From a virus: DNA of 50,686 nt. The notes below the pieces were generated by a model. The model saw only the letters and a program-made list of their open reading frames with translations, was not told the DNA's origin and did not search any database. The position numbers and the translations under genes are program-made. Positions 1 through 50,686 of this stretch are shown here, piece after piece; within the stretch, counting starts at the first letter, position 1; the number at the start of each line of letters is the position of its first letter. Location of the stretch: positions 1-50,686 of IMG/VR virus record IMGVR_UViG_3300042305_002495; one strand, written 5' to 3'.

Positions 1-570
1 CCAATAAAGCCAAAAGCACTTTATAAGGAACTTGAAACTGGATGTATGCGGGCGGTTCCAGACAATGATCTTGCTGCAAAATTATTTCATGAATTCTTTT
101 CAAAGAGTAAAGAAGAGCAAAGGAACATTGGGAAAAGAACAAGAGAAAATTTTGAAAAACATTTTCAGTGGCATCTTAGTGGCAAAAAGTGGGAAGATTA
201 TTTTGATAGCGTTGAATCATTGCCACTAGAAACAACTTGGAAATCGCCCCCAAGAATCAAGCAACCATCACCAAAAGTAGAAATTCCGCCAAATACAACG
301 CATAGTGACATTGCCAAATGGTTAATAATAAATGTTCTTTGTGAGCCAGAGCGTTTAAATACTTTTTTTGAAGCTAGGCTTACTCGGGATTTAATGTATC
401 GTTCTACAACATCCAATGTTGGCGGGATGTACTTTAATGAATTTTCTGCCGCTTTTGACGGCATGAATAGCCGAAGTGAATTCAATTTTGATATTGCGTA
501 TAACCAAATGTTTAATCTTTGCAATAGAAGAAATCAATGGGAACAAGCAAGAATAAATAAAATAAAATAA
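1..570 (+). CDS. Glycosyltransferase (GT-B type), C-terminal part, cut by window edge
   Basis: The frame is open from base 1 to the TAA at 568-570, so this is the last 189 residues of a longer protein; an internal ATG at 46 is not needed as a start. Residues about 25-70 are helical and charged and include R-E-N-F-E-K-H-F-Q-W followed by W-E-D-Y-F. This resembles the closing helices of family 4 glycosyltransferases, where the chain crosses back to the N-terminal domain. The rest, rich in N, F and R, is not recognised. It lies upstream of a cassette of sugar-transfer genes in the same direction, which supports the call. The catalytic domain lies outside the window, so the assignment is by likeness of the tail region and context only. 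Confidence 0.45.
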   Translation, partial: PIKPKALYKELETGCMRAVPDNDLAAKLFHEFFSKSKEEQRNIGKRTRENFEKHFQWHLSGKKWEDYFDSVESLPLETTWKSPPRIKQPSPKVEIPPNTTHSDIAKWLIINVLCEPERLNTFFEARLTRDLMYRSTTSNVGGMYFNEFSAAFDGMNSRSEFNFDIAYNQMFNLCNRRNQWEQARINKIK

Positions 571-571
571 A

Positions 572-646
572 ATGATAAAATATAATGCACAGGCTTGTCA
601 AGATGTTTTTGTAAATAAATTATTAAATAAATTTGATTATCTATAA
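572..646 (+). pseudogene. 24-codon remnant resembling the start of an FkbM-type methyltransferase
   Basis: An ATG one base after the upstream TAA opens a 24-codon frame ending in TAA at 644-646. Its sequence contains Q-D-V-F-V-N-K-L-L-N. This resembles the N-terminus of FkbM-like SAM-dependent methyltransferases, which often begin with a Q-D-x-F-V/L-x-K-x-L motif just before the SAM-binding strand (family knowledge). Here the frame stops where the glycine-rich SAM loop would begin, and the following 48 bases are AT-rich with no continuation in another frame that I could see. I infer a 3'-deleted gene left between two cassette genes. It could also be a short leader peptide or chance. Confidence 0.35.
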
Positions 647-649
647 TCA
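634..649. repeat. Short inverted repeat in the leader of the next gene
   Basis: TGATTAT, a two-base spacer and ATAATCA form a perfect 7-bp inverted repeat. It overlaps the end of the gene remnant and lies about 45 bases before the ATG at 695. It could be an operator or a small hairpin, but in DNA this AT-rich it may be chance. Confidence 0.2.
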
Positions 650-694
650 GATATAATTAACTGTAAAAAGTTATTTTATATAGAAAGTAACTAA

Positions 695-1822
695 ATGAAA
701 GTATTATATATTGGTCACTATAAAGAAGAAACAGGGTGGGCAGAAGCAGCTAAAAATTATATTTTAGCAATGGATTCTGTTGGAATTGATGTTGTTTGTA
801 GAAATGTTACCCTTACCAGAGATTCTACTAATGTAAATAAAAGAATATTACAGCTTGAAAAAAAGCCATTAGAAGACTGCGATTATTGTATTCAGCATGT
901 TTTGCCACATCATTTAGTAGGGACAAAAAAGTTTAAAAAAAATATAGCATTTTTTGTTTCAGAGTCTTTAAGCATAAAGCATCTTGGGTGGCTAAACTAT
1001 TTGCAACAAATGGATGAAGTTTGGGTTCCAAATAACGATCTTGCAAATTCTTTAGAAAAAGATAAATTAAATCCACCAATTAAAATTATTCCGCACTGTT
1101 TTAATATAGAAAATTATACAAAAAAATATTCAGAAATAAACATAGATTATATTAAAAATACTTTTAAGTTTTACTACATAGGTGACTTAAATGATAGGAA
1201 AAATATAAGATCTATTATCCGAGCATTTCATAGCGAATTTGATAGGTCTGAACCCGTATCTTTAATATTCAAAATTAAAAAGTTTGGACTATCCCCACAA
1301 GAAACATCAAAGTTTTTCGATTCAATATTAGTAGAAGAAAAGAAAAAGCTAAGATTATATAAAAATATAGATTCTTATATTAAAGAAATTGTAATTTCTG
1401 AAAACGCATCTGATGAACAGATATATTCATTACATCAATATGGCGATTGTTTTTTATGTCCGTCTCATGGTGAAGCCTGGTCAATACCTTCTTTTGAAGC
1501 AATGGCTTTTGGGAATACTCCGATTTGTAGTAATTTTGGTGGCCCAAAAGATTTTATAGATAAAAACAATGTCAGTACAGGATCATGTATTGATGGGGTT
1601 TATTCAATTTGTCAATGCGAAGATGCAGCATTTCCAGATATTTTTACTGGCAGAGAATATTGGTTTCAACCGTGCGAAAAAAGCGTCAGGGAAAAAATGC
1701 GATTTTATTATGAAAATAAAGACAAAAAGAAAAATGTTGTCGCCGGACTAACAAGAGCTAAAGAATTTTCTTATGAGAATATTGGAAATAAAATAAAGGA
1801 GATACTTAATGAAAACAATTGA
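695..1822 (+). CDS. Glycosyltransferase, GT-B fold, family 1/4 type
   Basis: 375 residues. It probably transfers a sugar from a nucleotide-sugar donor in the cytoplasm. The C-terminal half carries the classic EX7E donor-site signature, with E260 and E268 in the stretch S-H-G-E-A-W-S-I-P-S-F-E-A-M. This is followed by a G-G-P-K loop of the kind seen in GT4 enzymes. The N-terminal half (M-K-V-L-Y-I-G-H-Y) fits the first Rossmann strand of a GT-B enzyme, and the length is normal for the family. It follows a 124-base gap holding only a gene remnant and overlaps the next gene by 14 bases, so the two are probably co-translated. The ribosome binding site is weak. The sugar and acceptor cannot be told from the sequence. 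Confidence 0.85.
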   Translation: MKVLYIGHYKEETGWAEAAKNYILAMDSVGIDVVCRNVTLTRDSTNVNKRILQLEKKPLEDCDYCIQHVLPHHLVGTKKFKKNIAFFVSESLSIKHLGWLNYLQQMDEVWVPNNDLANSLEKDKLNPPIKIIPHCFNIENYTKKYSEINIDYIKNTFKFYYIGDLNDRKNIRSIIRAFHSEFDRSEPVSLIFKIKKFGLSPQETSKFFDSILVEEKKKLRLYKNIDSYIKEIVISENASDEQIYSLHQYGDCFLCPSHGEAWSIPSFEAMAFGNTPICSNFGGPKDFIDKNNVSTGSCIDGVYSICQCEDAAFPDIFTGREYWFQPCEKSVREKMRFYYENKDKKKNVVAGLTRAKEFSYENIGNKIKEILNENN

Positions 1823-2795
1823 TATCATAAGAAAAGCAAATTCAGACAATAAAAAGATTTTGAATATTTTAACTTTTGATACTCATGAAAGATACCAAGA
1901 ACAATTAGCAAAAACAGGTCATAATTTTTATTCATTTAGATATGATAATTGTAAATTATGGAATACAACCTATGCTAAAATCCCAAGTAATTATTATGTA
2001 ATGCCAAAAGGAACTATAATCAGCGGTTTAGAATATGACTTAATATTATCGCAAAGCAAATTTGGCCAGTATCAAGTTGCTCAACAATTAAAAAGATTTT
2101 TTGATGTTCCAATAATTTCTCTCGAACATACATTACCAATACCAAGCTGGCCAAATCAACAACTTGAAGCATTCAGACAAATGAGTGGCGACATAAATAT
2201 TTTTATATCAGAATATTCTCGTCGTCAATGGCAAATGAATGGTGAGGTTATTCATCACTCGGTAGATATGGAAACTTTTAAACCAGCTATAAATGAAGCA
2301 GTAAATCTTCCAAAAGAAAATCATGTTTTATCAGTTGTTAATGATTATGTAAATAGAGACTATTGTTGTAATTTTAGCGGCTGGCAAAGAATAACAAGTG
2401 GTATAAAAACTAAATTAGTTGGAGATACGCCTGGATTATCTAAAGCAGTTGCATCGACTGCCGATCTTGTTAAAGAATATCAACAAGCGGCAGTCTTTCT
2501 AAACACATCAACAATCAGCCCGGTTCCAACAGCCTTATTAGAGGCTATGGCGTGCGGTTGTGCCGTGGTTAGTACAGCAACATGTATGATTCCCGAGATT
2601 ATAGAAAATGGAATAAATGGGTTCATTTCTAATGACGAAGAAGAGTTAAAGGAATATATTCAAGTCTTACTTGTTTCCGAAGAATTACAAAAAAGAATTG
2701 GAAATGCAGCAAGAGAAACCATCTTAAAAAGATTTTCTCAAGAGCAATTTATAAACAAATGGAATGAAATTTTTAATAAAGCAGTACGGGTATAA
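1809..2795 (+). CDS. Glycosyltransferase, GT-B fold, family 4 type
   Basis: 328 residues, overlapping the previous gene by 14 bases. The C-terminal domain shows the GT4 pattern L-L-E-A-M-A-C-G-C-A-V-V-S-T followed by an acidic loop and N-G-I-N-G-F-I. This is the usual region that grips the nucleotide-sugar. The first glutamate of the EX7E signature is replaced by serine (S-P-V-P-T-A-L-L-E), so only the second Glu is kept. Such variants occur in the family and the enzyme may still be active. The N-terminal domain has a histidine-rich H-H-S-V-D-M-E-T-F-K-P hinge typical of GT4. It is the second of two adjacent GT-B enzymes that may act in sequence. Confidence 0.85.
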   Translation: MKTIDIIRKANSDNKKILNILTFDTHERYQEQLAKTGHNFYSFRYDNCKLWNTTYAKIPSNYYVMPKGTIISGLEYDLILSQSKFGQYQVAQQLKRFFDVPIISLEHTLPIPSWPNQQLEAFRQMSGDINIFISEYSRRQWQMNGEVIHHSVDMETFKPAINEAVNLPKENHVLSVVNDYVNRDYCCNFSGWQRITSGIKTKLVGDTPGLSKAVASTADLVKEYQQAAVFLNTSTISPVPTALLEAMACGCAVVSTATCMIPEIIENGINGFISNDEEELKEYIQVLLVSEELQKRIGNAARETILKRFSQEQFINKWNEIFNKAVRV

Positions 2796-2797
2796 TT

Positions 2798-3214
2798 ATG
2801 AAAGTAAATTTAACTAAAGAAATTAATAATGGTATTGATGGATATAAAAACATATTGTATATTCAAAATAACATTGATTTAAATGAATTATTCGACAATG
2901 AAGCTGAAATTATTCTTGCAAATGAAATTTTAGACTATTTTTCAATTGATAATATTAAAGAATTAGTATATAAGGTCTGTGGAAAATTAAGATTAAATGG
3001 TAAATTAATTATTGGCGGTACAGACCTTTCTCTATTTTGTAAAATGGTTTCTAATGATTTAATCGATAAAGATACTGCAAATAAATATCTACAAGATAGA
3101 CAGTCAATGGTTGAAATGTCTTATATTAAAAGTCTTCTTGAGTCAGTTGGTCTTAAAATAGAAACCTTTCATTACTCTGGAATGACATATGAAATCACAG
3201 CAATCAGAAATTAG
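2798..3214 (+). CDS. Methyltransferase-like protein, short (lacks the SAM-loop half)
   Basis: 138 residues, starting two bases after the previous stop. The middle (about residues 40-80) reads like the second half of a class I methyltransferase: an L-D-Y-F-x-x-D helix, then L-R-L-N-G-K-L-I-I-G-G-T-D, matching the strand-turn-strand after motif IV. The end (V-E-M-S-Y-I-K-S-L-L-E-S-V-G-L-K) is the usual final helix and strand. No glycine-rich SAM motif I is present at the start, so the protein is either a compact, divergent family member or needs a partner for cofactor binding. It overlaps the next gene by 26 bases. The substrate is unknown; in this context it is probably a sugar or glycan. Confidence 0.6.
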   Translation: MKVNLTKEINNGIDGYKNILYIQNNIDLNELFDNEAEIILANEILDYFSIDNIKELVYKVCGKLRLNGKLIIGGTDLSLFCKMVSNDLIDKDTANKYLQDRQSMVEMSYIKSLLESVGLKIETFHYSGMTYEITAIRN

Positions 3215-3908
3215 AACAAACTGCAAAGAATGTGTATTTGCTGAATTTGATAATAATATTCAATTACCACACTGTAAGGCTAATAGACTAGAAAAATTTA
3301 TTGATTTAAATGCGCATATAAAATATAAAGATGATACCAAAGAGTGGTTTTGTTTGAAAAGATTTTGCAATATGTATAGAAACCAAGATGTTTCTTTAGA
3401 AAAAGCAAAAAATCAAATAAAAACTACATTTGGCATAGCCATATATGATTATGAAAATATTTCAAATATTGAAAAATCAATAAAATCAATAAAAAATATA
3501 AATTATGATAAATCAAAAATTAAATTAGTAATAACATCAGGCCATAATGATAACGCTTCTTATCTTTTTACATACACAAAAGCATTAAATGAAATTAAAA
3601 TTAAAACAAAGCTGATAATAAATTTTGAAAAAACAAATATAGACCATGAAGCATTTATAAATTTAAAGAATTGTGCTTATCTAATAAAGATGAATCATGA
3701 CGATCAAATAAATCCAGAAATGTTAGAAGCAATAGATAATTCTCTTAATTCTAATTTAGAAAAAATAATATTTTTTGAATCTTCAGAAATAGCGGCAATA
3801 CCATTTTGGTATGCAAATAATGAATACTTAAATTTTAATGATTATAATTTATTATTGTCGCACGCAAAACAAGTTGCAATCAATAGTAATATGTATAAAA
3901 ACATATGA
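3189..3908 (+). CDS. Cys-cluster protein with a degenerate GT-A-like domain
   Basis: 239 residues. The N-terminus holds five cysteines (C12, C15, C29, C55, C60) as CxxC, a lone Cys, then CxxxxC, which suggests a zinc or Fe-S site. From about residue 80 it looks like a family 2 glycosyltransferase fold without the full signature: F-G-I-A-I-Y-D-Y-E-N-I, then a series of N-I-E-K-S-I-K-S-I helices. N-H-D-D-Q-I-N-P-E-M-L stands where the DxD metal motif and the following helix normally sit. I do not know a named function for this pairing. It overlaps both neighbours (26 bases before, an ATGA junction after), so it belongs to the cassette. It may be a non-catalytic scaffold or an unusual transferase. 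Confidence 0.5.
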   Translation: MKSQQSEIRTNCKECVFAEFDNNIQLPHCKANRLEKFIDLNAHIKYKDDTKEWFCLKRFCNMYRNQDVSLEKAKNQIKTTFGIAIYDYENISNIEKSIKSIKNINYDKSKIKLVITSGHNDNASYLFTYTKALNEIKIKTKLIINFEKTNIDHEAFINLKNCAYLIKMNHDDQINPEMLEAIDNSLNSNLEKIIFFESSEIAAIPFWYANNEYLNFNDYNLLLSHAKQVAINSNMYKNI

Positions 3909-4648
3909 AAAATAAAGAAACATTTATAACAAGCCCCAAAAGTGGGGATAAATCAAAAAAAAATTCTGATGAACTTGTGACCGTGGTTTTATTAAGTGAG
4001 AATCATGGTCATAGAATGAAGTCGTATGGCCCAATATCTTTAATAAAATTAGAAAACAAAACCATACTAGAAAAACAAATTGATGCCATAAAAGCCTGTT
4101 TTAAAAATTTTGAAATTATTATTTGTTCAGGATTTGAAACAGAAAAAGTTGTTAATTTTGTAAAATCAAAGTTTAGTAATCTAAATATAAGAATTGTAGA
4201 AAATCAAATATACTATCATTCTAATTGTTGTGAAAGCGCCCGACTTTGTTTGAGTAACACAGTAAATACTAAGATTCTTTTTTGTAGTGGCGGAATTTTA
4301 TTAAACCAGAATCATTTAAATTTAATTGATCTTAATCAAACGTGTATTCTTGGTCAATACAATAATTCAGATTCAAATTTTGAAATAGGAATCATAGAAA
4401 ATAATAATAGGCTCGAAAGCTTTGCTCTCGGCATAAAAGATAAATTTTGGTCGGAAATATTTTATATAAATAGTCAAAAACATATAGATGCACTATTTTC
4501 AATATTATGTTTGCCAGATTATAAAAATAAATTCATTTTTGAAGCTATAAACGAAATAAACAAGTCAATTAATATTGGTGTGATTTTTAATCAAAAAATA
4601 TCTCCAAAAATTGATAATATTAAGATTTTAAAAAGGATTACTCAATAA
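3905..4648 (+). CDS. Nucleotidyltransferase-like protein (sugar-1-phosphate NTase/MobA-like fold)
   Basis: 247 residues with an ATGA overlap at the start and a TAATG overlap at the end. Residues 27-60 match the opening of nucleotide-sugar pyrophosphorylases: V-V-L-L-S-E-N-H-G-H-R-M, then S-L-I-K-L and K-T-I-L-E-K-Q-I-D. The normal loop is L-x-A-G-x-G-x-R-M. Here the first glycine is replaced by asparagine while the second G and the R-M are kept, so activity is uncertain. A second strand (E-I-I-I-C-S-G-F) fits the fold. The family role is to join NTP and a sugar phosphate (or a similar small molecule) into an activated donor. The first 24 residues are charged and appear disordered. Confidence 0.6.
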   Translation: MKNKETFITSPKSGDKSKKNSDELVTVVLLSENHGHRMKSYGPISLIKLENKTILEKQIDAIKACFKNFEIIICSGFETEKVVNFVKSKFSNLNIRIVENQIYYHSNCCESARLCLSNTVNTKILFCSGGILLNQNHLNLIDLNQTCILGQYNNSDSNFEIGIIENNNRLESFALGIKDKFWSEIFYINSQKHIDALFSILCLPDYKNKFIFEAINEINKSINIGVIFNQKISPKIDNIKILKRITQ

Positions 4649-5511
4649 TGAAAATTTTAATTCAAAATTATTCAAGCGAAATATCTACAGAGCCTCTTTA
4701 TCTGGATAAATGCTTCAATGAAGCTGGTATTACTTCTGCCATATGGAATGACAATCAACTAAGTGCTTTTGATGCCTTGGATAGATACTCTCCAGACATA
4801 TTGCTATTTCACGCCGCTAGTAAATATCTAAAAGATATATTAAAATATTGTAGTCAAAACAAAAAGGTCTCCATTTGCATAAACATTACTGGTTTAAATC
4901 AAAAAGACATTGATCAGATTGATTCTATTATTAATAATAATATTAATTTAATATGTTATTATTCTAATCAGGATGAAAGTGTTCATCCGGCTAATAGTAA
5001 GAATAAGGTTGTAAGATTATTGCCAGCGGTTGATTTATTTATAAAAAAACAGACCGTTCCAGAATTTAAAATAAAAACAGCAATTATAACTTTACAAGAT
5101 ATTAATAATATAAAAGAAGAATGTAAAAAATATGATACATATCATACAATAAATCTTGGAAGAAAACCTGGATTTGATATAAATGTAAATATACTCAATT
5201 TGGTATCACTGTACGATAAATATGATGAAATAATTATTTTAGATACTGCCCAGAACGTGTTTAACCAGCTTTTTTTTGAAAGCTCACTTTATGCAAACAA
5301 AACCACAATAAAATGCGATAATAGAGATTTAATAAATAAAAATCTTGCAAAACTTTTTTCTTACCAAAAAGAAGAAAAAGATATGTCTCTTTTTATAAAA
5401 ACAGAAATAAAAAATAAACATAATTGCTTTATTAGAGCATCTAAATTAATAGAAGAATTTGATAATCAAAAAGCTTTAAATAATTTAAAAAATTTATTAA
5501 ATAAAATTTAA
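4648..5511 (+). CDS. Probable GT-B-like glycosyltransferase, divergent
   Basis: 287 residues; the ATG shares a base with the previous TAA. It begins M-K-I-L-I-Q-N-Y followed by S-T-E-P-L-Y-L-D-K-C-F, then a D-I-L-L-F-H strand and V-R-L-L-P-A-V-D-L-F. This layout matches the N-terminal Rossmann half of GT-B enzymes and the hinge that leads to the donor domain. No EX7E motif is found, and the C-terminal part is mostly N-, K- and I-rich. It may be a divergent transferase or a modifier. The call rests on overall pattern and on its position between other sugar genes, not on catalytic residues. Confidence 0.45.
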   Translation: MKILIQNYSSEISTEPLYLDKCFNEAGITSAIWNDNQLSAFDALDRYSPDILLFHAASKYLKDILKYCSQNKKVSICINITGLNQKDIDQIDSIINNNINLICYYSNQDESVHPANSKNKVVRLLPAVDLFIKKQTVPEFKIKTAIITLQDINNIKEECKKYDTYHTINLGRKPGFDINVNILNLVSLYDKYDEIIILDTAQNVFNQLFFESSLYANKTTIKCDNRDLINKNLAKLFSYQKEEKDMSLFIKTEIKNKHNCFIRASKLIEEFDNQKALNNLKNLLNKI

Positions 5512-5520
5512 AGGAATTGT

Positions 5521-6162
5521 ATGAAAAAAATCAGTTTTTGTATAACATGCTGGAATAAAGATATTTATTTTTTACCAAGCGTATTAAATGATATAAAGTC
5601 ACAAACTGTTCAGCCAAACGAAATAATTGTAGTAGCAAATAATGTTGAAAGATTAAATATTAATGATAAAACTATTAAAACGTTCTTTACTCAAGAAAGA
5701 AAATCTGTTAGTTGGTCAAGAAATAAAGCCGCCACGATAGCAAATGGAGACATTATAATATTTTTTGATGTCGATGATGTTATGCATAAACAAAAAATAG
5801 AAATTACCAAACATGTATTTGAAAATACTAACGCTGATTGTTTTGTCCACGGCTTTTATGAAAATGAAAATTTATCAGAAATATATTCCGATTTTAAAAC
5901 AGAAAAAATAATAAGTTTAATTGATAATAGATATTTAAAGATACCGTCTGGTTCTAATAAAGATCTTCATCATGGGCATCTTTCTGTTAAAAGAGATGTC
6001 ATTATTAAAAATCCATACAATGAAACATTGTTTTGGGGAGAAGATGCAGAACTCTGTACAAGGTTATTTAATTTAAATTTTAATTTCTATTATAGTCATT
6101 GTAAATTAATAAATTATAGACCGTCATATAAAGATATGAGCAGAAACTGGTACTATGTCTAA
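5521..6162 (+). CDS. Glycosyltransferase family 2 (GT-A fold)
   Basis: 213 residues with an AAGGA ribosome binding site just before the ATG. The start M-K-K-I-S-F-C-I-T-C-W-N-K and the helix S-V-L-N-D-I-K-S-Q-T are the standard GT2 opening. The metal-binding motif is D83-V-D85-D86 in I-F-F-D-V-D-D-V. W-G-E-D-A-E-L-C-T-R near residue 175 fits the region holding the catalytic base of inverting GT2 enzymes (E-D in W-G-E-D). At 213 residues it is a minimal GT2 domain with no membrane anchor, so it should be cytosolic. It overlaps the next gene by 8 bases. Confidence 0.85.
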   Translation: MKKISFCITCWNKDIYFLPSVLNDIKSQTVQPNEIIVVANNVERLNINDKTIKTFFTQERKSVSWSRNKAATIANGDIIIFFDVDDVMHKQKIEITKHVFENTNADCFVHGFYENENLSEIYSDFKTEKIISLIDNRYLKIPSGSNKDLHHGHLSVKRDVIIKNPYNETLFWGEDAELCTRLFNLNFNFYYSHCKLINYRPSYKDMSRNWYYV

Positions 6163-6946
6163 TAAAATACTTGTTCAAGTTTGTAACGAAAATTATTTAG
6201 AACAAGCAAAATATTTATTTGCGAATGCTAAAATACATGGAAAGTGGGACGGGGATTATTGTTTAATAGCAAATAATATATCGCCAAATAAATTAAATTT
6301 CTTAAAAGAAACAGAAATATCAATTTTTAATATAAAAAGTTCAAATTTTTATTATGCAAAATTAAATATATTTGATATATTTTTTAAACAATGGGATTAT
6401 GTTTTATATTTCGATCAAGATATTGTTATATTCGACGATATTTCTATTGAAGAACTTCCTCCAAAAAAGATAATGTTTGCAGATCTAGATAGACCTTTTA
6501 CAATAGATCAATATCTTTGCCAAATGCATCTATCTGATCAAAAAGAAAAGGCGATTTCTGAATTAAAAACCGAATATCCATTCATAAATGAACCGGGATA
6601 TAATACTGGATTTTTATATTTTAATACATCTTTAATTGAAGAAGACACAGTAGAAAAAATCAATAATCTTAAAGATAGGTTATCAAATATAAATAATCAT
6701 GCATCAATAGGAAGTGATCAACCAATTATTAATTTATATTTTTATCAAAACTTATCAAGTAATTCATTTTGCAGTTTTTGGAGAACCCCAGAGAATAAGA
6801 TAAAAAAAGCTGCCCATTTTTGTCATGGGGAAGCTCCTTGGAATAATAATACTTATTCAAATAAAATGAATAAATCTTATAAAGAACATTACGAAGAATG
6901 TTTAAGCTTATTTGATAAAAAATTTAGGAGAATTTATAATGTATGA
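6155..6946 (+). CDS. Glycosyltransferase, GT8-like (GT-A fold, DxD)
   Basis: 263 residues. It shows Y-F-D-Q-D-I-V-I with D87-x-D89 as the metal site, then G-Y-N-T-G-F-L-Y-F-N-T, then S-D-Q-P-I-I-N, and finally A-A-H-F-C-H-G-E-A-P-W. This order (DxD, N-T-G, D-Q, H-x-x-G) is that of GT8-type retaining transferases. These use UDP-sugars such as UDP-galactose or UDP-glucose (family knowledge); the actual donor here is unknown. The start overlaps the previous stop by 8 bases. It is the first of three consecutive GT-A proteins with DxD motifs and about 255-280 residues each, which may build successive linkages. Confidence 0.75.
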   Translation: MSNKILVQVCNENYLEQAKYLFANAKIHGKWDGDYCLIANNISPNKLNFLKETEISIFNIKSSNFYYAKLNIFDIFFKQWDYVLYFDQDIVIFDDISIEELPPKKIMFADLDRPFTIDQYLCQMHLSDQKEKAISELKTEYPFINEPGYNTGFLYFNTSLIEEDTVEKINNLKDRLSNINNHASIGSDQPIINLYFYQNLSSNSFCSFWRTPENKIKKAAHFCHGEAPWNNNTYSNKMNKSYKEHYEECLSLFDKKFRRIYNV

Positions 6947-7703
6947 TGTAGTGATTCCATGTCACCCAAAAGACGCGCAAAATTTAGAGCAAACGATAAA
7001 ATCATTAAAACATATTTCTAATAAGCGAAAAACGTATGTGATATCTCCATCATTTATAGATCTCAATATAGATGATGAATATAAAATAATATTAGATAAT
7101 AATTTTGATAAATATTTTTCTGTAGATAAAATAAAAATTAGATGGCAAAAAGAGTTTCCTAATTTTGCCTATAGGGCATCTTGGATATACCAACAATTAA
7201 TCAAGCTGTTTTGCTTTAAGGTAATAGAAGACTTGACTGAATCCTTTGTTTTTTTAGATTCAGACACTATGATTCTTAGAGATTTAAATTTTAAAACAGA
7301 TAAATTTCAATATTCAATACCTACAGAAAATCATTATCCTTATAAGCAAAATTATAATAAAATGACTGGCCTAAATGCCCAGAACTTTTCTTTTATCTGT
7401 CATCATATGATGTTTAAAAAAGAATATTTAAATGAATTGATAAACCATGTGGAAAATTTGCACAATAGATCATTTTTTGAAGTTTTATTAGACTCAATTG
7501 ATTATACTAATCAATCGCCATTTGCTGAACAAGAAATATATGGAAATTGGGTTTATGAAAAACACAATGATATTTGTGAACACCGTCAACTTAAAACTAC
7601 TAATATAAACTTTATACCAAATGATGAACAATTAAAAGAGTTATCTAATCATTTTGACATGGTTTCGTCTCATGCTTGGTTAAGAGGCATAGAAGCAAGA
7701 TGA
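6939..7703 (+). CDS. Glycosyltransferase-like protein, DUF6492 type
   Basis: 254 residues from the ATG at 6939, chosen because AGGAG lies eight bases upstream; an in-frame ATG at 6912 has no such site. It opens Y-D-V-V-I-P-C-H-P-K-D and contains Y-R-A-S-W-I-Y-Q-Q-L-I-K-L before F-L-D-S-D-T-M-I, with D107-x-D109 as the metal motif. C-H-H-M-M-F and A-E-Q-E-I-Y-G-N-W follow. This set matches the DUF6492 group of GT-A-fold proteins found in bacterial polysaccharide clusters (from memory of the family). It overlaps the previous gene by 8 bases and the next by an ATGA junction. Confidence 0.65.
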   Translation: MYDVVIPCHPKDAQNLEQTIKSLKHISNKRKTYVISPSFIDLNIDDEYKIILDNNFDKYFSVDKIKIRWQKEFPNFAYRASWIYQQLIKLFCFKVIEDLTESFVFLDSDTMILRDLNFKTDKFQYSIPTENHYPYKQNYNKMTGLNAQNFSFICHHMMFKKEYLNELINHVENLHNRSFFEVLLDSIDYTNQSPFAEQEIYGNWVYEKHNDICEHRQLKTTNINFIPNDEQLKELSNHFDMVSSHAWLRGIEAR

Positions 7704-8539
7704 ATTATTTTTTTGTACATCTTGGAGAATATCCAAGCTGGCTACAAGATAGTATAAATTCAGTTAAACTTTCTGATCCCGAAAGTTCTATATTTTTATG
7801 TGGAAATTCTAAGCAAACTATAGAGAATGCCTCTACTATTAGTATAGATAATATTGCCTCTGAAATAACAAAAAACGCAATACAAAGTCCTCTATGGAAA
7901 CACGATGGTAATCCACTTTGGAAGACTTCTTTATATAGAATATTTATTATCTTTGACATGATGAATTATTTGCATTTAGATGAATTTGTTCATTTTGATT
8001 CAGATGTAATTTTATTTGAAAAATTCGAAAATGCAAAAAAATCTATTGAAACAAGTAGAAATGGATTACACATAACGCCATGTAATGATAATGAACTTGT
8101 CTTTGGATATTCATATTGCAATTCTAAAGATCATTTAAACGAAATTTGCTCGCTTGTATTAAAAGCGATGAATGATTATCAGTTTTTATCGTCACTAGTG
8201 AAAGACCATCCAAATGAGATGCAGATTCTATCTGGAATTCAAAAAATAAGTCCGCATCTGATAATAGACTTGCCAACAATTCCTAATAAAAATTATGAAT
8301 ATGTATTTGATCCTTCATCCTATGGCCAATATTTATATGGAACTCATAATGGTTATCTTCCAGGATGGTATGGAGATCATCATAGAATAGGAAAATTGAT
8401 AGGAGAAAAACGTTTAAATATAACACAATACCCTTCTGTCAAGTTTGAAAATAGCGAATCTAAAATAGTTAATTTACACATACATTCAAAAAATACAAAA
8501 CAGGTTTTAAATAATGACCGACACCGATATAAACTATAA
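7700..8539 (+). CDS. Probable GT-A-fold glycosyltransferase (DxD)
   Basis: 279 residues from the ATG at 7700, which shares an ATGA with the previous stop; an upstream in-frame start at 7676 (GTG/ATG-type extension) would lengthen the overlap for no reason. The key pattern is P-L-W-K-T-S-L-Y-R-I-F followed by F-V-H-F-D-S-D-V-I-L-F, with D100-x-D102 as the metal motif. Downstream, G-Y-L-P-G-W-Y-G-D-H-H is a conserved-looking aromatic loop that may bind the sugar, and V-N-L-H-I-H-S-K ends the domain. I cannot give a CAZy family. It overlaps the next gene by 26 bases. Confidence 0.6.
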   Translation: MNYFFVHLGEYPSWLQDSINSVKLSDPESSIFLCGNSKQTIENASTISIDNIASEITKNAIQSPLWKHDGNPLWKTSLYRIFIIFDMMNYLHLDEFVHFDSDVILFEKFENAKKSIETSRNGLHITPCNDNELVFGYSYCNSKDHLNEICSLVLKAMNDYQFLSSLVKDHPNEMQILSGIQKISPHLIIDLPTIPNKNYEYVFDPSSYGQYLYGTHNGYLPGWYGDHHRIGKLIGEKRLNITQYPSVKFENSESKIVNLHIHSKNTKQVLNNDRHRYKL

Positions 8540-9107
8540 CATAGAAAATATATATTCTGCGGCAGAAATGTTACCATTCGAAAGAAAAACGTTGTTTAAT
8601 TGGATAATAAATATCATAAAGCCTAAATACAATATATTAGAAACAGGGACTGGGGTTGGTGGATCAACCTATTATCTCTCAAGAGGATTAAAAAAAATAA
8701 ATGAAGATCTTAAAGTATTTACATGCGATCCATCAAGATCTCCTTCTCAAGCTTTTCTACAAGAATATAAAAATGTATCATTTTTTAGTTTTTATTCAGA
8801 ATATTTAATAGATTATATAATAAAATCAAATATAAAAATTAGTTATATGTTTTTTGATGGTCCAGAAGATCCTAATATAGCATTAAATGATTTTAAAAAA
8901 ATGGAAAAATATATAGATAAAGATTGTTATTTTTCAATGCACGACTGGGAAATCAAGCCCAGAAAATACGATAATGGAATATCTACAAAAGCTTTATATT
9001 TAAGACCATATATAGAATCAAGTAATAAGTGGGAAAAAATGGAAGTTCTAGATGGATTAAATAATAATAATTCTGTCGGATTATGCTTATATAAATTTTT
9101 AGGATAA
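8514..9107 (+). CDS. Class I SAM-dependent methyltransferase
   Basis: 197 residues. Motif I is clear at residues 41-52 (I-L-E-T-G-T-G-V-G-G-S-T), the loop that holds S-adenosylmethionine. It is followed by V-F-T-C-D-P-S-R as the acidic end of strand 2. Y-M-F-F-D-G-P-E-D supplies the motif IV Asp, and F-S-M-H-D-W-E fits the sugar O-methyltransferase (Methyltransf_24-like) pattern. The likely substrate is a sugar in the glycan made by the neighbours. It overlaps the gene before by 26 bases and ends two bases before the next. A second methyltransferase of the same type lies one gene further on. Confidence 0.8.
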   Translation: MTDTDINYNIENIYSAAEMLPFERKTLFNWIINIIKPKYNILETGTGVGGSTYYLSRGLKKINEDLKVFTCDPSRSPSQAFLQEYKNVSFFSFYSEYLIDYIIKSNIKISYMFFDGPEDPNIALNDFKKMEKYIDKDCYFSMHDWEIKPRKYDNGISTKALYLRPYIESSNKWEKMEVLDGLNNNNSVGLCLYKFLG

Positions 9108-9109
9108 TT

Positions 9110-9898
9110 ATGAATTTAATTAGAGGCGAATATTTTCCATATCTTTCACACAAAATACTTGTCTATTATGATAAACTTTACAACGATCCATTGTCTATAA
9201 ACGATGGAGATATTATTTATTGCGATACGCATCAAATAAATAATTTTAAATCTGTTTTAAAGCAAAAAAAAGATCTTATTATTATAACTCATAATAGCGA
9301 TGGATATGTTTGTGATATTGAGCCTTGGAAGGAGCACGGTGTTAATGTTAACGACTTTGACGGATGCTACAAAACTTGGTATGCACAAAATTCGTATTCA
9401 AAAAAAGAAAATGTTATACCAATACCAATCGGTTTTGAAAATACACGATGGGAACATACATTTGGCCCTAAAACACAATGGCTTTATGAAATTTCAGAAG
9501 AATATATAGCCCCGACTCGCAATATCTATTTCAATTGTAACTTATCAACAAATAAGCTAGAAAGAGTAAGATGCTTCAATATTTGTAAGAGTTTTGATTT
9601 TATTGACGTAAATTCAAATCTTCAATATAAAGAATATTTAAGAGAAATAAAAAGTCATAAATTCACAATAAGCCCAGAAGGCAATGGCTTAGATTGTCAC
9701 AGAACTTGGGAAATATTAATGATGAAAAGAGTGCCAATCTTAAAAAGATGCGGAAGCCTTGAAAAGCTATATAAAAATATGCCCGTTTTATTTGTAGATA
9801 AGTGGGAAGATTTACAATATCTGTCTTTAGATTCTTTATTTGAATCATTTTCTTTTGAAAATCAAGACTATCTTAACTTAAACTATTGGAGATTATAA
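9110..9898 (+). CDS. Exostosin/RXYLT1-like glycosyltransferase
   Basis: 262 residues. The diagnostic stretch is residues 188-201, S-P-E-G-N-G-L-D-C-H-R-T-W-E, followed by M-M-K-R-V-P-I-L. This is the donor-site signature of the exostosin-like (GT47) and RXYLT1-like C-terminal domain. In animals RXYLT1 adds xylose to ribitol phosphate (established), but substrates of the bacterial and phage relatives are unknown. I-P-I-P-I-G-F-E-N-T-R-W precedes it, as in other members. It has no signal peptide or membrane anchor, so it is cytosolic. Its stop shares a base with the next ATG (TAATG). Confidence 0.75.
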   Translation: MNLIRGEYFPYLSHKILVYYDKLYNDPLSINDGDIIYCDTHQINNFKSVLKQKKDLIIITHNSDGYVCDIEPWKEHGVNVNDFDGCYKTWYAQNSYSKKENVIPIPIGFENTRWEHTFGPKTQWLYEISEEYIAPTRNIYFNCNLSTNKLERVRCFNICKSFDFIDVNSNLQYKEYLREIKSHKFTISPEGNGLDCHRTWEILMMKRVPILKRCGSLEKLYKNMPVLFVDKWEDLQYLSLDSLFESFSFENQDYLNLNYWRL

Positions 9899-10593
9899 TG
9901 AACGATAATTGGCCTTTAATAAAAATAGAAGAATCTTATATAAATAGCGATTATAAAAATTCAATAAAAAATGTTTTCAATAATTTACATAAAAACAAGT
10001 TGCCAGATTGGATTTTAAATTTAAATGGAATGTCTGGTAGAAAATATAGACAATTTATCAATAATCTCTGTGAGACTATAAATAATCCTAGGTATTTAGA
10101 AATAGGATGTTGGAAAGGCTCTACATTATGTTCGGCCATGTTTGACAATAATATAACAGCATTTGCTGTAGATAATTGGAGTGAATTTAATGGGCCAAAA
10201 CAAGAATTTGAAGCAAATATACAAAAATGTATTAATGAGTCTAAAAGTAAAATAAACTTCTCTTTTAAAGAAATGAATTATACAAATATTGATTATTCTA
10301 ATATAGGTAAATATAACATATACTTTTTTGATGGGCCACATAAACCAGAAGATCAATATAACGCTTTAAAATTAGCAATGCCATCTTTAGAAGATGAATT
10401 TATTTTTATATGCGATGACTGGAATTGGGATTATGTTGAAACTGAGACATTAAGATCAATAAAAGATTTAAATTTAAACCTAGTATATTCTATTGATATT
10501 AAAACAAATTTAGAAGATGTAAAAAAAGGCTTTTTTTGTGAAAAAAGTGATTGGCATAATGGAATATTTATATCTGTATTAAAAAGGAACTAA
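9898..10593 (+). CDS. Class I SAM-dependent methyltransferase (Methyltransf_24-like)
   Basis: 231 residues from the ATG at 9898. This start is preferred over an in-frame TTG at 9886 because it gives the TAATG junction seen elsewhere in the cassette and GGAGA lies just upstream. Motif I is Y-L-E-I-G-C-W-K-G-S-T at residues 66-76. F-A-V-D-N-W follows as the strand 2 end. Y-F-F-D-G-P-H-K-P-E-D-Q-Y and F-I-C-D-D-W-N-W supply the acidic metal or substrate residues typical of sugar and catechol-like O-methyltransferases. The first 60 residues are an N-terminal cap. It probably acts on the same glycan as its neighbours. Confidence 0.8.
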   Translation: MNDNWPLIKIEESYINSDYKNSIKNVFNNLHKNKLPDWILNLNGMSGRKYRQFINNLCETINNPRYLEIGCWKGSTLCSAMFDNNITAFAVDNWSEFNGPKQEFEANIQKCINESKSKINFSFKEMNYTNIDYSNIGKYNIYFFDGPHKPEDQYNALKLAMPSLEDEFIFICDDWNWDYVETETLRSIKDLNLNLVYSIDIKTNLEDVKKGFFCEKSDWHNGIFISVLKRN

Positions 10594-10595
10594 AT

Positions 10596-11378
10596 ATGAT
10601 AATAAGCCGATTAGTTGGTGGTCTTGGAAACCAACTGTTTCAATGGGCCTGTGCCAGAAATCTTCAAAAGCTTTATGGTCATATAATATTATACGATGAC
10701 CACATTGAAGCTTCTAGCAGGAATAGAGACTTATACAGATTTCCTAAAATAAAACTTGATCAAAATCATTTATATGATAATAAAATATATCAAAACAAAT
10801 CGAATAAAATTTTTGATAATTTTAATTATAACAATTTTAGCCAAATTGATTTTTCTGATACAAGCCAGATCTATTATTTAGACGGGTATTGGCAAGGAGA
10901 AAAATATTTTAAAAAAATTGCAGACGATGTGCGGAAAGAACTAGAGCCAACAGATGAATTTTTAGAATTAAATAAAAATATATTAAATGAAGATTGTTTA
11001 TCAATTCATATACGTAGAACAGATTATGTTAATTTACAAGAATATCACCCACTTCAAACTTTAGAATATTATAAATCAGCAGTAGATATTTTGAATCATT
11101 CTGGACCAATATATGTATTTTCAGATGATATAGAGTGGTGTAAAAATAATTTGAATTTTAATCAAATGACATTTATAAATAACGCTGATCCAATTATTGA
11201 TATGTGGACTATGAGCATATGTAAAAAAAATATTATTGCAAATAGTACATTTAGCTGGTGGGCCGCTTGGATAAATAAAAATAAAGATAAAAAGGTTGTT
11301 TGTCCAAAAAACTGGTTTGGCCCAAGAATACCTCATTCTGAAAAAGATATTCTAGATAATGACTGGATTAAATTATAA
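10596..11378 (+). CDS. Alpha-1,2-fucosyltransferase-like enzyme, GT11
   Basis: 260 residues with AAGGA before the ATG. It has the full GT11 signature. G-G-L-G-N-Q-L-F-Q lies near the N-terminus (residues 8-16) and H138-I-R-R-T-D-Y144 matches the family motif H-x-R-R-x-D-Y that binds GDP-fucose. V-F-S-D-D-I-E-W-C-K follows, and N-S-T-F-S-W-W-A-A-W lies in the last domain. The length is slightly short for the family (usually about 280-300). The enzyme moves L-fucose from GDP-fucose to a galactose-like acceptor (family knowledge). It lies 9 bases before a GDP-L-fucose synthase gene, so donor and transferase are encoded side by side. Confidence 0.92.
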   Translation: MIISRLVGGLGNQLFQWACARNLQKLYGHIILYDDHIEASSRNRDLYRFPKIKLDQNHLYDNKIYQNKSNKIFDNFNYNNFSQIDFSDTSQIYYLDGYWQGEKYFKKIADDVRKELEPTDEFLELNKNILNEDCLSIHIRRTDYVNLQEYHPLQTLEYYKSAVDILNHSGPIYVFSDDIEWCKNNLNFNQMTFINNADPIIDMWTMSICKKNIIANSTFSWWAAWINKNKDKKVVCPKNWFGPRIPHSEKDILDNDWIKL

Positions 11379-11387
11379 AGGATTAAT

Positions 11388-12308
11388 ATGAAAATACTTA
11401 TTACTGGATCAAGTGGATTTCTAGGAAAAAATTTATTGCCAAAAATTAAACAACAGTTTAATGATAGGTCAATATATGCAATTTCTAGCAAAGAGGCTGA
11501 TTTAAGAGACGCAAAAAAATGCAAAGACTTAATGATGGATGTTAATCCAGATATTGTAATACATGCAGCAGGTTCTGTTGGTGGGATTATAGCAAATAAA
11601 GAAAATCCCGGAAAGTTTATTTATGATAACCTTATAATGGGATGTAATATAATCCATTCTTCGATGGTTTTCAATGTTAAAAAATTTATATTACTTGGAA
11701 CAGTCTGTAGCTATCCAAAATTTACACAAGTGCCATTTTGTGAAAAAGATCTTTGGCTAGGTTATCCAGAAGAAACAAATGCTCCATATGGTATAGCTAA
11801 AAAGACACTGATAGAAATGTTGATAGCTTACAATAAACAATACGGATTTAATTCAACTTCTCTTTTACCGGCAAATATGTATGGGCCCCATGATCATTTT
11901 AACTTAACAACCAGTCACGTTATACCAGCATTAATTATGAAGGTAAATACTGCTATTCAAAGCGGGCAAGAATCAATTACTATTTGGGGAACTGGCCAAG
12001 TTTCAAGAGAGTTTTTATTTGTTGAAGACTGTGCCCAGGCTATAATCAATGCAGTCAACGTAGATACAGACCCACAACCAATAAATATTGGAACTGGACA
12101 AGAAACAAAAATTATAGACCTTATTGAAATGATTTGCAAAATAATGAACTATACTGGAGAAATAATTTTTGATAGTACAAAACCAGATGGTCAGCCACGA
12201 AGATGTCTTGATACAAGTCTAGCAAAAAAACAATTAAATTTTGAAGCAAAAACTTCATTAAACGATGGATTATCATCAACAATAAACTGGTTTTTAAACA
12301 AGAGGTAA
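11388..12308 (+). CDS. fcl: GDP-L-fucose synthase (GDP-4-keto-6-deoxymannose epimerase/reductase)
   Basis: 306 residues, the normal length, with AAAGGA before the ATG. It is an extended short-chain dehydrogenase. G7-S-S-G-F-L-G13 binds NADP, and G-S-V-G-G-I-I-A-N-K-E-N-P is the fucose synthase fingerprint. Y134-G-I-A-K138 is the catalytic YxxxK. T105-V-C107 stands where E. coli has S-S-C, so the catalytic cysteine is kept and Ser is replaced by Thr. S-R-E-F-L-F-V-E-D and a closing P-D-G-Q-P-R-R motif also match. It makes GDP-L-fucose for the GT11 enzyme encoded upstream. The preceding pathway enzyme (GDP-mannose 4,6-dehydratase) is not in the window. Confidence 0.92.
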   Translation: MKILITGSSGFLGKNLLPKIKQQFNDRSIYAISSKEADLRDAKKCKDLMMDVNPDIVIHAAGSVGGIIANKENPGKFIYDNLIMGCNIIHSSMVFNVKKFILLGTVCSYPKFTQVPFCEKDLWLGYPEETNAPYGIAKKTLIEMLIAYNKQYGFNSTSLLPANMYGPHDHFNLTTSHVIPALIMKVNTAIQSGQESITIWGTGQVSREFLFVEDCAQAIINAVNVDTDPQPINIGTGQETKIIDLIEMICKIMNYTGEIIFDSTKPDGQPRRCLDTSLAKKQLNFEAKTSLNDGLSSTINWFLNKR

Positions 12309-12310
12309 AA

Positions 12311-12751
12311 ATGAATCTCGCTTTTTATGTAGATGTTCTTTCTGATTCAGAAGAAAATAATAAAATATTTAATTGCTTGAATCAAGGAGTGGAAGAAAAT
12401 AAAATTTCTGACGCTAGTATATTTTTTAATAATATTGGAAGAGTTTCAACAAAATTAAAATTTGGACTATTTAATTCTACAGATATATGGAATTATAATG
12501 GTGTTTTGATAACTAATTCTGTTGAAAACGTTGCTTTTGCATCTAGAATAGTAAATAAATTTAAATTGGCTTTTATGTATAGCGGGCATAATAATCTGTT
12601 TAAACTAATAGATGTTATAAATAATTTCCCAGCATTTACATCAAGCAAAGAATATAATAAAGAATTACATAGGATTACTGGAAAAATAGTAAAAAATATA
12701 GATAGCCTTGATATTAATTCAATTTTAGAGGTGACAAAAAATGCTAGATGA
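12311..12751 (+). CDS. Unknown small protein at the end of the glycan cassette
   Basis: 146 residues with AGAGGT before the ATG. It begins M-N-L-A-F-Y-V-D-V-L-S-D and has a F-G-L-F-N-S-T-D-I-W-N-Y-N-G-V-L-I-T block, a pattern of alternating strands and helices with two short K-F-K-L repeats. The opening resembles the first strand of a Rossmann-like domain, such as half of a GT-B protein, but no nucleotide or metal motif is seen. It follows GDP-fucose synthase by two bases and overlaps the endonuclease gene by 11 bases. Function unknown; by position it may help the glycan genes. Confidence 0.55.
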   Translation: MNLAFYVDVLSDSEENNKIFNCLNQGVEENKISDASIFFNNIGRVSTKLKFGLFNSTDIWNYNGVLITNSVENVAFASRIVNKFKLAFMYSGHNNLFKLIDVINNFPAFTSSKEYNKELHRITGKIVKNIDSLDINSILEVTKNAR

Positions 12752-13508
12752 GCTTGAAATAGTTTCTATGTATCAAGATCAAAATAAAAGCACGTATGAA
12801 ATAGCCGAATATTACAAAACCTACCCTAATAAAATTAGGAGAATTTTAACTAAGCATGGCTGTAAAATAAAGGATAGGGCGGTTGCTCAAAAACTTGCCC
12901 TAAAAGGCGGCAGGGCAGTTCATCCAACCAGCGGTAAAAAAAGAAGCCACGAAGAAAAGGTAAAAATAAGCTCTGGCTTAGTTGACTATTGGGACTCTCT
13001 CAACGAAGAAGAAAAAAATAAAAAAGCAGATGAAGCTAAAAAAAGATGGAAATTAATGTCTTCAGAAGAAAGAGAAAAACTGCATCAAGCATCTATTGAA
13101 AGCATAAGAAAAGCTGGAAAATATGGATCAAAACTAGAACGAACTTTATTAAAAAGAATTTCAGATGGTGGACATAGGGTAGAATTTCATAAAAAGAATC
13201 TAATACCCAACGAAAAGCTAGAAATTGATTTGTATTTACCAGACCTAAAAACTATTATAGAAATAGATGGGCCATCACATTTTCTTCCTGTGTGGGGTGA
13301 AGAAAAACTGCAAAAACAAATAAATGCAGATTTACAAAAAAATGGCTTGCTTTTAACGATGGGATTTGTTATAATTAGACTGAAAGTTATGTCGAACCTT
13401 TCTCTTAAGAAGCAAGAAGATATAATCTTATTCGTATTGAATAGATTAAAAGATATTCAAAATTGTTTTCCGGACAAGTCAAACAGGTACATTGAGGTAG
13501 AGCTATAA
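12741..13508 (+). CDS. HTH plus NUMOD-like plus Vsr-fold endonuclease (free-standing homing type)
   Basis: 255 residues. Residues 1-55 form a helix-turn-helix (S-T-Y-E-I-A-E-Y-Y-K and N-K-I-R-R-I-L). A basic G-K-K-R-S-H-E-E-K-V-K-I-S stretch at about 73 follows, close to the NUMOD3 DNA-binding motif of homing endonucleases. The C-terminal domain has E161-I-D163, then E174-I-D176-G-P-S-H180. This matches the D...ExDGxxH arrangement of Vsr/DUF559/EDxHD nucleases of the PD-(D/E)XK superfamily. Phages carry such genes as selfish free-standing elements that cut DNA lacking them (family knowledge). It sits exactly between the glycan cassette and recombination genes, and its stop shares a base with the next ATG. 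Confidence 0.7.
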   Translation: MLDELEIVSMYQDQNKSTYEIAEYYKTYPNKIRRILTKHGCKIKDRAVAQKLALKGGRAVHPTSGKKRSHEEKVKISSGLVDYWDSLNEEEKNKKADEAKKRWKLMSSEEREKLHQASIESIRKAGKYGSKLERTLLKRISDGGHRVEFHKKNLIPNEKLEIDLYLPDLKTIIEIDGPSHFLPVWGEEKLQKQINADLQKNGLLLTMGFVIIRLKVMSNLSLKKQEDIILFVLNRLKDIQNCFPDKSNRYIEVEL

Positions 13509-14272
13509 TGAAAAAGAAAGATTTATTTAGCGGTCTTGGCGAACTCCCTAGCCCAAGCAATGTAGATACATCTGTAAAAGATGTTGTTGTCGAAGCAGAT
13601 ATGCCAGAAATCACATCGCTGGAGTGGAATGATTATGTAATGTCAAAGTTTGACGAAAGCGAACTCTTTGATGGTATGCCCTTGGCGGCTGGACTCAGAA
13701 GGGTTGCAGAACTTCTCCTCGGGACAGTAATCTATAGTGGACCAACTCAAGTTTATCCACCCAAAGATGATGGAACACATGGGCGAGCAACAGTTGTATG
13801 GAAGGTCGAATTTGCAAACGGCGTCTGCTTTTCAGATGTAGCAGACTGCTGGGAGGGCAATACAGACGACGCATTCTGTGCCTTTGCGGTTGCTACAGCC
13901 GCAACAAGAGCTGAAGCTAGGGCCCTCAGAAAGGCCCTTAGATTGAAAGCCGTTTCTGCTGAAGAAATGACAAAGAAAGACACTGCAAGTTTAATTAAGA
14001 ATTCTTCTAAAGTTATAGAAACTACAACAGGAGAGTATGATGATCAAAGTAGAATGACAGATCCGCAGGCAAACTTTATCGATATAAAGTGCAAGCAACT
14101 AAATATTAACCCAACTAGTCTTTTTAGAGAAATTTTCAATCTTTCTACTAGTAGGAAGATTAGTAAAAAGTCAGCAAGTGACGCAATTGACAAGCTGAAT
14201 GATTATCAAAAAAATGTAAACACTGTTCCACACTGTATTATTGGTTATTCTGAAAACTGGAGAATCGCATGA
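13508..14272 (+). CDS. Rad52/Sak-like single-strand annealing protein
   Basis: 254 residues. Residues about 55-155 carry the block G-L-R-R-V-A-E-L-L-L-G, then G-R-A-T-V-V-W-K-V-E-F, then A-T-R-A-E-A-R-A-L-R-K-A-L-R-L-K. This arginine/alanine-rich helix after a beta hairpin is typical of phage Rad52-type annealing proteins, which pair complementary single strands during recombination and replication (family knowledge). The C-terminal part has P-Q-A-N-F-I-D-I-K-C-K-Q-L-N-I-N, resembling small C-terminal tails in such proteins. Start and stop both overlap neighbours (TAATG, ATGA). It is richer in G and C by eye than the glycan genes. The family call is by motif only. Confidence 0.55.
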   Translation: MKKKDLFSGLGELPSPSNVDTSVKDVVVEADMPEITSLEWNDYVMSKFDESELFDGMPLAAGLRRVAELLLGTVIYSGPTQVYPPKDDGTHGRATVVWKVEFANGVCFSDVADCWEGNTDDAFCAFAVATAATRAEARALRKALRLKAVSAEEMTKKDTASLIKNSSKVIETTTGEYDDQSRMTDPQANFIDIKCKQLNINPTSLFREIFNLSTSRKISKKSASDAIDKLNDYQKNVNTVPHCIIGYSENWRIA

Positions 14273-14652
14273 AATTGAATTACACAACCCGCGACGGTAG
14301 AATCACAGTAGAAATCGAAGGGACTTCTGATAAAGAGCTTTTTAGGAAGTTGGCTCATTTTCAAGAAATCTTCGAAGATTCACCATCTGCTGTTATTGAT
14401 GGAAAACAAGTTAATGGCGGCGATGTTATCTATCGCGTCAGGAGAGCAAAGTATACTGACGAAAAGGGCAAGGAAAAGGAAGCAGAATACTTTGAAAAGC
14501 TTGCTATTTCTGGACCACTAATGTGGTTTAAGAAGGCGTTTGGAATTCTAGATGATGGATCAGACAATCTGTTTCCAAAGCGTCCAGCAGAGGATGAAAA
14601 TCTTGTCCTTGGTCAAAATGGCTGGCACAAGTATAAGCGTTCAGCAGACTGA
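14269..14652 (+). CDS. Small partner of the annealing protein, unknown
   Basis: 127 residues; the ATG overlaps the stop of the annealing-protein gene (ATGA). It is a compact, mostly beta protein: a K-L-N-Y-T-T-R-D-G-R-I-T-V-E-I-E-G start, then V-I-Y-R-V-R-R-A-K-Y and E-A-E-Y-F-E-K-L. It ends with W-F-K-K-A-F-G and a conserved-looking G-Q-N-G-W-H-K-Y. No known catalytic motif is seen. Position and translational coupling suggest it works with the annealing protein, perhaps as a single-strand DNA-binding or regulatory subunit. The strong terminator 22 bases after it shows it is the last gene of this transcript. Confidence 0.6.
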   Translation: MKLNYTTRDGRITVEIEGTSDKELFRKLAHFQEIFEDSPSAVIDGKQVNGGDVIYRVRRAKYTDEKGKEKEAEYFEKLAISGPLMWFKKAFGILDDGSDNLFPKRPAEDENLVLGQNGWHKYKRSAD

Positions 14653-14674
14653 TTCTTCCTTTTAAACTTTTTCA

Positions 14675-14699
14675 GCCGTCCCGAAAGGGGCGGCTTTTT
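14675..14699 (+). terminator. Intrinsic (Rho-independent) terminator
   Basis: An 8-bp GC-rich stem (GCCGTCCC pairing with GGGGCGGC, one G-T wobble) closes a GAAA tetraloop and is followed at once by five Ts. It ends the plus-strand run that includes the annealing protein and its partner. It is the only clear classical terminator found in the window. Its stem is GC-rich against an AT-rich background. Confidence 0.9.
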
Positions 14700-14705
14700 G
14701 GTAAA

Positions 14706-15074
14706 ATGAAAACTTGCAAATCTTGTAAAACTAAAAATGGCGCAAGAAGTTTTTCCTGCAAAAATTGCGGCAAAGAATTCATTGTAAAAAAGCGACCCAA
14801 AAAAGTAAAAGTAACAGACTGGAAAATCCTTGAAAAAGGACAGCAGTTTAAAGTTATTGGCGGTTCTGGACCCTATTTTATAGGCCACAATAACGAAAAA
14901 CAGTATCTTTCAGAAAAAGGTATTTATATTACTTCTTTTACTGACAATGCCGGAATCCATGCTTTTTCTAAAGAAGGCAAGTCTTATGCCTATATTTACA
15001 TGGGGCCGGAAGAAAAGAGTGAGCTATGCTATAACCTCTATAGGTCGCCCCACAAACTAATCACTCTTCAATAA
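14706..15074 (+). CDS. Zinc-ribbon protein of unknown role
   Basis: 122 residues. The first 22 hold C4-x-x-C7 and C18-x-x-C21-G, a zinc ribbon with ten residues between the pairs. A basic K-K-R-P-K-K-V-K-V linker follows. The remaining part is beta-rich (W-K-I-L-E-K-G-Q-Q-F-K-V-I-G-G-S-G-P-Y-F), like a small barrel that may bind nucleic acid. The gene starts only 7 bases after the terminator T-run, so it depends on read-through or on a promoter within the hairpin region. No strong ribosome binding site precedes the ATG. Its stop overlaps the convergent glycosyltransferase gene by 7 bases. Function not known. Confidence 0.6.
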   Translation: MKTCKSCKTKNGARSFSCKNCGKEFIVKKRPKKVKVTDWKILEKGQQFKVIGGSGPYFIGHNNEKQYLSEKGIYITSFTDNAGIHAFSKEGKSYAYIYMGPEEKSELCYNLYRSPHKLITLQ

Positions 15075-16024
15075 ACGTCAATGCTGTCTTCATTGCGGCT
15101 AGAAAAGTATTCTCGAATTTGCTGTTCTAGCTTTGGCTTGTTTTTAGAAAATTGAAAAAGACCCTGGCCATCGGCCTTAATATCAAATTCTGGATCGTAG
15201 CCATTGTCAACCAAAATCTTCCATCTATCATGGTATTTTCTATCTACTCTATTGCCATGCCAAAAGTGCATACAGAGCCCAGGAACCACGCCAACATTAT
15301 GATGGATAAAATCATCAGCTCTGGCTTGCCAAAGCTCTAATTGCTCTATATAGCCCTTAGAAAGCTTCGCATATAGCCCCTGCTTAACATTGCCGGTTAA
15401 AGCCCTAGCCATATGTAAGTCCGCAGAACCTAATATTGCCATATCCAAAAGACCGCCCAGAGCATCAATCGCTTCTCTAGTAAAGGCAAAACCAAATCCC
15501 GGATGTGGTAATTTAAAATAAGGCCCAGCCTTTAAGTCATAGCCTTCTAAAAATGCTTTAAAAAAAGATATTCTTTTATTCCCAACAACCTCAAAAGATG
15601 GACTTAGATTTACAGATTCTGAAAAAAGCTGTACAACAGAATAGTGCTGTAAACGATGGATTGTTTCTTCAACCCAATCGTCTCTAGAAAATTGAACATC
15701 GGCATCGCACCACGCGACATATTTCCAATCGTGTGGCAATCTATTTATTGCTAAATTTATTGCACGCTCTTTATGCCATAATTCAGATTTTGTTCTTAAT
15801 AAAATATGATTATTATTTAATTCTTGTGACTTGAAGGGAAAATATGATTCGCCATCTTTTTCATATAAAGTTTCAAAATCTCTATCTTTTAGGGCGACTT
15901 CAATAGTTACTAATTCACAATTAAATTTTCGCATATACTCCCTGAATTGGAAGTAAAGCTTTTTCCTCGAATTATAACGCCATGGATTAAAATATGGCGT
16001 TATAACATATAATGTATTATTCAT
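15068..16024 (-). CDS. Glycosyltransferase family 2-like protein at the end of the virion operon
   Basis: 318 residues. It has the GT-A plan: L-Y-V-I-T-P-Y-F-N-P at the start, K-Y-V-A-W-C-D-A-D-V with D107-x-D109 as the metal motif, then W-V-E-E-T-I. G-F-G-F-A-F-T-R-E-A follows, then G-S-A-D-L-H-M-A and a late H-F-W-H-G-N-R. The last pattern (H-x-W-H-G) is typical of galactosyltransferase-like C-terminal domains. It lies 12 bases after the 233-residue virion protein gene, with GTAAGG before the ATG, so it is the last gene of the structural transcript rather than part of the left cassette. It may decorate a virion protein. Confidence 0.75.
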   Translation of the reverse strand: MNNTLYVITPYFNPWRYNSRKKLYFQFREYMRKFNCELVTIEVALKDRDFETLYEKDGESYFPFKSQELNNNHILLRTKSELWHKERAINLAINRLPHDWKYVAWCDADVQFSRDDWVEETIHRLQHYSVVQLFSESVNLSPSFEVVGNKRISFFKAFLEGYDLKAGPYFKLPHPGFGFAFTREAIDALGGLLDMAILGSADLHMARALTGNVKQGLYAKLSKGYIEQLELWQARADDFIHHNVGVVPGLCMHFWHGNRVDRKYHDRWKILVDNGYDPEFDIKADGQGLFQFSKNKPKLEQQIREYFSSRNEDSIDVY

Positions 16025-16036
16025 GCATGGTTTACC

Positions 16037-16738
16037 TTACAGGTATTCACACGTAAAATACAAACCATAATCTGTTTTTGAGCCTATGCTATCTGGTGAT
16101 GCGCTTAAAGCAAAATACCAATCGTGTTGAGAACTTTGATGCAATGCTCCGCTATTACTAATCCATCCACCAAGCACAGAGCTTAAAGTTTCACTATTGC
16201 TAGTATTTGTTCCACTTACCCCAGGAGAAGCTGTACATGTAAGCTCAACATTCCCACCTTCACTTGGGCCAAATTCCTTCCATGCATGACCAGCTTCACC
16301 ACGAAAAGCTAATCCGCTATTAGCTGTAGTTATATTCGGATGACGAACTTCATAAACAGTGGTTGTAACTCCACTTGCTGCTCTATCAATATTAACCCTA
16401 TCAAATATTTTTAATTTACAATTTTGAACTCTTACTGGCTCAGTGTGGGTAAAACGAATGTTAAGTGGAGCATGATAATTTGGCAAAACCGCATTTTGAA
16501 CCGTTTGCTGGAGTATACTTGATTGAACACTGCTCGGAGCAATATATTTTGTATTGTTCAATGCATAAGCATCATTGGCAGTACCGTTGGCATTTGTGAC
16601 AAATGTAGTATCCTGATACTCGCCAACAGGAACTGAAATTCCATATCCAGCACCATAAAACCCGAGCCCAGATCCGGCGGAATGACTTATTTGTTGATTT
16701 GTCGTATTTATTTGGCTACGAAAAGTAATGCTTGCCAT
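16037..16738 (-). CDS. Virion structural protein, small, probably abundant
   Basis: 233 residues, rich in G, S, T and N with few charges, as in exposed phage surface proteins. It starts M-A-S-I-T-F-R-S-Q-I-N-T-T-N and holds a short motif L-K-I-F-D-R-V-N-I-D-R-A in the middle. G-H-A-W-K-E-F-G-P-S-E-G-G-N is a conserved-looking turn, and H-D-W-Y-F-A-L-S lies near the end. It has its own promoter-like motif and a strong AGGAGA ribosome binding site, which among the minus-strand genes is otherwise seen only for the tail tube gene. This suggests high expression. It may be a tail, baseplate or decoration protein; no family is recognised. Confidence 0.55.
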   Translation of the reverse strand: MASITFRSQINTTNQQISHSAGSGLGFYGAGYGISVPVGEYQDTTFVTNANGTANDAYALNNTKYIAPSSVQSSILQQTVQNAVLPNYHAPLNIRFTHTEPVRVQNCKLKIFDRVNIDRAASGVTTTVYEVRHPNITTANSGLAFRGEAGHAWKEFGPSEGGNVELTCTASPGVSGTNTSNSETLSSVLGGWISNSGALHQSSQHDWYFALSASPDSIGSKTDYGLYFTCEYL

Positions 16739-16764
16739 ATTATATCTCCTGTAAAGTATAGTAT

Positions 16765-16777
16765 ATTATACACAAAA
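16765..16777 (-). promoter_or_regulatory. Promoter-like motif before the 233-residue virion gene
   Basis: Read on the minus strand, TTTTGTGTATAAT ends 26 bases before the ATG. The same 13 bases occur before the tail tube gene. It looks like an extended -10 element (TGTGTATAAT) with an AT-rich stretch in front and no clear -35 box. This fits a phage late promoter that needs a phage factor, though no experiment is implied. Confidence 0.55.
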
Positions 16778-16784
16778 TAATTAT

Positions 16785-19700
16785 TTAAGATGTAATTTCT
16801 ACATTGACGAATTGATCAAAAGAAAACATGTTGGCATCACCGTCATAGCCAATAACGTGTGAAATATCGTTATGATAGTGATAAAATATATCATATTCAT
16901 TTGTTTTATTTTTATTTTCTATTAAAACTTGAATTGTTTCATCTCTTTTTACGATTCCATTATCGTCACCATTTCCAGCGCTACTTGGTGTTAGTCTGGC
17001 TATTTTAGTAGCTTCTTTTGGTTTTTCATCTTCCTCGTCAGATGCCACAATTCTTCCAAAAACAATAGATGCATCAAACCCTTCTCCTGGATCTAAAGAA
17101 TTCTTTTTTACAATTTGAACCAAAGATTTAGCATTTTTTATTAAATCTTCATTATTCATAAAAGCGCTAGAAGCAAAATTTTTACCAGGATTAATAACTT
17201 TTAAGTTTGAAATTTCGCCACCCGCGCCAACACTTACTTCTAATTCAACACCCTGGCCAGATCCGCCTGCCGTTGTTAAAATTTGTCCATCTACATAATC
17301 TTTACCATAATTTTTTACCAAAACGCCAAAATTAACTTGCTTAACTTTTTTGTCTTGATTAATATCAAAATCGCCCATTTTAATAATTTCAGAATTTATT
17401 GCAGTTGATGTATCTGTTGGGTCGTCTGTTCCAATGCCAATACTAAATTTTTTATATTTATATGGTAAAAGTTTTCCTCTTCTGTGTCTTCCGTTCAACC
17501 AGCCTGTTCCACTTTGAACCTTCCAGTCATTTGAACTTTTGATTTTTCTAATTGGTCCTACACCAATATTAGATGCCCCATTAGAATAAATTTTGTCTGT
17601 AATAAATAGAAATTTATCATATTCATCAGTTGGCCATTTTAAATCAACAGTAGAGTCTTGACTTTCATCATTGATAATATCAATGCCATCATTAAAATGA
17701 TGAACGGCAAAGTATCTTGGATCATATATAGTCAAATGCTTTGGCCATGAATGAAAAACCCTAACCCATAAAGCCGTTGTGTTAAAAGAGTTATAATTAT
17801 CATCACTTCCCCATTGCGGAACATCTTCTGATGGGCTTGCTGGTAAACCGCCTTCATAACTTGGGATAACTCCAAACATACCTCCTATAATTTGACTAAG
17901 ATTAACACCAGCGGGGCTTCCAAGGGCTTTAGATTTATCTCTTGTGCCAAAACAGTTTTCTACATTAAAAACTATATTATCACCAGAAATTCTATATTTA
18001 ACAGAAGCTCCAATTACACCAATCGCTCCAGCCGGTTTATTAGCATAAACTTCATCCCAAACACCAGTAGGAAAATAGCCTTTAACAGCAGAGTTAAAAT
18101 ATTGCGATGTATTTTTTCTACCAAGACCCAGTTCTGTTTGAGACAAAACGTTAGCGTCATTATAACCATATCCAAGACCAATTTCTACAAGATAATTATG
18201 TATTATGGTTTCAACGCCAGCAGTTTGGGCCATTCTATAGTCTCTAATAACCTCTAATGGATGAACATCTAATAAAGATGATCTTCTTATTGCATCCCTA
18301 GAAAAAAGAGGCTCCTGAAAATCTAATTTATTTGGCACAGAAGTTGCATTAGGACTTAAAGGAGTCCACTGTCGATCATTAATTGTATTAATATATGATC
18401 TAGATCCAAAAATGCCTCTATTCAAACCACCAGCATCACCGGCAAGTTTTACGCCTAAATTGCAAGCATCGAGTGACGCATATGTTTCAGCTCTTAGTGG
18501 TCTAAATTGTATTTTATTATCTACTGGCTCAAACTCAAAAAATGAATCTGAAATATCATTGTTTTTATAATAAAAAGAATAAGCAGATTTATGATTAAAA
18601 AATTCTTCAGGTAAAATATATTGGCCGGTTCCAATTTCTGGGGTCATGTATTTAAAAATTAAATTATAATTAGTTATTGGCGATCCTCTATATGGCTCAT
18701 TCTTTAAATAAGAACAAGGAGAATTCATTGCAATATCTGCTGGTAAATGTAGCAGATTTCCATTACTTGCTTGATTAAATATTCCAATATCAACACCTTC
18801 GACTATGCCTGCACCAACCCCGTTTGTCTTGTTAGCATTTACATCTTTAAAAATTTCTTTTGCGTCTTGTATCTGTGTTAAATAATTAAGGTTTAAACTA
18901 TTAATATTAGTAGTAATTCCATTAATTTGAACTTTTAGTTTATTGCCGGTAGGTTGTGTATATTCATAAGCTTCTCTTACTAAAGAAGATTCATAGCCAT
19001 TAGGAAAAACGCATCCAAAAAATGGCGCTGTATCATATGCATAATTATATTCTGAGTCTCTTTTGTCTTGATCGCCACCATTTATTAATTTTCCAACAAC
19101 AGTATATTTTAGGGCATTTTTCCCTTCATAAGAACCTACCTGTACCGGTCTAGTTCCACCCATTTCCTTTCTCATGAAATCCCATGACGTTATATGAGCG
19201 TATCCAAATTTTGGAATATTGAATGTTGACGTAGAAGAAGTTCCAATATTTAACTCTTTAGCAAAAGAATAATCATCTCTAGAATAATAATTAATTCTAA
19301 ATTCTTCTTCATATTGATCATGAGAAAATTTTATTAAAGATTTAGATTGCCCATCGCTTGTTGTTCCTTCACGAGCAAAATAAAATTCATGGTTTGTCAT
19401 AAAATATGAAAAATCCCAATAACCAACAAATTTTGATTCTGAAACCGGATTATTAGGAACTTTATTTATTATCCACCAATTATCTGCCGCATGATTTAAT
19501 AGAACTTTCTCTCCTCTTGAAAATTCTTGCCCCCATGGGTTAATAACATTTACTTCAGCTTTTGCTGTATCGTCTTTTCTGCAAGACTGTTCCAGTTTAT
19601 AATTTGGTTGCCAGTCAAGGGGGTTTCCGTTTTGCATTTCAATAAAAATAGCTCTGCCAGTTGGCATAGTCGTTAATTCACGCAATGTTTTTAAATCTAA

Positions 19701-20690
19701 ATTTTCTATATCTTCAATTGTTGGGTTTTGAGACGCAGCTACTGCCGTAGTTAAATATCCAGGAACCAATGGTTTAGCAGAAAATTTTCCAGTTATTGGA
19801 TCTTGATAAATATCTAAGCCGCCAACCTTTTTTGTGTTATCTCCTATATATTCACCGTTTTCATTTTTTCCAGGCTCGCCATTTAAAGTAAATGAAGATA
19901 TTGCAATTGGTGCAGATATAGCAACCCCATTCGATTCAACTTTTGGCGAGACACTATCATATAAATACATCTTATATTTAACTAGTTCTGGTTTTATACA
20001 ATCTTCATTTATTTTAAATGGAACAAGACCAGACCATTCAATACTTTTTTCTATACTTGTTTTAAAGTCTCTAATAAATTCAATTGCCGGAAAGATTCCT
20101 TTATCTTTCCAAAAATCTCCAGAAGCATTAATTTCATTAGCAATATTAGCAAAATTATTAATTTCTATTATATTAGAAATAATTAAATCAAGGTTTTTTC
20201 TATCTTTTATGCTTGGTTGATCATAAGAAAATGAACCATAGGCTGGTACGCAATATGATTCTTTGTCGTTAAACAAATTAAACCAGCTTTTAAGATCTGA
20301 AGATTCAAGAAACATTTTTAGGTTTGGATCACTGCACTCCCAATTACTTATTGGTTGTTTTTCATTAAGCTTGACTATATTATCTTTTATTCTATAATAA
20401 CTAAAAGTTAAATCATTAAGAGTTATTGGGTCTTGATAAAAATCGCCACCAAAGCCACCAAGAATTACATATGCGCCAATATTTATTGCTTCATTAATAA
20501 CTTTAGATTTTATTTCTTCTTCTGATATTACATCAAAATAAGGTTCATTTATCCCATATAAATTTGGAAATGTACCATCAATATTTCTTTTTGTTAACCA
20601 TTCATATAATTGCCCAGTGGTAAAAGCGCCAAGACCAAGATCAATCATATATGGATGATTAGTTGTTATAATGTGATATTGATCACTCAT
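16785..20690 (-). CDS. Large virion protein, tail/baseplate, with a GGSG beta domain
   Basis: 1301 residues; the ATG shares bases with the previous stop (TAATG). The N-terminus (about 1-110) has Y-V-I-L-G-G-F-G-G-D-F, an alpha/beta-looking unit. The middle is Asn/Tyr-rich beta sequence with no known motif. At about residues 1122-1172 there is a unit with Y-G-K-D-Y-V-D-G, G-G-S-G-Q-G-V-E-L and I-S-N-L-K-V-I-N-P-G-K-N-F. This is close to the G-x-G-Y ... G-G-x-G-A ... V-x-N-x-G repeat common in cyanophage and pelagiphage structural proteins (known pattern). It follows the hub-like gene, so it may form a baseplate or fibre part. No enzyme site was found. Confidence 0.6.
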   Translation of the reverse strand: MSDQYHIITTNHPYMIDLGLGAFTTGQLYEWLTKRNIDGTFPNLYGINEPYFDVISEEEIKSKVINEAINIGAYVILGGFGGDFYQDPITLNDLTFSYYRIKDNIVKLNEKQPISNWECSDPNLKMFLESSDLKSWFNLFNDKESYCVPAYGSFSYDQPSIKDRKNLDLIISNIIEINNFANIANEINASGDFWKDKGIFPAIEFIRDFKTSIEKSIEWSGLVPFKINEDCIKPELVKYKMYLYDSVSPKVESNGVAISAPIAISSFTLNGEPGKNENGEYIGDNTKKVGGLDIYQDPITGKFSAKPLVPGYLTTAVAASQNPTIEDIENLDLKTLRELTTMPTGRAIFIEMQNGNPLDWQPNYKLEQSCRKDDTAKAEVNVINPWGQEFSRGEKVLLNHAADNWWIINKVPNNPVSESKFVGYWDFSYFMTNHEFYFAREGTTSDGQSKSLIKFSHDQYEEEFRINYYSRDDYSFAKELNIGTSSTSTFNIPKFGYAHITSWDFMRKEMGGTRPVQVGSYEGKNALKYTVVGKLINGGDQDKRDSEYNYAYDTAPFFGCVFPNGYESSLVREAYEYTQPTGNKLKVQINGITTNINSLNLNYLTQIQDAKEIFKDVNANKTNGVGAGIVEGVDIGIFNQASNGNLLHLPADIAMNSPCSYLKNEPYRGSPITNYNLIFKYMTPEIGTGQYILPEEFFNHKSAYSFYYKNNDISDSFFEFEPVDNKIQFRPLRAETYASLDACNLGVKLAGDAGGLNRGIFGSRSYINTINDRQWTPLSPNATSVPNKLDFQEPLFSRDAIRRSSLLDVHPLEVIRDYRMAQTAGVETIIHNYLVEIGLGYGYNDANVLSQTELGLGRKNTSQYFNSAVKGYFPTGVWDEVYANKPAGAIGVIGASVKYRISGDNIVFNVENCFGTRDKSKALGSPAGVNLSQIIGGMFGVIPSYEGGLPASPSEDVPQWGSDDNYNSFNTTALWVRVFHSWPKHLTIYDPRYFAVHHFNDGIDIINDESQDSTVDLKWPTDEYDKFLFITDKIYSNGASNIGVGPIRKIKSSNDWKVQSGTGWLNGRHRRGKLLPYKYKKFSIGIGTDDPTDTSTAINSEIIKMGDFDINQDKKVKQVNFGVLVKNYGKDYVDGQILTTAGGSGQGVELEVSVGAGGEISNLKVINPGKNFASSAFMNNEDLIKNAKSLVQIVKKNSLDPGEGFDASIVFGRIVASDEEDEKPKEATKIARLTPSSAGNGDDNGIVKRDETIQVLIENKNKTNEYDIFYHYHNDISHVIGYDGDANMFSFDQFVNVEITS

Positions 20691-23600
20691 TATGCAAGTT
20701 TACTCCTTGATTGTCCTATGTTTGTTGGTAAAATAGATGGAAAATCTGAGTGACTTGGAAGATTACTAATTGGCTCAAAAATTTGTGCCATTGAAGCGTT
20801 TGCGCTACTATAAGCCAATTTTTCTGCACTATTTGAATCATTTGCCGTGGCAAGTTTTTCTCCAATTTCTTTAGAATTTTCCAAATTTGAACTTTTAGCT
20901 TTTTCTGTTTTTTTAATTTTTGTACCGTCTTCTAGTTGAAGATCACGATCATATGAATTTGTATAAAAACTAATTTGGTTTGAAAAAGGAGCCCCTTTTT
21001 CTAAACTTGTATAGTCCTCAACTTGCTCAAATTTTTTAATAGCATTTTTTAAAATTGGGGTAACTAAATTTGTTCCAGAAACAGATTTTCCAATTCCTTT
21101 TCGTATATTTGAATTATTTTGATCTATTATTTTTTGTCTTTCTCTAACAATTTGTGCAATAGCTTGTTCTTTTTGTTTCTGAAGTTTTCCAAACCTTGAA
21201 GTGTATAAATCCATTTTAATAGTTGTTTTTACACTATCTCCAATATCTACCGACATTGATGTTACTAATGGCCCTTGGTCTTTTAAGCTTTTAGCTAAAG
21301 CAACGCCACTTGGAATATCTGGAACAATAAATCCGCCTCTTTCGGTATAAAGTAATAAACTATTAGAAAATTGAGCTTGTAATGCTCCAGCTTCATTCAT
21401 TAATTGATACCCAGCATAATTCCAAGGGGCAAGATTTTCATCTTTAACGAATTCAACTTTACCTCCTAAGTCGGAATATCTTTTTCTATCATCATCAGAT
21501 CCATTAACAATAGAAGAAGATAGCCATGGACCATAACATCTTTCGCGAGACATTAACGGAAGAACAACAAGGTCTGGATAAATTGGCGACGGTTGAGAAA
21601 AACCTATTGTTATTTCTGGGTTTGCAAAACCATTTTTTTTATAAACTTCTTTTGCCGCTTTTTGTGCTTCTGAAAGCTGTTTTGCAGTGTAAAAATTACA
21701 AATATCAAGTTTACTATTAATAATTGGAGCTGGCTTCTCAAATCCAGGAGCGCCTCTTACAACATCCATTGTTAACAAATGTTTAATACTTACGCCATTT
21801 ACAGCCTGATTAGGGCCATCAACAAATCTTTGATCAACACTTGGCATTATTCTTCCGGGCACTGTTATTATTGCATATACATGATCTGGATTTAATTTTT
21901 CTTTTTCTGTTTCGATAATCTCTGCATCAAATTCGTTAGAATATTTTCTATCAAATTCTGAAATTTCTACAAACGTTTTATCAGACCCACCATTTGGCCC
22001 AGGGGTGAAAATTGGTGTAGGATAAACCTGGGCCTTTGTTTTAATTTTACAGCCATTATCATCAGTAACTTCTATTTCTTCTGGCTCTGGCACTGTAATA
22101 ACATAATCATATGTTCTTCCAAAAACCTCTACTTTTTGTTTTTTAGTTTTCGGTGTCATATAAAAAGAATCATTAATTTCACATTTAACAAATGCAATAG
22201 AAGGGATTTTTTGAGCATAATTACTGTTTGATAATCTATTAGCAATTTGCTCAAAACTATTTCTATTATCATTGTTTGTGTTTTCAAGTTCTTCTAATAT
22301 GTCTGGAACAAACCCCTTTGCTGGATCTAGATACTGCTGAGTCATATTATCTGAACCAACTGAACTTAAATCTAAATATTGACTATTATCATATCTAGCA
22401 TAACAGCTTAATCTTCCATTGTTAGAAATAAAATTTGTTAAATCCATAGGAGCCATTAATTGATATTGGGCATATGGAAGTTTTGTTTTGTCAATATCTA
22501 AAGACTGCGTTAATGAAAGATTTCTATCAAACATAGCAAAATTAAAAAATCCACCCTGAGGCTCTGGAACATAATTAAATTCCCACTTTTCTGAAATAGG
22601 ATTAAAATTATTTTTTAACGCCCCATATGAATATTTAAATTCTTTTGGTTTATCAAAATCTAAATAATGATGAAAAAGATCATTACCGACTGTAATTCCC
22701 CCGTTAATATAATTATTTCTAGAATCAGCTTTTTGCGGGGCTAGTAATATATTTAAAGAATTCGAATTGGGTAAGAATTGGTTAATTCCAGACGATATAG
22801 GTAATGGCTTAAAACCATATGGCCCATACTCTATATTATTTATCTGTAGTGGCTGATCAAGAGTTAGCCTAATTTGATCAGAATAATTAACATTACATTG
22901 TTTTGGTATTTTAATTAAAAATGTTTTTCCAAGATGATTATCTGCTACATTTTTAATAAAGTTATAAACTTTTTTAGCATTTTTTAAATGCTGTTCTGAT
23001 AGTCTACTTGCATTCTTAATAAGTGGACTATTTTCTAAAAATGTTTCTTTTATATAGGCTAATTTAAGCCATGTTCCACTGGGGTCAATCTCTTTTAATT
23101 TATCTATATCAGACTGTGTATCTATAAAATCTTTATAAGACCAATTATATTTTCTTTCTTTTTTTAATAAAGAATCAACAAGCTTTATTCTTTCGTCTCG
23201 TTTTTCAAAGTTTTTTTGTAATTCTTCATAATTAGATATGCAAGCTTTTTGAACACCAATAAAATTTGCTATCCCAGCTTCTGGAATACCTATTTTTTCA
23301 GCACGCTTATAATAAAGGGGATAACCATAAGGCGGCGAGCATGGACTAGCCGGATATCCATCCGGACCCATATAATTTTTATCAGACGCAAAAACACATC
23401 TTGGAACAGAAATCCCAAATTCTCTATTTGTAAGAAAATCTATATGTGGACGAATAGATGAAATACCAGTTGGTATGCTGAAAATATTTGTTTGATTTTC
23501 TGGGGCGGACGCGGTAAGATTCTTATAAAGATTAAAATTTTCTCCAATTTCCTCCATGAATGTTTCATTATATTGAAGTAAAAATCTTGACCATTGTTCA

Positions 23601-25594
23601 TAAGAAATAGCTGCCGCTCTTAGCTCCATTTCTGTAGCAACATAATAATTACCAACACCGTAAGCGTCTAAGCCAGATGTATCTAGCAATATTTGTTGAT
23701 ATGAACCAAAGCCCCTTGGTATTGTTACAGCATCCTTTCCTAAAAATCCATAAAAGGGAAGTATTTGTTGTTTTAGTGATACGTCCATAGACCACTGGTT
23801 TTCATTGATCCATTCAAGGCCGCGACCATCACCAGCTTTCCACTTTCTAAATTGCAAATTATCCCTATCTTTATTATTATTAAAATAATACATTTCAACT
23901 TCTTGTGCGCCAACAACAAATTTATCTGTTGTAATATTACTTAATTCATATCCTAAATCTTTGTTTTCAACATGTATATTTGCCTTTTCCAGTTCGTCTA
24001 TATATTCTTTAATAGCACCAATTTTTGGTGGTCTAGTTCTATCAATGGCATCAACCCTAATTATTCCTGCAATTATTTTATCTGGAGCATTTCGCTCCAT
24101 CCAATATCTATTATAATTATAAAGAAATTCACAAGAAGGATGATCTATTATTGGCAACAAAGAAACAAACATATCATGACTAATAACGTCACATAGTTCT
24201 TGTGACAGAGACAATAAATCAATTTGATCAAAATCTAAAAAATATGTTAAAGGAATTTTATCAATAGGTATCCCAGTAAAATCAACAACATAATTATATC
24301 CACGGAAATTTATATATCCACCAAAGCCAGCGTCCACATATTCTTTTGGAAGAAGTCCATTATAATTAAAAAGAGCATTTAGAGCTTGCCTGACGCGATA
24401 CCAAGGAATTCCGTTGTCACCTCTTCTAGAGAAACCTTCACCAGTCATTGGGAAAAATTCTGGAAATGAAACTGGTCCCTCTCCTAAAAATGATTCAAAA
24501 TTACTAAAATTTAATTTCGGAAATCTATACATGTCATTTCCAAAATAATAAACTTCGCCAGTGCTTTTATCTACAACTTTCTCTAAAATATTTTCATCTT
24601 TTATGCTATCTTTTTCATAAAAAGCGGATCTTAACCATTGAAAACTTGCAAATAAAGAAACGTCTAAAGATGTTGTTCCTAGATCATTTGGATCTACTGG
24701 ATACCAAGTTTTTACACTTTCAACTGGACCAACATTGAACCCATGTATACGTGTATTTTCAAAAGTTTCCTTTAATTTATCGCTTACATCATATTCTAAA
24801 AAACCATAAACATTATAATAATTTTTATTATTATAAACACTTCCAGCATAATTATTTAATATAATAACAACATTTGATAATATTTCTCTTGGATCAACAA
24901 CCTGTACAGAAAACGAGGCATTAGCGTCTGTGCCATTATTTTGAATATAACTCTGGAGGATTCCACCAAAAACAATATGATCTTGTCCACGAATATATTT
25001 ATTCCCAGACATTGAGCCATTGTAAATATCTTCTCTATTTTCTACATACCAATTATTATTTTCAAGTGATTCTCTTATAGTAGATTTATTCAAATTTAAA
25101 TATTCATATTCTTTTAATTGTGGGAAACCGCTGTTAGAAATAGCGCTTCTAGGCTTTTTATATGTTTCAACTTCATTGTAACCATAAGTATCATCAAAAG
25201 TTTTTCTCCAGGCTGATTCTATAGTTGCATAATGTTTACCAAATTTGAAAAAAACTGGAGATCCAGCCTGCGGCGGTCTAAAGAAATCTTTTTTCCCGTC
25301 GTGATAAACATCGTCACCATGGCCCAAAGCAGTTCCATCAGATGTATTATATTCATCATTTACAAGCTGAACAGAAAGAGTAGAGCTTGTATCACCAAAT
25401 CCCGCTGTAATATTAAAATTTCTAATTGAAGCACCAAGAAATGTTTGTTGTGGAAAACCTTCATTTCCAACGCTCCATCCAGCAGCAGAAAGTAACCCAG
25501 ATGGACCCTGAGTTAGATTATTTTTAAATGGCCATTCTAATGGATCAGATTTAAAATATCCAGTTCCTGGAACTATTGATCTTTTATCAGACAT
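20690..25594 (-). CDS. Very large tail protein, baseplate-hub-like
   Basis: 1634 residues with AAGGA before the ATG, which overlaps the previous stop by 8 bases. Residues about 205-260 read V-F-G-G-I-L-Q-S-Y-I, then F-S-V-Q-V-V-D-P-R-E-I-L-S-N-V. This resembles the barrel domains of phage hub proteins (gp27/gpD-like), where strands lead to a D-P-R turn. Near the C-terminus, V-T-S-M-S-V-D-I-G-D-S-V-K-T-T-I-K-M-D-L-Y-T is again hub-like, followed by a K/Q-rich coiled coil (K-L-Q-K-Q-K-E-Q-A-I). The roughly 1,200 residues between are Asn/Tyr-rich and not recognised. It is much longer than known hubs, so extra domains have been inserted. Position after the tape measure fits a tail tip role. Confidence 0.5.
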   Translation of the reverse strand: MSDKRSIVPGTGYFKSDPLEWPFKNNLTQGPSGLLSAAGWSVGNEGFPQQTFLGASIRNFNITAGFGDTSSTLSVQLVNDEYNTSDGTALGHGDDVYHDGKKDFFRPPQAGSPVFFKFGKHYATIESAWRKTFDDTYGYNEVETYKKPRSAISNSGFPQLKEYEYLNLNKSTIRESLENNNWYVENREDIYNGSMSGNKYIRGQDHIVFGGILQSYIQNNGTDANASFSVQVVDPREILSNVVIILNNYAGSVYNNKNYYNVYGFLEYDVSDKLKETFENTRIHGFNVGPVESVKTWYPVDPNDLGTTSLDVSLFASFQWLRSAFYEKDSIKDENILEKVVDKSTGEVYYFGNDMYRFPKLNFSNFESFLGEGPVSFPEFFPMTGEGFSRRGDNGIPWYRVRQALNALFNYNGLLPKEYVDAGFGGYINFRGYNYVVDFTGIPIDKIPLTYFLDFDQIDLLSLSQELCDVISHDMFVSLLPIIDHPSCEFLYNYNRYWMERNAPDKIIAGIIRVDAIDRTRPPKIGAIKEYIDELEKANIHVENKDLGYELSNITTDKFVVGAQEVEMYYFNNNKDRDNLQFRKWKAGDGRGLEWINENQWSMDVSLKQQILPFYGFLGKDAVTIPRGFGSYQQILLDTSGLDAYGVGNYYVATEMELRAAAISYEQWSRFLLQYNETFMEEIGENFNLYKNLTASAPENQTNIFSIPTGISSIRPHIDFLTNREFGISVPRCVFASDKNYMGPDGYPASPCSPPYGYPLYYKRAEKIGIPEAGIANFIGVQKACISNYEELQKNFEKRDERIKLVDSLLKKERKYNWSYKDFIDTQSDIDKLKEIDPSGTWLKLAYIKETFLENSPLIKNASRLSEQHLKNAKKVYNFIKNVADNHLGKTFLIKIPKQCNVNYSDQIRLTLDQPLQINNIEYGPYGFKPLPISSGINQFLPNSNSLNILLAPQKADSRNNYINGGITVGNDLFHHYLDFDKPKEFKYSYGALKNNFNPISEKWEFNYVPEPQGGFFNFAMFDRNLSLTQSLDIDKTKLPYAQYQLMAPMDLTNFISNNGRLSCYARYDNSQYLDLSSVGSDNMTQQYLDPAKGFVPDILEELENTNNDNRNSFEQIANRLSNSNYAQKIPSIAFVKCEINDSFYMTPKTKKQKVEVFGRTYDYVITVPEPEEIEVTDDNGCKIKTKAQVYPTPIFTPGPNGGSDKTFVEISEFDRKYSNEFDAEIIETEKEKLNPDHVYAIITVPGRIMPSVDQRFVDGPNQAVNGVSIKHLLTMDVVRGAPGFEKPAPIINSKLDICNFYTAKQLSEAQKAAKEVYKKNGFANPEITIGFSQPSPIYPDLVVLPLMSRERCYGPWLSSSIVNGSDDDRKRYSDLGGKVEFVKDENLAPWNYAGYQLMNEAGALQAQFSNSLLLYTERGGFIVPDIPSGVALAKSLKDQGPLVTSMSVDIGDSVKTTIKMDLYTSRFGKLQKQKEQAIAQIVRERQKIIDQNNSNIRKGIGKSVSGTNLVTPILKNAIKKFEQVEDYTSLEKGAPFSNQISFYTNSYDRDLQLEDGTKIKKTEKAKSSNLENSKEIGEKLATANDSNSAEKLAYSSANASMAQIFEPISNLPSHSDFPSILPTNIGQSRSKLA

Positions 25595-26060
25595 TTAAAA
25601 TCCTTTTTGCATACGGATCAAAAAGCTGTATGGTTTCTTTATAAGAAGAAAGAAATGGCACCTCAAATTGATGATTGTCATAAAAATCTTTTTCTTCGCC
25701 CGGTATTGGATAATAATGAATATAAGAATTATCTAAATTAAAAGATGTAATATTATTGCCGCTAACCTGATGAGCATTAGAAAATAATGACCTTAAATCA
25801 TTATATGAAAATATTCCAGATTCTTTTTGTGAAAAGGAATAACCAGAAGGAGGATATGTTTTTATAACCCCAGACTCTTCAGAAAATTCATTATTACCAT
25901 TTGGATGTGGAAATATATAATTTATTCCAGAACCACGATGGTATTCGTGAGACTGAGAAAAATCAAAGAAATTACCCTCACCTGATGGCATTACCCCAGA
26001 AGGATACTTCTGTTTTTTTTGTTCATTTGATAATGGATGATTATCTATAGAATGTGACAT
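25587..26060 (-). CDS. Small tail-region protein, unknown
   Basis: 157 residues, starting one base after the stop of the 572-residue gene and overlapping the hub-like gene by 8 bases. It is rich in S, G, N, Y and P with several P-S-G and S-G-V/I turns (Y-P-S-G-V-M-P-S-G, G-S-G-I-N-Y, K-E-S-G-I-F). The same turn type recurs in the large tail proteins around it. It has no membrane segment, signal peptide or enzyme motif. The packed position suggests a minor tail component or a connector between two large proteins. It has no clear ribosome binding site of its own, so translation is probably coupled. Confidence 0.55.
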   Translation of the reverse strand: MSHSIDNHPLSNEQKKQKYPSGVMPSGEGNFFDFSQSHEYHRGSGINYIFPHPNGNNEFSEESGVIKTYPPSGYSFSQKESGIFSYNDLRSLFSNAHQVSGNNITSFNLDNSYIHYYPIPGEEKDFYDNHQFEVPFLSSYKETIQLFDPYAKRILNV

Positions 26061-26061
26061 T

Positions 26062-27780
26062 TTAAGAGTCTAATTCATAAGTCCAAGATAAACTCAACGA
26101 ATAAGCCCCATCTTTTGGGCTCCAATTTTCTGACGGTGGAGAAAGAAAATACTTTCTAACTCCAGGCTCATTTGCCGGGCTAAGCTCGGTTACAAGTTTA
26201 AATAACTGACTAGCAGTTGGTTCAGCAATACTTGGTTTCCTTAATAATAGACCATTTCTTTCACCTTCATATGGAATTTTTGTATAATCCATTATTAAGC
26301 TAATTTGAACATCTCTTCTATATTCACTTCTTCCGCCAATGTATTGAAGTACTGGCCCAGTTTTACGACCTATGACTGGTATTACTGCAAAAACATCTCC
26401 AGGATATGTGTCGTTTACGGAAATGTTTTCGACAAGAACTCCAGAAATAATATTCGTTGGTCTATTATCAAACTGTAAACTATATCCAATTTCACCAGCA
26501 TACTGATTTGTAGTAACAGAAATAGATTTGGGCTGTGAATTTAATTGAACGGCAACTAAATTATTGGCGCGTTTATAAATATCGCTACTTAAACCAAACT
26601 GTCCAGAGTTTGAAACTTTATTATATTTTTTAAGAGCGTTATCAAATGCAGAAACACTTGTTTGTAATTTATCATAGCCGCTAGCAGGAATAGTTGTTAA
26701 GCCGCGAATTGACCCATCTATATTTACTGAAACAAACGGATTGTCTACAGAACTTGATAAAGATATATTAAAATTTTCATAAGCGCTTCCGCTAGCTAAT
26801 AACCAAGTCTCTGTAGCACTATAAGTCCCAGCAGATTCACTAAGCTGTTCAGATCTTACGTGATTATAGCCGCCATAAGATTCAACCAAATTTATTAAAC
26901 CACTACCAATTTTACCCATAATATTCGGGTATTTAGTAATATTATCATAAAGTTTTCTTTGTACAAATTGCTTTGCTTGCATCCAAGCTGGCTTAAAATC
27001 AGAAGAATCATTGCAATAGTGTTTTTTTCCAACTGCATTAACAGAATGTGTTATTCTATATGACCTTGGTATATTCGTAGATTCTCCAACAGACTCATCT
27101 GTTTCAAGAGACCATTCTTCAGAAAAATCAGAAATAAAAACACCAGCAAGATCTGCCCGATTAATTAATTGAGATTCATTAATATTTTGTATTTGCAAAT
27201 TTCCACTTAAGGTTGGAATAAATGTTCCTTCGTGGTCAATTTTAAGATCTTTATTAAATAAAATATCGGCTTCTAAAGATATGGTATAATCACACCGATC
27301 TACATAAATTCCTTCCTGAAAAGAAATATTATTAAATCGTGGATAACAAATAATAGTTGCTTCATCATCATTAAAATCAGTAATTTCTAACTTATAGCCT
27401 TCTTTTGAAAATAAGGCCCTCAATGTTTTTTGTTTAGAAAAAATAGAGTTACTTGCCTCTATATTATTTATTATTTGTCTAGGTGGCCTATTGTTTTCAT
27501 AGTGACTTCTATTATTATCAAAAGCATTATAAGGGCCAATTAAAGCTGGCGAGGGGCCATCGTCTGGATAAAAATTATAAGCTGTATTATCTTGTTTTAT
27601 TCCATATGGAGTGCCTTGATCAGCCAACAAGGTGCCTGTTAATACTATCTCGTATGTAACCCCAAATATATCTCCAGCGCCATTTTTTAAGGGGGTTGTA
27701 TTAATAGATACAAGCGGGGTTGGCCTTATAGTACAAGGCTGAAGGTCACCGTTATTATTATAATAAACTCTTAATGGCAT
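26062..27780 (-). CDS. Tail structural protein, unknown family
   Basis: 572 residues. The ATG follows the TAA of the giant upstream gene directly, with AGGGGA as ribosome binding site. It is beta-rich with repeated Y-x-I-S-L/V strands. S-Y-R-I-T-H-S-V-N-A-V-G-K is followed by a helix with F-V-Q-R-K-L-Y. In the last third, V-A-V-Q-L-N-S-Q-P-K-S-I-S-V-T-T-N-Q-Y-A-G-E-I-G-Y-S-L-Q-F and E-Y-R-R-D-V-Q-I-S-L-I-M-D-Y look like a pair of stacked beta sandwiches. Placement between the giant tail protein and the hub-like protein suggests a distal tail or baseplate component. No enzyme motif is seen. A copy of the promoter-like motif lies 165 bases upstream, inside the preceding gene. Confidence 0.5.
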   Translation of the reverse strand: MPLRVYYNNNGDLQPCTIRPTPLVSINTTPLKNGAGDIFGVTYEIVLTGTLLADQGTPYGIKQDNTAYNFYPDDGPSPALIGPYNAFDNNRSHYENNRPPRQIINNIEASNSIFSKQKTLRALFSKEGYKLEITDFNDDEATIICYPRFNNISFQEGIYVDRCDYTISLEADILFNKDLKIDHEGTFIPTLSGNLQIQNINESQLINRADLAGVFISDFSEEWSLETDESVGESTNIPRSYRITHSVNAVGKKHYCNDSSDFKPAWMQAKQFVQRKLYDNITKYPNIMGKIGSGLINLVESYGGYNHVRSEQLSESAGTYSATETWLLASGSAYENFNISLSSSVDNPFVSVNIDGSIRGLTTIPASGYDKLQTSVSAFDNALKKYNKVSNSGQFGLSSDIYKRANNLVAVQLNSQPKSISVTTNQYAGEIGYSLQFDNRPTNIISGVLVENISVNDTYPGDVFAVIPVIGRKTGPVLQYIGGRSEYRRDVQISLIMDYTKIPYEGERNGLLLRKPSIAEPTASQLFKLVTELSPANEPGVRKYFLSPPSENWSPKDGAYSLSLSWTYELDS

Positions 27781-28050
27781 TTATTTTCCCCTAATCCTTA
27801 AATTTAACGGAAGTTCAGTTTTACCAATGCCGCTCATTGTTATATTTAAAGCATTGTTTAAAAATACTCCGCTAACTCCATTAGTAATTAAACTAAGTGA
27901 TTGATTTCCGCTTCCGCTAGAGGTTTCAGCATATAAATTCATATTATTATACACAAAGGATGAACTTGGGCCTGTAACAAATAAATTTATATTTCCAGAA
28001 GTTGATAATGGTTTACCATCAGTAAATAAAGATAAAGAATTATTTTCTTC
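27781..28050 (-). repeat. C-terminal LxLF/LxL short-repeat array in the giant tail protein
   Basis: About 90 residues with copies such as N-N-S-L-S-L-F-T-D-G, G-N-I-N-L-F-V-T-G-P, N-N-M-N-L-Y-A, N-Q-S-L-S-L-I-T-N-G and L-P-L-N-L-R-I-R-G. Each copy is a short strand followed by a Gly/Asn/Ser turn, about 18-25 residues apart. It ends the protein. Confidence 0.7.
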
Positions 28051-31000
28051 TTCGCCGCGAACAATATCGCCAATAGCAGAAATTATATATGGACGATGAG
28101 AAATTAAACCCCTGGAAGAAGAGTCATAACCAGAAACTTCTATAAAAATATCGCCATTCTCATTAGAGAATAAAAGTCCGCTAGCAACATATTCAACTTG
28201 CGAACCAGTTATATTTTGCATAATTTCTAAATTAATACTAGAATCTTTATGGCCAAAAATATTTGCCTTTAACCAACTTCCAGAACCTGGAATAATATCA
28301 TCTTGACCTCTAAGCATTATATCATAAGTATAAACTGCTCCAGCGTTATTTAATGTTGAAGTAATATGATTTCCGCTTGTAGCATATTTATGATTTGGAG
28401 AACCGGCAACAACTGTATAATCAGCATCATCTCTTCTTGATCTATCAATAGATACGCACTTGCCAAAATTATCATTAATATTTCTAGCGTTATATCCTTG
28501 AGAATTAATTTTTTCTACATATGACCAAGTTTTACTTCTATTTTGCCAATCAGTAAGTTTATTATTATAAATAAATACTGCTCCATTGTTTGGCGTAAAA
28601 ACACCGCTTTCATCATTAAATTGATTTACACGAGTTTCATATGATCCAAGATCATATTTTACACGCTGAGGAATGTCGAAAGATAAATTAAATTCTTTTC
28701 TTATAAAACTACCGCTATTATAAATATTATCATAAATTGTTTCATAATCATGCCCTGGAGCACCAATAGCTATTAAATCAGCATCAAGCGAAACAGCAAA
28801 ACCAAACATGTCAGTTACTATCCCGCTGGAACTTTCATTATCGCTTCCTATGTTTATGCTAGATGGACGTATTTTTTGTTTGAATTCCCATGGTAATCTT
28901 GAAGAAATAGCGTTTTTGCCTTTTCCTGTTCTTTCATAATAAAAAACGGCTCCAGCTCCACCGTTTTCACTAAGAATAGGAGAACCAGAACTATTGTTAT
29001 AAGCTTCAAACCAAGTCCAGTTTCCAATATTTTCGCTAGCATATATATTATACGGAGACCCAACAATTAGTTTATTATTATGTATGTCTAGGGAATAACC
29101 AAATAAATCTCCTGGATACCCAGAAATTATAGTTACATCTAAATAATCTTTTCCTGTTGTTGTTAATAAGGATGGAATCCCACCACCAATTCCAGCGTCA
29201 ACATGTAAATTACCATCTATTATTCCGCTAAACCTTGGATATAATCCGGCTGTATTTATACTACTATTTATAAAATCTTCAATTGCTTGATTATATTCTT
29301 CTTCAGTTAATGGATTAGCTGGTCTTGTAACAGTAGATGGATCGTAAAGATTTTCATTGCAAATTAAGTTTGAGCCGCCGCCTAAAATTCCTCCAAATTT
29401 TTGAACACTAATATCACTATTTGTAAAGTAAGATACTTTTTCAGGGCTACTACGCTCAGAGCCTGGAGCAACTATTTTTTGAACAAAGCTAAATTGTCTA
29501 GTTAAACTTCCGCTACTGTTTATAAGAAATTCATTTAATTCTTCAATATTTTCTTCCGGGCTTGGTGGATAAAGACCTCTAATAAAATCGTGATTTGCAC
29601 TATCAGTATTTCTAATATGAGGATTTTGGCCCTGAATCATGGTTGAATCTGCAAGAAGAACAATTCTTGATCTCTGATACCCAGCCACAAAGCTAGAGAA
29701 ATTTTCAAATTCTTCTGCGGCAATAACTGGACCGTCTTCAATTAATTGTCCAGGGCATTTGTCTATGTGGTCTAAACAATATTTGGCACTATCAGACTTA
29801 AATGCTCTAAATTGAATTGGTGAATTAAATATGTATTCTGGGGTATACCAAGGGGTTTCAACAATGTCATATCCATTACATTTTATTTCAGTATAGGATT
29901 GATCAGAATAAACTGAGGAAGAATTAATTGGAAGCAGGCATCCAGAAACAGATAATATCTTAGGTGTCTTTAAGGCAGATTCTGCATGATTAATCCAACC
30001 AGAATGACTTACAAAGAAATTAACAGATATTGACGTTGTATCATTTGGAACTTGAAATTCTAATGTGCCTAATTTATTTGTTTTAAATTCGGTAATCCCT
30101 AATGATGCATATACAGTGGAGGTTTCATTTTCAAAATCTGGATCTGCAATTACATTATCTATATAAACATTTAACGGAAAACTTTCAGTGTTATCATCCG
30201 ATCTATAATTAATAAATATTTTATACCCAGAGCCAGGCATAACATCAAAATCAACTTTACCCTGAGCATTTATATCCCACAGAGGATTATTAACAGGATA
30301 CTCTTCTTGTACTTTTTGAGTATAATAAATTATTTTTTCAGCAGATTGCCCAGCTTTTAACGGTATTAATTTGAAATTATCAGCATTTGGTATATAAATT
30401 TCAGATACTTTTGTAGATTTATTAATATTTGCAAAAACATATCCGTTTTCACATCCAACAATAGACGGATGAGAAGTAGATAATAATTGATTATAAATTT
30501 CAGTATTTAATGTTTGGTGTAAATATTTACCTTCTGCCAAAGAGTATAATGGGCGACTTTCAATATTAAGTTGTTCGCAAATATAGTTAACATTATTGGC
30601 TATAGTTTGATCGTTATCATATACAATAATTAATTTTTTATTACCAATATTTAACCAGCTCTTTAGTTCATTAACTTCATTTATATTTGGTTTATTTAAT
30701 GGGCTCCAAATCCAAACAACGTCTGTATAAGCATCTATTGTGGGTTTACTTATAAGATATTGTTTATATGAATTAAATATATAAGGAAGTTGAGAATTTT
30801 CTATAAAGCCAGTTCTTCCAGTCCAGCCAGTAAGCTGAACAATATTAGAAGAATTATTACAATCTTTTATAACTAAGTTTATATAAAATGGAATATTTTC
30901 ATCAGAATTTGTTATGGAAAATTGTTTCTCTAATTCACACGAAGCAATTAAAATAACGTTTGAGTCACCAAGCGGTTCATCTAAAGCAATGATAGTCTCA

Positions 31001-34000
31001 TCATAAAAATCCCTAAGACCAAATACTGCTGGGCCCTCTATAGATTTTCCAATCGCCTGTATTAATCCTGAACCTTCTGGATTTATAAAATCACCACGAT
31101 CAAAAGATTTAAATAAGCCACTAGCTAGATATGTTTGTTCATCTTCAAGTAATGAAAACTCTATATCATTAATATGATTTTGATCAAATGTTTTGCTAGT
31201 TATAAATTGACCAGCAGGAACTGTTACAGATACGCACCTTGGAATATATTCTATATTTACGCCACTAGCTTCTGGAATTACAATTGTTTCTTGAAACCAT
31301 TCAGCGGCAGCCAAAATTGGTCTAGGATCTTGATTTTCCTTATTAATGTAAGGATACGGATTTTCTGGATAATTATCACAGTCCTTAGCTGGATTATCAT
31401 TAGCAAAGTGGAATGGCCAGTTCTCTTTATATCTTATAGTTTGAGAAACATTTCCAATTGTTCTTACACAAGAAGCATTCCATTCTGCCCTTAGGTCACC
31501 AAAATGTTTCAGCGGCAAAACGCAATTTGGATTTTCTATTCCGCCAAACTCATCTTCTTCTGTACAGCTTGGATATAAATAAAGATTTGATAAATTAAGA
31601 TTACTTAGATCTATCTTAATATCAGCAACACCGCTTGCAAACATATTCAAAGAAGGAATATATGTACTATGAGCATAAGCTGGAACAAATGGTTTTGTTA
31701 CATTATACAAACCACTTATTACATCTGTCTCACTTGCTCCATTTATAAGAGCCCTTTCTTTGTCGTCAACAGGAACAAGCTTCATTCTTGAATTTAATTT
31801 AGTCAATATTTTATTAATAATATTATTAGATTTTTGATATTTACCATTTTCTTCCCAAACTGGGTCGTTGCCAACTAGAACAAGCGTTCTATCTCCCAGC
31901 TCAAGCCAACTCTTAATATTATCTATAATCTCATCGCTAGCAGCATCAATTTCTGGAGTAATAATAAAGGCTAAACCAGCGTTTTTTGGAATTTCTAACT
32001 CAGAGAATTTTAATCTTCTAAATGGAACATTTACTAAAGAAAAAACACCTTCCATTTCATCATAATGACCAGACGCAACAATAGATGGGTGTGAATTTCT
32101 ATCAATATTTCCAAATCTGGTATATTCAACAGCAAGGTTATGTGGATAATATTTTCTTGCTTCAAAAATTCTAACTGCACCAGCATTATTGTAAGAAGCC
32201 CAAGTGTCTTCACCTTCACCCCAAACGTTAGTATCATCAAATTCATTAAATGAATCTGTTGGCGCACCAAACGCTACATAATTTCCATCGTCGCTAACCG
32301 CAGAGCTATAACCAAGTCTAGATGTTCCAGCAAATATTGATGGTAAAAATTGGTATGTTCCAGTATATGGAATGTTACTATAGGTAAAATCATATATCTT
32401 TTGATATAAATTAATTAACCCGCCCCTGTCTTTCCAAAAATCATTGTCTGTTCTTAGCCAGAATTTATAAGATTGAGATAAATTATTATAAGCATCTTGA
32501 GATGCTATTAACTTACCAGATACAGAAAGCAAGTTATCATATCTTGATATGTCTCCAACGCTTCTATAAGACATCCAATCTTTTATACTATCTAACATTC
32601 TAGTATTCTGAGACTCGTCTCGCTCATATATTTGACATGGCTCAATCGAATATGGAGATCCAATTGCTAAAACTTCTCCATTTTCACTAATTGAAACAGA
32701 ATGTCCAAACCTATCATTTGGGCGACTTCCATAATCAGCATAATTATTTTCATCAATTATAGAATCATTTGGAGATTTAATTTCCTGAACCAAATTAAAA
32801 GAGTTGTTTTCTTTTTCAAAAATATAAACCCTACCACCAGACGGAGGAAGAATTTGAAACTCATATGCAGATTCATTAGCCCATTCTTGACCAACCCCGC
32901 TAGTTATAAACTCTAAGGCATTATTAGTAATAAGATTACCAGTAGATAAAGTTTTATCTAAAATACTTATAGAGGCAAAATCCCAGAACTCTGATAAACC
33001 ATCTTCAATATTTATATATCCGCTAGAAGGTAAATTAGTTTTTAAGTTAATAACGCCGCTTTCATAAGCATAATTTTTATAAAAAGATATAAATTCATTT
33101 AGAGCAGAATTATATGCCGAACCATTACCGCCGGTTGACCAGCTATTATCTCTAAAAATACCAACTATTGGCGGAATATTATTATGTAATTTATTTTGAT
33201 TAAATGGAAATGCTTCAAAAAACATCTGTTTAAAACCACTAACCATGCTATTCTTAATATAAGAAGAGCCATTTAAATTTTCTAAAATAGAATCATCTAG
33301 TCTTTCAATATATTTATGCTTAAACCAATCTGAAGAAGACGTAATTAACGGTCTTTCAGAATTATTAAATATCAATTGATATACCAAAATATGAATATCT
33401 AATACCGGCTGAACATTTCCAGGAAGCGGCGCTGAAAAATATTTGTACAATGTATCCCATTTTCTTGCTGTATTAGCAATACTAGCTAGCATTTTTTCAT
33501 TATATTCAAATTTATCAGTTACAACCATCATGCAAATAGGAATACCAGAAGTAACTATTGACTCAAATGATTTATTCCAACTTGCACCAGGGGCGCCAAC
33601 CACAACAATTTCTTTTGCTCCGCTGTATGCTATATCTACAGAAGAACCGAATTCTCTTCCGACTTGACCAACGTTCCACATTTGACCAGAAATGCAAAAT
33701 TCCGGAAAAGCAGAATTTGGATAACAAAATAAGCTGTCTATAACTTTTGTTACATATTCTTTTTTGTAACCAGAAGGTAAAGATAATCTATCACATAGAT
33801 TCCATTTAGCTTTTTGACCAGCAATATCTTGTTCTCTTCTATATAAGAAAACAGATCCAGCATTTAATATTGGGTAACCAGAATCATCAGGAATATCAAT
33901 ATAAGGTACACCAACAGCCATTAAATCATTTTTTACACAAACAGAAGAACCGTATCTATCATTCGCGTTTCTTCCAGATGGAGGGTTTAAACTTAATTGC

Positions 34001-37000
34001 CCACTTAAATATGGATAATCTCCAATTAATTTAGCTCCAGAATAATTTATAATTGAATTTGAGCCGTATTCAACTTCTTCTATTTCTCTTGGGGATACAA
34101 TCGGAGTTGTTTGTCCAGTGATTCCCTTGAAAAGAACCCTATAAGCAGAGTTTGGTATTAGTCCAGAGAATTTTCTAATTCCATAATAATTTGAGTCATA
34201 TCCAGCTTCTAAATTAGTATAAACTTCAGAGGCTCTAAAAATGCCAGCATCATTACAAACTTCTGAAAGCCATTCTGTATCATGAGTAATAACAGTCCTA
34301 TCTATTGCTTTTCTTGGGCTATCACTACTACAAGAACCATAAGACATTAAATCGACACCTCTAATTTCGTCATTAAGAGGTATACTAGCAATTAAATTAT
34401 CTTCAAAATCAATATCATAACCATAATTTTCATTAAACCACCTTAAATAAACTTCGCCACCGCTTGTTAGATTGTTAGCGGCAAACATATTCAAAGAACC
34501 AGTTGTTGCCGTGACAGAAGTATCGCCATATAAAGTAAGATTTAATTGTTGTTTGATAAGATTATTATAAACAAGAAGATTGATAGAATTACTTGGGTAT
34601 CTGTTGTCAAGAACAGCGCTGCCTATTGCAGATAAATTTAAAACGCCGCTATTAGCGTTTGAATCAATTTCAATATCATTTAATACAAACAATGGAATGT
34701 TGTTTTGTATTCCAAGAACATCTCCGCTATTTGCAAATAAAGATAAATTTAAAAAATCGTTTCCAGGTATATTGTATGGAGAATCAATATTGTATGTTGA
34801 TAAAGAAAGCCCATAATAGTCGCCACTTCTAGATGTTGCGACACCATGAGCAAAAGCAAAAAGATTTACAGAAGAATAAGTATATTCACCAGACCCATCT
34901 ACAAACAAAGAAAGGCCAGAATTTGAAACTTGAGATGGGCCAATAGTAAATAGACTTAAAGATTGACCAGAAGCAAAATTCCAAGAATCCATAAATAGTA
35001 TTAGGCCAGATTCTTTAATTTGAATCGGACCAGTAGCAAATAAATTCATTGATCCACTTGAGCTTGGTGGATAGTTTTCTAAAATTAAATTTAATTTCTC
35101 TTGAAGTACATAGCCCCCATTTGAAAACAGATTTAGTTGATCGTTTGTATTTACACCCTCAACATAAGCATCTTCAAGCCTAATGTGGGCGCTATGAAGA
35201 TTTAGTCTAGATGTAAAAGGAGACCCAGACGGATAAACAATATCATATTGCAAAAACATATCATCAATATCTTGAGAATAATACTTTTCAGTAAGTTCTG
35301 TAAGTCTTGTTTCAGAAGGAAATAATGCCCACTGTTCAGTATCGTCTATTAAACTGTTATAATTAAATGTGCTATCAAGTCTCATAATACAACTTGATGG
35401 CTCAAGATAATGTATTGCCCTGTTTATAAGACCCCAGTTCTTTTCATCCGGAATCCAATACGGTTCTTTTTTCTTTGTATAAAGACTTACAATTAGTTTT
35501 GGGCCAATGTTTCCATCTTGCCAAACTAAATTGCCACTAGACTTATGATCAATAACACTTTCTACAACCAACGCCCTGTCGGCAAACTTATAACCTCGTG
35601 GTAGGTCTTTTGTAATTCTTCTAAAAGTAGAGTAAAAACTATCTGGAGTATCAGTTAGATTAAATCTTAAAAAATCATTTTCTATTTGAGAATGATAAGC
35701 TACATTTGGGTTTAATGAACTAGGAATTGAAATATTTGTTCTTTGTAAATACCCAGAGCCATCATGAACCATATTGAAAGAAATTAAATCTCTTCCAGTA
35801 CGTTTTGTTAATTGCTGGAAAGCAGAATCAAATTGACAATATTTAAAGTCACCAATGGCCCAATCTGTTAATGTGTCTTCGTTAACATAATCCCACAATT
35901 TATAATTATCGTTACTATAAGACTGGCTTGGATTCCACCACATCATTCTGTGGTTATCTAAAAATTTCTGAGCCGTTACTTCTTTATAAGTTAGGTCTGG
36001 ATCAGAATATACAATGTTTCCTTTATCCGAAACGCCAATTTCAGACACAAACATATTCATACCAATACCAGAGCCACTAGAGTAACCAACAACTAAATTA
36101 CTTGTGTCGCTATAAAGCTCAAAAGGAACAATAGAGCTTGCTCTTAAAGTTTGCCAGGAGGGCGAAGATTCATTATCTGTATATAATTTTAATCCACTAG
36201 AATTATGATCATTATAAGTAAATATAATAGATAATGGGTATTGATAAGAACTATAATGGGCGGTATCTTGAACTGAAATTATATTCCCAGCAGAATTTCT
36301 AGCTAAACCCCTTAAAAACCCACCCGAATAAGCAATTGCGAATTCAAGAGGCTTGCCAGAATCCCACTTAGAAACTAGACACCCACTTTGAAATAAATTA
36401 TAATTAACACCAGAAACATTTGCGTCTGGAGAGAATCTCAAAAATATACTAAACCCATCACTAAAATCAACATTATTAAAATTAATGTAAGAGTTATTCC
36501 CTGATATTCTTACAACATTATTAAACGCATCAGATATTTTCCCATAAAGCTCATGAGATTGAAAATTAACAAGACCACTATTTAAGGATGTCCAATCTGT
36601 TGTTCTGTATGATCCACTATACCCAGGCAATTGCTGAGAAAAGATTCCAGAACTATTAAATCTCCAACCTAAGTTTTTATATTTATAATCTTGATAAGAT
36701 GTTGTAATATATCCAGATAGCGAGCCCACTCTTGGTACAACGGTTTTACCGACATCGTAATCAAAATCATAATAACCAGATAAAAACGGAAAATCTAAAA
36801 GAGGATTATTAAAACCGAAGTCAAACATATCAGGATCAAAATCGCCCTGAACCGTTCCTTCCATACCCCTCCATCGTCTCGAATAATTAGACTTAATAGT
36901 CGTCGGAGAATCGAAACCGTGTGGAATATTTTCTATCTTTGATATTGGGGCATAACCAGAACCGGCATTTATAATGCTGTCAGTACTGCCCATAGAAGAT

Positions 37001-39123
37001 GGGAAAATTTTACCTTCAGATCTATACTGAGGAATTTTACCTATATGTTCACCGCCTTCAACTATTAAATTTATAGCATTTTGAGGGGCATACCTTACTA
37101 ATAAATGCATGGCCCCTATAGACGCACCGCTTGGAATTGGAAATATATCTAAATATAGATGCTCAAACATTGGCGAAAGAGCATAATTTCTAGATTTTCC
37201 TAAAACGACATTATCTTCATAAATTTTTAAAGGTATTTCATACCACTTGAATTCTGTGGAATTAACCACAGGGGTTTGCGATAAAAGATAATGGTCTCCA
37301 CCGGCATTATTAGTCAAATTATTTTCAAAATATTGATCTTTTTCAGAAAGTGAGTTTGTACTAATACCTAAATCGTTAATTGCTAAAAAGCCAGAAGTTT
37401 CTGGTATCTCCCCGTCGCCAGAAATATTTTGTAAAAATCCGCCAATGTCACTTGTAACATTTAATATTTTATCATCACTATAACCAACAACGTCTAAGGA
37501 AAAATCTCTAGACCCAATAGCTTTTTTAGCATAAACTTTAAGTGAAACAGATTCAATAGTAAAATAATGATCGGTAGAATCAAAAGGTGTTTTATTAAGT
37601 GTGTTAAACGCGCCACTTGGCTCAACCCACATATTACAAACAGATTGATCAAAAGCACATCCAAATGCGCCGCCGGTAATTTCCGACATTTGACCAACTG
37701 GCTCATGGCCAAATTTTACAAAAAGCTTTCCAGAATCCTGTAGGGATGTTTCATTTAAAGAAATGTAATTGGTTGGATAGGTTTGACGTAAAACACTGAG
37801 TAAGTTTTTAGAACCGTCTTTTGTTCGGTTAGAAATATTTATATCATTATTTGCTATCCATATGCTGCTAACTAAAGGATAAATACCGTTATTTTTATTA
37901 AATAACGGAAATTCTATTGGATAAATTGTTCTTTCAATTCTTTTCCCGGTTGGTTCAACTTCTAAATAGGTAGATATATAATTTTCTACTCTTGGTCCAA
38001 ACCCACCGCTATTACAAATTTCAATAGCTGATATTTTTAAACCCTTTGTAGGATTAAATACATTTTGATTAATTGTAGAGGCTGGTGATCCATCAATCGC
38101 AAGATAATCATTACCGCTATAAGAGACTAATTTTAATTTAAAATCTTCTTCAAAACCAAAATTGAAACCGCTATCAAATGCATCATCAAGAGACTTTACA
38201 TCTACCGAGAATGATAATGTGTAACCAGAAGGCTCATGCATGAGCGGGTAACCATTTTCCCACTCCCATTCATATTGAGATATTTTATTTATCTTTGGCA
38301 GAAGCGAATATGTTACATAATTTAAATATGTTGGATCATATTGATTTGCGTCACCACGAATTTTTACTCCTTCATATTCAATAATAAGATTACCAAAAGG
38401 ATCTTCAAATTTTATATCTCTAAGAGTATATTCTGGAGGAATTCTAGATTCATAATTAGACAACGGGGCCGATAAACGTATTCTTAAATTAGAATATGAA
38501 GGTTTTACAATCGGTTTTGTTACTTCGCATTTATAATTAAAAGATCCTTCTGTGTGTATAGAAGATGGGGTAATATATGTTTCTTTATCATCTGACAGCA
38601 ATACACTATTATTGTTAAAGTTTTTATTATAATCTCCAGTAAATACGCCCTCATCTATAAACGAATATAAGTTTTCAGTCTGATTGGCTGGACCAACAAA
38701 TATGCCAGAACCATTGCTGCTAATATCTGCTATTGGATAAAGTTTTTGCAAACATTCAAAATTTTCAAAAATACCAGCAAATTTATCAGCATATGTAACG
38801 ACGCCATTACTGTCTGTAATTAATTTTTCTCTCAGGTTATAATTAGCTGTTAAATTTTCTAAAATTGTTGGCTCAGAAGAAACTGTAGATCTTAAACAAA
38901 GTTCTAAATTTAATTTAGCAGAAATATTTGCGCTGAACGAAATATCAGCCGAGCCTTCTTTCAGCCTGACAATTGGGGCAGTTATTGTAGAAGAAGCAAC
39001 AATGTTCGTTTTTAATACGGCTGGAACGCAATTTATTTTTGGTTGAGTAAAATTGCCAGATCCAGTAACATTTGCATTTACCGGTTTAATGCATAAGCAT
39101 TGTAATGAATCTAAAAATCCCAC
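27781..39123 (-). CDS. Giant mosaic tail protein: LamG-like, LxLF repeats, split FG-GAP propeller
   Basis: 3780 residues from a GTG start, with GGAG nine bases before it and the previous stop seven bases upstream of it. Domains in order: N-terminal beta region; LamG/concanavalin-like domain at about 865-1035; LxLF repeats at about 1325-1545; FG-GAP_2-type repeats starting near 1721, 1822, 2136 and 2269. Two similar alpha/beta units follow, near 2380-2420 and 2797-2838. Then come Ig-like regions, three more FG-GAP repeats near 3338, 3437 and 3550, and a second LxLF block from about 3690 to the end. The repeats carry F-G-x-S-V and V-G-A/S-P motifs. Such domains usually bind sugars or proteins, so a tail fibre or host-contact role is inferred. 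Confidence 0.75.
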   Translation of the reverse strand: MGFLDSLQCLCIKPVNANVTGSGNFTQPKINCVPAVLKTNIVASSTITAPIVRLKEGSADISFSANISAKLNLELCLRSTVSSEPTILENLTANYNLREKLITDSNGVVTYADKFAGIFENFECLQKLYPIADISSNGSGIFVGPANQTENLYSFIDEGVFTGDYNKNFNNNSVLLSDDKETYITPSSIHTEGSFNYKCEVTKPIVKPSYSNLRIRLSAPLSNYESRIPPEYTLRDIKFEDPFGNLIIEYEGVKIRGDANQYDPTYLNYVTYSLLPKINKISQYEWEWENGYPLMHEPSGYTLSFSVDVKSLDDAFDSGFNFGFEEDFKLKLVSYSGNDYLAIDGSPASTINQNVFNPTKGLKISAIEICNSGGFGPRVENYISTYLEVEPTGKRIERTIYPIEFPLFNKNNGIYPLVSSIWIANNDINISNRTKDGSKNLLSVLRQTYPTNYISLNETSLQDSGKLFVKFGHEPVGQMSEITGGAFGCAFDQSVCNMWVEPSGAFNTLNKTPFDSTDHYFTIESVSLKVYAKKAIGSRDFSLDVVGYSDDKILNVTSDIGGFLQNISGDGEIPETSGFLAINDLGISTNSLSEKDQYFENNLTNNAGGDHYLLSQTPVVNSTEFKWYEIPLKIYEDNVVLGKSRNYALSPMFEHLYLDIFPIPSGASIGAMHLLVRYAPQNAINLIVEGGEHIGKIPQYRSEGKIFPSSMGSTDSIINAGSGYAPISKIENIPHGFDSPTTIKSNYSRRWRGMEGTVQGDFDPDMFDFGFNNPLLDFPFLSGYYDFDYDVGKTVVPRVGSLSGYITTSYQDYKYKNLGWRFNSSGIFSQQLPGYSGSYRTTDWTSLNSGLVNFQSHELYGKISDAFNNVVRISGNNSYINFNNVDFSDGFSIFLRFSPDANVSGVNYNLFQSGCLVSKWDSGKPLEFAIAYSGGFLRGLARNSAGNIISVQDTAHYSSYQYPLSIIFTYNDHNSSGLKLYTDNESSPSWQTLRASSIVPFELYSDTSNLVVGYSSGSGIGMNMFVSEIGVSDKGNIVYSDPDLTYKEVTAQKFLDNHRMMWWNPSQSYSNDNYKLWDYVNEDTLTDWAIGDFKYCQFDSAFQQLTKRTGRDLISFNMVHDGSGYLQRTNISIPSSLNPNVAYHSQIENDFLRFNLTDTPDSFYSTFRRITKDLPRGYKFADRALVVESVIDHKSSGNLVWQDGNIGPKLIVSLYTKKKEPYWIPDEKNWGLINRAIHYLEPSSCIMRLDSTFNYNSLIDDTEQWALFPSETRLTELTEKYYSQDIDDMFLQYDIVYPSGSPFTSRLNLHSAHIRLEDAYVEGVNTNDQLNLFSNGGYVLQEKLNLILENYPPSSSGSMNLFATGPIQIKESGLILFMDSWNFASGQSLSLFTIGPSQVSNSGLSLFVDGSGEYTYSSVNLFAFAHGVATSRSGDYYGLSLSTYNIDSPYNIPGNDFLNLSLFANSGDVLGIQNNIPLFVLNDIEIDSNANSGVLNLSAIGSAVLDNRYPSNSINLLVYNNLIKQQLNLTLYGDTSVTATTGSLNMFAANNLTSGGEVYLRWFNENYGYDIDFEDNLIASIPLNDEIRGVDLMSYGSCSSDSPRKAIDRTVITHDTEWLSEVCNDAGIFRASEVYTNLEAGYDSNYYGIRKFSGLIPNSAYRVLFKGITGQTTPIVSPREIEEVEYGSNSIINYSGAKLIGDYPYLSGQLSLNPPSGRNANDRYGSSVCVKNDLMAVGVPYIDIPDDSGYPILNAGSVFLYRREQDIAGQKAKWNLCDRLSLPSGYKKEYVTKVIDSLFCYPNSAFPEFCISGQMWNVGQVGREFGSSVDIAYSGAKEIVVVGAPGASWNKSFESIVTSGIPICMMVVTDKFEYNEKMLASIANTARKWDTLYKYFSAPLPGNVQPVLDIHILVYQLIFNNSERPLITSSSDWFKHKYIERLDDSILENLNGSSYIKNSMVSGFKQMFFEAFPFNQNKLHNNIPPIVGIFRDNSWSTGGNGSAYNSALNEFISFYKNYAYESGVINLKTNLPSSGYINIEDGLSEFWDFASISILDKTLSTGNLITNNALEFITSGVGQEWANESAYEFQILPPSGGRVYIFEKENNSFNLVQEIKSPNDSIIDENNYADYGSRPNDRFGHSVSISENGEVLAIGSPYSIEPCQIYERDESQNTRMLDSIKDWMSYRSVGDISRYDNLLSVSGKLIASQDAYNNLSQSYKFWLRTDNDFWKDRGGLINLYQKIYDFTYSNIPYTGTYQFLPSIFAGTSRLGYSSAVSDDGNYVAFGAPTDSFNEFDDTNVWGEGEDTWASYNNAGAVRIFEARKYYPHNLAVEYTRFGNIDRNSHPSIVASGHYDEMEGVFSLVNVPFRRLKFSELEIPKNAGLAFIITPEIDAASDEIIDNIKSWLELGDRTLVLVGNDPVWEENGKYQKSNNIINKILTKLNSRMKLVPVDDKERALINGASETDVISGLYNVTKPFVPAYAHSTYIPSLNMFASGVADIKIDLSNLNLSNLYLYPSCTEEDEFGGIENPNCVLPLKHFGDLRAEWNASCVRTIGNVSQTIRYKENWPFHFANDNPAKDCDNYPENPYPYINKENQDPRPILAAAEWFQETIVIPEASGVNIEYIPRCVSVTVPAGQFITSKTFDQNHINDIEFSLLEDEQTYLASGLFKSFDRGDFINPEGSGLIQAIGKSIEGPAVFGLRDFYDETIIALDEPLGDSNVILIASCELEKQFSITNSDENIPFYINLVIKDCNNSSNIVQLTGWTGRTGFIENSQLPYIFNSYKQYLISKPTIDAYTDVVWIWSPLNKPNINEVNELKSWLNIGNKKLIIVYDNDQTIANNVNYICEQLNIESRPLYSLAEGKYLHQTLNTEIYNQLLSTSHPSIVGCENGYVFANINKSTKVSEIYIPNADNFKLIPLKAGQSAEKIIYYTQKVQEEYPVNNPLWDINAQGKVDFDVMPGSGYKIFINYRSDDNTESFPLNVYIDNVIADPDFENETSTVYASLGITEFKTNKLGTLEFQVPNDTTSISVNFFVSHSGWINHAESALKTPKILSVSGCLLPINSSSVYSDQSYTEIKCNGYDIVETPWYTPEYIFNSPIQFRAFKSDSAKYCLDHIDKCPGQLIEDGPVIAAEEFENFSSFVAGYQRSRIVLLADSTMIQGQNPHIRNTDSANHDFIRGLYPPSPEENIEELNEFLINSSGSLTRQFSFVQKIVAPGSERSSPEKVSYFTNSDISVQKFGGILGGGSNLICNENLYDPSTVTRPANPLTEEEYNQAIEDFINSSINTAGLYPRFSGIIDGNLHVDAGIGGGIPSLLTTTGKDYLDVTIISGYPGDLFGYSLDIHNNKLIVGSPYNIYASENIGNWTWFEAYNNSSGSPILSENGGAGAVFYYERTGKGKNAISSRLPWEFKQKIRPSSINIGSDNESSSGIVTDMFGFAVSLDADLIAIGAPGHDYETIYDNIYNSGSFIRKEFNLSFDIPQRVKYDLGSYETRVNQFNDESGVFTPNNGAVFIYNNKLTDWQNRSKTWSYVEKINSQGYNARNINDNFGKCVSIDRSRRDDADYTVVAGSPNHKYATSGNHITSTLNNAGAVYTYDIMLRGQDDIIPGSGSWLKANIFGHKDSSINLEIMQNITGSQVEYVASGLLFSNENGDIFIEVSGYDSSSRGLISHRPYIISAIGDIVRGEEENNSLSLFTDGKPLSTSGNINLFVTGPSSSFVYNNMNLYAETSSGSGNQSLSLITNGVSGVFLNNALNITMSGIGKTELPLNLRIRGK
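27946..27957 (-). promoter_or_regulatory. Possible internal promoter motif within the giant gene
   Basis: Read on the minus strand, TTTGTGTATAAT matches 12 bases of the motif shared by the tube and 233-residue genes. It lies in coding sequence (F-V-Y-N), 165 bases before the start of the 572-residue gene. It could boost the downstream genes, or it may be chance within AT-rich codons. Confidence 0.3.
34450..35160 (-). repeat. Central LxLF/LxL short-repeat array in the giant tail protein
   Basis: About 220 residues with roughly ten copies of a strand-turn unit: Q-L-N-L-F-S-N-G-G, S-M-N-L-F-A-T-G-P, S-L-S-L-F-T-I-G-P, G-L-S-L-F-V-D-G, S-V-N-L-F-A-F and L-N-L-S-L-F-A-N-S-G, then L-N-L-T-L-Y-G-D and S-L-N-M-F-A-A. 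The DNA copies have diverged, so this is an old protein repeat rather than a recent DNA duplication. Confidence 0.75.
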
Positions 39124-39124
39124 T

Positions 39125-42100
39125 TTATACTACTCCAGTTTCTAGTACAAGCCTTCCGCCTTCTCCAACTTTATATTTTCCAATCATATCACTAAAAGCT
39201 TTTTTAACCGCGCCTTGAATTTGATCAGAATTTGCATTAGAGCTTGCAACATTTATAGCCACATTCGCATCAATGTTAACGTTTGACGGAACTGTGCTAG
39301 ATACTGTGGCTCCTGTGGCGGGAGTAGATCCAGCAGAACTACTACTAGAGCCACTAGAACTTCCTCCCTTAGATCCGCTAGTAGCGGTATTCGAAGCGGG
39401 GTTATTCGGAGCGGCTGATGTTTGTCCAGACGAAGAAGATCCAGAAGAAGCGTCTGAAGCATCTCTAATGCTTTTTTCCCATTGAATTTGCGTAGCCCTA
39501 ATAACAACATTATTTGCTTCAATATTCATTCTTTGTATATCTGCTAAGTTTTGTGTCACTTCACGAAGAGTTTCTGCAAGAGCCATGCCCTCAGTTTTAA
39601 TCGCTTCCATTTCAGGGGTAGTTCCAGCATAAACCTTAGCCATACTTCCAGCTCCAGCAAATCCTCCTAGAGCTGTTCTTGTAGCCCTTTCCATCTCTTT
39701 ATCTGATAAGCCTTGTCCCTGAAGGCTCTTTAGTCCAGCGCTAAGAGCTGTTGGTCCAAATAATTTTGCTAATTGTGTATCGCCGCTCCTAATTGCAGAA
39801 GCAGCAGCAGAAGCAGATTGCTCTTCAATATAGCCCTGAACATCTCCAGACAATAGTTTGTCTATAGCAGATCTTTCTAATTCATTTTTCTTTTGAGCTA
39901 AAGCAAGTTCTTCTTTCTTTTGAGAAATCAGATCTCTAGTTGATTGAAGAATACTTTCTTGTGCTTTTATAGATTTATCTCTTAAATCATTTTCGATTCC
40001 AGACGCGCCGGTAAATACTGTTTGACCACCAGTAGCAACTTGCCTATTCACAGCAGCTTGTTGTCTAGAAAAAATAGAACTAGCTTGAGAAGATGCCGCT
40101 AATAAACCTGAAGCAGAAGGTGTTGCTAATCCACCAACCCCGGCGGCTCTTAAGTCTAAATTAAGCTTGCCTAAAGTAGCAGAAGATCTTTGCGCCGATT
40201 TAACTTTTGGTCCGCCAAATTCTTCTATAATGGAAGCTGCCTCTAGCTGAGCGTCAATAACTTGTTTTTGTGCATCAATATATTTTGCTTCTAATTCTAG
40301 TCTTTTTTGAGTAAGTGTCGCTATTCGTTTATTATATTCAAGATTTTTCTCAAGAGAATTAATAGCAGCATTACCAAATGTCTTAAATGAATTAGTAATA
40401 TTTTCTATAATACCACTAACATCTTGTGTAGCTGTTCCTTCTAGTTTTGATATTTCTGCTTGAGCAACTTTTCTTATATCTTGATTACTGCCAGCTAAAC
40501 CAGTAATTATTTGAGTTAATTGTTCTTTAGCAGTTTCAGGAATAGCAGATAAATTGGCTGTCTCAAGGGCTGGCCCAAGTTTAGATGTAAAATCTGTTAT
40601 TTGTGTTAAATTATTAAATGATCGATCTAATGCTCCAGCTAGTGGAGAGCCAGCAGGAACGGTTCCCATAACCTGCGTTCTAGCTTGCTGAATAGCAAGC
40701 CTTCCTTGTTCGCCCATTCCAATATTTTCTTGAGCAGCTTTTATCGTGTTTATAAATCCTTCAAGCGGGTCATAGCCTGTTTCTAAACCAGCAGCAAAGT
40801 TTTGTAAAGCAACAGATGCGGCATTAAAAGCAGAATTTACTTTTAAGTTATCAAAATTTACTTTAATCAATGCTTGCTGTGCGGCTTTTAAATCAATAGC
40901 GGTTTTTCTAAGTTTAGCAAATTCTTCACTTGTAAGACCACCGCTTTTTTGCAATTGATCTAAAGCCGCATTCATTTCTTGCTCAGAAGATGTTCTTGCA
41001 ACTATCGCATTAATAGCTTCAACTTCTCGCTGCTTTAATTCGGAAAGAACCTTTTCTCTTTCTTCTTCAGATATTCCTTTTGATCTAGATTTTTCTATTA
41101 AAGATGCTGAATTTTTTGTAAATTCTTTAGCAAAAGTGGTTGCGTTTGTTGGAGAAGCGCCTGTGGTAAAACCTTTTAAAGCCTTAGCTTGACTCGCAGC
41201 AGTAATTGTTGAAGCAGCTTCTAATTTTTGTTTATTTCTTTCTTCTTCTGATGATCTTCCAGTAAAAAACCCTATACCACCACCAATTGCTGCGCCAGCA
41301 AGGGCTCCTAATGGACCAAGCATAGCGCCAGCAAGAGCGCCAGTTGTTGCACCGGTTAATACCGAGGAAATTTGTCTTCTACTAGAAGCCGTATCAATAG
41401 CAGCTTCAGCACCACGAATATCACCGGCCTCAACGCTTTTCTTAATATCATTTTCTGCTAATCTTACATAATAATCAGAAATCTGTTGACCAACAGATAA
41501 TGCACCAGCTAATAAAATTTGAAAATTTGCTCCTAAATTTTTTGCAAGACTACCAATAGCCGTGGTCGCTTTTCCTATTCCAGTAACAAGAGAGCTAACA
41601 CCCTTTGTTGCAAATTGAGTAGCTGCCGATGTAACTGTTCCAATACCTTTGGTCATAGCCGAAATATATTTATTTAATTTATTTATAGGATTTGATAGTT
41701 CCTTAAGAGATGCGCTAAGTTCAGGTCTTCTTTTTTCAAATTTTTTATCTGATATCAAAGAGGCTTTTTTATTAGAGTCTTCTACACTTTGCGATAATGG
41801 ACTAAGAGATTTAACTTTGTTTTGTTTTTGCAGTTTTTGTCTTTCTGACAGTTCCTTAAGAGCTGCACTAAGTGCAGGTCTTGTTTTTTCAAATTTTTCA
41901 TCTGGCGACATGAAAGAAGGCTTTTTATTAAAGTTCACCACGCTTTGCGCTAATGGACTAAGAGATTTAACTTCTTTTTGCGTTTGTGGTTTTTGTAATT
42001 CTGATAACTCCTTAGCAAGTCCAGGTCTTGTTTTTTCAAATTCTTTATCTGATATAGAAACTATAGGAGAAGATGTTTTTTTGCTAATAGGAGTATTTTT

Positions 42101-44923
42101 TGAACTGAAATTTGCCGTATTAGGAGTTTCAGATTTAGCAATATCAATTACTTCTATTTGCTCGTTTTTTTCAGCTCTTCTTTGATTGGCAAGATCTGTA
42201 ACAACTTTCATAGCCATAATACTACCAATTACAGCTATTAAAGAATTATTCATTTCTGCAATCGTTTTACCGGTTTCAGTTGATGTGTCGGCAAAACTTG
42301 ATAAAGAACTAGTTACTGCGCCAATGGCTAGAGCAGCACCAACCCCGCCGAGAGCGGGTCTAGATCCAGTTGGCTGATTTACTCCGGTTGGACCAGCTCC
42401 CGTTGCATATTTTTTAACAAACCCTCCTGTTGCAAATTTAGAAACCCCCTTTCTATTCATTGCACTAAGATTGCCATAACCAATTCTCTGGGCAGAAGAG
42501 CGGTTAATAACAAATTCGCCGGGGGTTAATAGGGCAGGAACTGTATCAGTTCCAACATTTCCACCAGAAGCAAATTTTTTAATTGTTACCCCGTCAGTAA
42601 TTCCTTTTTTTAAATCTGCTACTAATTTATCTCCTATGTCTTTATAATTTTCTGGACTACCAGTACGTTTAGCGTCTGCTTTTACTAGTTTAGAAATTTC
42701 GCCAGAACTTCTAAAAATAGAATTCAATCTTCCTTTAACTGTTTGATTTAATGAAGTAGAAGGGTAATCAAAAGTAGTTTTTCCTCCAGCTAAAGCCGCC
42801 CCACTTAAAGCAGAAACAATTCCTTCAAACATATATCCTTCTATTGTAGATTGAGCCCCGCCTTCTTTAAATAAATTAGAAATAGATTTTTCAAAAATTT
42901 TCTCATTTCCATCTATTGGCGGAATATCTATTGCTCCACTAGATCTAATAGCATTAGATGCTGATACAATAGATTTTTTTAATCCTTCTTTTGTTTGATC
43001 TGAAACAATTTTTCCTATATTGCCGCCAGATATATCATTTTTGCCAGTATAAAAACCACTAACAGGCCCCTGTAATTCATATAAACCTTTTGGAAATCCA
43101 GCTAATTTATCCAAAGACACAGATCTTTTTATTTTATAATCTCTTTCTGTTCCTTTATTTGGCCTTAAAAAAAATCCGCCTATTGCTGATGGATTTATAC
43201 TTATTGATCCAACAAATCCTTTTTTCTTTTGTGAAGCCTGTTCTTCAGCTTTAGTATTTGGAATAATTTTTCGCTTTTTATAATAATCTATTGTTTGAGT
43301 TCCATTAGCAATTTTTCGTGCTTGATTTTCACTTAATGTGGGAAATTGTTTTTGTATATCTTGCCAAGGTGTTCGAGGGCCATATAAAGATTTATTGCTT
43401 GAAACAATTCCTCCAGCGGCATATCTATTCTCATTCATCGCCGCCAATCTGTCGGCACCAATTTTATTAACACTGCTTTTACGAACAACAAATTCGCCGG
43501 GTGAAAGCATAGCTGGAACAGTGTCTCTATTGCCCGTACCAGGAACTAACCCGCCACTAGCAAAAGCATGTATTTTTCCACCGGCATTTCTTCTAGCTAA
43601 ACCAGCTCCTATGCCAGAGGCAAAACTTCCAATACCTTGAGCAAATTTAATGGTGGCTAAAGCACCAAGTAATGGGATTATTGGTTTTAAAGCATCTGCT
43701 AATCTAATTAATCCAGAAGCTAAAGTTAATATTGTTTTAGTTAATACTTGAAAACTTGTTGTTTCTGTCAATCCTCTGACTAAAGATAAAAATTCTTCAC
43801 GAACCTTAGTAAACTGTACTGCTAATGCTTGTTGAGCAGTAATTGCATCTTTTGTTAATGATTCACCGCCAGCAACGGCAGCTTGTCTAGCTTTTTCGGC
43901 AATTTCAAATTGTTGCAAAAGTGGAATAACTTTACCAATTTGACGAAAACCGCCAAGCTCTTCAGCTACTTGAATAAATTTTAAACTACCTTGAGGTAAA
44001 TCACCAAGAGCTTTGCTTAATTGCTCAACAGCCTTGTAAGGCCCAACAAACTTACCTTCTGAATCAATTAATTCAATTCCAAGTTCTCTAAGATATTGAA
44101 TGGTTGCCGGTCTTTGAATACGGGTAAAAATTGTACGAAGACCAGTAGCAATTGTTTCCGCAGATTCACGAGTAGTAGCTCGGACAGATGTAAAAAGAGC
44201 AATAAGCTCTTCTAAAGAACCGCCAGAAGCTTTAAAAACACCCCCGGTTCTACGAATAACAGCAATTAAGTCTTCTGATTCAACTGCAAATTTAGCAGAA
44301 ACCGTATTTATAGCACCAAGTTGTCTTTCTAGTGCGGCAGCGCCTTCTCCAAATTGAGCTATAATAGCAACGGCGCCCTCGGCGGTTTCTGATATATCAC
44401 CGAATGTAGCGCTCAAAGAAGTTTTAGTAAGAGCCTCAAGAGCTATTTTTGTATCAGTTGCAGAAAGACCGGCCTGAGCTAAAATTAAAGCTGTGCTAGC
44501 AATTTGAGAAGATGCCACCCCCCAAGTTTTCGCAAGCCTATCAATTTCTCCAGTTAATTTAGAAAGCCCGCTAATGCTTTCTCCAGTAACTTGAGATAAT
44601 TTTATAACTTGACTATTAAATTCAATCGCCTCGTCAATAGCTCCAGAAAGTTTACTAGTAAAAAGACCAATGGCTCTACTGGCAAGAGAAAATGTAGCAA
44701 ACCTTTTTAAAGAAACTCCAAAAGCGCTGCCAAGATTTTCAACAGATGTAGTTGCTTGACGAGTCGCTTTGTTGATACTATTAATAGTAGATATAGCATT
44801 TGTGCCGTTAATATTTACAACAGCGGTCAACCCATTTAACTGGCTTTGAATATTCTTAACAACGCTGCTAACGTTATTTGGGGCCTGTAATTGTAATTGA
44901 GCCGTTATCGAAAACTTCGACAT
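39125..44923 (-). CDS. Tail tape measure protein
   Basis: 1932 residues; it sets tail length and chaperones DNA ejection. The first 350 residues hold the classic tape measure core: A-T-F-G-D-I-S-E-T-A-E-G-A-V-A-I, then R-T-G-G-V-F-K-A-S-G-G-S-L-E-E-L, then T-R-E-S-A-E-T-I-A-T-G-L. Two copies of a D-T-V-P-A-x-L-x-P-G-E-F-V motif lie near residues 470-495 and 795-825. A triplicated segment spans about 956-1078. A glycine-zipper hydrophobic stretch at about 1185-1218 may enter the host membrane. Coiled coils and a Ser/Gly/Thr linker (about 1825-1885) end the protein. AGGGT precedes the ATG, and the chaperone-like genes lie just upstream, as is usual. Confidence 0.93.
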   Translation of the reverse strand: MSKFSITAQLQLQAPNNVSSVVKNIQSQLNGLTAVVNINGTNAISTINSINKATRQATTSVENLGSAFGVSLKRFATFSLASRAIGLFTSKLSGAIDEAIEFNSQVIKLSQVTGESISGLSKLTGEIDRLAKTWGVASSQIASTALILAQAGLSATDTKIALEALTKTSLSATFGDISETAEGAVAIIAQFGEGAAALERQLGAINTVSAKFAVESEDLIAVIRRTGGVFKASGGSLEELIALFTSVRATTRESAETIATGLRTIFTRIQRPATIQYLRELGIELIDSEGKFVGPYKAVEQLSKALGDLPQGSLKFIQVAEELGGFRQIGKVIPLLQQFEIAEKARQAAVAGGESLTKDAITAQQALAVQFTKVREEFLSLVRGLTETTSFQVLTKTILTLASGLIRLADALKPIIPLLGALATIKFAQGIGSFASGIGAGLARRNAGGKIHAFASGGLVPGTGNRDTVPAMLSPGEFVVRKSSVNKIGADRLAAMNENRYAAGGIVSSNKSLYGPRTPWQDIQKQFPTLSENQARKIANGTQTIDYYKKRKIIPNTKAEEQASQKKKGFVGSISINPSAIGGFFLRPNKGTERDYKIKRSVSLDKLAGFPKGLYELQGPVSGFYTGKNDISGGNIGKIVSDQTKEGLKKSIVSASNAIRSSGAIDIPPIDGNEKIFEKSISNLFKEGGAQSTIEGYMFEGIVSALSGAALAGGKTTFDYPSTSLNQTVKGRLNSIFRSSGEISKLVKADAKRTGSPENYKDIGDKLVADLKKGITDGVTIKKFASGGNVGTDTVPALLTPGEFVINRSSAQRIGYGNLSAMNRKGVSKFATGGFVKKYATGAGPTGVNQPTGSRPALGGVGAALAIGAVTSSLSSFADTSTETGKTIAEMNNSLIAVIGSIMAMKVVTDLANQRRAEKNEQIEVIDIAKSETPNTANFSSKNTPISKKTSSPIVSISDKEFEKTRPGLAKELSELQKPQTQKEVKSLSPLAQSVVNFNKKPSFMSPDEKFEKTRPALSAALKELSERQKLQKQNKVKSLSPLSQSVEDSNKKASLISDKKFEKRRPELSASLKELSNPINKLNKYISAMTKGIGTVTSAATQFATKGVSSLVTGIGKATTAIGSLAKNLGANFQILLAGALSVGQQISDYYVRLAENDIKKSVEAGDIRGAEAAIDTASSRRQISSVLTGATTGALAGAMLGPLGALAGAAIGGGIGFFTGRSSEEERNKQKLEAASTITAASQAKALKGFTTGASPTNATTFAKEFTKNSASLIEKSRSKGISEEEREKVLSELKQREVEAINAIVARTSSEQEMNAALDQLQKSGGLTSEEFAKLRKTAIDLKAAQQALIKVNFDNLKVNSAFNAASVALQNFAAGLETGYDPLEGFINTIKAAQENIGMGEQGRLAIQQARTQVMGTVPAGSPLAGALDRSFNNLTQITDFTSKLGPALETANLSAIPETAKEQLTQIITGLAGSNQDIRKVAQAEISKLEGTATQDVSGIIENITNSFKTFGNAAINSLEKNLEYNKRIATLTQKRLELEAKYIDAQKQVIDAQLEAASIIEEFGGPKVKSAQRSSATLGKLNLDLRAAGVGGLATPSASGLLAASSQASSIFSRQQAAVNRQVATGGQTVFTGASGIENDLRDKSIKAQESILQSTRDLISQKKEELALAQKKNELERSAIDKLLSGDVQGYIEEQSASAAASAIRSGDTQLAKLFGPTALSAGLKSLQGQGLSDKEMERATRTALGGFAGAGSMAKVYAGTTPEMEAIKTEGMALAETLREVTQNLADIQRMNIEANNVVIRATQIQWEKSIRDASDASSGSSSSGQTSAAPNNPASNTATSGSKGGSSSGSSSSSAGSTPATGATVSSTVPSNVNIDANVAINVASSNANSDQIQGAVKKAFSDMIGKYKVGEGGRLVLETGVV
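41689..42057 (-). repeat. Three tandem copies of a ~50-residue segment in the tape measure protein
   Basis: F-E-K-T-R-P-G-L, F-E-K-T-R-P-A-L and F-E-K-R-R-P-E-L begin at residues 962, 1011 and 1062, giving spacings of 49 and 51 residues. Each is followed by (S/K)-E-L and, in the first two copies, by V-K-S-L-S-P-L-(A/S)-Q-S-V. The third copy is cut short after E-L-S-N. The copies are similar at DNA level too, so the duplication is fairly recent. Confidence 0.85.
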
Positions 44924-44935
44924 TTTTTACCCTAT

Positions 44936-45787
44936 CTAACTAGGTTGAGCCGCTCTTTTTTTCTTTTCGGTTTTTTGTACATCATCAGGCTCATATTCAA
45001 CCTGAATAATATAATTACCATTTTCATCCAATAAATTTCCAGCGGAGTCAACCTTTTCGCCTTTTTCGTTGATATAATTTCCGTTTTTATCAATTCTTCT
45101 TCCTTGCGTATCTACCAAATTTCCTTCTTTATTAACTAAGCTAAGATTTTCATCAACTAAATTGAAACTCTTTAGCCATTTGTTTTCTGGTAAGCTTTCT
45201 TCTAGTTTAGAATCAATTTGATAAATCATTTGTGCTAGAGCAGAAGCTGCCGCATAAGCAATTTCATCTGAACTTTTTGAGTTATAGTCATCTACGTCTC
45301 TATACACTTTTTCTCCATTAGAATAAAAAGTACAATCAGAGACTAGATAATCAAACCTAGCATTATCAGATAAAGATTCGGCGCTATTTTCTTCAAGCGC
45401 CAATTTTTCAGAAATTAATTCTCTTAACTGTAGGCGTAAAAGCCTCATCTCTAACGCCATTTGCACACCATCAGAAATTTTCAGCTTTTTCTTGTCTAAG
45501 CCTTCTCCAAGATAAAGCTTTCTTTCAATCTCTTGAAGAGATTTAATTATATTAGACTCTTCTTTTTCTTTTTCTTCGTCCCAAATTTTTCTTTCTTTTA
45601 AGAATTTTGCAAGTTCTTTTTTTGTTAAAACGCCATCAGAAATACATTTATTCCAAATTTTTGCACGATACCTATCTGCGTTTTGAACAGTACTATTGCT
45701 TGGGCGAATAATATAAATATTTACAGTTTGTTCAGACCCGTCGTCTTTTACGATTTTAACTTCTACATCTTTTCTATTGTTCTTCAT
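44936..45787 (-). CDS. Probable tail assembly protein (chaperone-like) with heptad [VIL][DN]xxGNx repeats
   Basis: 283 residues with AAGGAAGG before the ATG. The N-terminal part has I-I-R-P-S-N-S-T, then D51-G-V-L-T-K-K-E-L and I-W69, followed by a K/E-rich helix. This block is shared with the 346-residue protein encoded two genes upstream. The C-terminal part holds six 7-residue repeats (such as I-D-K-N-G-N-Y and L-D-E-N-G-N-Y) and a basic K-K-K-R tail. It lies directly before the tape measure gene, where phages place tail assembly chaperones (established order). No slippery frameshift site was seen at its start; it has its own ribosome binding site. Confidence 0.6.
   Translation of the reverse strand: MKNNRKDVEVKIVKDDGSEQTVNIYIIRPSNSTVQNADRYRAKIWNKCISDGVLTKKELAKFLKERKIWDEEKEKEESNIIKSLQEIERKLYLGEGLDKKKLKISDGVQMALEMRLLRLQLRELISEKLALEENSAESLSDNARFDYLVSDCTFYSNGEKVYRDVDDYNSKSSDEIAYAAASALAQMIYQIDSKLEESLPENKWLKSFNLVDENLSLVNKEGNLVDTQGRRIDKNGNYINEKGEKVDSAGNLLDENGNYIIQVEYEPDDVQKTEKKKRAAQPS
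45011..45136 (-). repeat. Six tandem heptapeptide repeats, [VIL][DN]xxG[NRE]x
   Basis: Forty-two residues made of six units: V-N-K-E-G-N-L, V-D-T-Q-G-R-R, I-D-K-N-G-N-Y, I-N-E-K-G-E-K, V-D-S-A-G-N-L and L-D-E-N-G-N-Y. The aliphatic, Asp/Asn and Gly positions are fixed, as in short beta-hairpin or beta-solenoid turns. Confidence 0.85.
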
Positions 45788-45798
45788 ATTTTTCCTTC

Positions 45799-46131
45799 CT
45801 AAGAATTCTTAACTGGAATAGTAACCGAATATTTTAACCATTTAATATCATACTGACTTAATTCAGAATCAATATTTCTGGCTTGAGAATTTCCTTTATC
45901 TAAAATTTCTGATCTAATTTTTTGATATAGCTCATAGATTTGTTTTGGATCATAAACAGAATCTTCTGATTCCCATAAAAATGAAAAGTGCTCTTCTATA
46001 GAAGATAGGGCCCCAATCATTGTTGTTTCAACTTTTTTCTTTAATATTTTAGAAAGCCTGTCTTTAGAGTCTTGTTTATATTTATCTTCTCTAAGTTGCT
46101 TATATTCAGTTATTTTTGACAAATCTTCCAT
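45799..46131 (-). CDS. Small tail assembly-region protein, unknown
   Basis: 110 residues. A near-perfect AGGAGGT ribosome binding site overlaps the end of the previous gene, so it is strongly translated on its own. The first 35 residues are a charged helix (K-Y-K-Q-D-S-K-D-R-L-S-K-I-L-K-K-K). The middle (S-F-L-W-E-S-E-D-S-V-Y-D-P-K-Q-I-Y-E-L-Y) and the end (D-I-K-W-L-K-Y-S-V-T-I-P-V-K-N-S) suggest a small alpha/beta fold. It lies between two paralogous chaperone-like genes and upstream of the tape measure gene. No known family is recognised; a role in tail assembly is inferred from place only. Confidence 0.55.
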   Translation of the reverse strand: MEDLSKITEYKQLREDKYKQDSKDRLSKILKKKVETTMIGALSSIEEHFSFLWESEDSVYDPKQIYELYQKIRSEILDKGNSQARNIDSELSQYDIKWLKYSVTIPVKNS

Positions 46132-46132
46132 A

Positions 46133-47173
46133 TTACCTCCTAAATTTATCCCTGAACATAGTATTTGATACTTGTGCTAATTTAAGTTTTTCATCTTGAA
46201 AATCGAGCTGAGAAGCTTCGCCTTTCTTCTTTATTGTTTCAAACCTTTGTTTTTTTATCATTTTTTGATGAATATCATTCATATTATCTATTCTTGCAAA
46301 ATCCTCTTTACTATTTGCCATAATAAAGACTTCGTCAGCATTTTTAATTTTTGAGTTTGTGTTTGTTTCTTCAAATTCTCTTTGCGCTTTTTCTTTATCT
46401 CTTTTGTTTTTTTGTAATAAAAACCACCCATCTAACATGTCATCATCATTAATTACATCTTCCGATGGGCAATCTACAGATTCTTGTATGTTATCATACA
46501 TTTTTGACCAAATTAATAAATTCCTCTGATCAATTGATAGTTGCCGTTCAAAATTATCAAATAATTTAAATACATTTGAACCATTTAAAATCCACAAAGT
46601 TTTCCAGGGTTCATTTCTAGCTAATTCTCTCAACTGTGGCTCAGGTAACATTAAACTATAATATTTATGCAAAATATATTCCAATGAATAAAGTTCAAAA
46701 TCATATAATTTATCATTTAAATATGTACATAATTTTAAATAATGAAAAGATCTATCTAATGAAGCAATGCTTTCACATGTATTTTCATAAAATAAATTTT
46801 TTTTATTTATTTGTTTAATAAGATGTTTTTCGGCCTCTCTTAAATAGAGACGTATTTTTTGTACTAAGCTATGATTATTTCTAGAGTTAAAAATTTCTAT
46901 TTTTAATTTATCAATATCTTTTTTAATTCCATTTAATTTATTTTCATCATCATCTGTCCAAAGCTCTTTTTCAATCATCCATTCTGTTATTTCTTTCTCG
47001 GTTTTTATTCCATCGTTTATTGCATTTACATAAGATTGATTATATGTTTCATTAATTTGATATTCTTCAAGAATTGTTGGTGTAACTATTTTTAAAGATA
47101 TTCCCGGTTCTTTTATAAAAAGAATTCCAGATCTTATTCTAGAAATAAAATACTCCCGTTCATGCTGCTTCAT
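46133..47173 (-). CDS. Probable tail assembly protein, paralogue of the 283-residue protein
   Basis: 346 residues from the ATG at 47173, chosen because TGAGG lies five bases upstream; an in-frame ATG at 47197 would add eight residues but has no close ribosome binding site. Residues D54-G-I-K-T-E-K-E-I and L-W72 match D51-G-V-L-T-K-K-E-L and I-W69 of the 283-residue protein, with the same 18-residue spacing and a similar distance from the start. Long charged helices follow, with many lysines and glutamates toward the end (K-R-D-K-E-K-A-Q-R-E-F-E-E). It follows the tail tube gene after a stem-loop and a mini-ORF. A tail assembly or tape measure chaperone role is inferred. Confidence 0.55.
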   Translation of the reverse strand: MKQHEREYFISRIRSGILFIKEPGISLKIVTPTILEEYQINETYNQSYVNAINDGIKTEKEITEWMIEKELWTDDDENKLNGIKKDIDKLKIEIFNSRNNHSLVQKIRLYLREAEKHLIKQINKKNLFYENTCESIASLDRSFHYLKLCTYLNDKLYDFELYSLEYILHKYYSLMLPEPQLRELARNEPWKTLWILNGSNVFKLFDNFERQLSIDQRNLLIWSKMYDNIQESVDCPSEDVINDDDMLDGWFLLQKNKRDKEKAQREFEETNTNSKIKNADEVFIMANSKEDFARIDNMNDIHQKMIKKQRFETIKKKGEASQLDFQDEKLKLAQVSNTMFRDKFRR

Positions 47174-47180
47174 AAAAACC

Positions 47181-47204
47181 TCATGACGGGAGTACATTAT
47201 TCAT
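47181..47204 (-). other. Mini-ORF (7 residues) before the assembly-protein gene
   Basis: An AAGGA site, seven bases, then ATG opens a frame encoding M-N-N-V-L-P-S and ending in TGA. The TGA overlaps the TGAGG ribosome binding site of the next gene. The layout suggests a leader peptide whose translation tunes the downstream gene, possibly with the stem-loop just upstream. It may also be incidental. Confidence 0.35.
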
Positions 47205-47217
47205 AGACTTGTCCTTT

Positions 47218-47271
47218 ATATTACAACTTACTTGCTTATCCTAAATATTTAGCTATCGCAAGTTGTAATAT
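47218..47271 (-). promoter_or_regulatory. Stem-loop after the tail tube gene
   Basis: Two 12-base arms (ATATTACAACTT and AAGTTGTAATAT) pair perfectly across a 30-base loop. The loop contains the palindrome CTAAATATTTAG, which could form a small second hairpin. The element starts 6 bases after the tube gene stop and ends at the AAAGGA before the mini-ORF. There is no T-run, so it is not a classical terminator. It may be an RNA processing, stability or attenuation element that lowers expression after the abundant tube protein. Confidence 0.6.
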
Positions 47272-47277
47272 TTTCCA

Positions 47278-48402
47278 TTAAACATTAACAAGGTGGCCAA
47301 GTTTAGTCACTTTTATAGTTCCACTATGTTGAATATCAAGAACGTTAAAATTAGAATAACTATAAGTACAACTCACGTTGCCCCCACCAGCATCGCCTCC
47401 CCCGTAACTAACGCTTGTTAGTCTATTCTTATTGCCAAGATCCCAGCCATAACCGGCTCTGGTTCTAATAAAAATAGCTTCTTCTCTAGTATTGTTACCA
47501 GAAGCATCGGTGTTGTATAACAAAGGATCTCCATCTTCAAGAGCTGTAACAAAGTCACCAGAAACCGAAATTGCTTCAATTTCACAAGTAACTTCAATCG
47601 GAAAACCGGCTGGTCTATAATAAGGAGTTTTGCGACCAAGCTCAAATATGTCTTCACGACCAAAATCTGTACTAATAGTAATATTTTGAATATGAACTCT
47701 GTTACCAGAAGAAAGAGACGGAGGAGTGCCAAAACAACCGTTTCCAACACCGGTGCCATTAACACCCTGTATACTTTGAGGCAAAATACACTTGTCTAGC
47801 AGTACGTCTTCTCTTCGTTGAACACCGCCGCTTCCTGGGGCTAAAGCAAGCGGCTTATCTAAACCATCAAGATTATCAAATAATGTGTCTGAGTTATTAA
47901 ATGCAGAACCGTTGGTAAACCATTTTTTATTATTTCCAACAAGAGTAATAGATTCTGTTGAATTACCATCGACAGGTATGGTATAACTAACACTTGAAGT
48001 ATACATACCAGTACAAGCAACGCCGACATGATCATAAACGCCATTGTTAAAAGTCATACTAGAGCGTTCTTCTTGACCAATAGCTAGATATAAATCACAC
48101 CTTTGTTTCGATCTAGCTGTTAAGTTTTCAGAAGTGGCTCCAGTGGTGGCTAAATGATATATAAGAGGGTATCCATCAAGCACTTTTTCTAAAGTAACTT
48201 CTACATCTGGAATTCCTTCGATGTTTTCATAAATTTCAAGCTGACCAAGCTCAAAAGCTTGTTCAAGATTAAAATTTGTTGTAATACCAACGCTCTGAAG
48301 ACCATGAACAACATCACTAGAATATAGCTGATCTATACTAGAGCCGGTTGGAGCAACAACTACTGCTTGACAGGCATAAAATATTCTATTATTAGCTGAC
48401 AT
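47278..48402 (-). CDS. Major tail tube protein with two tube-like domains
   Basis: 374 residues. Two halves resemble each other. T-N-F-x(5)-A-F-E-L-G (FELG at 50-53) and I-P-D-V-E-V-T in the first half match T-D-F-x(5)-I-F-E-L-G (FELG at 253-256) and F-P-I-E-V-T in the second. Each is followed by D-G and a strand. The motif I-Y-E-N-I-E-G-I-P-D-V-E-V-T-L-E is typical of phage tail tube and related barrel proteins. A fused pair of tube domains is known from phage T5 pb6, which forms trimeric rings (established). Strong promoter-like and AGAGGAGA ribosome binding signals agree with an abundant protein. A stem-loop follows the stop. Position before the tape measure gene fits. Confidence 0.75.
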   Translation of the reverse strand: MSANNRIFYACQAVVVAPTGSSIDQLYSSDVVHGLQSVGITTNFNLEQAFELGQLEIYENIEGIPDVEVTLEKVLDGYPLIYHLATTGATSENLTARSKQRCDLYLAIGQEERSSMTFNNGVYDHVGVACTGMYTSSVSYTIPVDGNSTESITLVGNNKKWFTNGSAFNNSDTLFDNLDGLDKPLALAPGSGGVQRREDVLLDKCILPQSIQGVNGTGVGNGCFGTPPSLSSGNRVHIQNITISTDFGREDIFELGRKTPYYRPAGFPIEVTCEIEAISVSGDFVTALEDGDPLLYNTDASGNNTREEAIFIRTRAGYGWDLGNKNRLTSVSYGGGDAGGGNVSCTYSYSNFNVLDIQHSGTIKVTKLGHLVNV

Positions 48403-48432
48403 ATATTATCTCCTCTGGAAAGAATTCTTATA

Positions 48433-48445
48433 ATTATACACAAAA
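48433..48445 (-). promoter_or_regulatory. Promoter-like motif before the tail tube gene
   Basis: Read on the minus strand, TTTTGTGTATAAT ends 30 bases before the ATG of the tube gene and is followed by an AT-rich leader and AGAGGAGA. It is identical over 13 bases to the motif before the 233-residue virion gene, at nearly the same distance. It is a candidate late promoter. Confidence 0.55.
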
Positions 48446-48448
48446 AAG

Positions 48449-49399
48449 TTAAATGTTTGTTTTTACACCCTCAGTTGTAACTCTTACAATACCGCCAAAA
48501 ATATCTGTGCCATATGAAATCATATCGCTAGTTACAGAATTAGTAAACATCAAAAGACCGCCATTATATTTATTCACTAAATCTGGGTATCTTAAAGCTC
48601 CAGAAACGGGGACTCCACGGTAATCAATGGGAAATTCTTTGGCTGAATTGATAGCATTGCTATCAAAAACATATATTGATTTATTATTTTGTAAAGAAAC
48701 TATATCAACTAATTTATTTCTAGTATGCTCATCTTCAGCAAGACAGTGGAAAATAACATCTGTATATACCCACTGACCACCACCAAGCTGATATCCCTTA
48801 AATTTACGAACTGGAACAATTTCTACCGCTATTGCTGGTAATTGAATTCTTGCTTCTGGTGGAATGTTAACGGACCCGGCAGGTTCAAGGGTTTTTGTTT
48901 GAATATATCTAAGCCAAGGAACATTATCTGGATAAATAATATTAATCCATTTATAAGAATATTCGGCCTGAACAATTGATCCGGTTGGAATGGGCGAATT
49001 AAAAACAACGCGCCCATTGTAATAATCTACATAATGAGAATAGGGGCCGGTTGTTGTTGAGGGATAAAAAGTGCTATTTACATAAACACCAGAAATTCCG
49101 GGCTTGGAATTATTAGTCCCAACAATTGGGGGTGGATTAAAACTTACACCACTTTGCCAAACCCAGTTTTTCCTAAACCCTTCCCATACACATCCTTTTT
49201 GGAAAGATTCATTTTCAGACAGCTTCAATCTACTATAGTCTTCTCCGCTTGGGGATATTTCGCCAAGGGTAACATTAAAATAATTACCTTTTTCTAAAAG
49301 GGCCCAATCAAAATATTCTACTATTCCGTCTTGAATTTCATTATTCAGGGTGGAATCAAATACAGTATTAAAGCCTTTTAAAGGAATAAAGCTAGTCAA
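48449..49399 (-). CDS. Head-tail joining or tail-end structural protein
   Basis: 316 residues from a TTG start with GGAGG upstream; the TTGA junction overlaps the previous stop. It contains G-V-S-F-N-P-P-P-I-V and then V-Y-V-N-S-T-F-Y-P-S-T-T-T-G-P. Y-N-G-R-V-V-F-N-S-P-I-P-T-G-S-I-V-Q-A-E-Y-S-Y-K-W-I is a beta hairpin with G-R-V-x-F as seen in neck and connector barrels. A later V-Y-T-D-V-I-F-H-C-L-A-E-D-E-H-T-R stretch looks like a strand-helix link. It lies directly upstream of the tail tube gene, where tail terminator, connector and completion proteins are usually encoded. The exact family is not recognised. No sheath features are seen. Confidence 0.5.
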   Translation of the reverse strand: MTSFIPLKGFNTVFDSTLNNEIQDGIVEYFDWALLEKGNYFNVTLGEISPSGEDYSRLKLSENESFQKGCVWEGFRKNWVWQSGVSFNPPPIVGTNNSKPGISGVYVNSTFYPSTTTGPYSHYVDYYNGRVVFNSPIPTGSIVQAEYSYKWINIIYPDNVPWLRYIQTKTLEPAGSVNIPPEARIQLPAIAVEIVPVRKFKGYQLGGGQWVYTDVIFHCLAEDEHTRNKLVDIVSLQNNKSIYVFDSNAINSAKEFPIDYRGVPVSGALRYPDLVNKYNGGLLMFTNSVTSDMISYGTDIFGGIVRVTTEGVKTNI

Positions 49400-50022
49400 T
49401 CTAGCAACCTCCTTAAAATGACACCTATTTCTTCTTGTTTGCCTTCGAAAGTTCTTGTTATAAAATTATTTTCTACAGTTCCAGAAAATTCTGGAGGAAC
49501 CCTAAAGACACCCCCAGGAATCATTAAACCACCACCAGATCTTCCTTTATTCAAAAACGGCTTATAGTAATAACCAGAAATAATAATTGCATCACCCTTA
49601 GTTAATAACCATTCAAGCCAAGGAATGGACCCACCTTCTATTAAAGTTTTAGTGCCAGAAATTGAGAGTAAATTATTAAAATCTTTTGGCTGGAAATTAA
49701 GCTCTATCAAAGTCTTTGAAAATTGATTAGACTTTCCAATATTTAAATTAATAGATTCTGAAATTGCTTGAATAATTTGATTTACTATTGAGTCGGCATC
49801 GCCTTCGTTTATACCAAATATAGAAGATAAGCTTCCTGGGGCAGATGTTTGTCGCAGGCTTATAATTTCTGGCTGTGATTCAAGCCAAACAATAGAGGAA
49901 GTTTTTATGGCTCTTAAAACTTTATTTCTATTTTTACCTATGCGAACATCTAAATCTCTAGCTAATGCCCGATTTATATCTTTCTCTATTTTTTTTATTC
50001 CAGAAGTTATTTTTATCCCCAT
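49396..50022 (-). CDS. Head-tail joining region protein, unknown
   Basis: 208 residues from the ATG at 50022, which shares a base with the previous TAA (TAATG); an in-frame TTG at 50043 would add seven residues into the upstream gene. The first 45 residues are a basic helix (K-K-I-E-K-D-I-N-R-A-L-A-R-D-L) like the start of neck and HK97 gp10-type proteins. The last third has I-P-W-L-E-W-L-L-T-K-G-D-A-I-I-I-S-G-Y, then G-R-S-G-G-G-L-M-I-P. F-S-G-T-V-E-N-N-F-I-T-R-T-F closes it, a glycine-rich loop between strands. Role inferred from location between capsid-side and tube genes. Confidence 0.5.
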   Translation of the reverse strand: MGIKITSGIKKIEKDINRALARDLDVRIGKNRNKVLRAIKTSSIVWLESQPEIISLRQTSAPGSLSSIFGINEGDADSIVNQIIQAISESINLNIGKSNQFSKTLIELNFQPKDFNNLLSISGTKTLIEGGSIPWLEWLLTKGDAIIISGYYYKPFLNKGRSGGGLMIPGGVFRVPPEFSGTVENNFITRTFEGKQEEIGVILRRLLD

Positions 50023-50501
50023 TATGCGGCTTCCCAAAAACAACCAAAATATCGATTTTGTCTAAGCCCCATTGGAAACGGTTCACCAAATTTTTTAAAC
50101 TTCATTTCTTGCAAGTCTTTAATATCTTTGTGAACTAAAAGTTCTTTTGCCCGATTTATCTTTGGAAGATCTGTAGCAAAAAATATTGTTTGTATGCCAT
50201 TATTAGGGGTGACTATATTAGCACCAACTCTCACCCAGCTTTTATTATCCCAATAAACTTTCAGTTTTATGTCTTCCTTTTTCTCTATTTCTTTTATAAC
50301 TTTATCTTCTCTACGATATTGTTCTTGTTTTCTTCTATGGGCATTTATAGATCTATTGTCTGGAATATTGTTATAGGTGTTTGATATTTCTTCAACAGTA
50401 TCAATATATATCAATTGACACGTTACACCAAAAATGGTAAACGTAGAATCGATAACATCGTAATATTTATCAAAAACACTTTCTGGAACAATAATTGGCA
50501 T
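50022..50501 (-). CDS. Small head-tail connector-like protein, unknown
   Basis: 159 residues; start and stop both make TAATG junctions. It begins M-P-I-I-V-P-E-S-V-F-D-K-Y-Y-D-V-I-D-S-T-F and has C-Q-L-I-Y. A charged helix follows (R-R-K-Q-E-Q-Y-R-R-E-D-K-V-I-K-E-I), then strands L-K-V-Y-W-D-N-K-S-W-V-R-V-G-A-N-I. The final residues G-C-F-W-E-A-A are hydrophobic. The alpha-plus-beta order and size are similar to phage neck or adaptor proteins, but no family motif is clear. Gene order upstream of the tube is the main support. Confidence 0.5.
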   Translation of the reverse strand: MPIIVPESVFDKYYDVIDSTFTIFGVTCQLIYIDTVEEISNTYNNIPDNRSINAHRRKQEQYRREDKVIKEIEKKEDIKLKVYWDNKSWVRVGANIVTPNNGIQTIFFATDLPKINRAKELLVHKDIKDLQEMKFKKFGEPFPMGLRQNRYFGCFWEAA

Positions 50502-50686
50502 TATGACTTCAGCTCTAAATAAATACTTGAAGTATTAGATACCGCCACGCTTGTGCTAACAGAAAGCTCCATAGAGCTACTAATTTGAACCAACTCGTCA
50601 GCATCAAAATAATTCCAACCAGATGCTGCTGTTTTTGTTAACTTTATGCTTCCAGATGGATCAATCGGATTTTTTGATCTAAAAGT
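50501..50686 (-). CDS. C-terminal end of a virion protein, cut by window edge
   Basis: The minus-strand frame is open from the window end to the TAA at 50501-50503, giving 61 residues. They include I-D-P-S-G-S-I-K-L-T-K-T-A-A-S-G-W-N-Y-F and V-S-T-S-V-A-V-S-N-T-S-S-I-Y-L-E-L-K-S. The Ser/Thr/Gly-rich strands resemble the outer beta domains of phage structural proteins. The stop overlaps the next start (TAATG), so it is in the same operon. Too little remains to name it; a capsid, decoration or neck protein is possible. Confidence 0.5.
   Translation of the reverse strand, partial: TFRSKNPIDPSGSIKLTKTAASGWNYFDADELVQISSSMELSVSTSVAVSNTSSIYLELKS

Follow-up and report, generated by a model that had tools for sequence, protein, structure and literature searches.

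An unclassified, probably Rossmann-like domain within an FG-GAP repeat of a metagenomic phage tail protein

Does a phage tail protein carry an integrin-like arrangement, with a metal-binding von Willebrand A (VWA) domain set into an FG-GAP propeller? The question is raised by a virus record of 50,686 bases (the window). A sequence-only reading had noted the string I-V-G-I-F-R-D-N-S-W-S, containing D1992-x-S1994-x-S1996 and followed by a helix, in some 300 residues placed between FG-GAP repeats 2 and 3, and had likened it to the VWA metal site of integrin alpha chains. Integrins carry their alphaI domain between blades 2 and 3 (PMC3192720), and VWA domains combine DxSxS with noncontiguous Thr and Asp residues (PMC9210963).

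The motif is encoded by a very long gene in which FG-GAP_2 was the sole family matched in a Pfam scan of the 3780-residue product. A tape-measure gene lies directly upstream (39125–44923, PhageMin_Tail, PF10145, E 4.9e-24). The position of its gene after the tape measure makes the 3780-residue protein a probable component of the tail tip or hub. No contractile sheath was found in the records of 13 relatives, which may be fragments. Elsewhere in the window, glycosyltransferase and nucleotide-sugar epimerase genes occupy 695–12308 on the plus strand, and another glycosyltransferase-like gene lies at 15068–16024 on the minus strand.

Relatives were gathered stepwise in IMG/VR, from one locus (L001) to 8 more, then to about 45 and finally to 78 loci. 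They were collected through conserved peptides that included the flanks of the insert described below, so that proteins lacking the insert could escape. The insert-bearing gene was also found in three bacterial MAG contigs (L056, L057 and L058) labelled SAR202 and Verrucomicrobiales; these are probably phage contigs binned with bacteria, and their labels are a possible hint of the host. No cultured relative was found in the phage collection searched, where Sinorhizobium phage Phosso gave just a weak match to the FG-GAP part. The family belongs to tailed phages located only in metagenomic records. In four relatives (L003, L004, L007 and L008) the open tail frame reaches about 1000–1300 residues beyond its upstream limit in the window; this extension does not match the tape measure of the window and looks partly LamG-like by eye.

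Seven FG-GAP repeats were recognized by eye, starting at about residues 1723, 1824, 2138, 2270, 3340, 3439 and 3552, each with the pattern FGxSV, VxVGAP, a loop, GxVYIF and a fourth strand; Pfam unaided detects four FG-GAP stretches of the seven. Together the repeats span about 1900 residues. Seven is also the number of blades in integrin-type propellers. The gene and its repeats map as follows.

27781–39123, minus strand: tail protein gene, 3780 residues, GTG start (FG-GAP_2, PF14312, E 6.7e-18)
33826–33978, minus strand: FG-GAP repeat 1, residues 1716–1766 (sequence; FG-GAP_2)
33583–33663, minus strand: FG-GAP repeat 2, strands 1–2, residues 1821–1847
32773–32838, minus strand: FG-GAP repeat 2, strands 3–4, residues 2096–2117, beginning GGRVYIFEKENNSFNLVQEI
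32644–32718, minus strand: FG-GAP repeat 3, strands 1–2, residues 2136–2160
32158–32322, minus strand: FG-GAP repeat 4, residues 2268–2322
28936–29112, minus strand: FG-GAP repeat 5, residues 3338–3396
28564–28815, minus strand: FG-GAP repeat 6, residues 3437–3520
28312–28476, minus strand: FG-GAP repeat 7, residues 3550–3604

In the cage motif of such propellers strand 1 bears the FG, the GAP proline follows strand 2, and strand 3 contributes a glycine 2–15 residues past the proline (PMC3192720). All seven repeats show the FG...P...G pattern, with some loop spacings longer than the integrin range. The sevenfold FG...GAP...G cage is shared with bacterial integrin-type FG-GAP propellers (PMC3192720; PF14312), whereas the phage version is part of a 3780-residue tail protein, has its repeat 2 interrupted by 248 residues and its repeats 4 and 5 set about 1000 residues apart.

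The break in repeat 2 defines the insert. The repeat runs through REFGSSVDIA..EIVVVGAPG to residue 1847 and resumes with GGRVYIFEKENNSFNLVQEI at residue 2096, so the intervening segment sits between the GAP strand 2 and the GRVYIF strand 3, and about 250 residues separate the cage proline P1845 from the cage glycine G2096 inside the blade. The insert therefore counts about 248 residues rather than 300, and it interrupts repeat 2 in its strand 2–3 loop instead of joining repeats 2 and 3. The insertion point is within repeat 2 in the relatives too. The insert and its two conserved sites are placed as follows.

32839–33582, minus strand: inserted alpha/beta domain, residues 1848–2095, in the strand 2–3 loop of FG-GAP repeat 2 (AF2)
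33514–33516, minus strand: D1870 (V-T-D-K-F), at the end of insert strand 1, Asp or Asn in 42/42 aligned relatives
33136–33150, minus strand: D1992-N-S1994-W-S1996, at the end of insert strand 4, conserved as [DE]x[ST]xS

AF2, run with 42 sequences, predicted the insert as one alpha/beta domain (pLDDT 85.5, pTM 0.83) with a strand at 1858–1869, a helix at 1876–1896, strands at 1904–1918 and 1934–1940, helices within 1945–1971, a strand at 1986–1992, a helix at 2002–2022, a strand at 2036–2042 and helices within 2047–2066, after which the propeller strand follows. The order is thus b-a-b-b-a-b-a-b-a. The domain of relative L049, modelled without flanks, gave the same order of elements (pLDDT 89.1, pTM 0.88). 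Searches of Pfam, PHROG and the PDB found no relative of the inserted domain.

The insert was present in 77/77 relatives checked, none of which lacked it, and its divergence is close to the protein-wide average. This combination marks it as an integral part of the protein and not as a swapped host-range cassette; such a rate would suit a structural element no less than a receptor-binding one.

The string IVGIFRDNSWS is indeed encoded in the window, with the DxSxS on bases 33150–33136 of the minus strand and a helix downstream (NSALNEFISFYKNYAY; predicted helix 2002–2022), as the sequence-only reading had it. Taken alone the string is unremarkable, about 2.8 DxSxS being expected by chance in this S/D-rich protein of 3780 residues and 2 being seen; its significance comes from conservation. 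The pattern [DE]x[ST]xS was found in 42/42 aligned relatives with an invariant final Ser, and in 56/57 relatives after dereplication at 80%. Within the insert this is the only such site, the pattern appearing at no other insert position in more than 10 rows. On this alignment evidence the DxSxS is a constrained, functional-looking site and not a chance string. Residue 1870 is Asp or Asn in 55/57 non-redundant relatives. E1992 was paired with D1870 only (11/11) and N1870 with D1992 only (7/7), an exclusion that would be expected of a charge-sharing site, though it is confounded by ancestry. About a quarter of the relatives have Glu for Asp at 1992, an exchange that is unusual for a strict MIDAS, and about a quarter of members carry Thr in place of the middle Ser. 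An SGNH/GDSL hydrolase, suggested by the resemblance of FxDxS to GDS, was considered separately and rejected on account of this Thr and because neither Pfam nor the listed Foldseek rows gave a match.

The element order bears on a first explanation, that the insert is a genuine VWA domain that has diverged strongly. Strand b1 would be IPICMMVVTD and strand b4 PIVGIFRD, D1870 would take the part of the first motif Asp, and the DxSxS would stand at the place of motif III, so that a loop-swapped MIDAS-like site would result. The order b1-a1-b2-b3-a2/3-b4-a4-b5-a5 is that of VWA domains, and the D1870–D1992 distance of 122 residues (113–161 in relatives) is near the 91–111 residues that separate the motif I and III Asp residues in 31 real VWAs. 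Structural searches point partly the same way: when the insert model was compared with BFVD by Foldseek, the best row was a VWFA protein (E 1.6e-3, TM 0.21), VWA-annotated proteins and an ITIH-family protein recurred at ranks 1, 3, 6, 7, 13, 18 and 37 of the top 50, and the weak PDB rows included integrin alphaE, the alpha1 I domain, ITIH1 and PitA.

Against this, neither the window model nor the L049 model had a PDB match at E <= 1e-3, and TM stayed at or below 0.39. The domain-only L049 model ranked flavodoxin, HDAC and glycosyltransferase folds above VWA; its best row was flavodoxin 5lji (E 2.8e-3), yet with TM <= 0.34, so that no fold family can be assigned from it, flavodoxin-like and other Rossmannoid folds included. 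The alpha/beta model is confident and its element order similar to that of VWA domains, and Foldseek returned no significant match for it. VWA loci were fetched by Pfam family and 32 were used; hhalign aligned the insert with these VWA domains over about 11 columns around the motif only, at a probability of 1–1.5%, whereas two halves of the VWA set aligned with each other at 99.8%. VWA Pfam models matched 0/41 members at E <= 10, and hmmsearch against PDB sequences gave no evidence of VWA homology. Finally, the first strand ends in D1870 with no SxS behind it. Like VWA (PF00092), the insert is an alpha/beta domain with a similar order of the first five strands and a DxSxS string; it differs in the location of the motif, in the lack of downstream motifs II and III in register and in the lack of a profile match. 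Since several defining features fail, we do not class it as a VWA domain, and a diverged true VWA appears unlikely.

Even less room is left for the integrin arrangement as originally proposed, in which a VWA domain begins at the DxSxS and lies between blades 2 and 3. The motif does follow a hydrophobic strand and precede a helix, in a propeller of seven FG-GAP repeats. However, the DxSxS stands behind the fourth strand of the insert, and only 104 residues separate D1992 from the resumed propeller. In real VWAs motif III comes 91–111 residues after the first Asp with much of the fold still to come, and the Pfam-matched part, counted from that Asp, has a median length of about 160 residues; 104 residues are therefore too few. 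The Thr and Asp expected to complete a metal site were not found in register downstream of the DxSxS. A circularly permuted profile of the insert showed no hhalign relationship to VWA either, and the insertion is inside repeat 2. We regard this arrangement as very improbable.

What survives of the integrin comparison is the general architecture. The phage protein resembles an integrin alpha chain in its seven FG-GAP repeats, in the separate alpha/beta domain that interrupts them near blade 2 and in the DxSxS of that insert. The loop differs, alphaI being inserted between blades 2 and 3 and the phage domain in the strand 2–3 loop inside repeat 2. Loops of either type project from the upper propeller face in integrins, and the phage insert would accordingly resemble alphaI in its face and not in its loop. 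The DxSxS of alphaI is on strand 1 and that of the phage insert on strand 4, with no sequence match or significant fold match between the two. The literature search turned up no paper that describes phage tails with FG-GAP or VWA domains.

The main rival to a binding pocket is an explanation in which the insert lacks a ligand site and serves as a structural spacer or an interface for tail assembly, the DxSxS being a conserved helix cap and the G, P and F residues carrying the fold. The most conserved positions of the insert are structural (P1984, G2023, F2089, G2078 and Y1895), every relative has the insert, its divergence is average, and the DxSxS, which precedes a helix, could cap it. On the other hand, an acid-x-hydroxyl-x-Ser pattern in 56/57 relatives, together with D/N1870 at the end of a second strand, would exceed what a helix cap needs. 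A purely structural role is possible, though we think it the less likely one.

Our preferred reading, put forward with middling confidence, is that of an unclassified Rossmann-like domain with a putative ligand or cation pocket, carried by the presumed seven-repeat FG-GAP propeller of a tail-tip or hub-region protein. The domain would grow from the strand 2–3 loop of blade 2. The VWA sheet has the order 3-2-1-4-5-6, and in doubly wound alpha/beta folds the crevice at the strand ends is the usual binding site. If strands 1 and 4 of the insert lie side by side, as they do in the sheets of VWA and flavodoxin-type folds, the conserved polar residues right after them would share a common ligand crevice, and D1870 and [DE]1992-x-[ST]1994-x-S1996 would most likely form the lining of a single pocket at the sheet's carboxyl edge. 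This pocket may bind a ligand or a cation, possibly a metal. From the upper face of the propeller the domain could, by analogy with integrin alphaI, reach a molecule on the host surface or an adjacent protein of the tail. At most, it would function like a MIDAS domain. A stronger version, in which a phage-specific adhesion domain with a loop-swapped MIDAS-like metal site (strand 1 bearing the Asp and strand 4 the DxSxS) sits on an integrin-like propeller as an independent or very ancient counterpart of alphaI in the tail tip, seems to us distinctly unlikely.

These results define a widespread yet unnamed alpha/beta domain in metagenomic phage tails. Phage FG-GAP propellers bear loop-inserted domains, as integrins do, with no evidence of an integrin-type VWA. 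Should the pocket bind metal or glycan, it would be a pointer to how these uncultured phages attach to their hosts.

Two further parts of the protein deserve mention. About 1000 residues (2331–3330, window 29134–32133) separate repeats 4 and 5; they include Rossmann-looking segments (GLAFIITPEIDAASDEIIDNIKSWLELGDRTLVLVGNDP; KSWLNIGNKKLIIVYD; SRIVLLADSTMIQG), and Pfam gave no match in the two segments scanned from this stretch. NLF-x-x-GP repeats, resembling fibre repeats, occur ahead of the propeller (34444–35136) and at the carboxyl end (27784–28056), the former stretch being the least conserved part of the protein.
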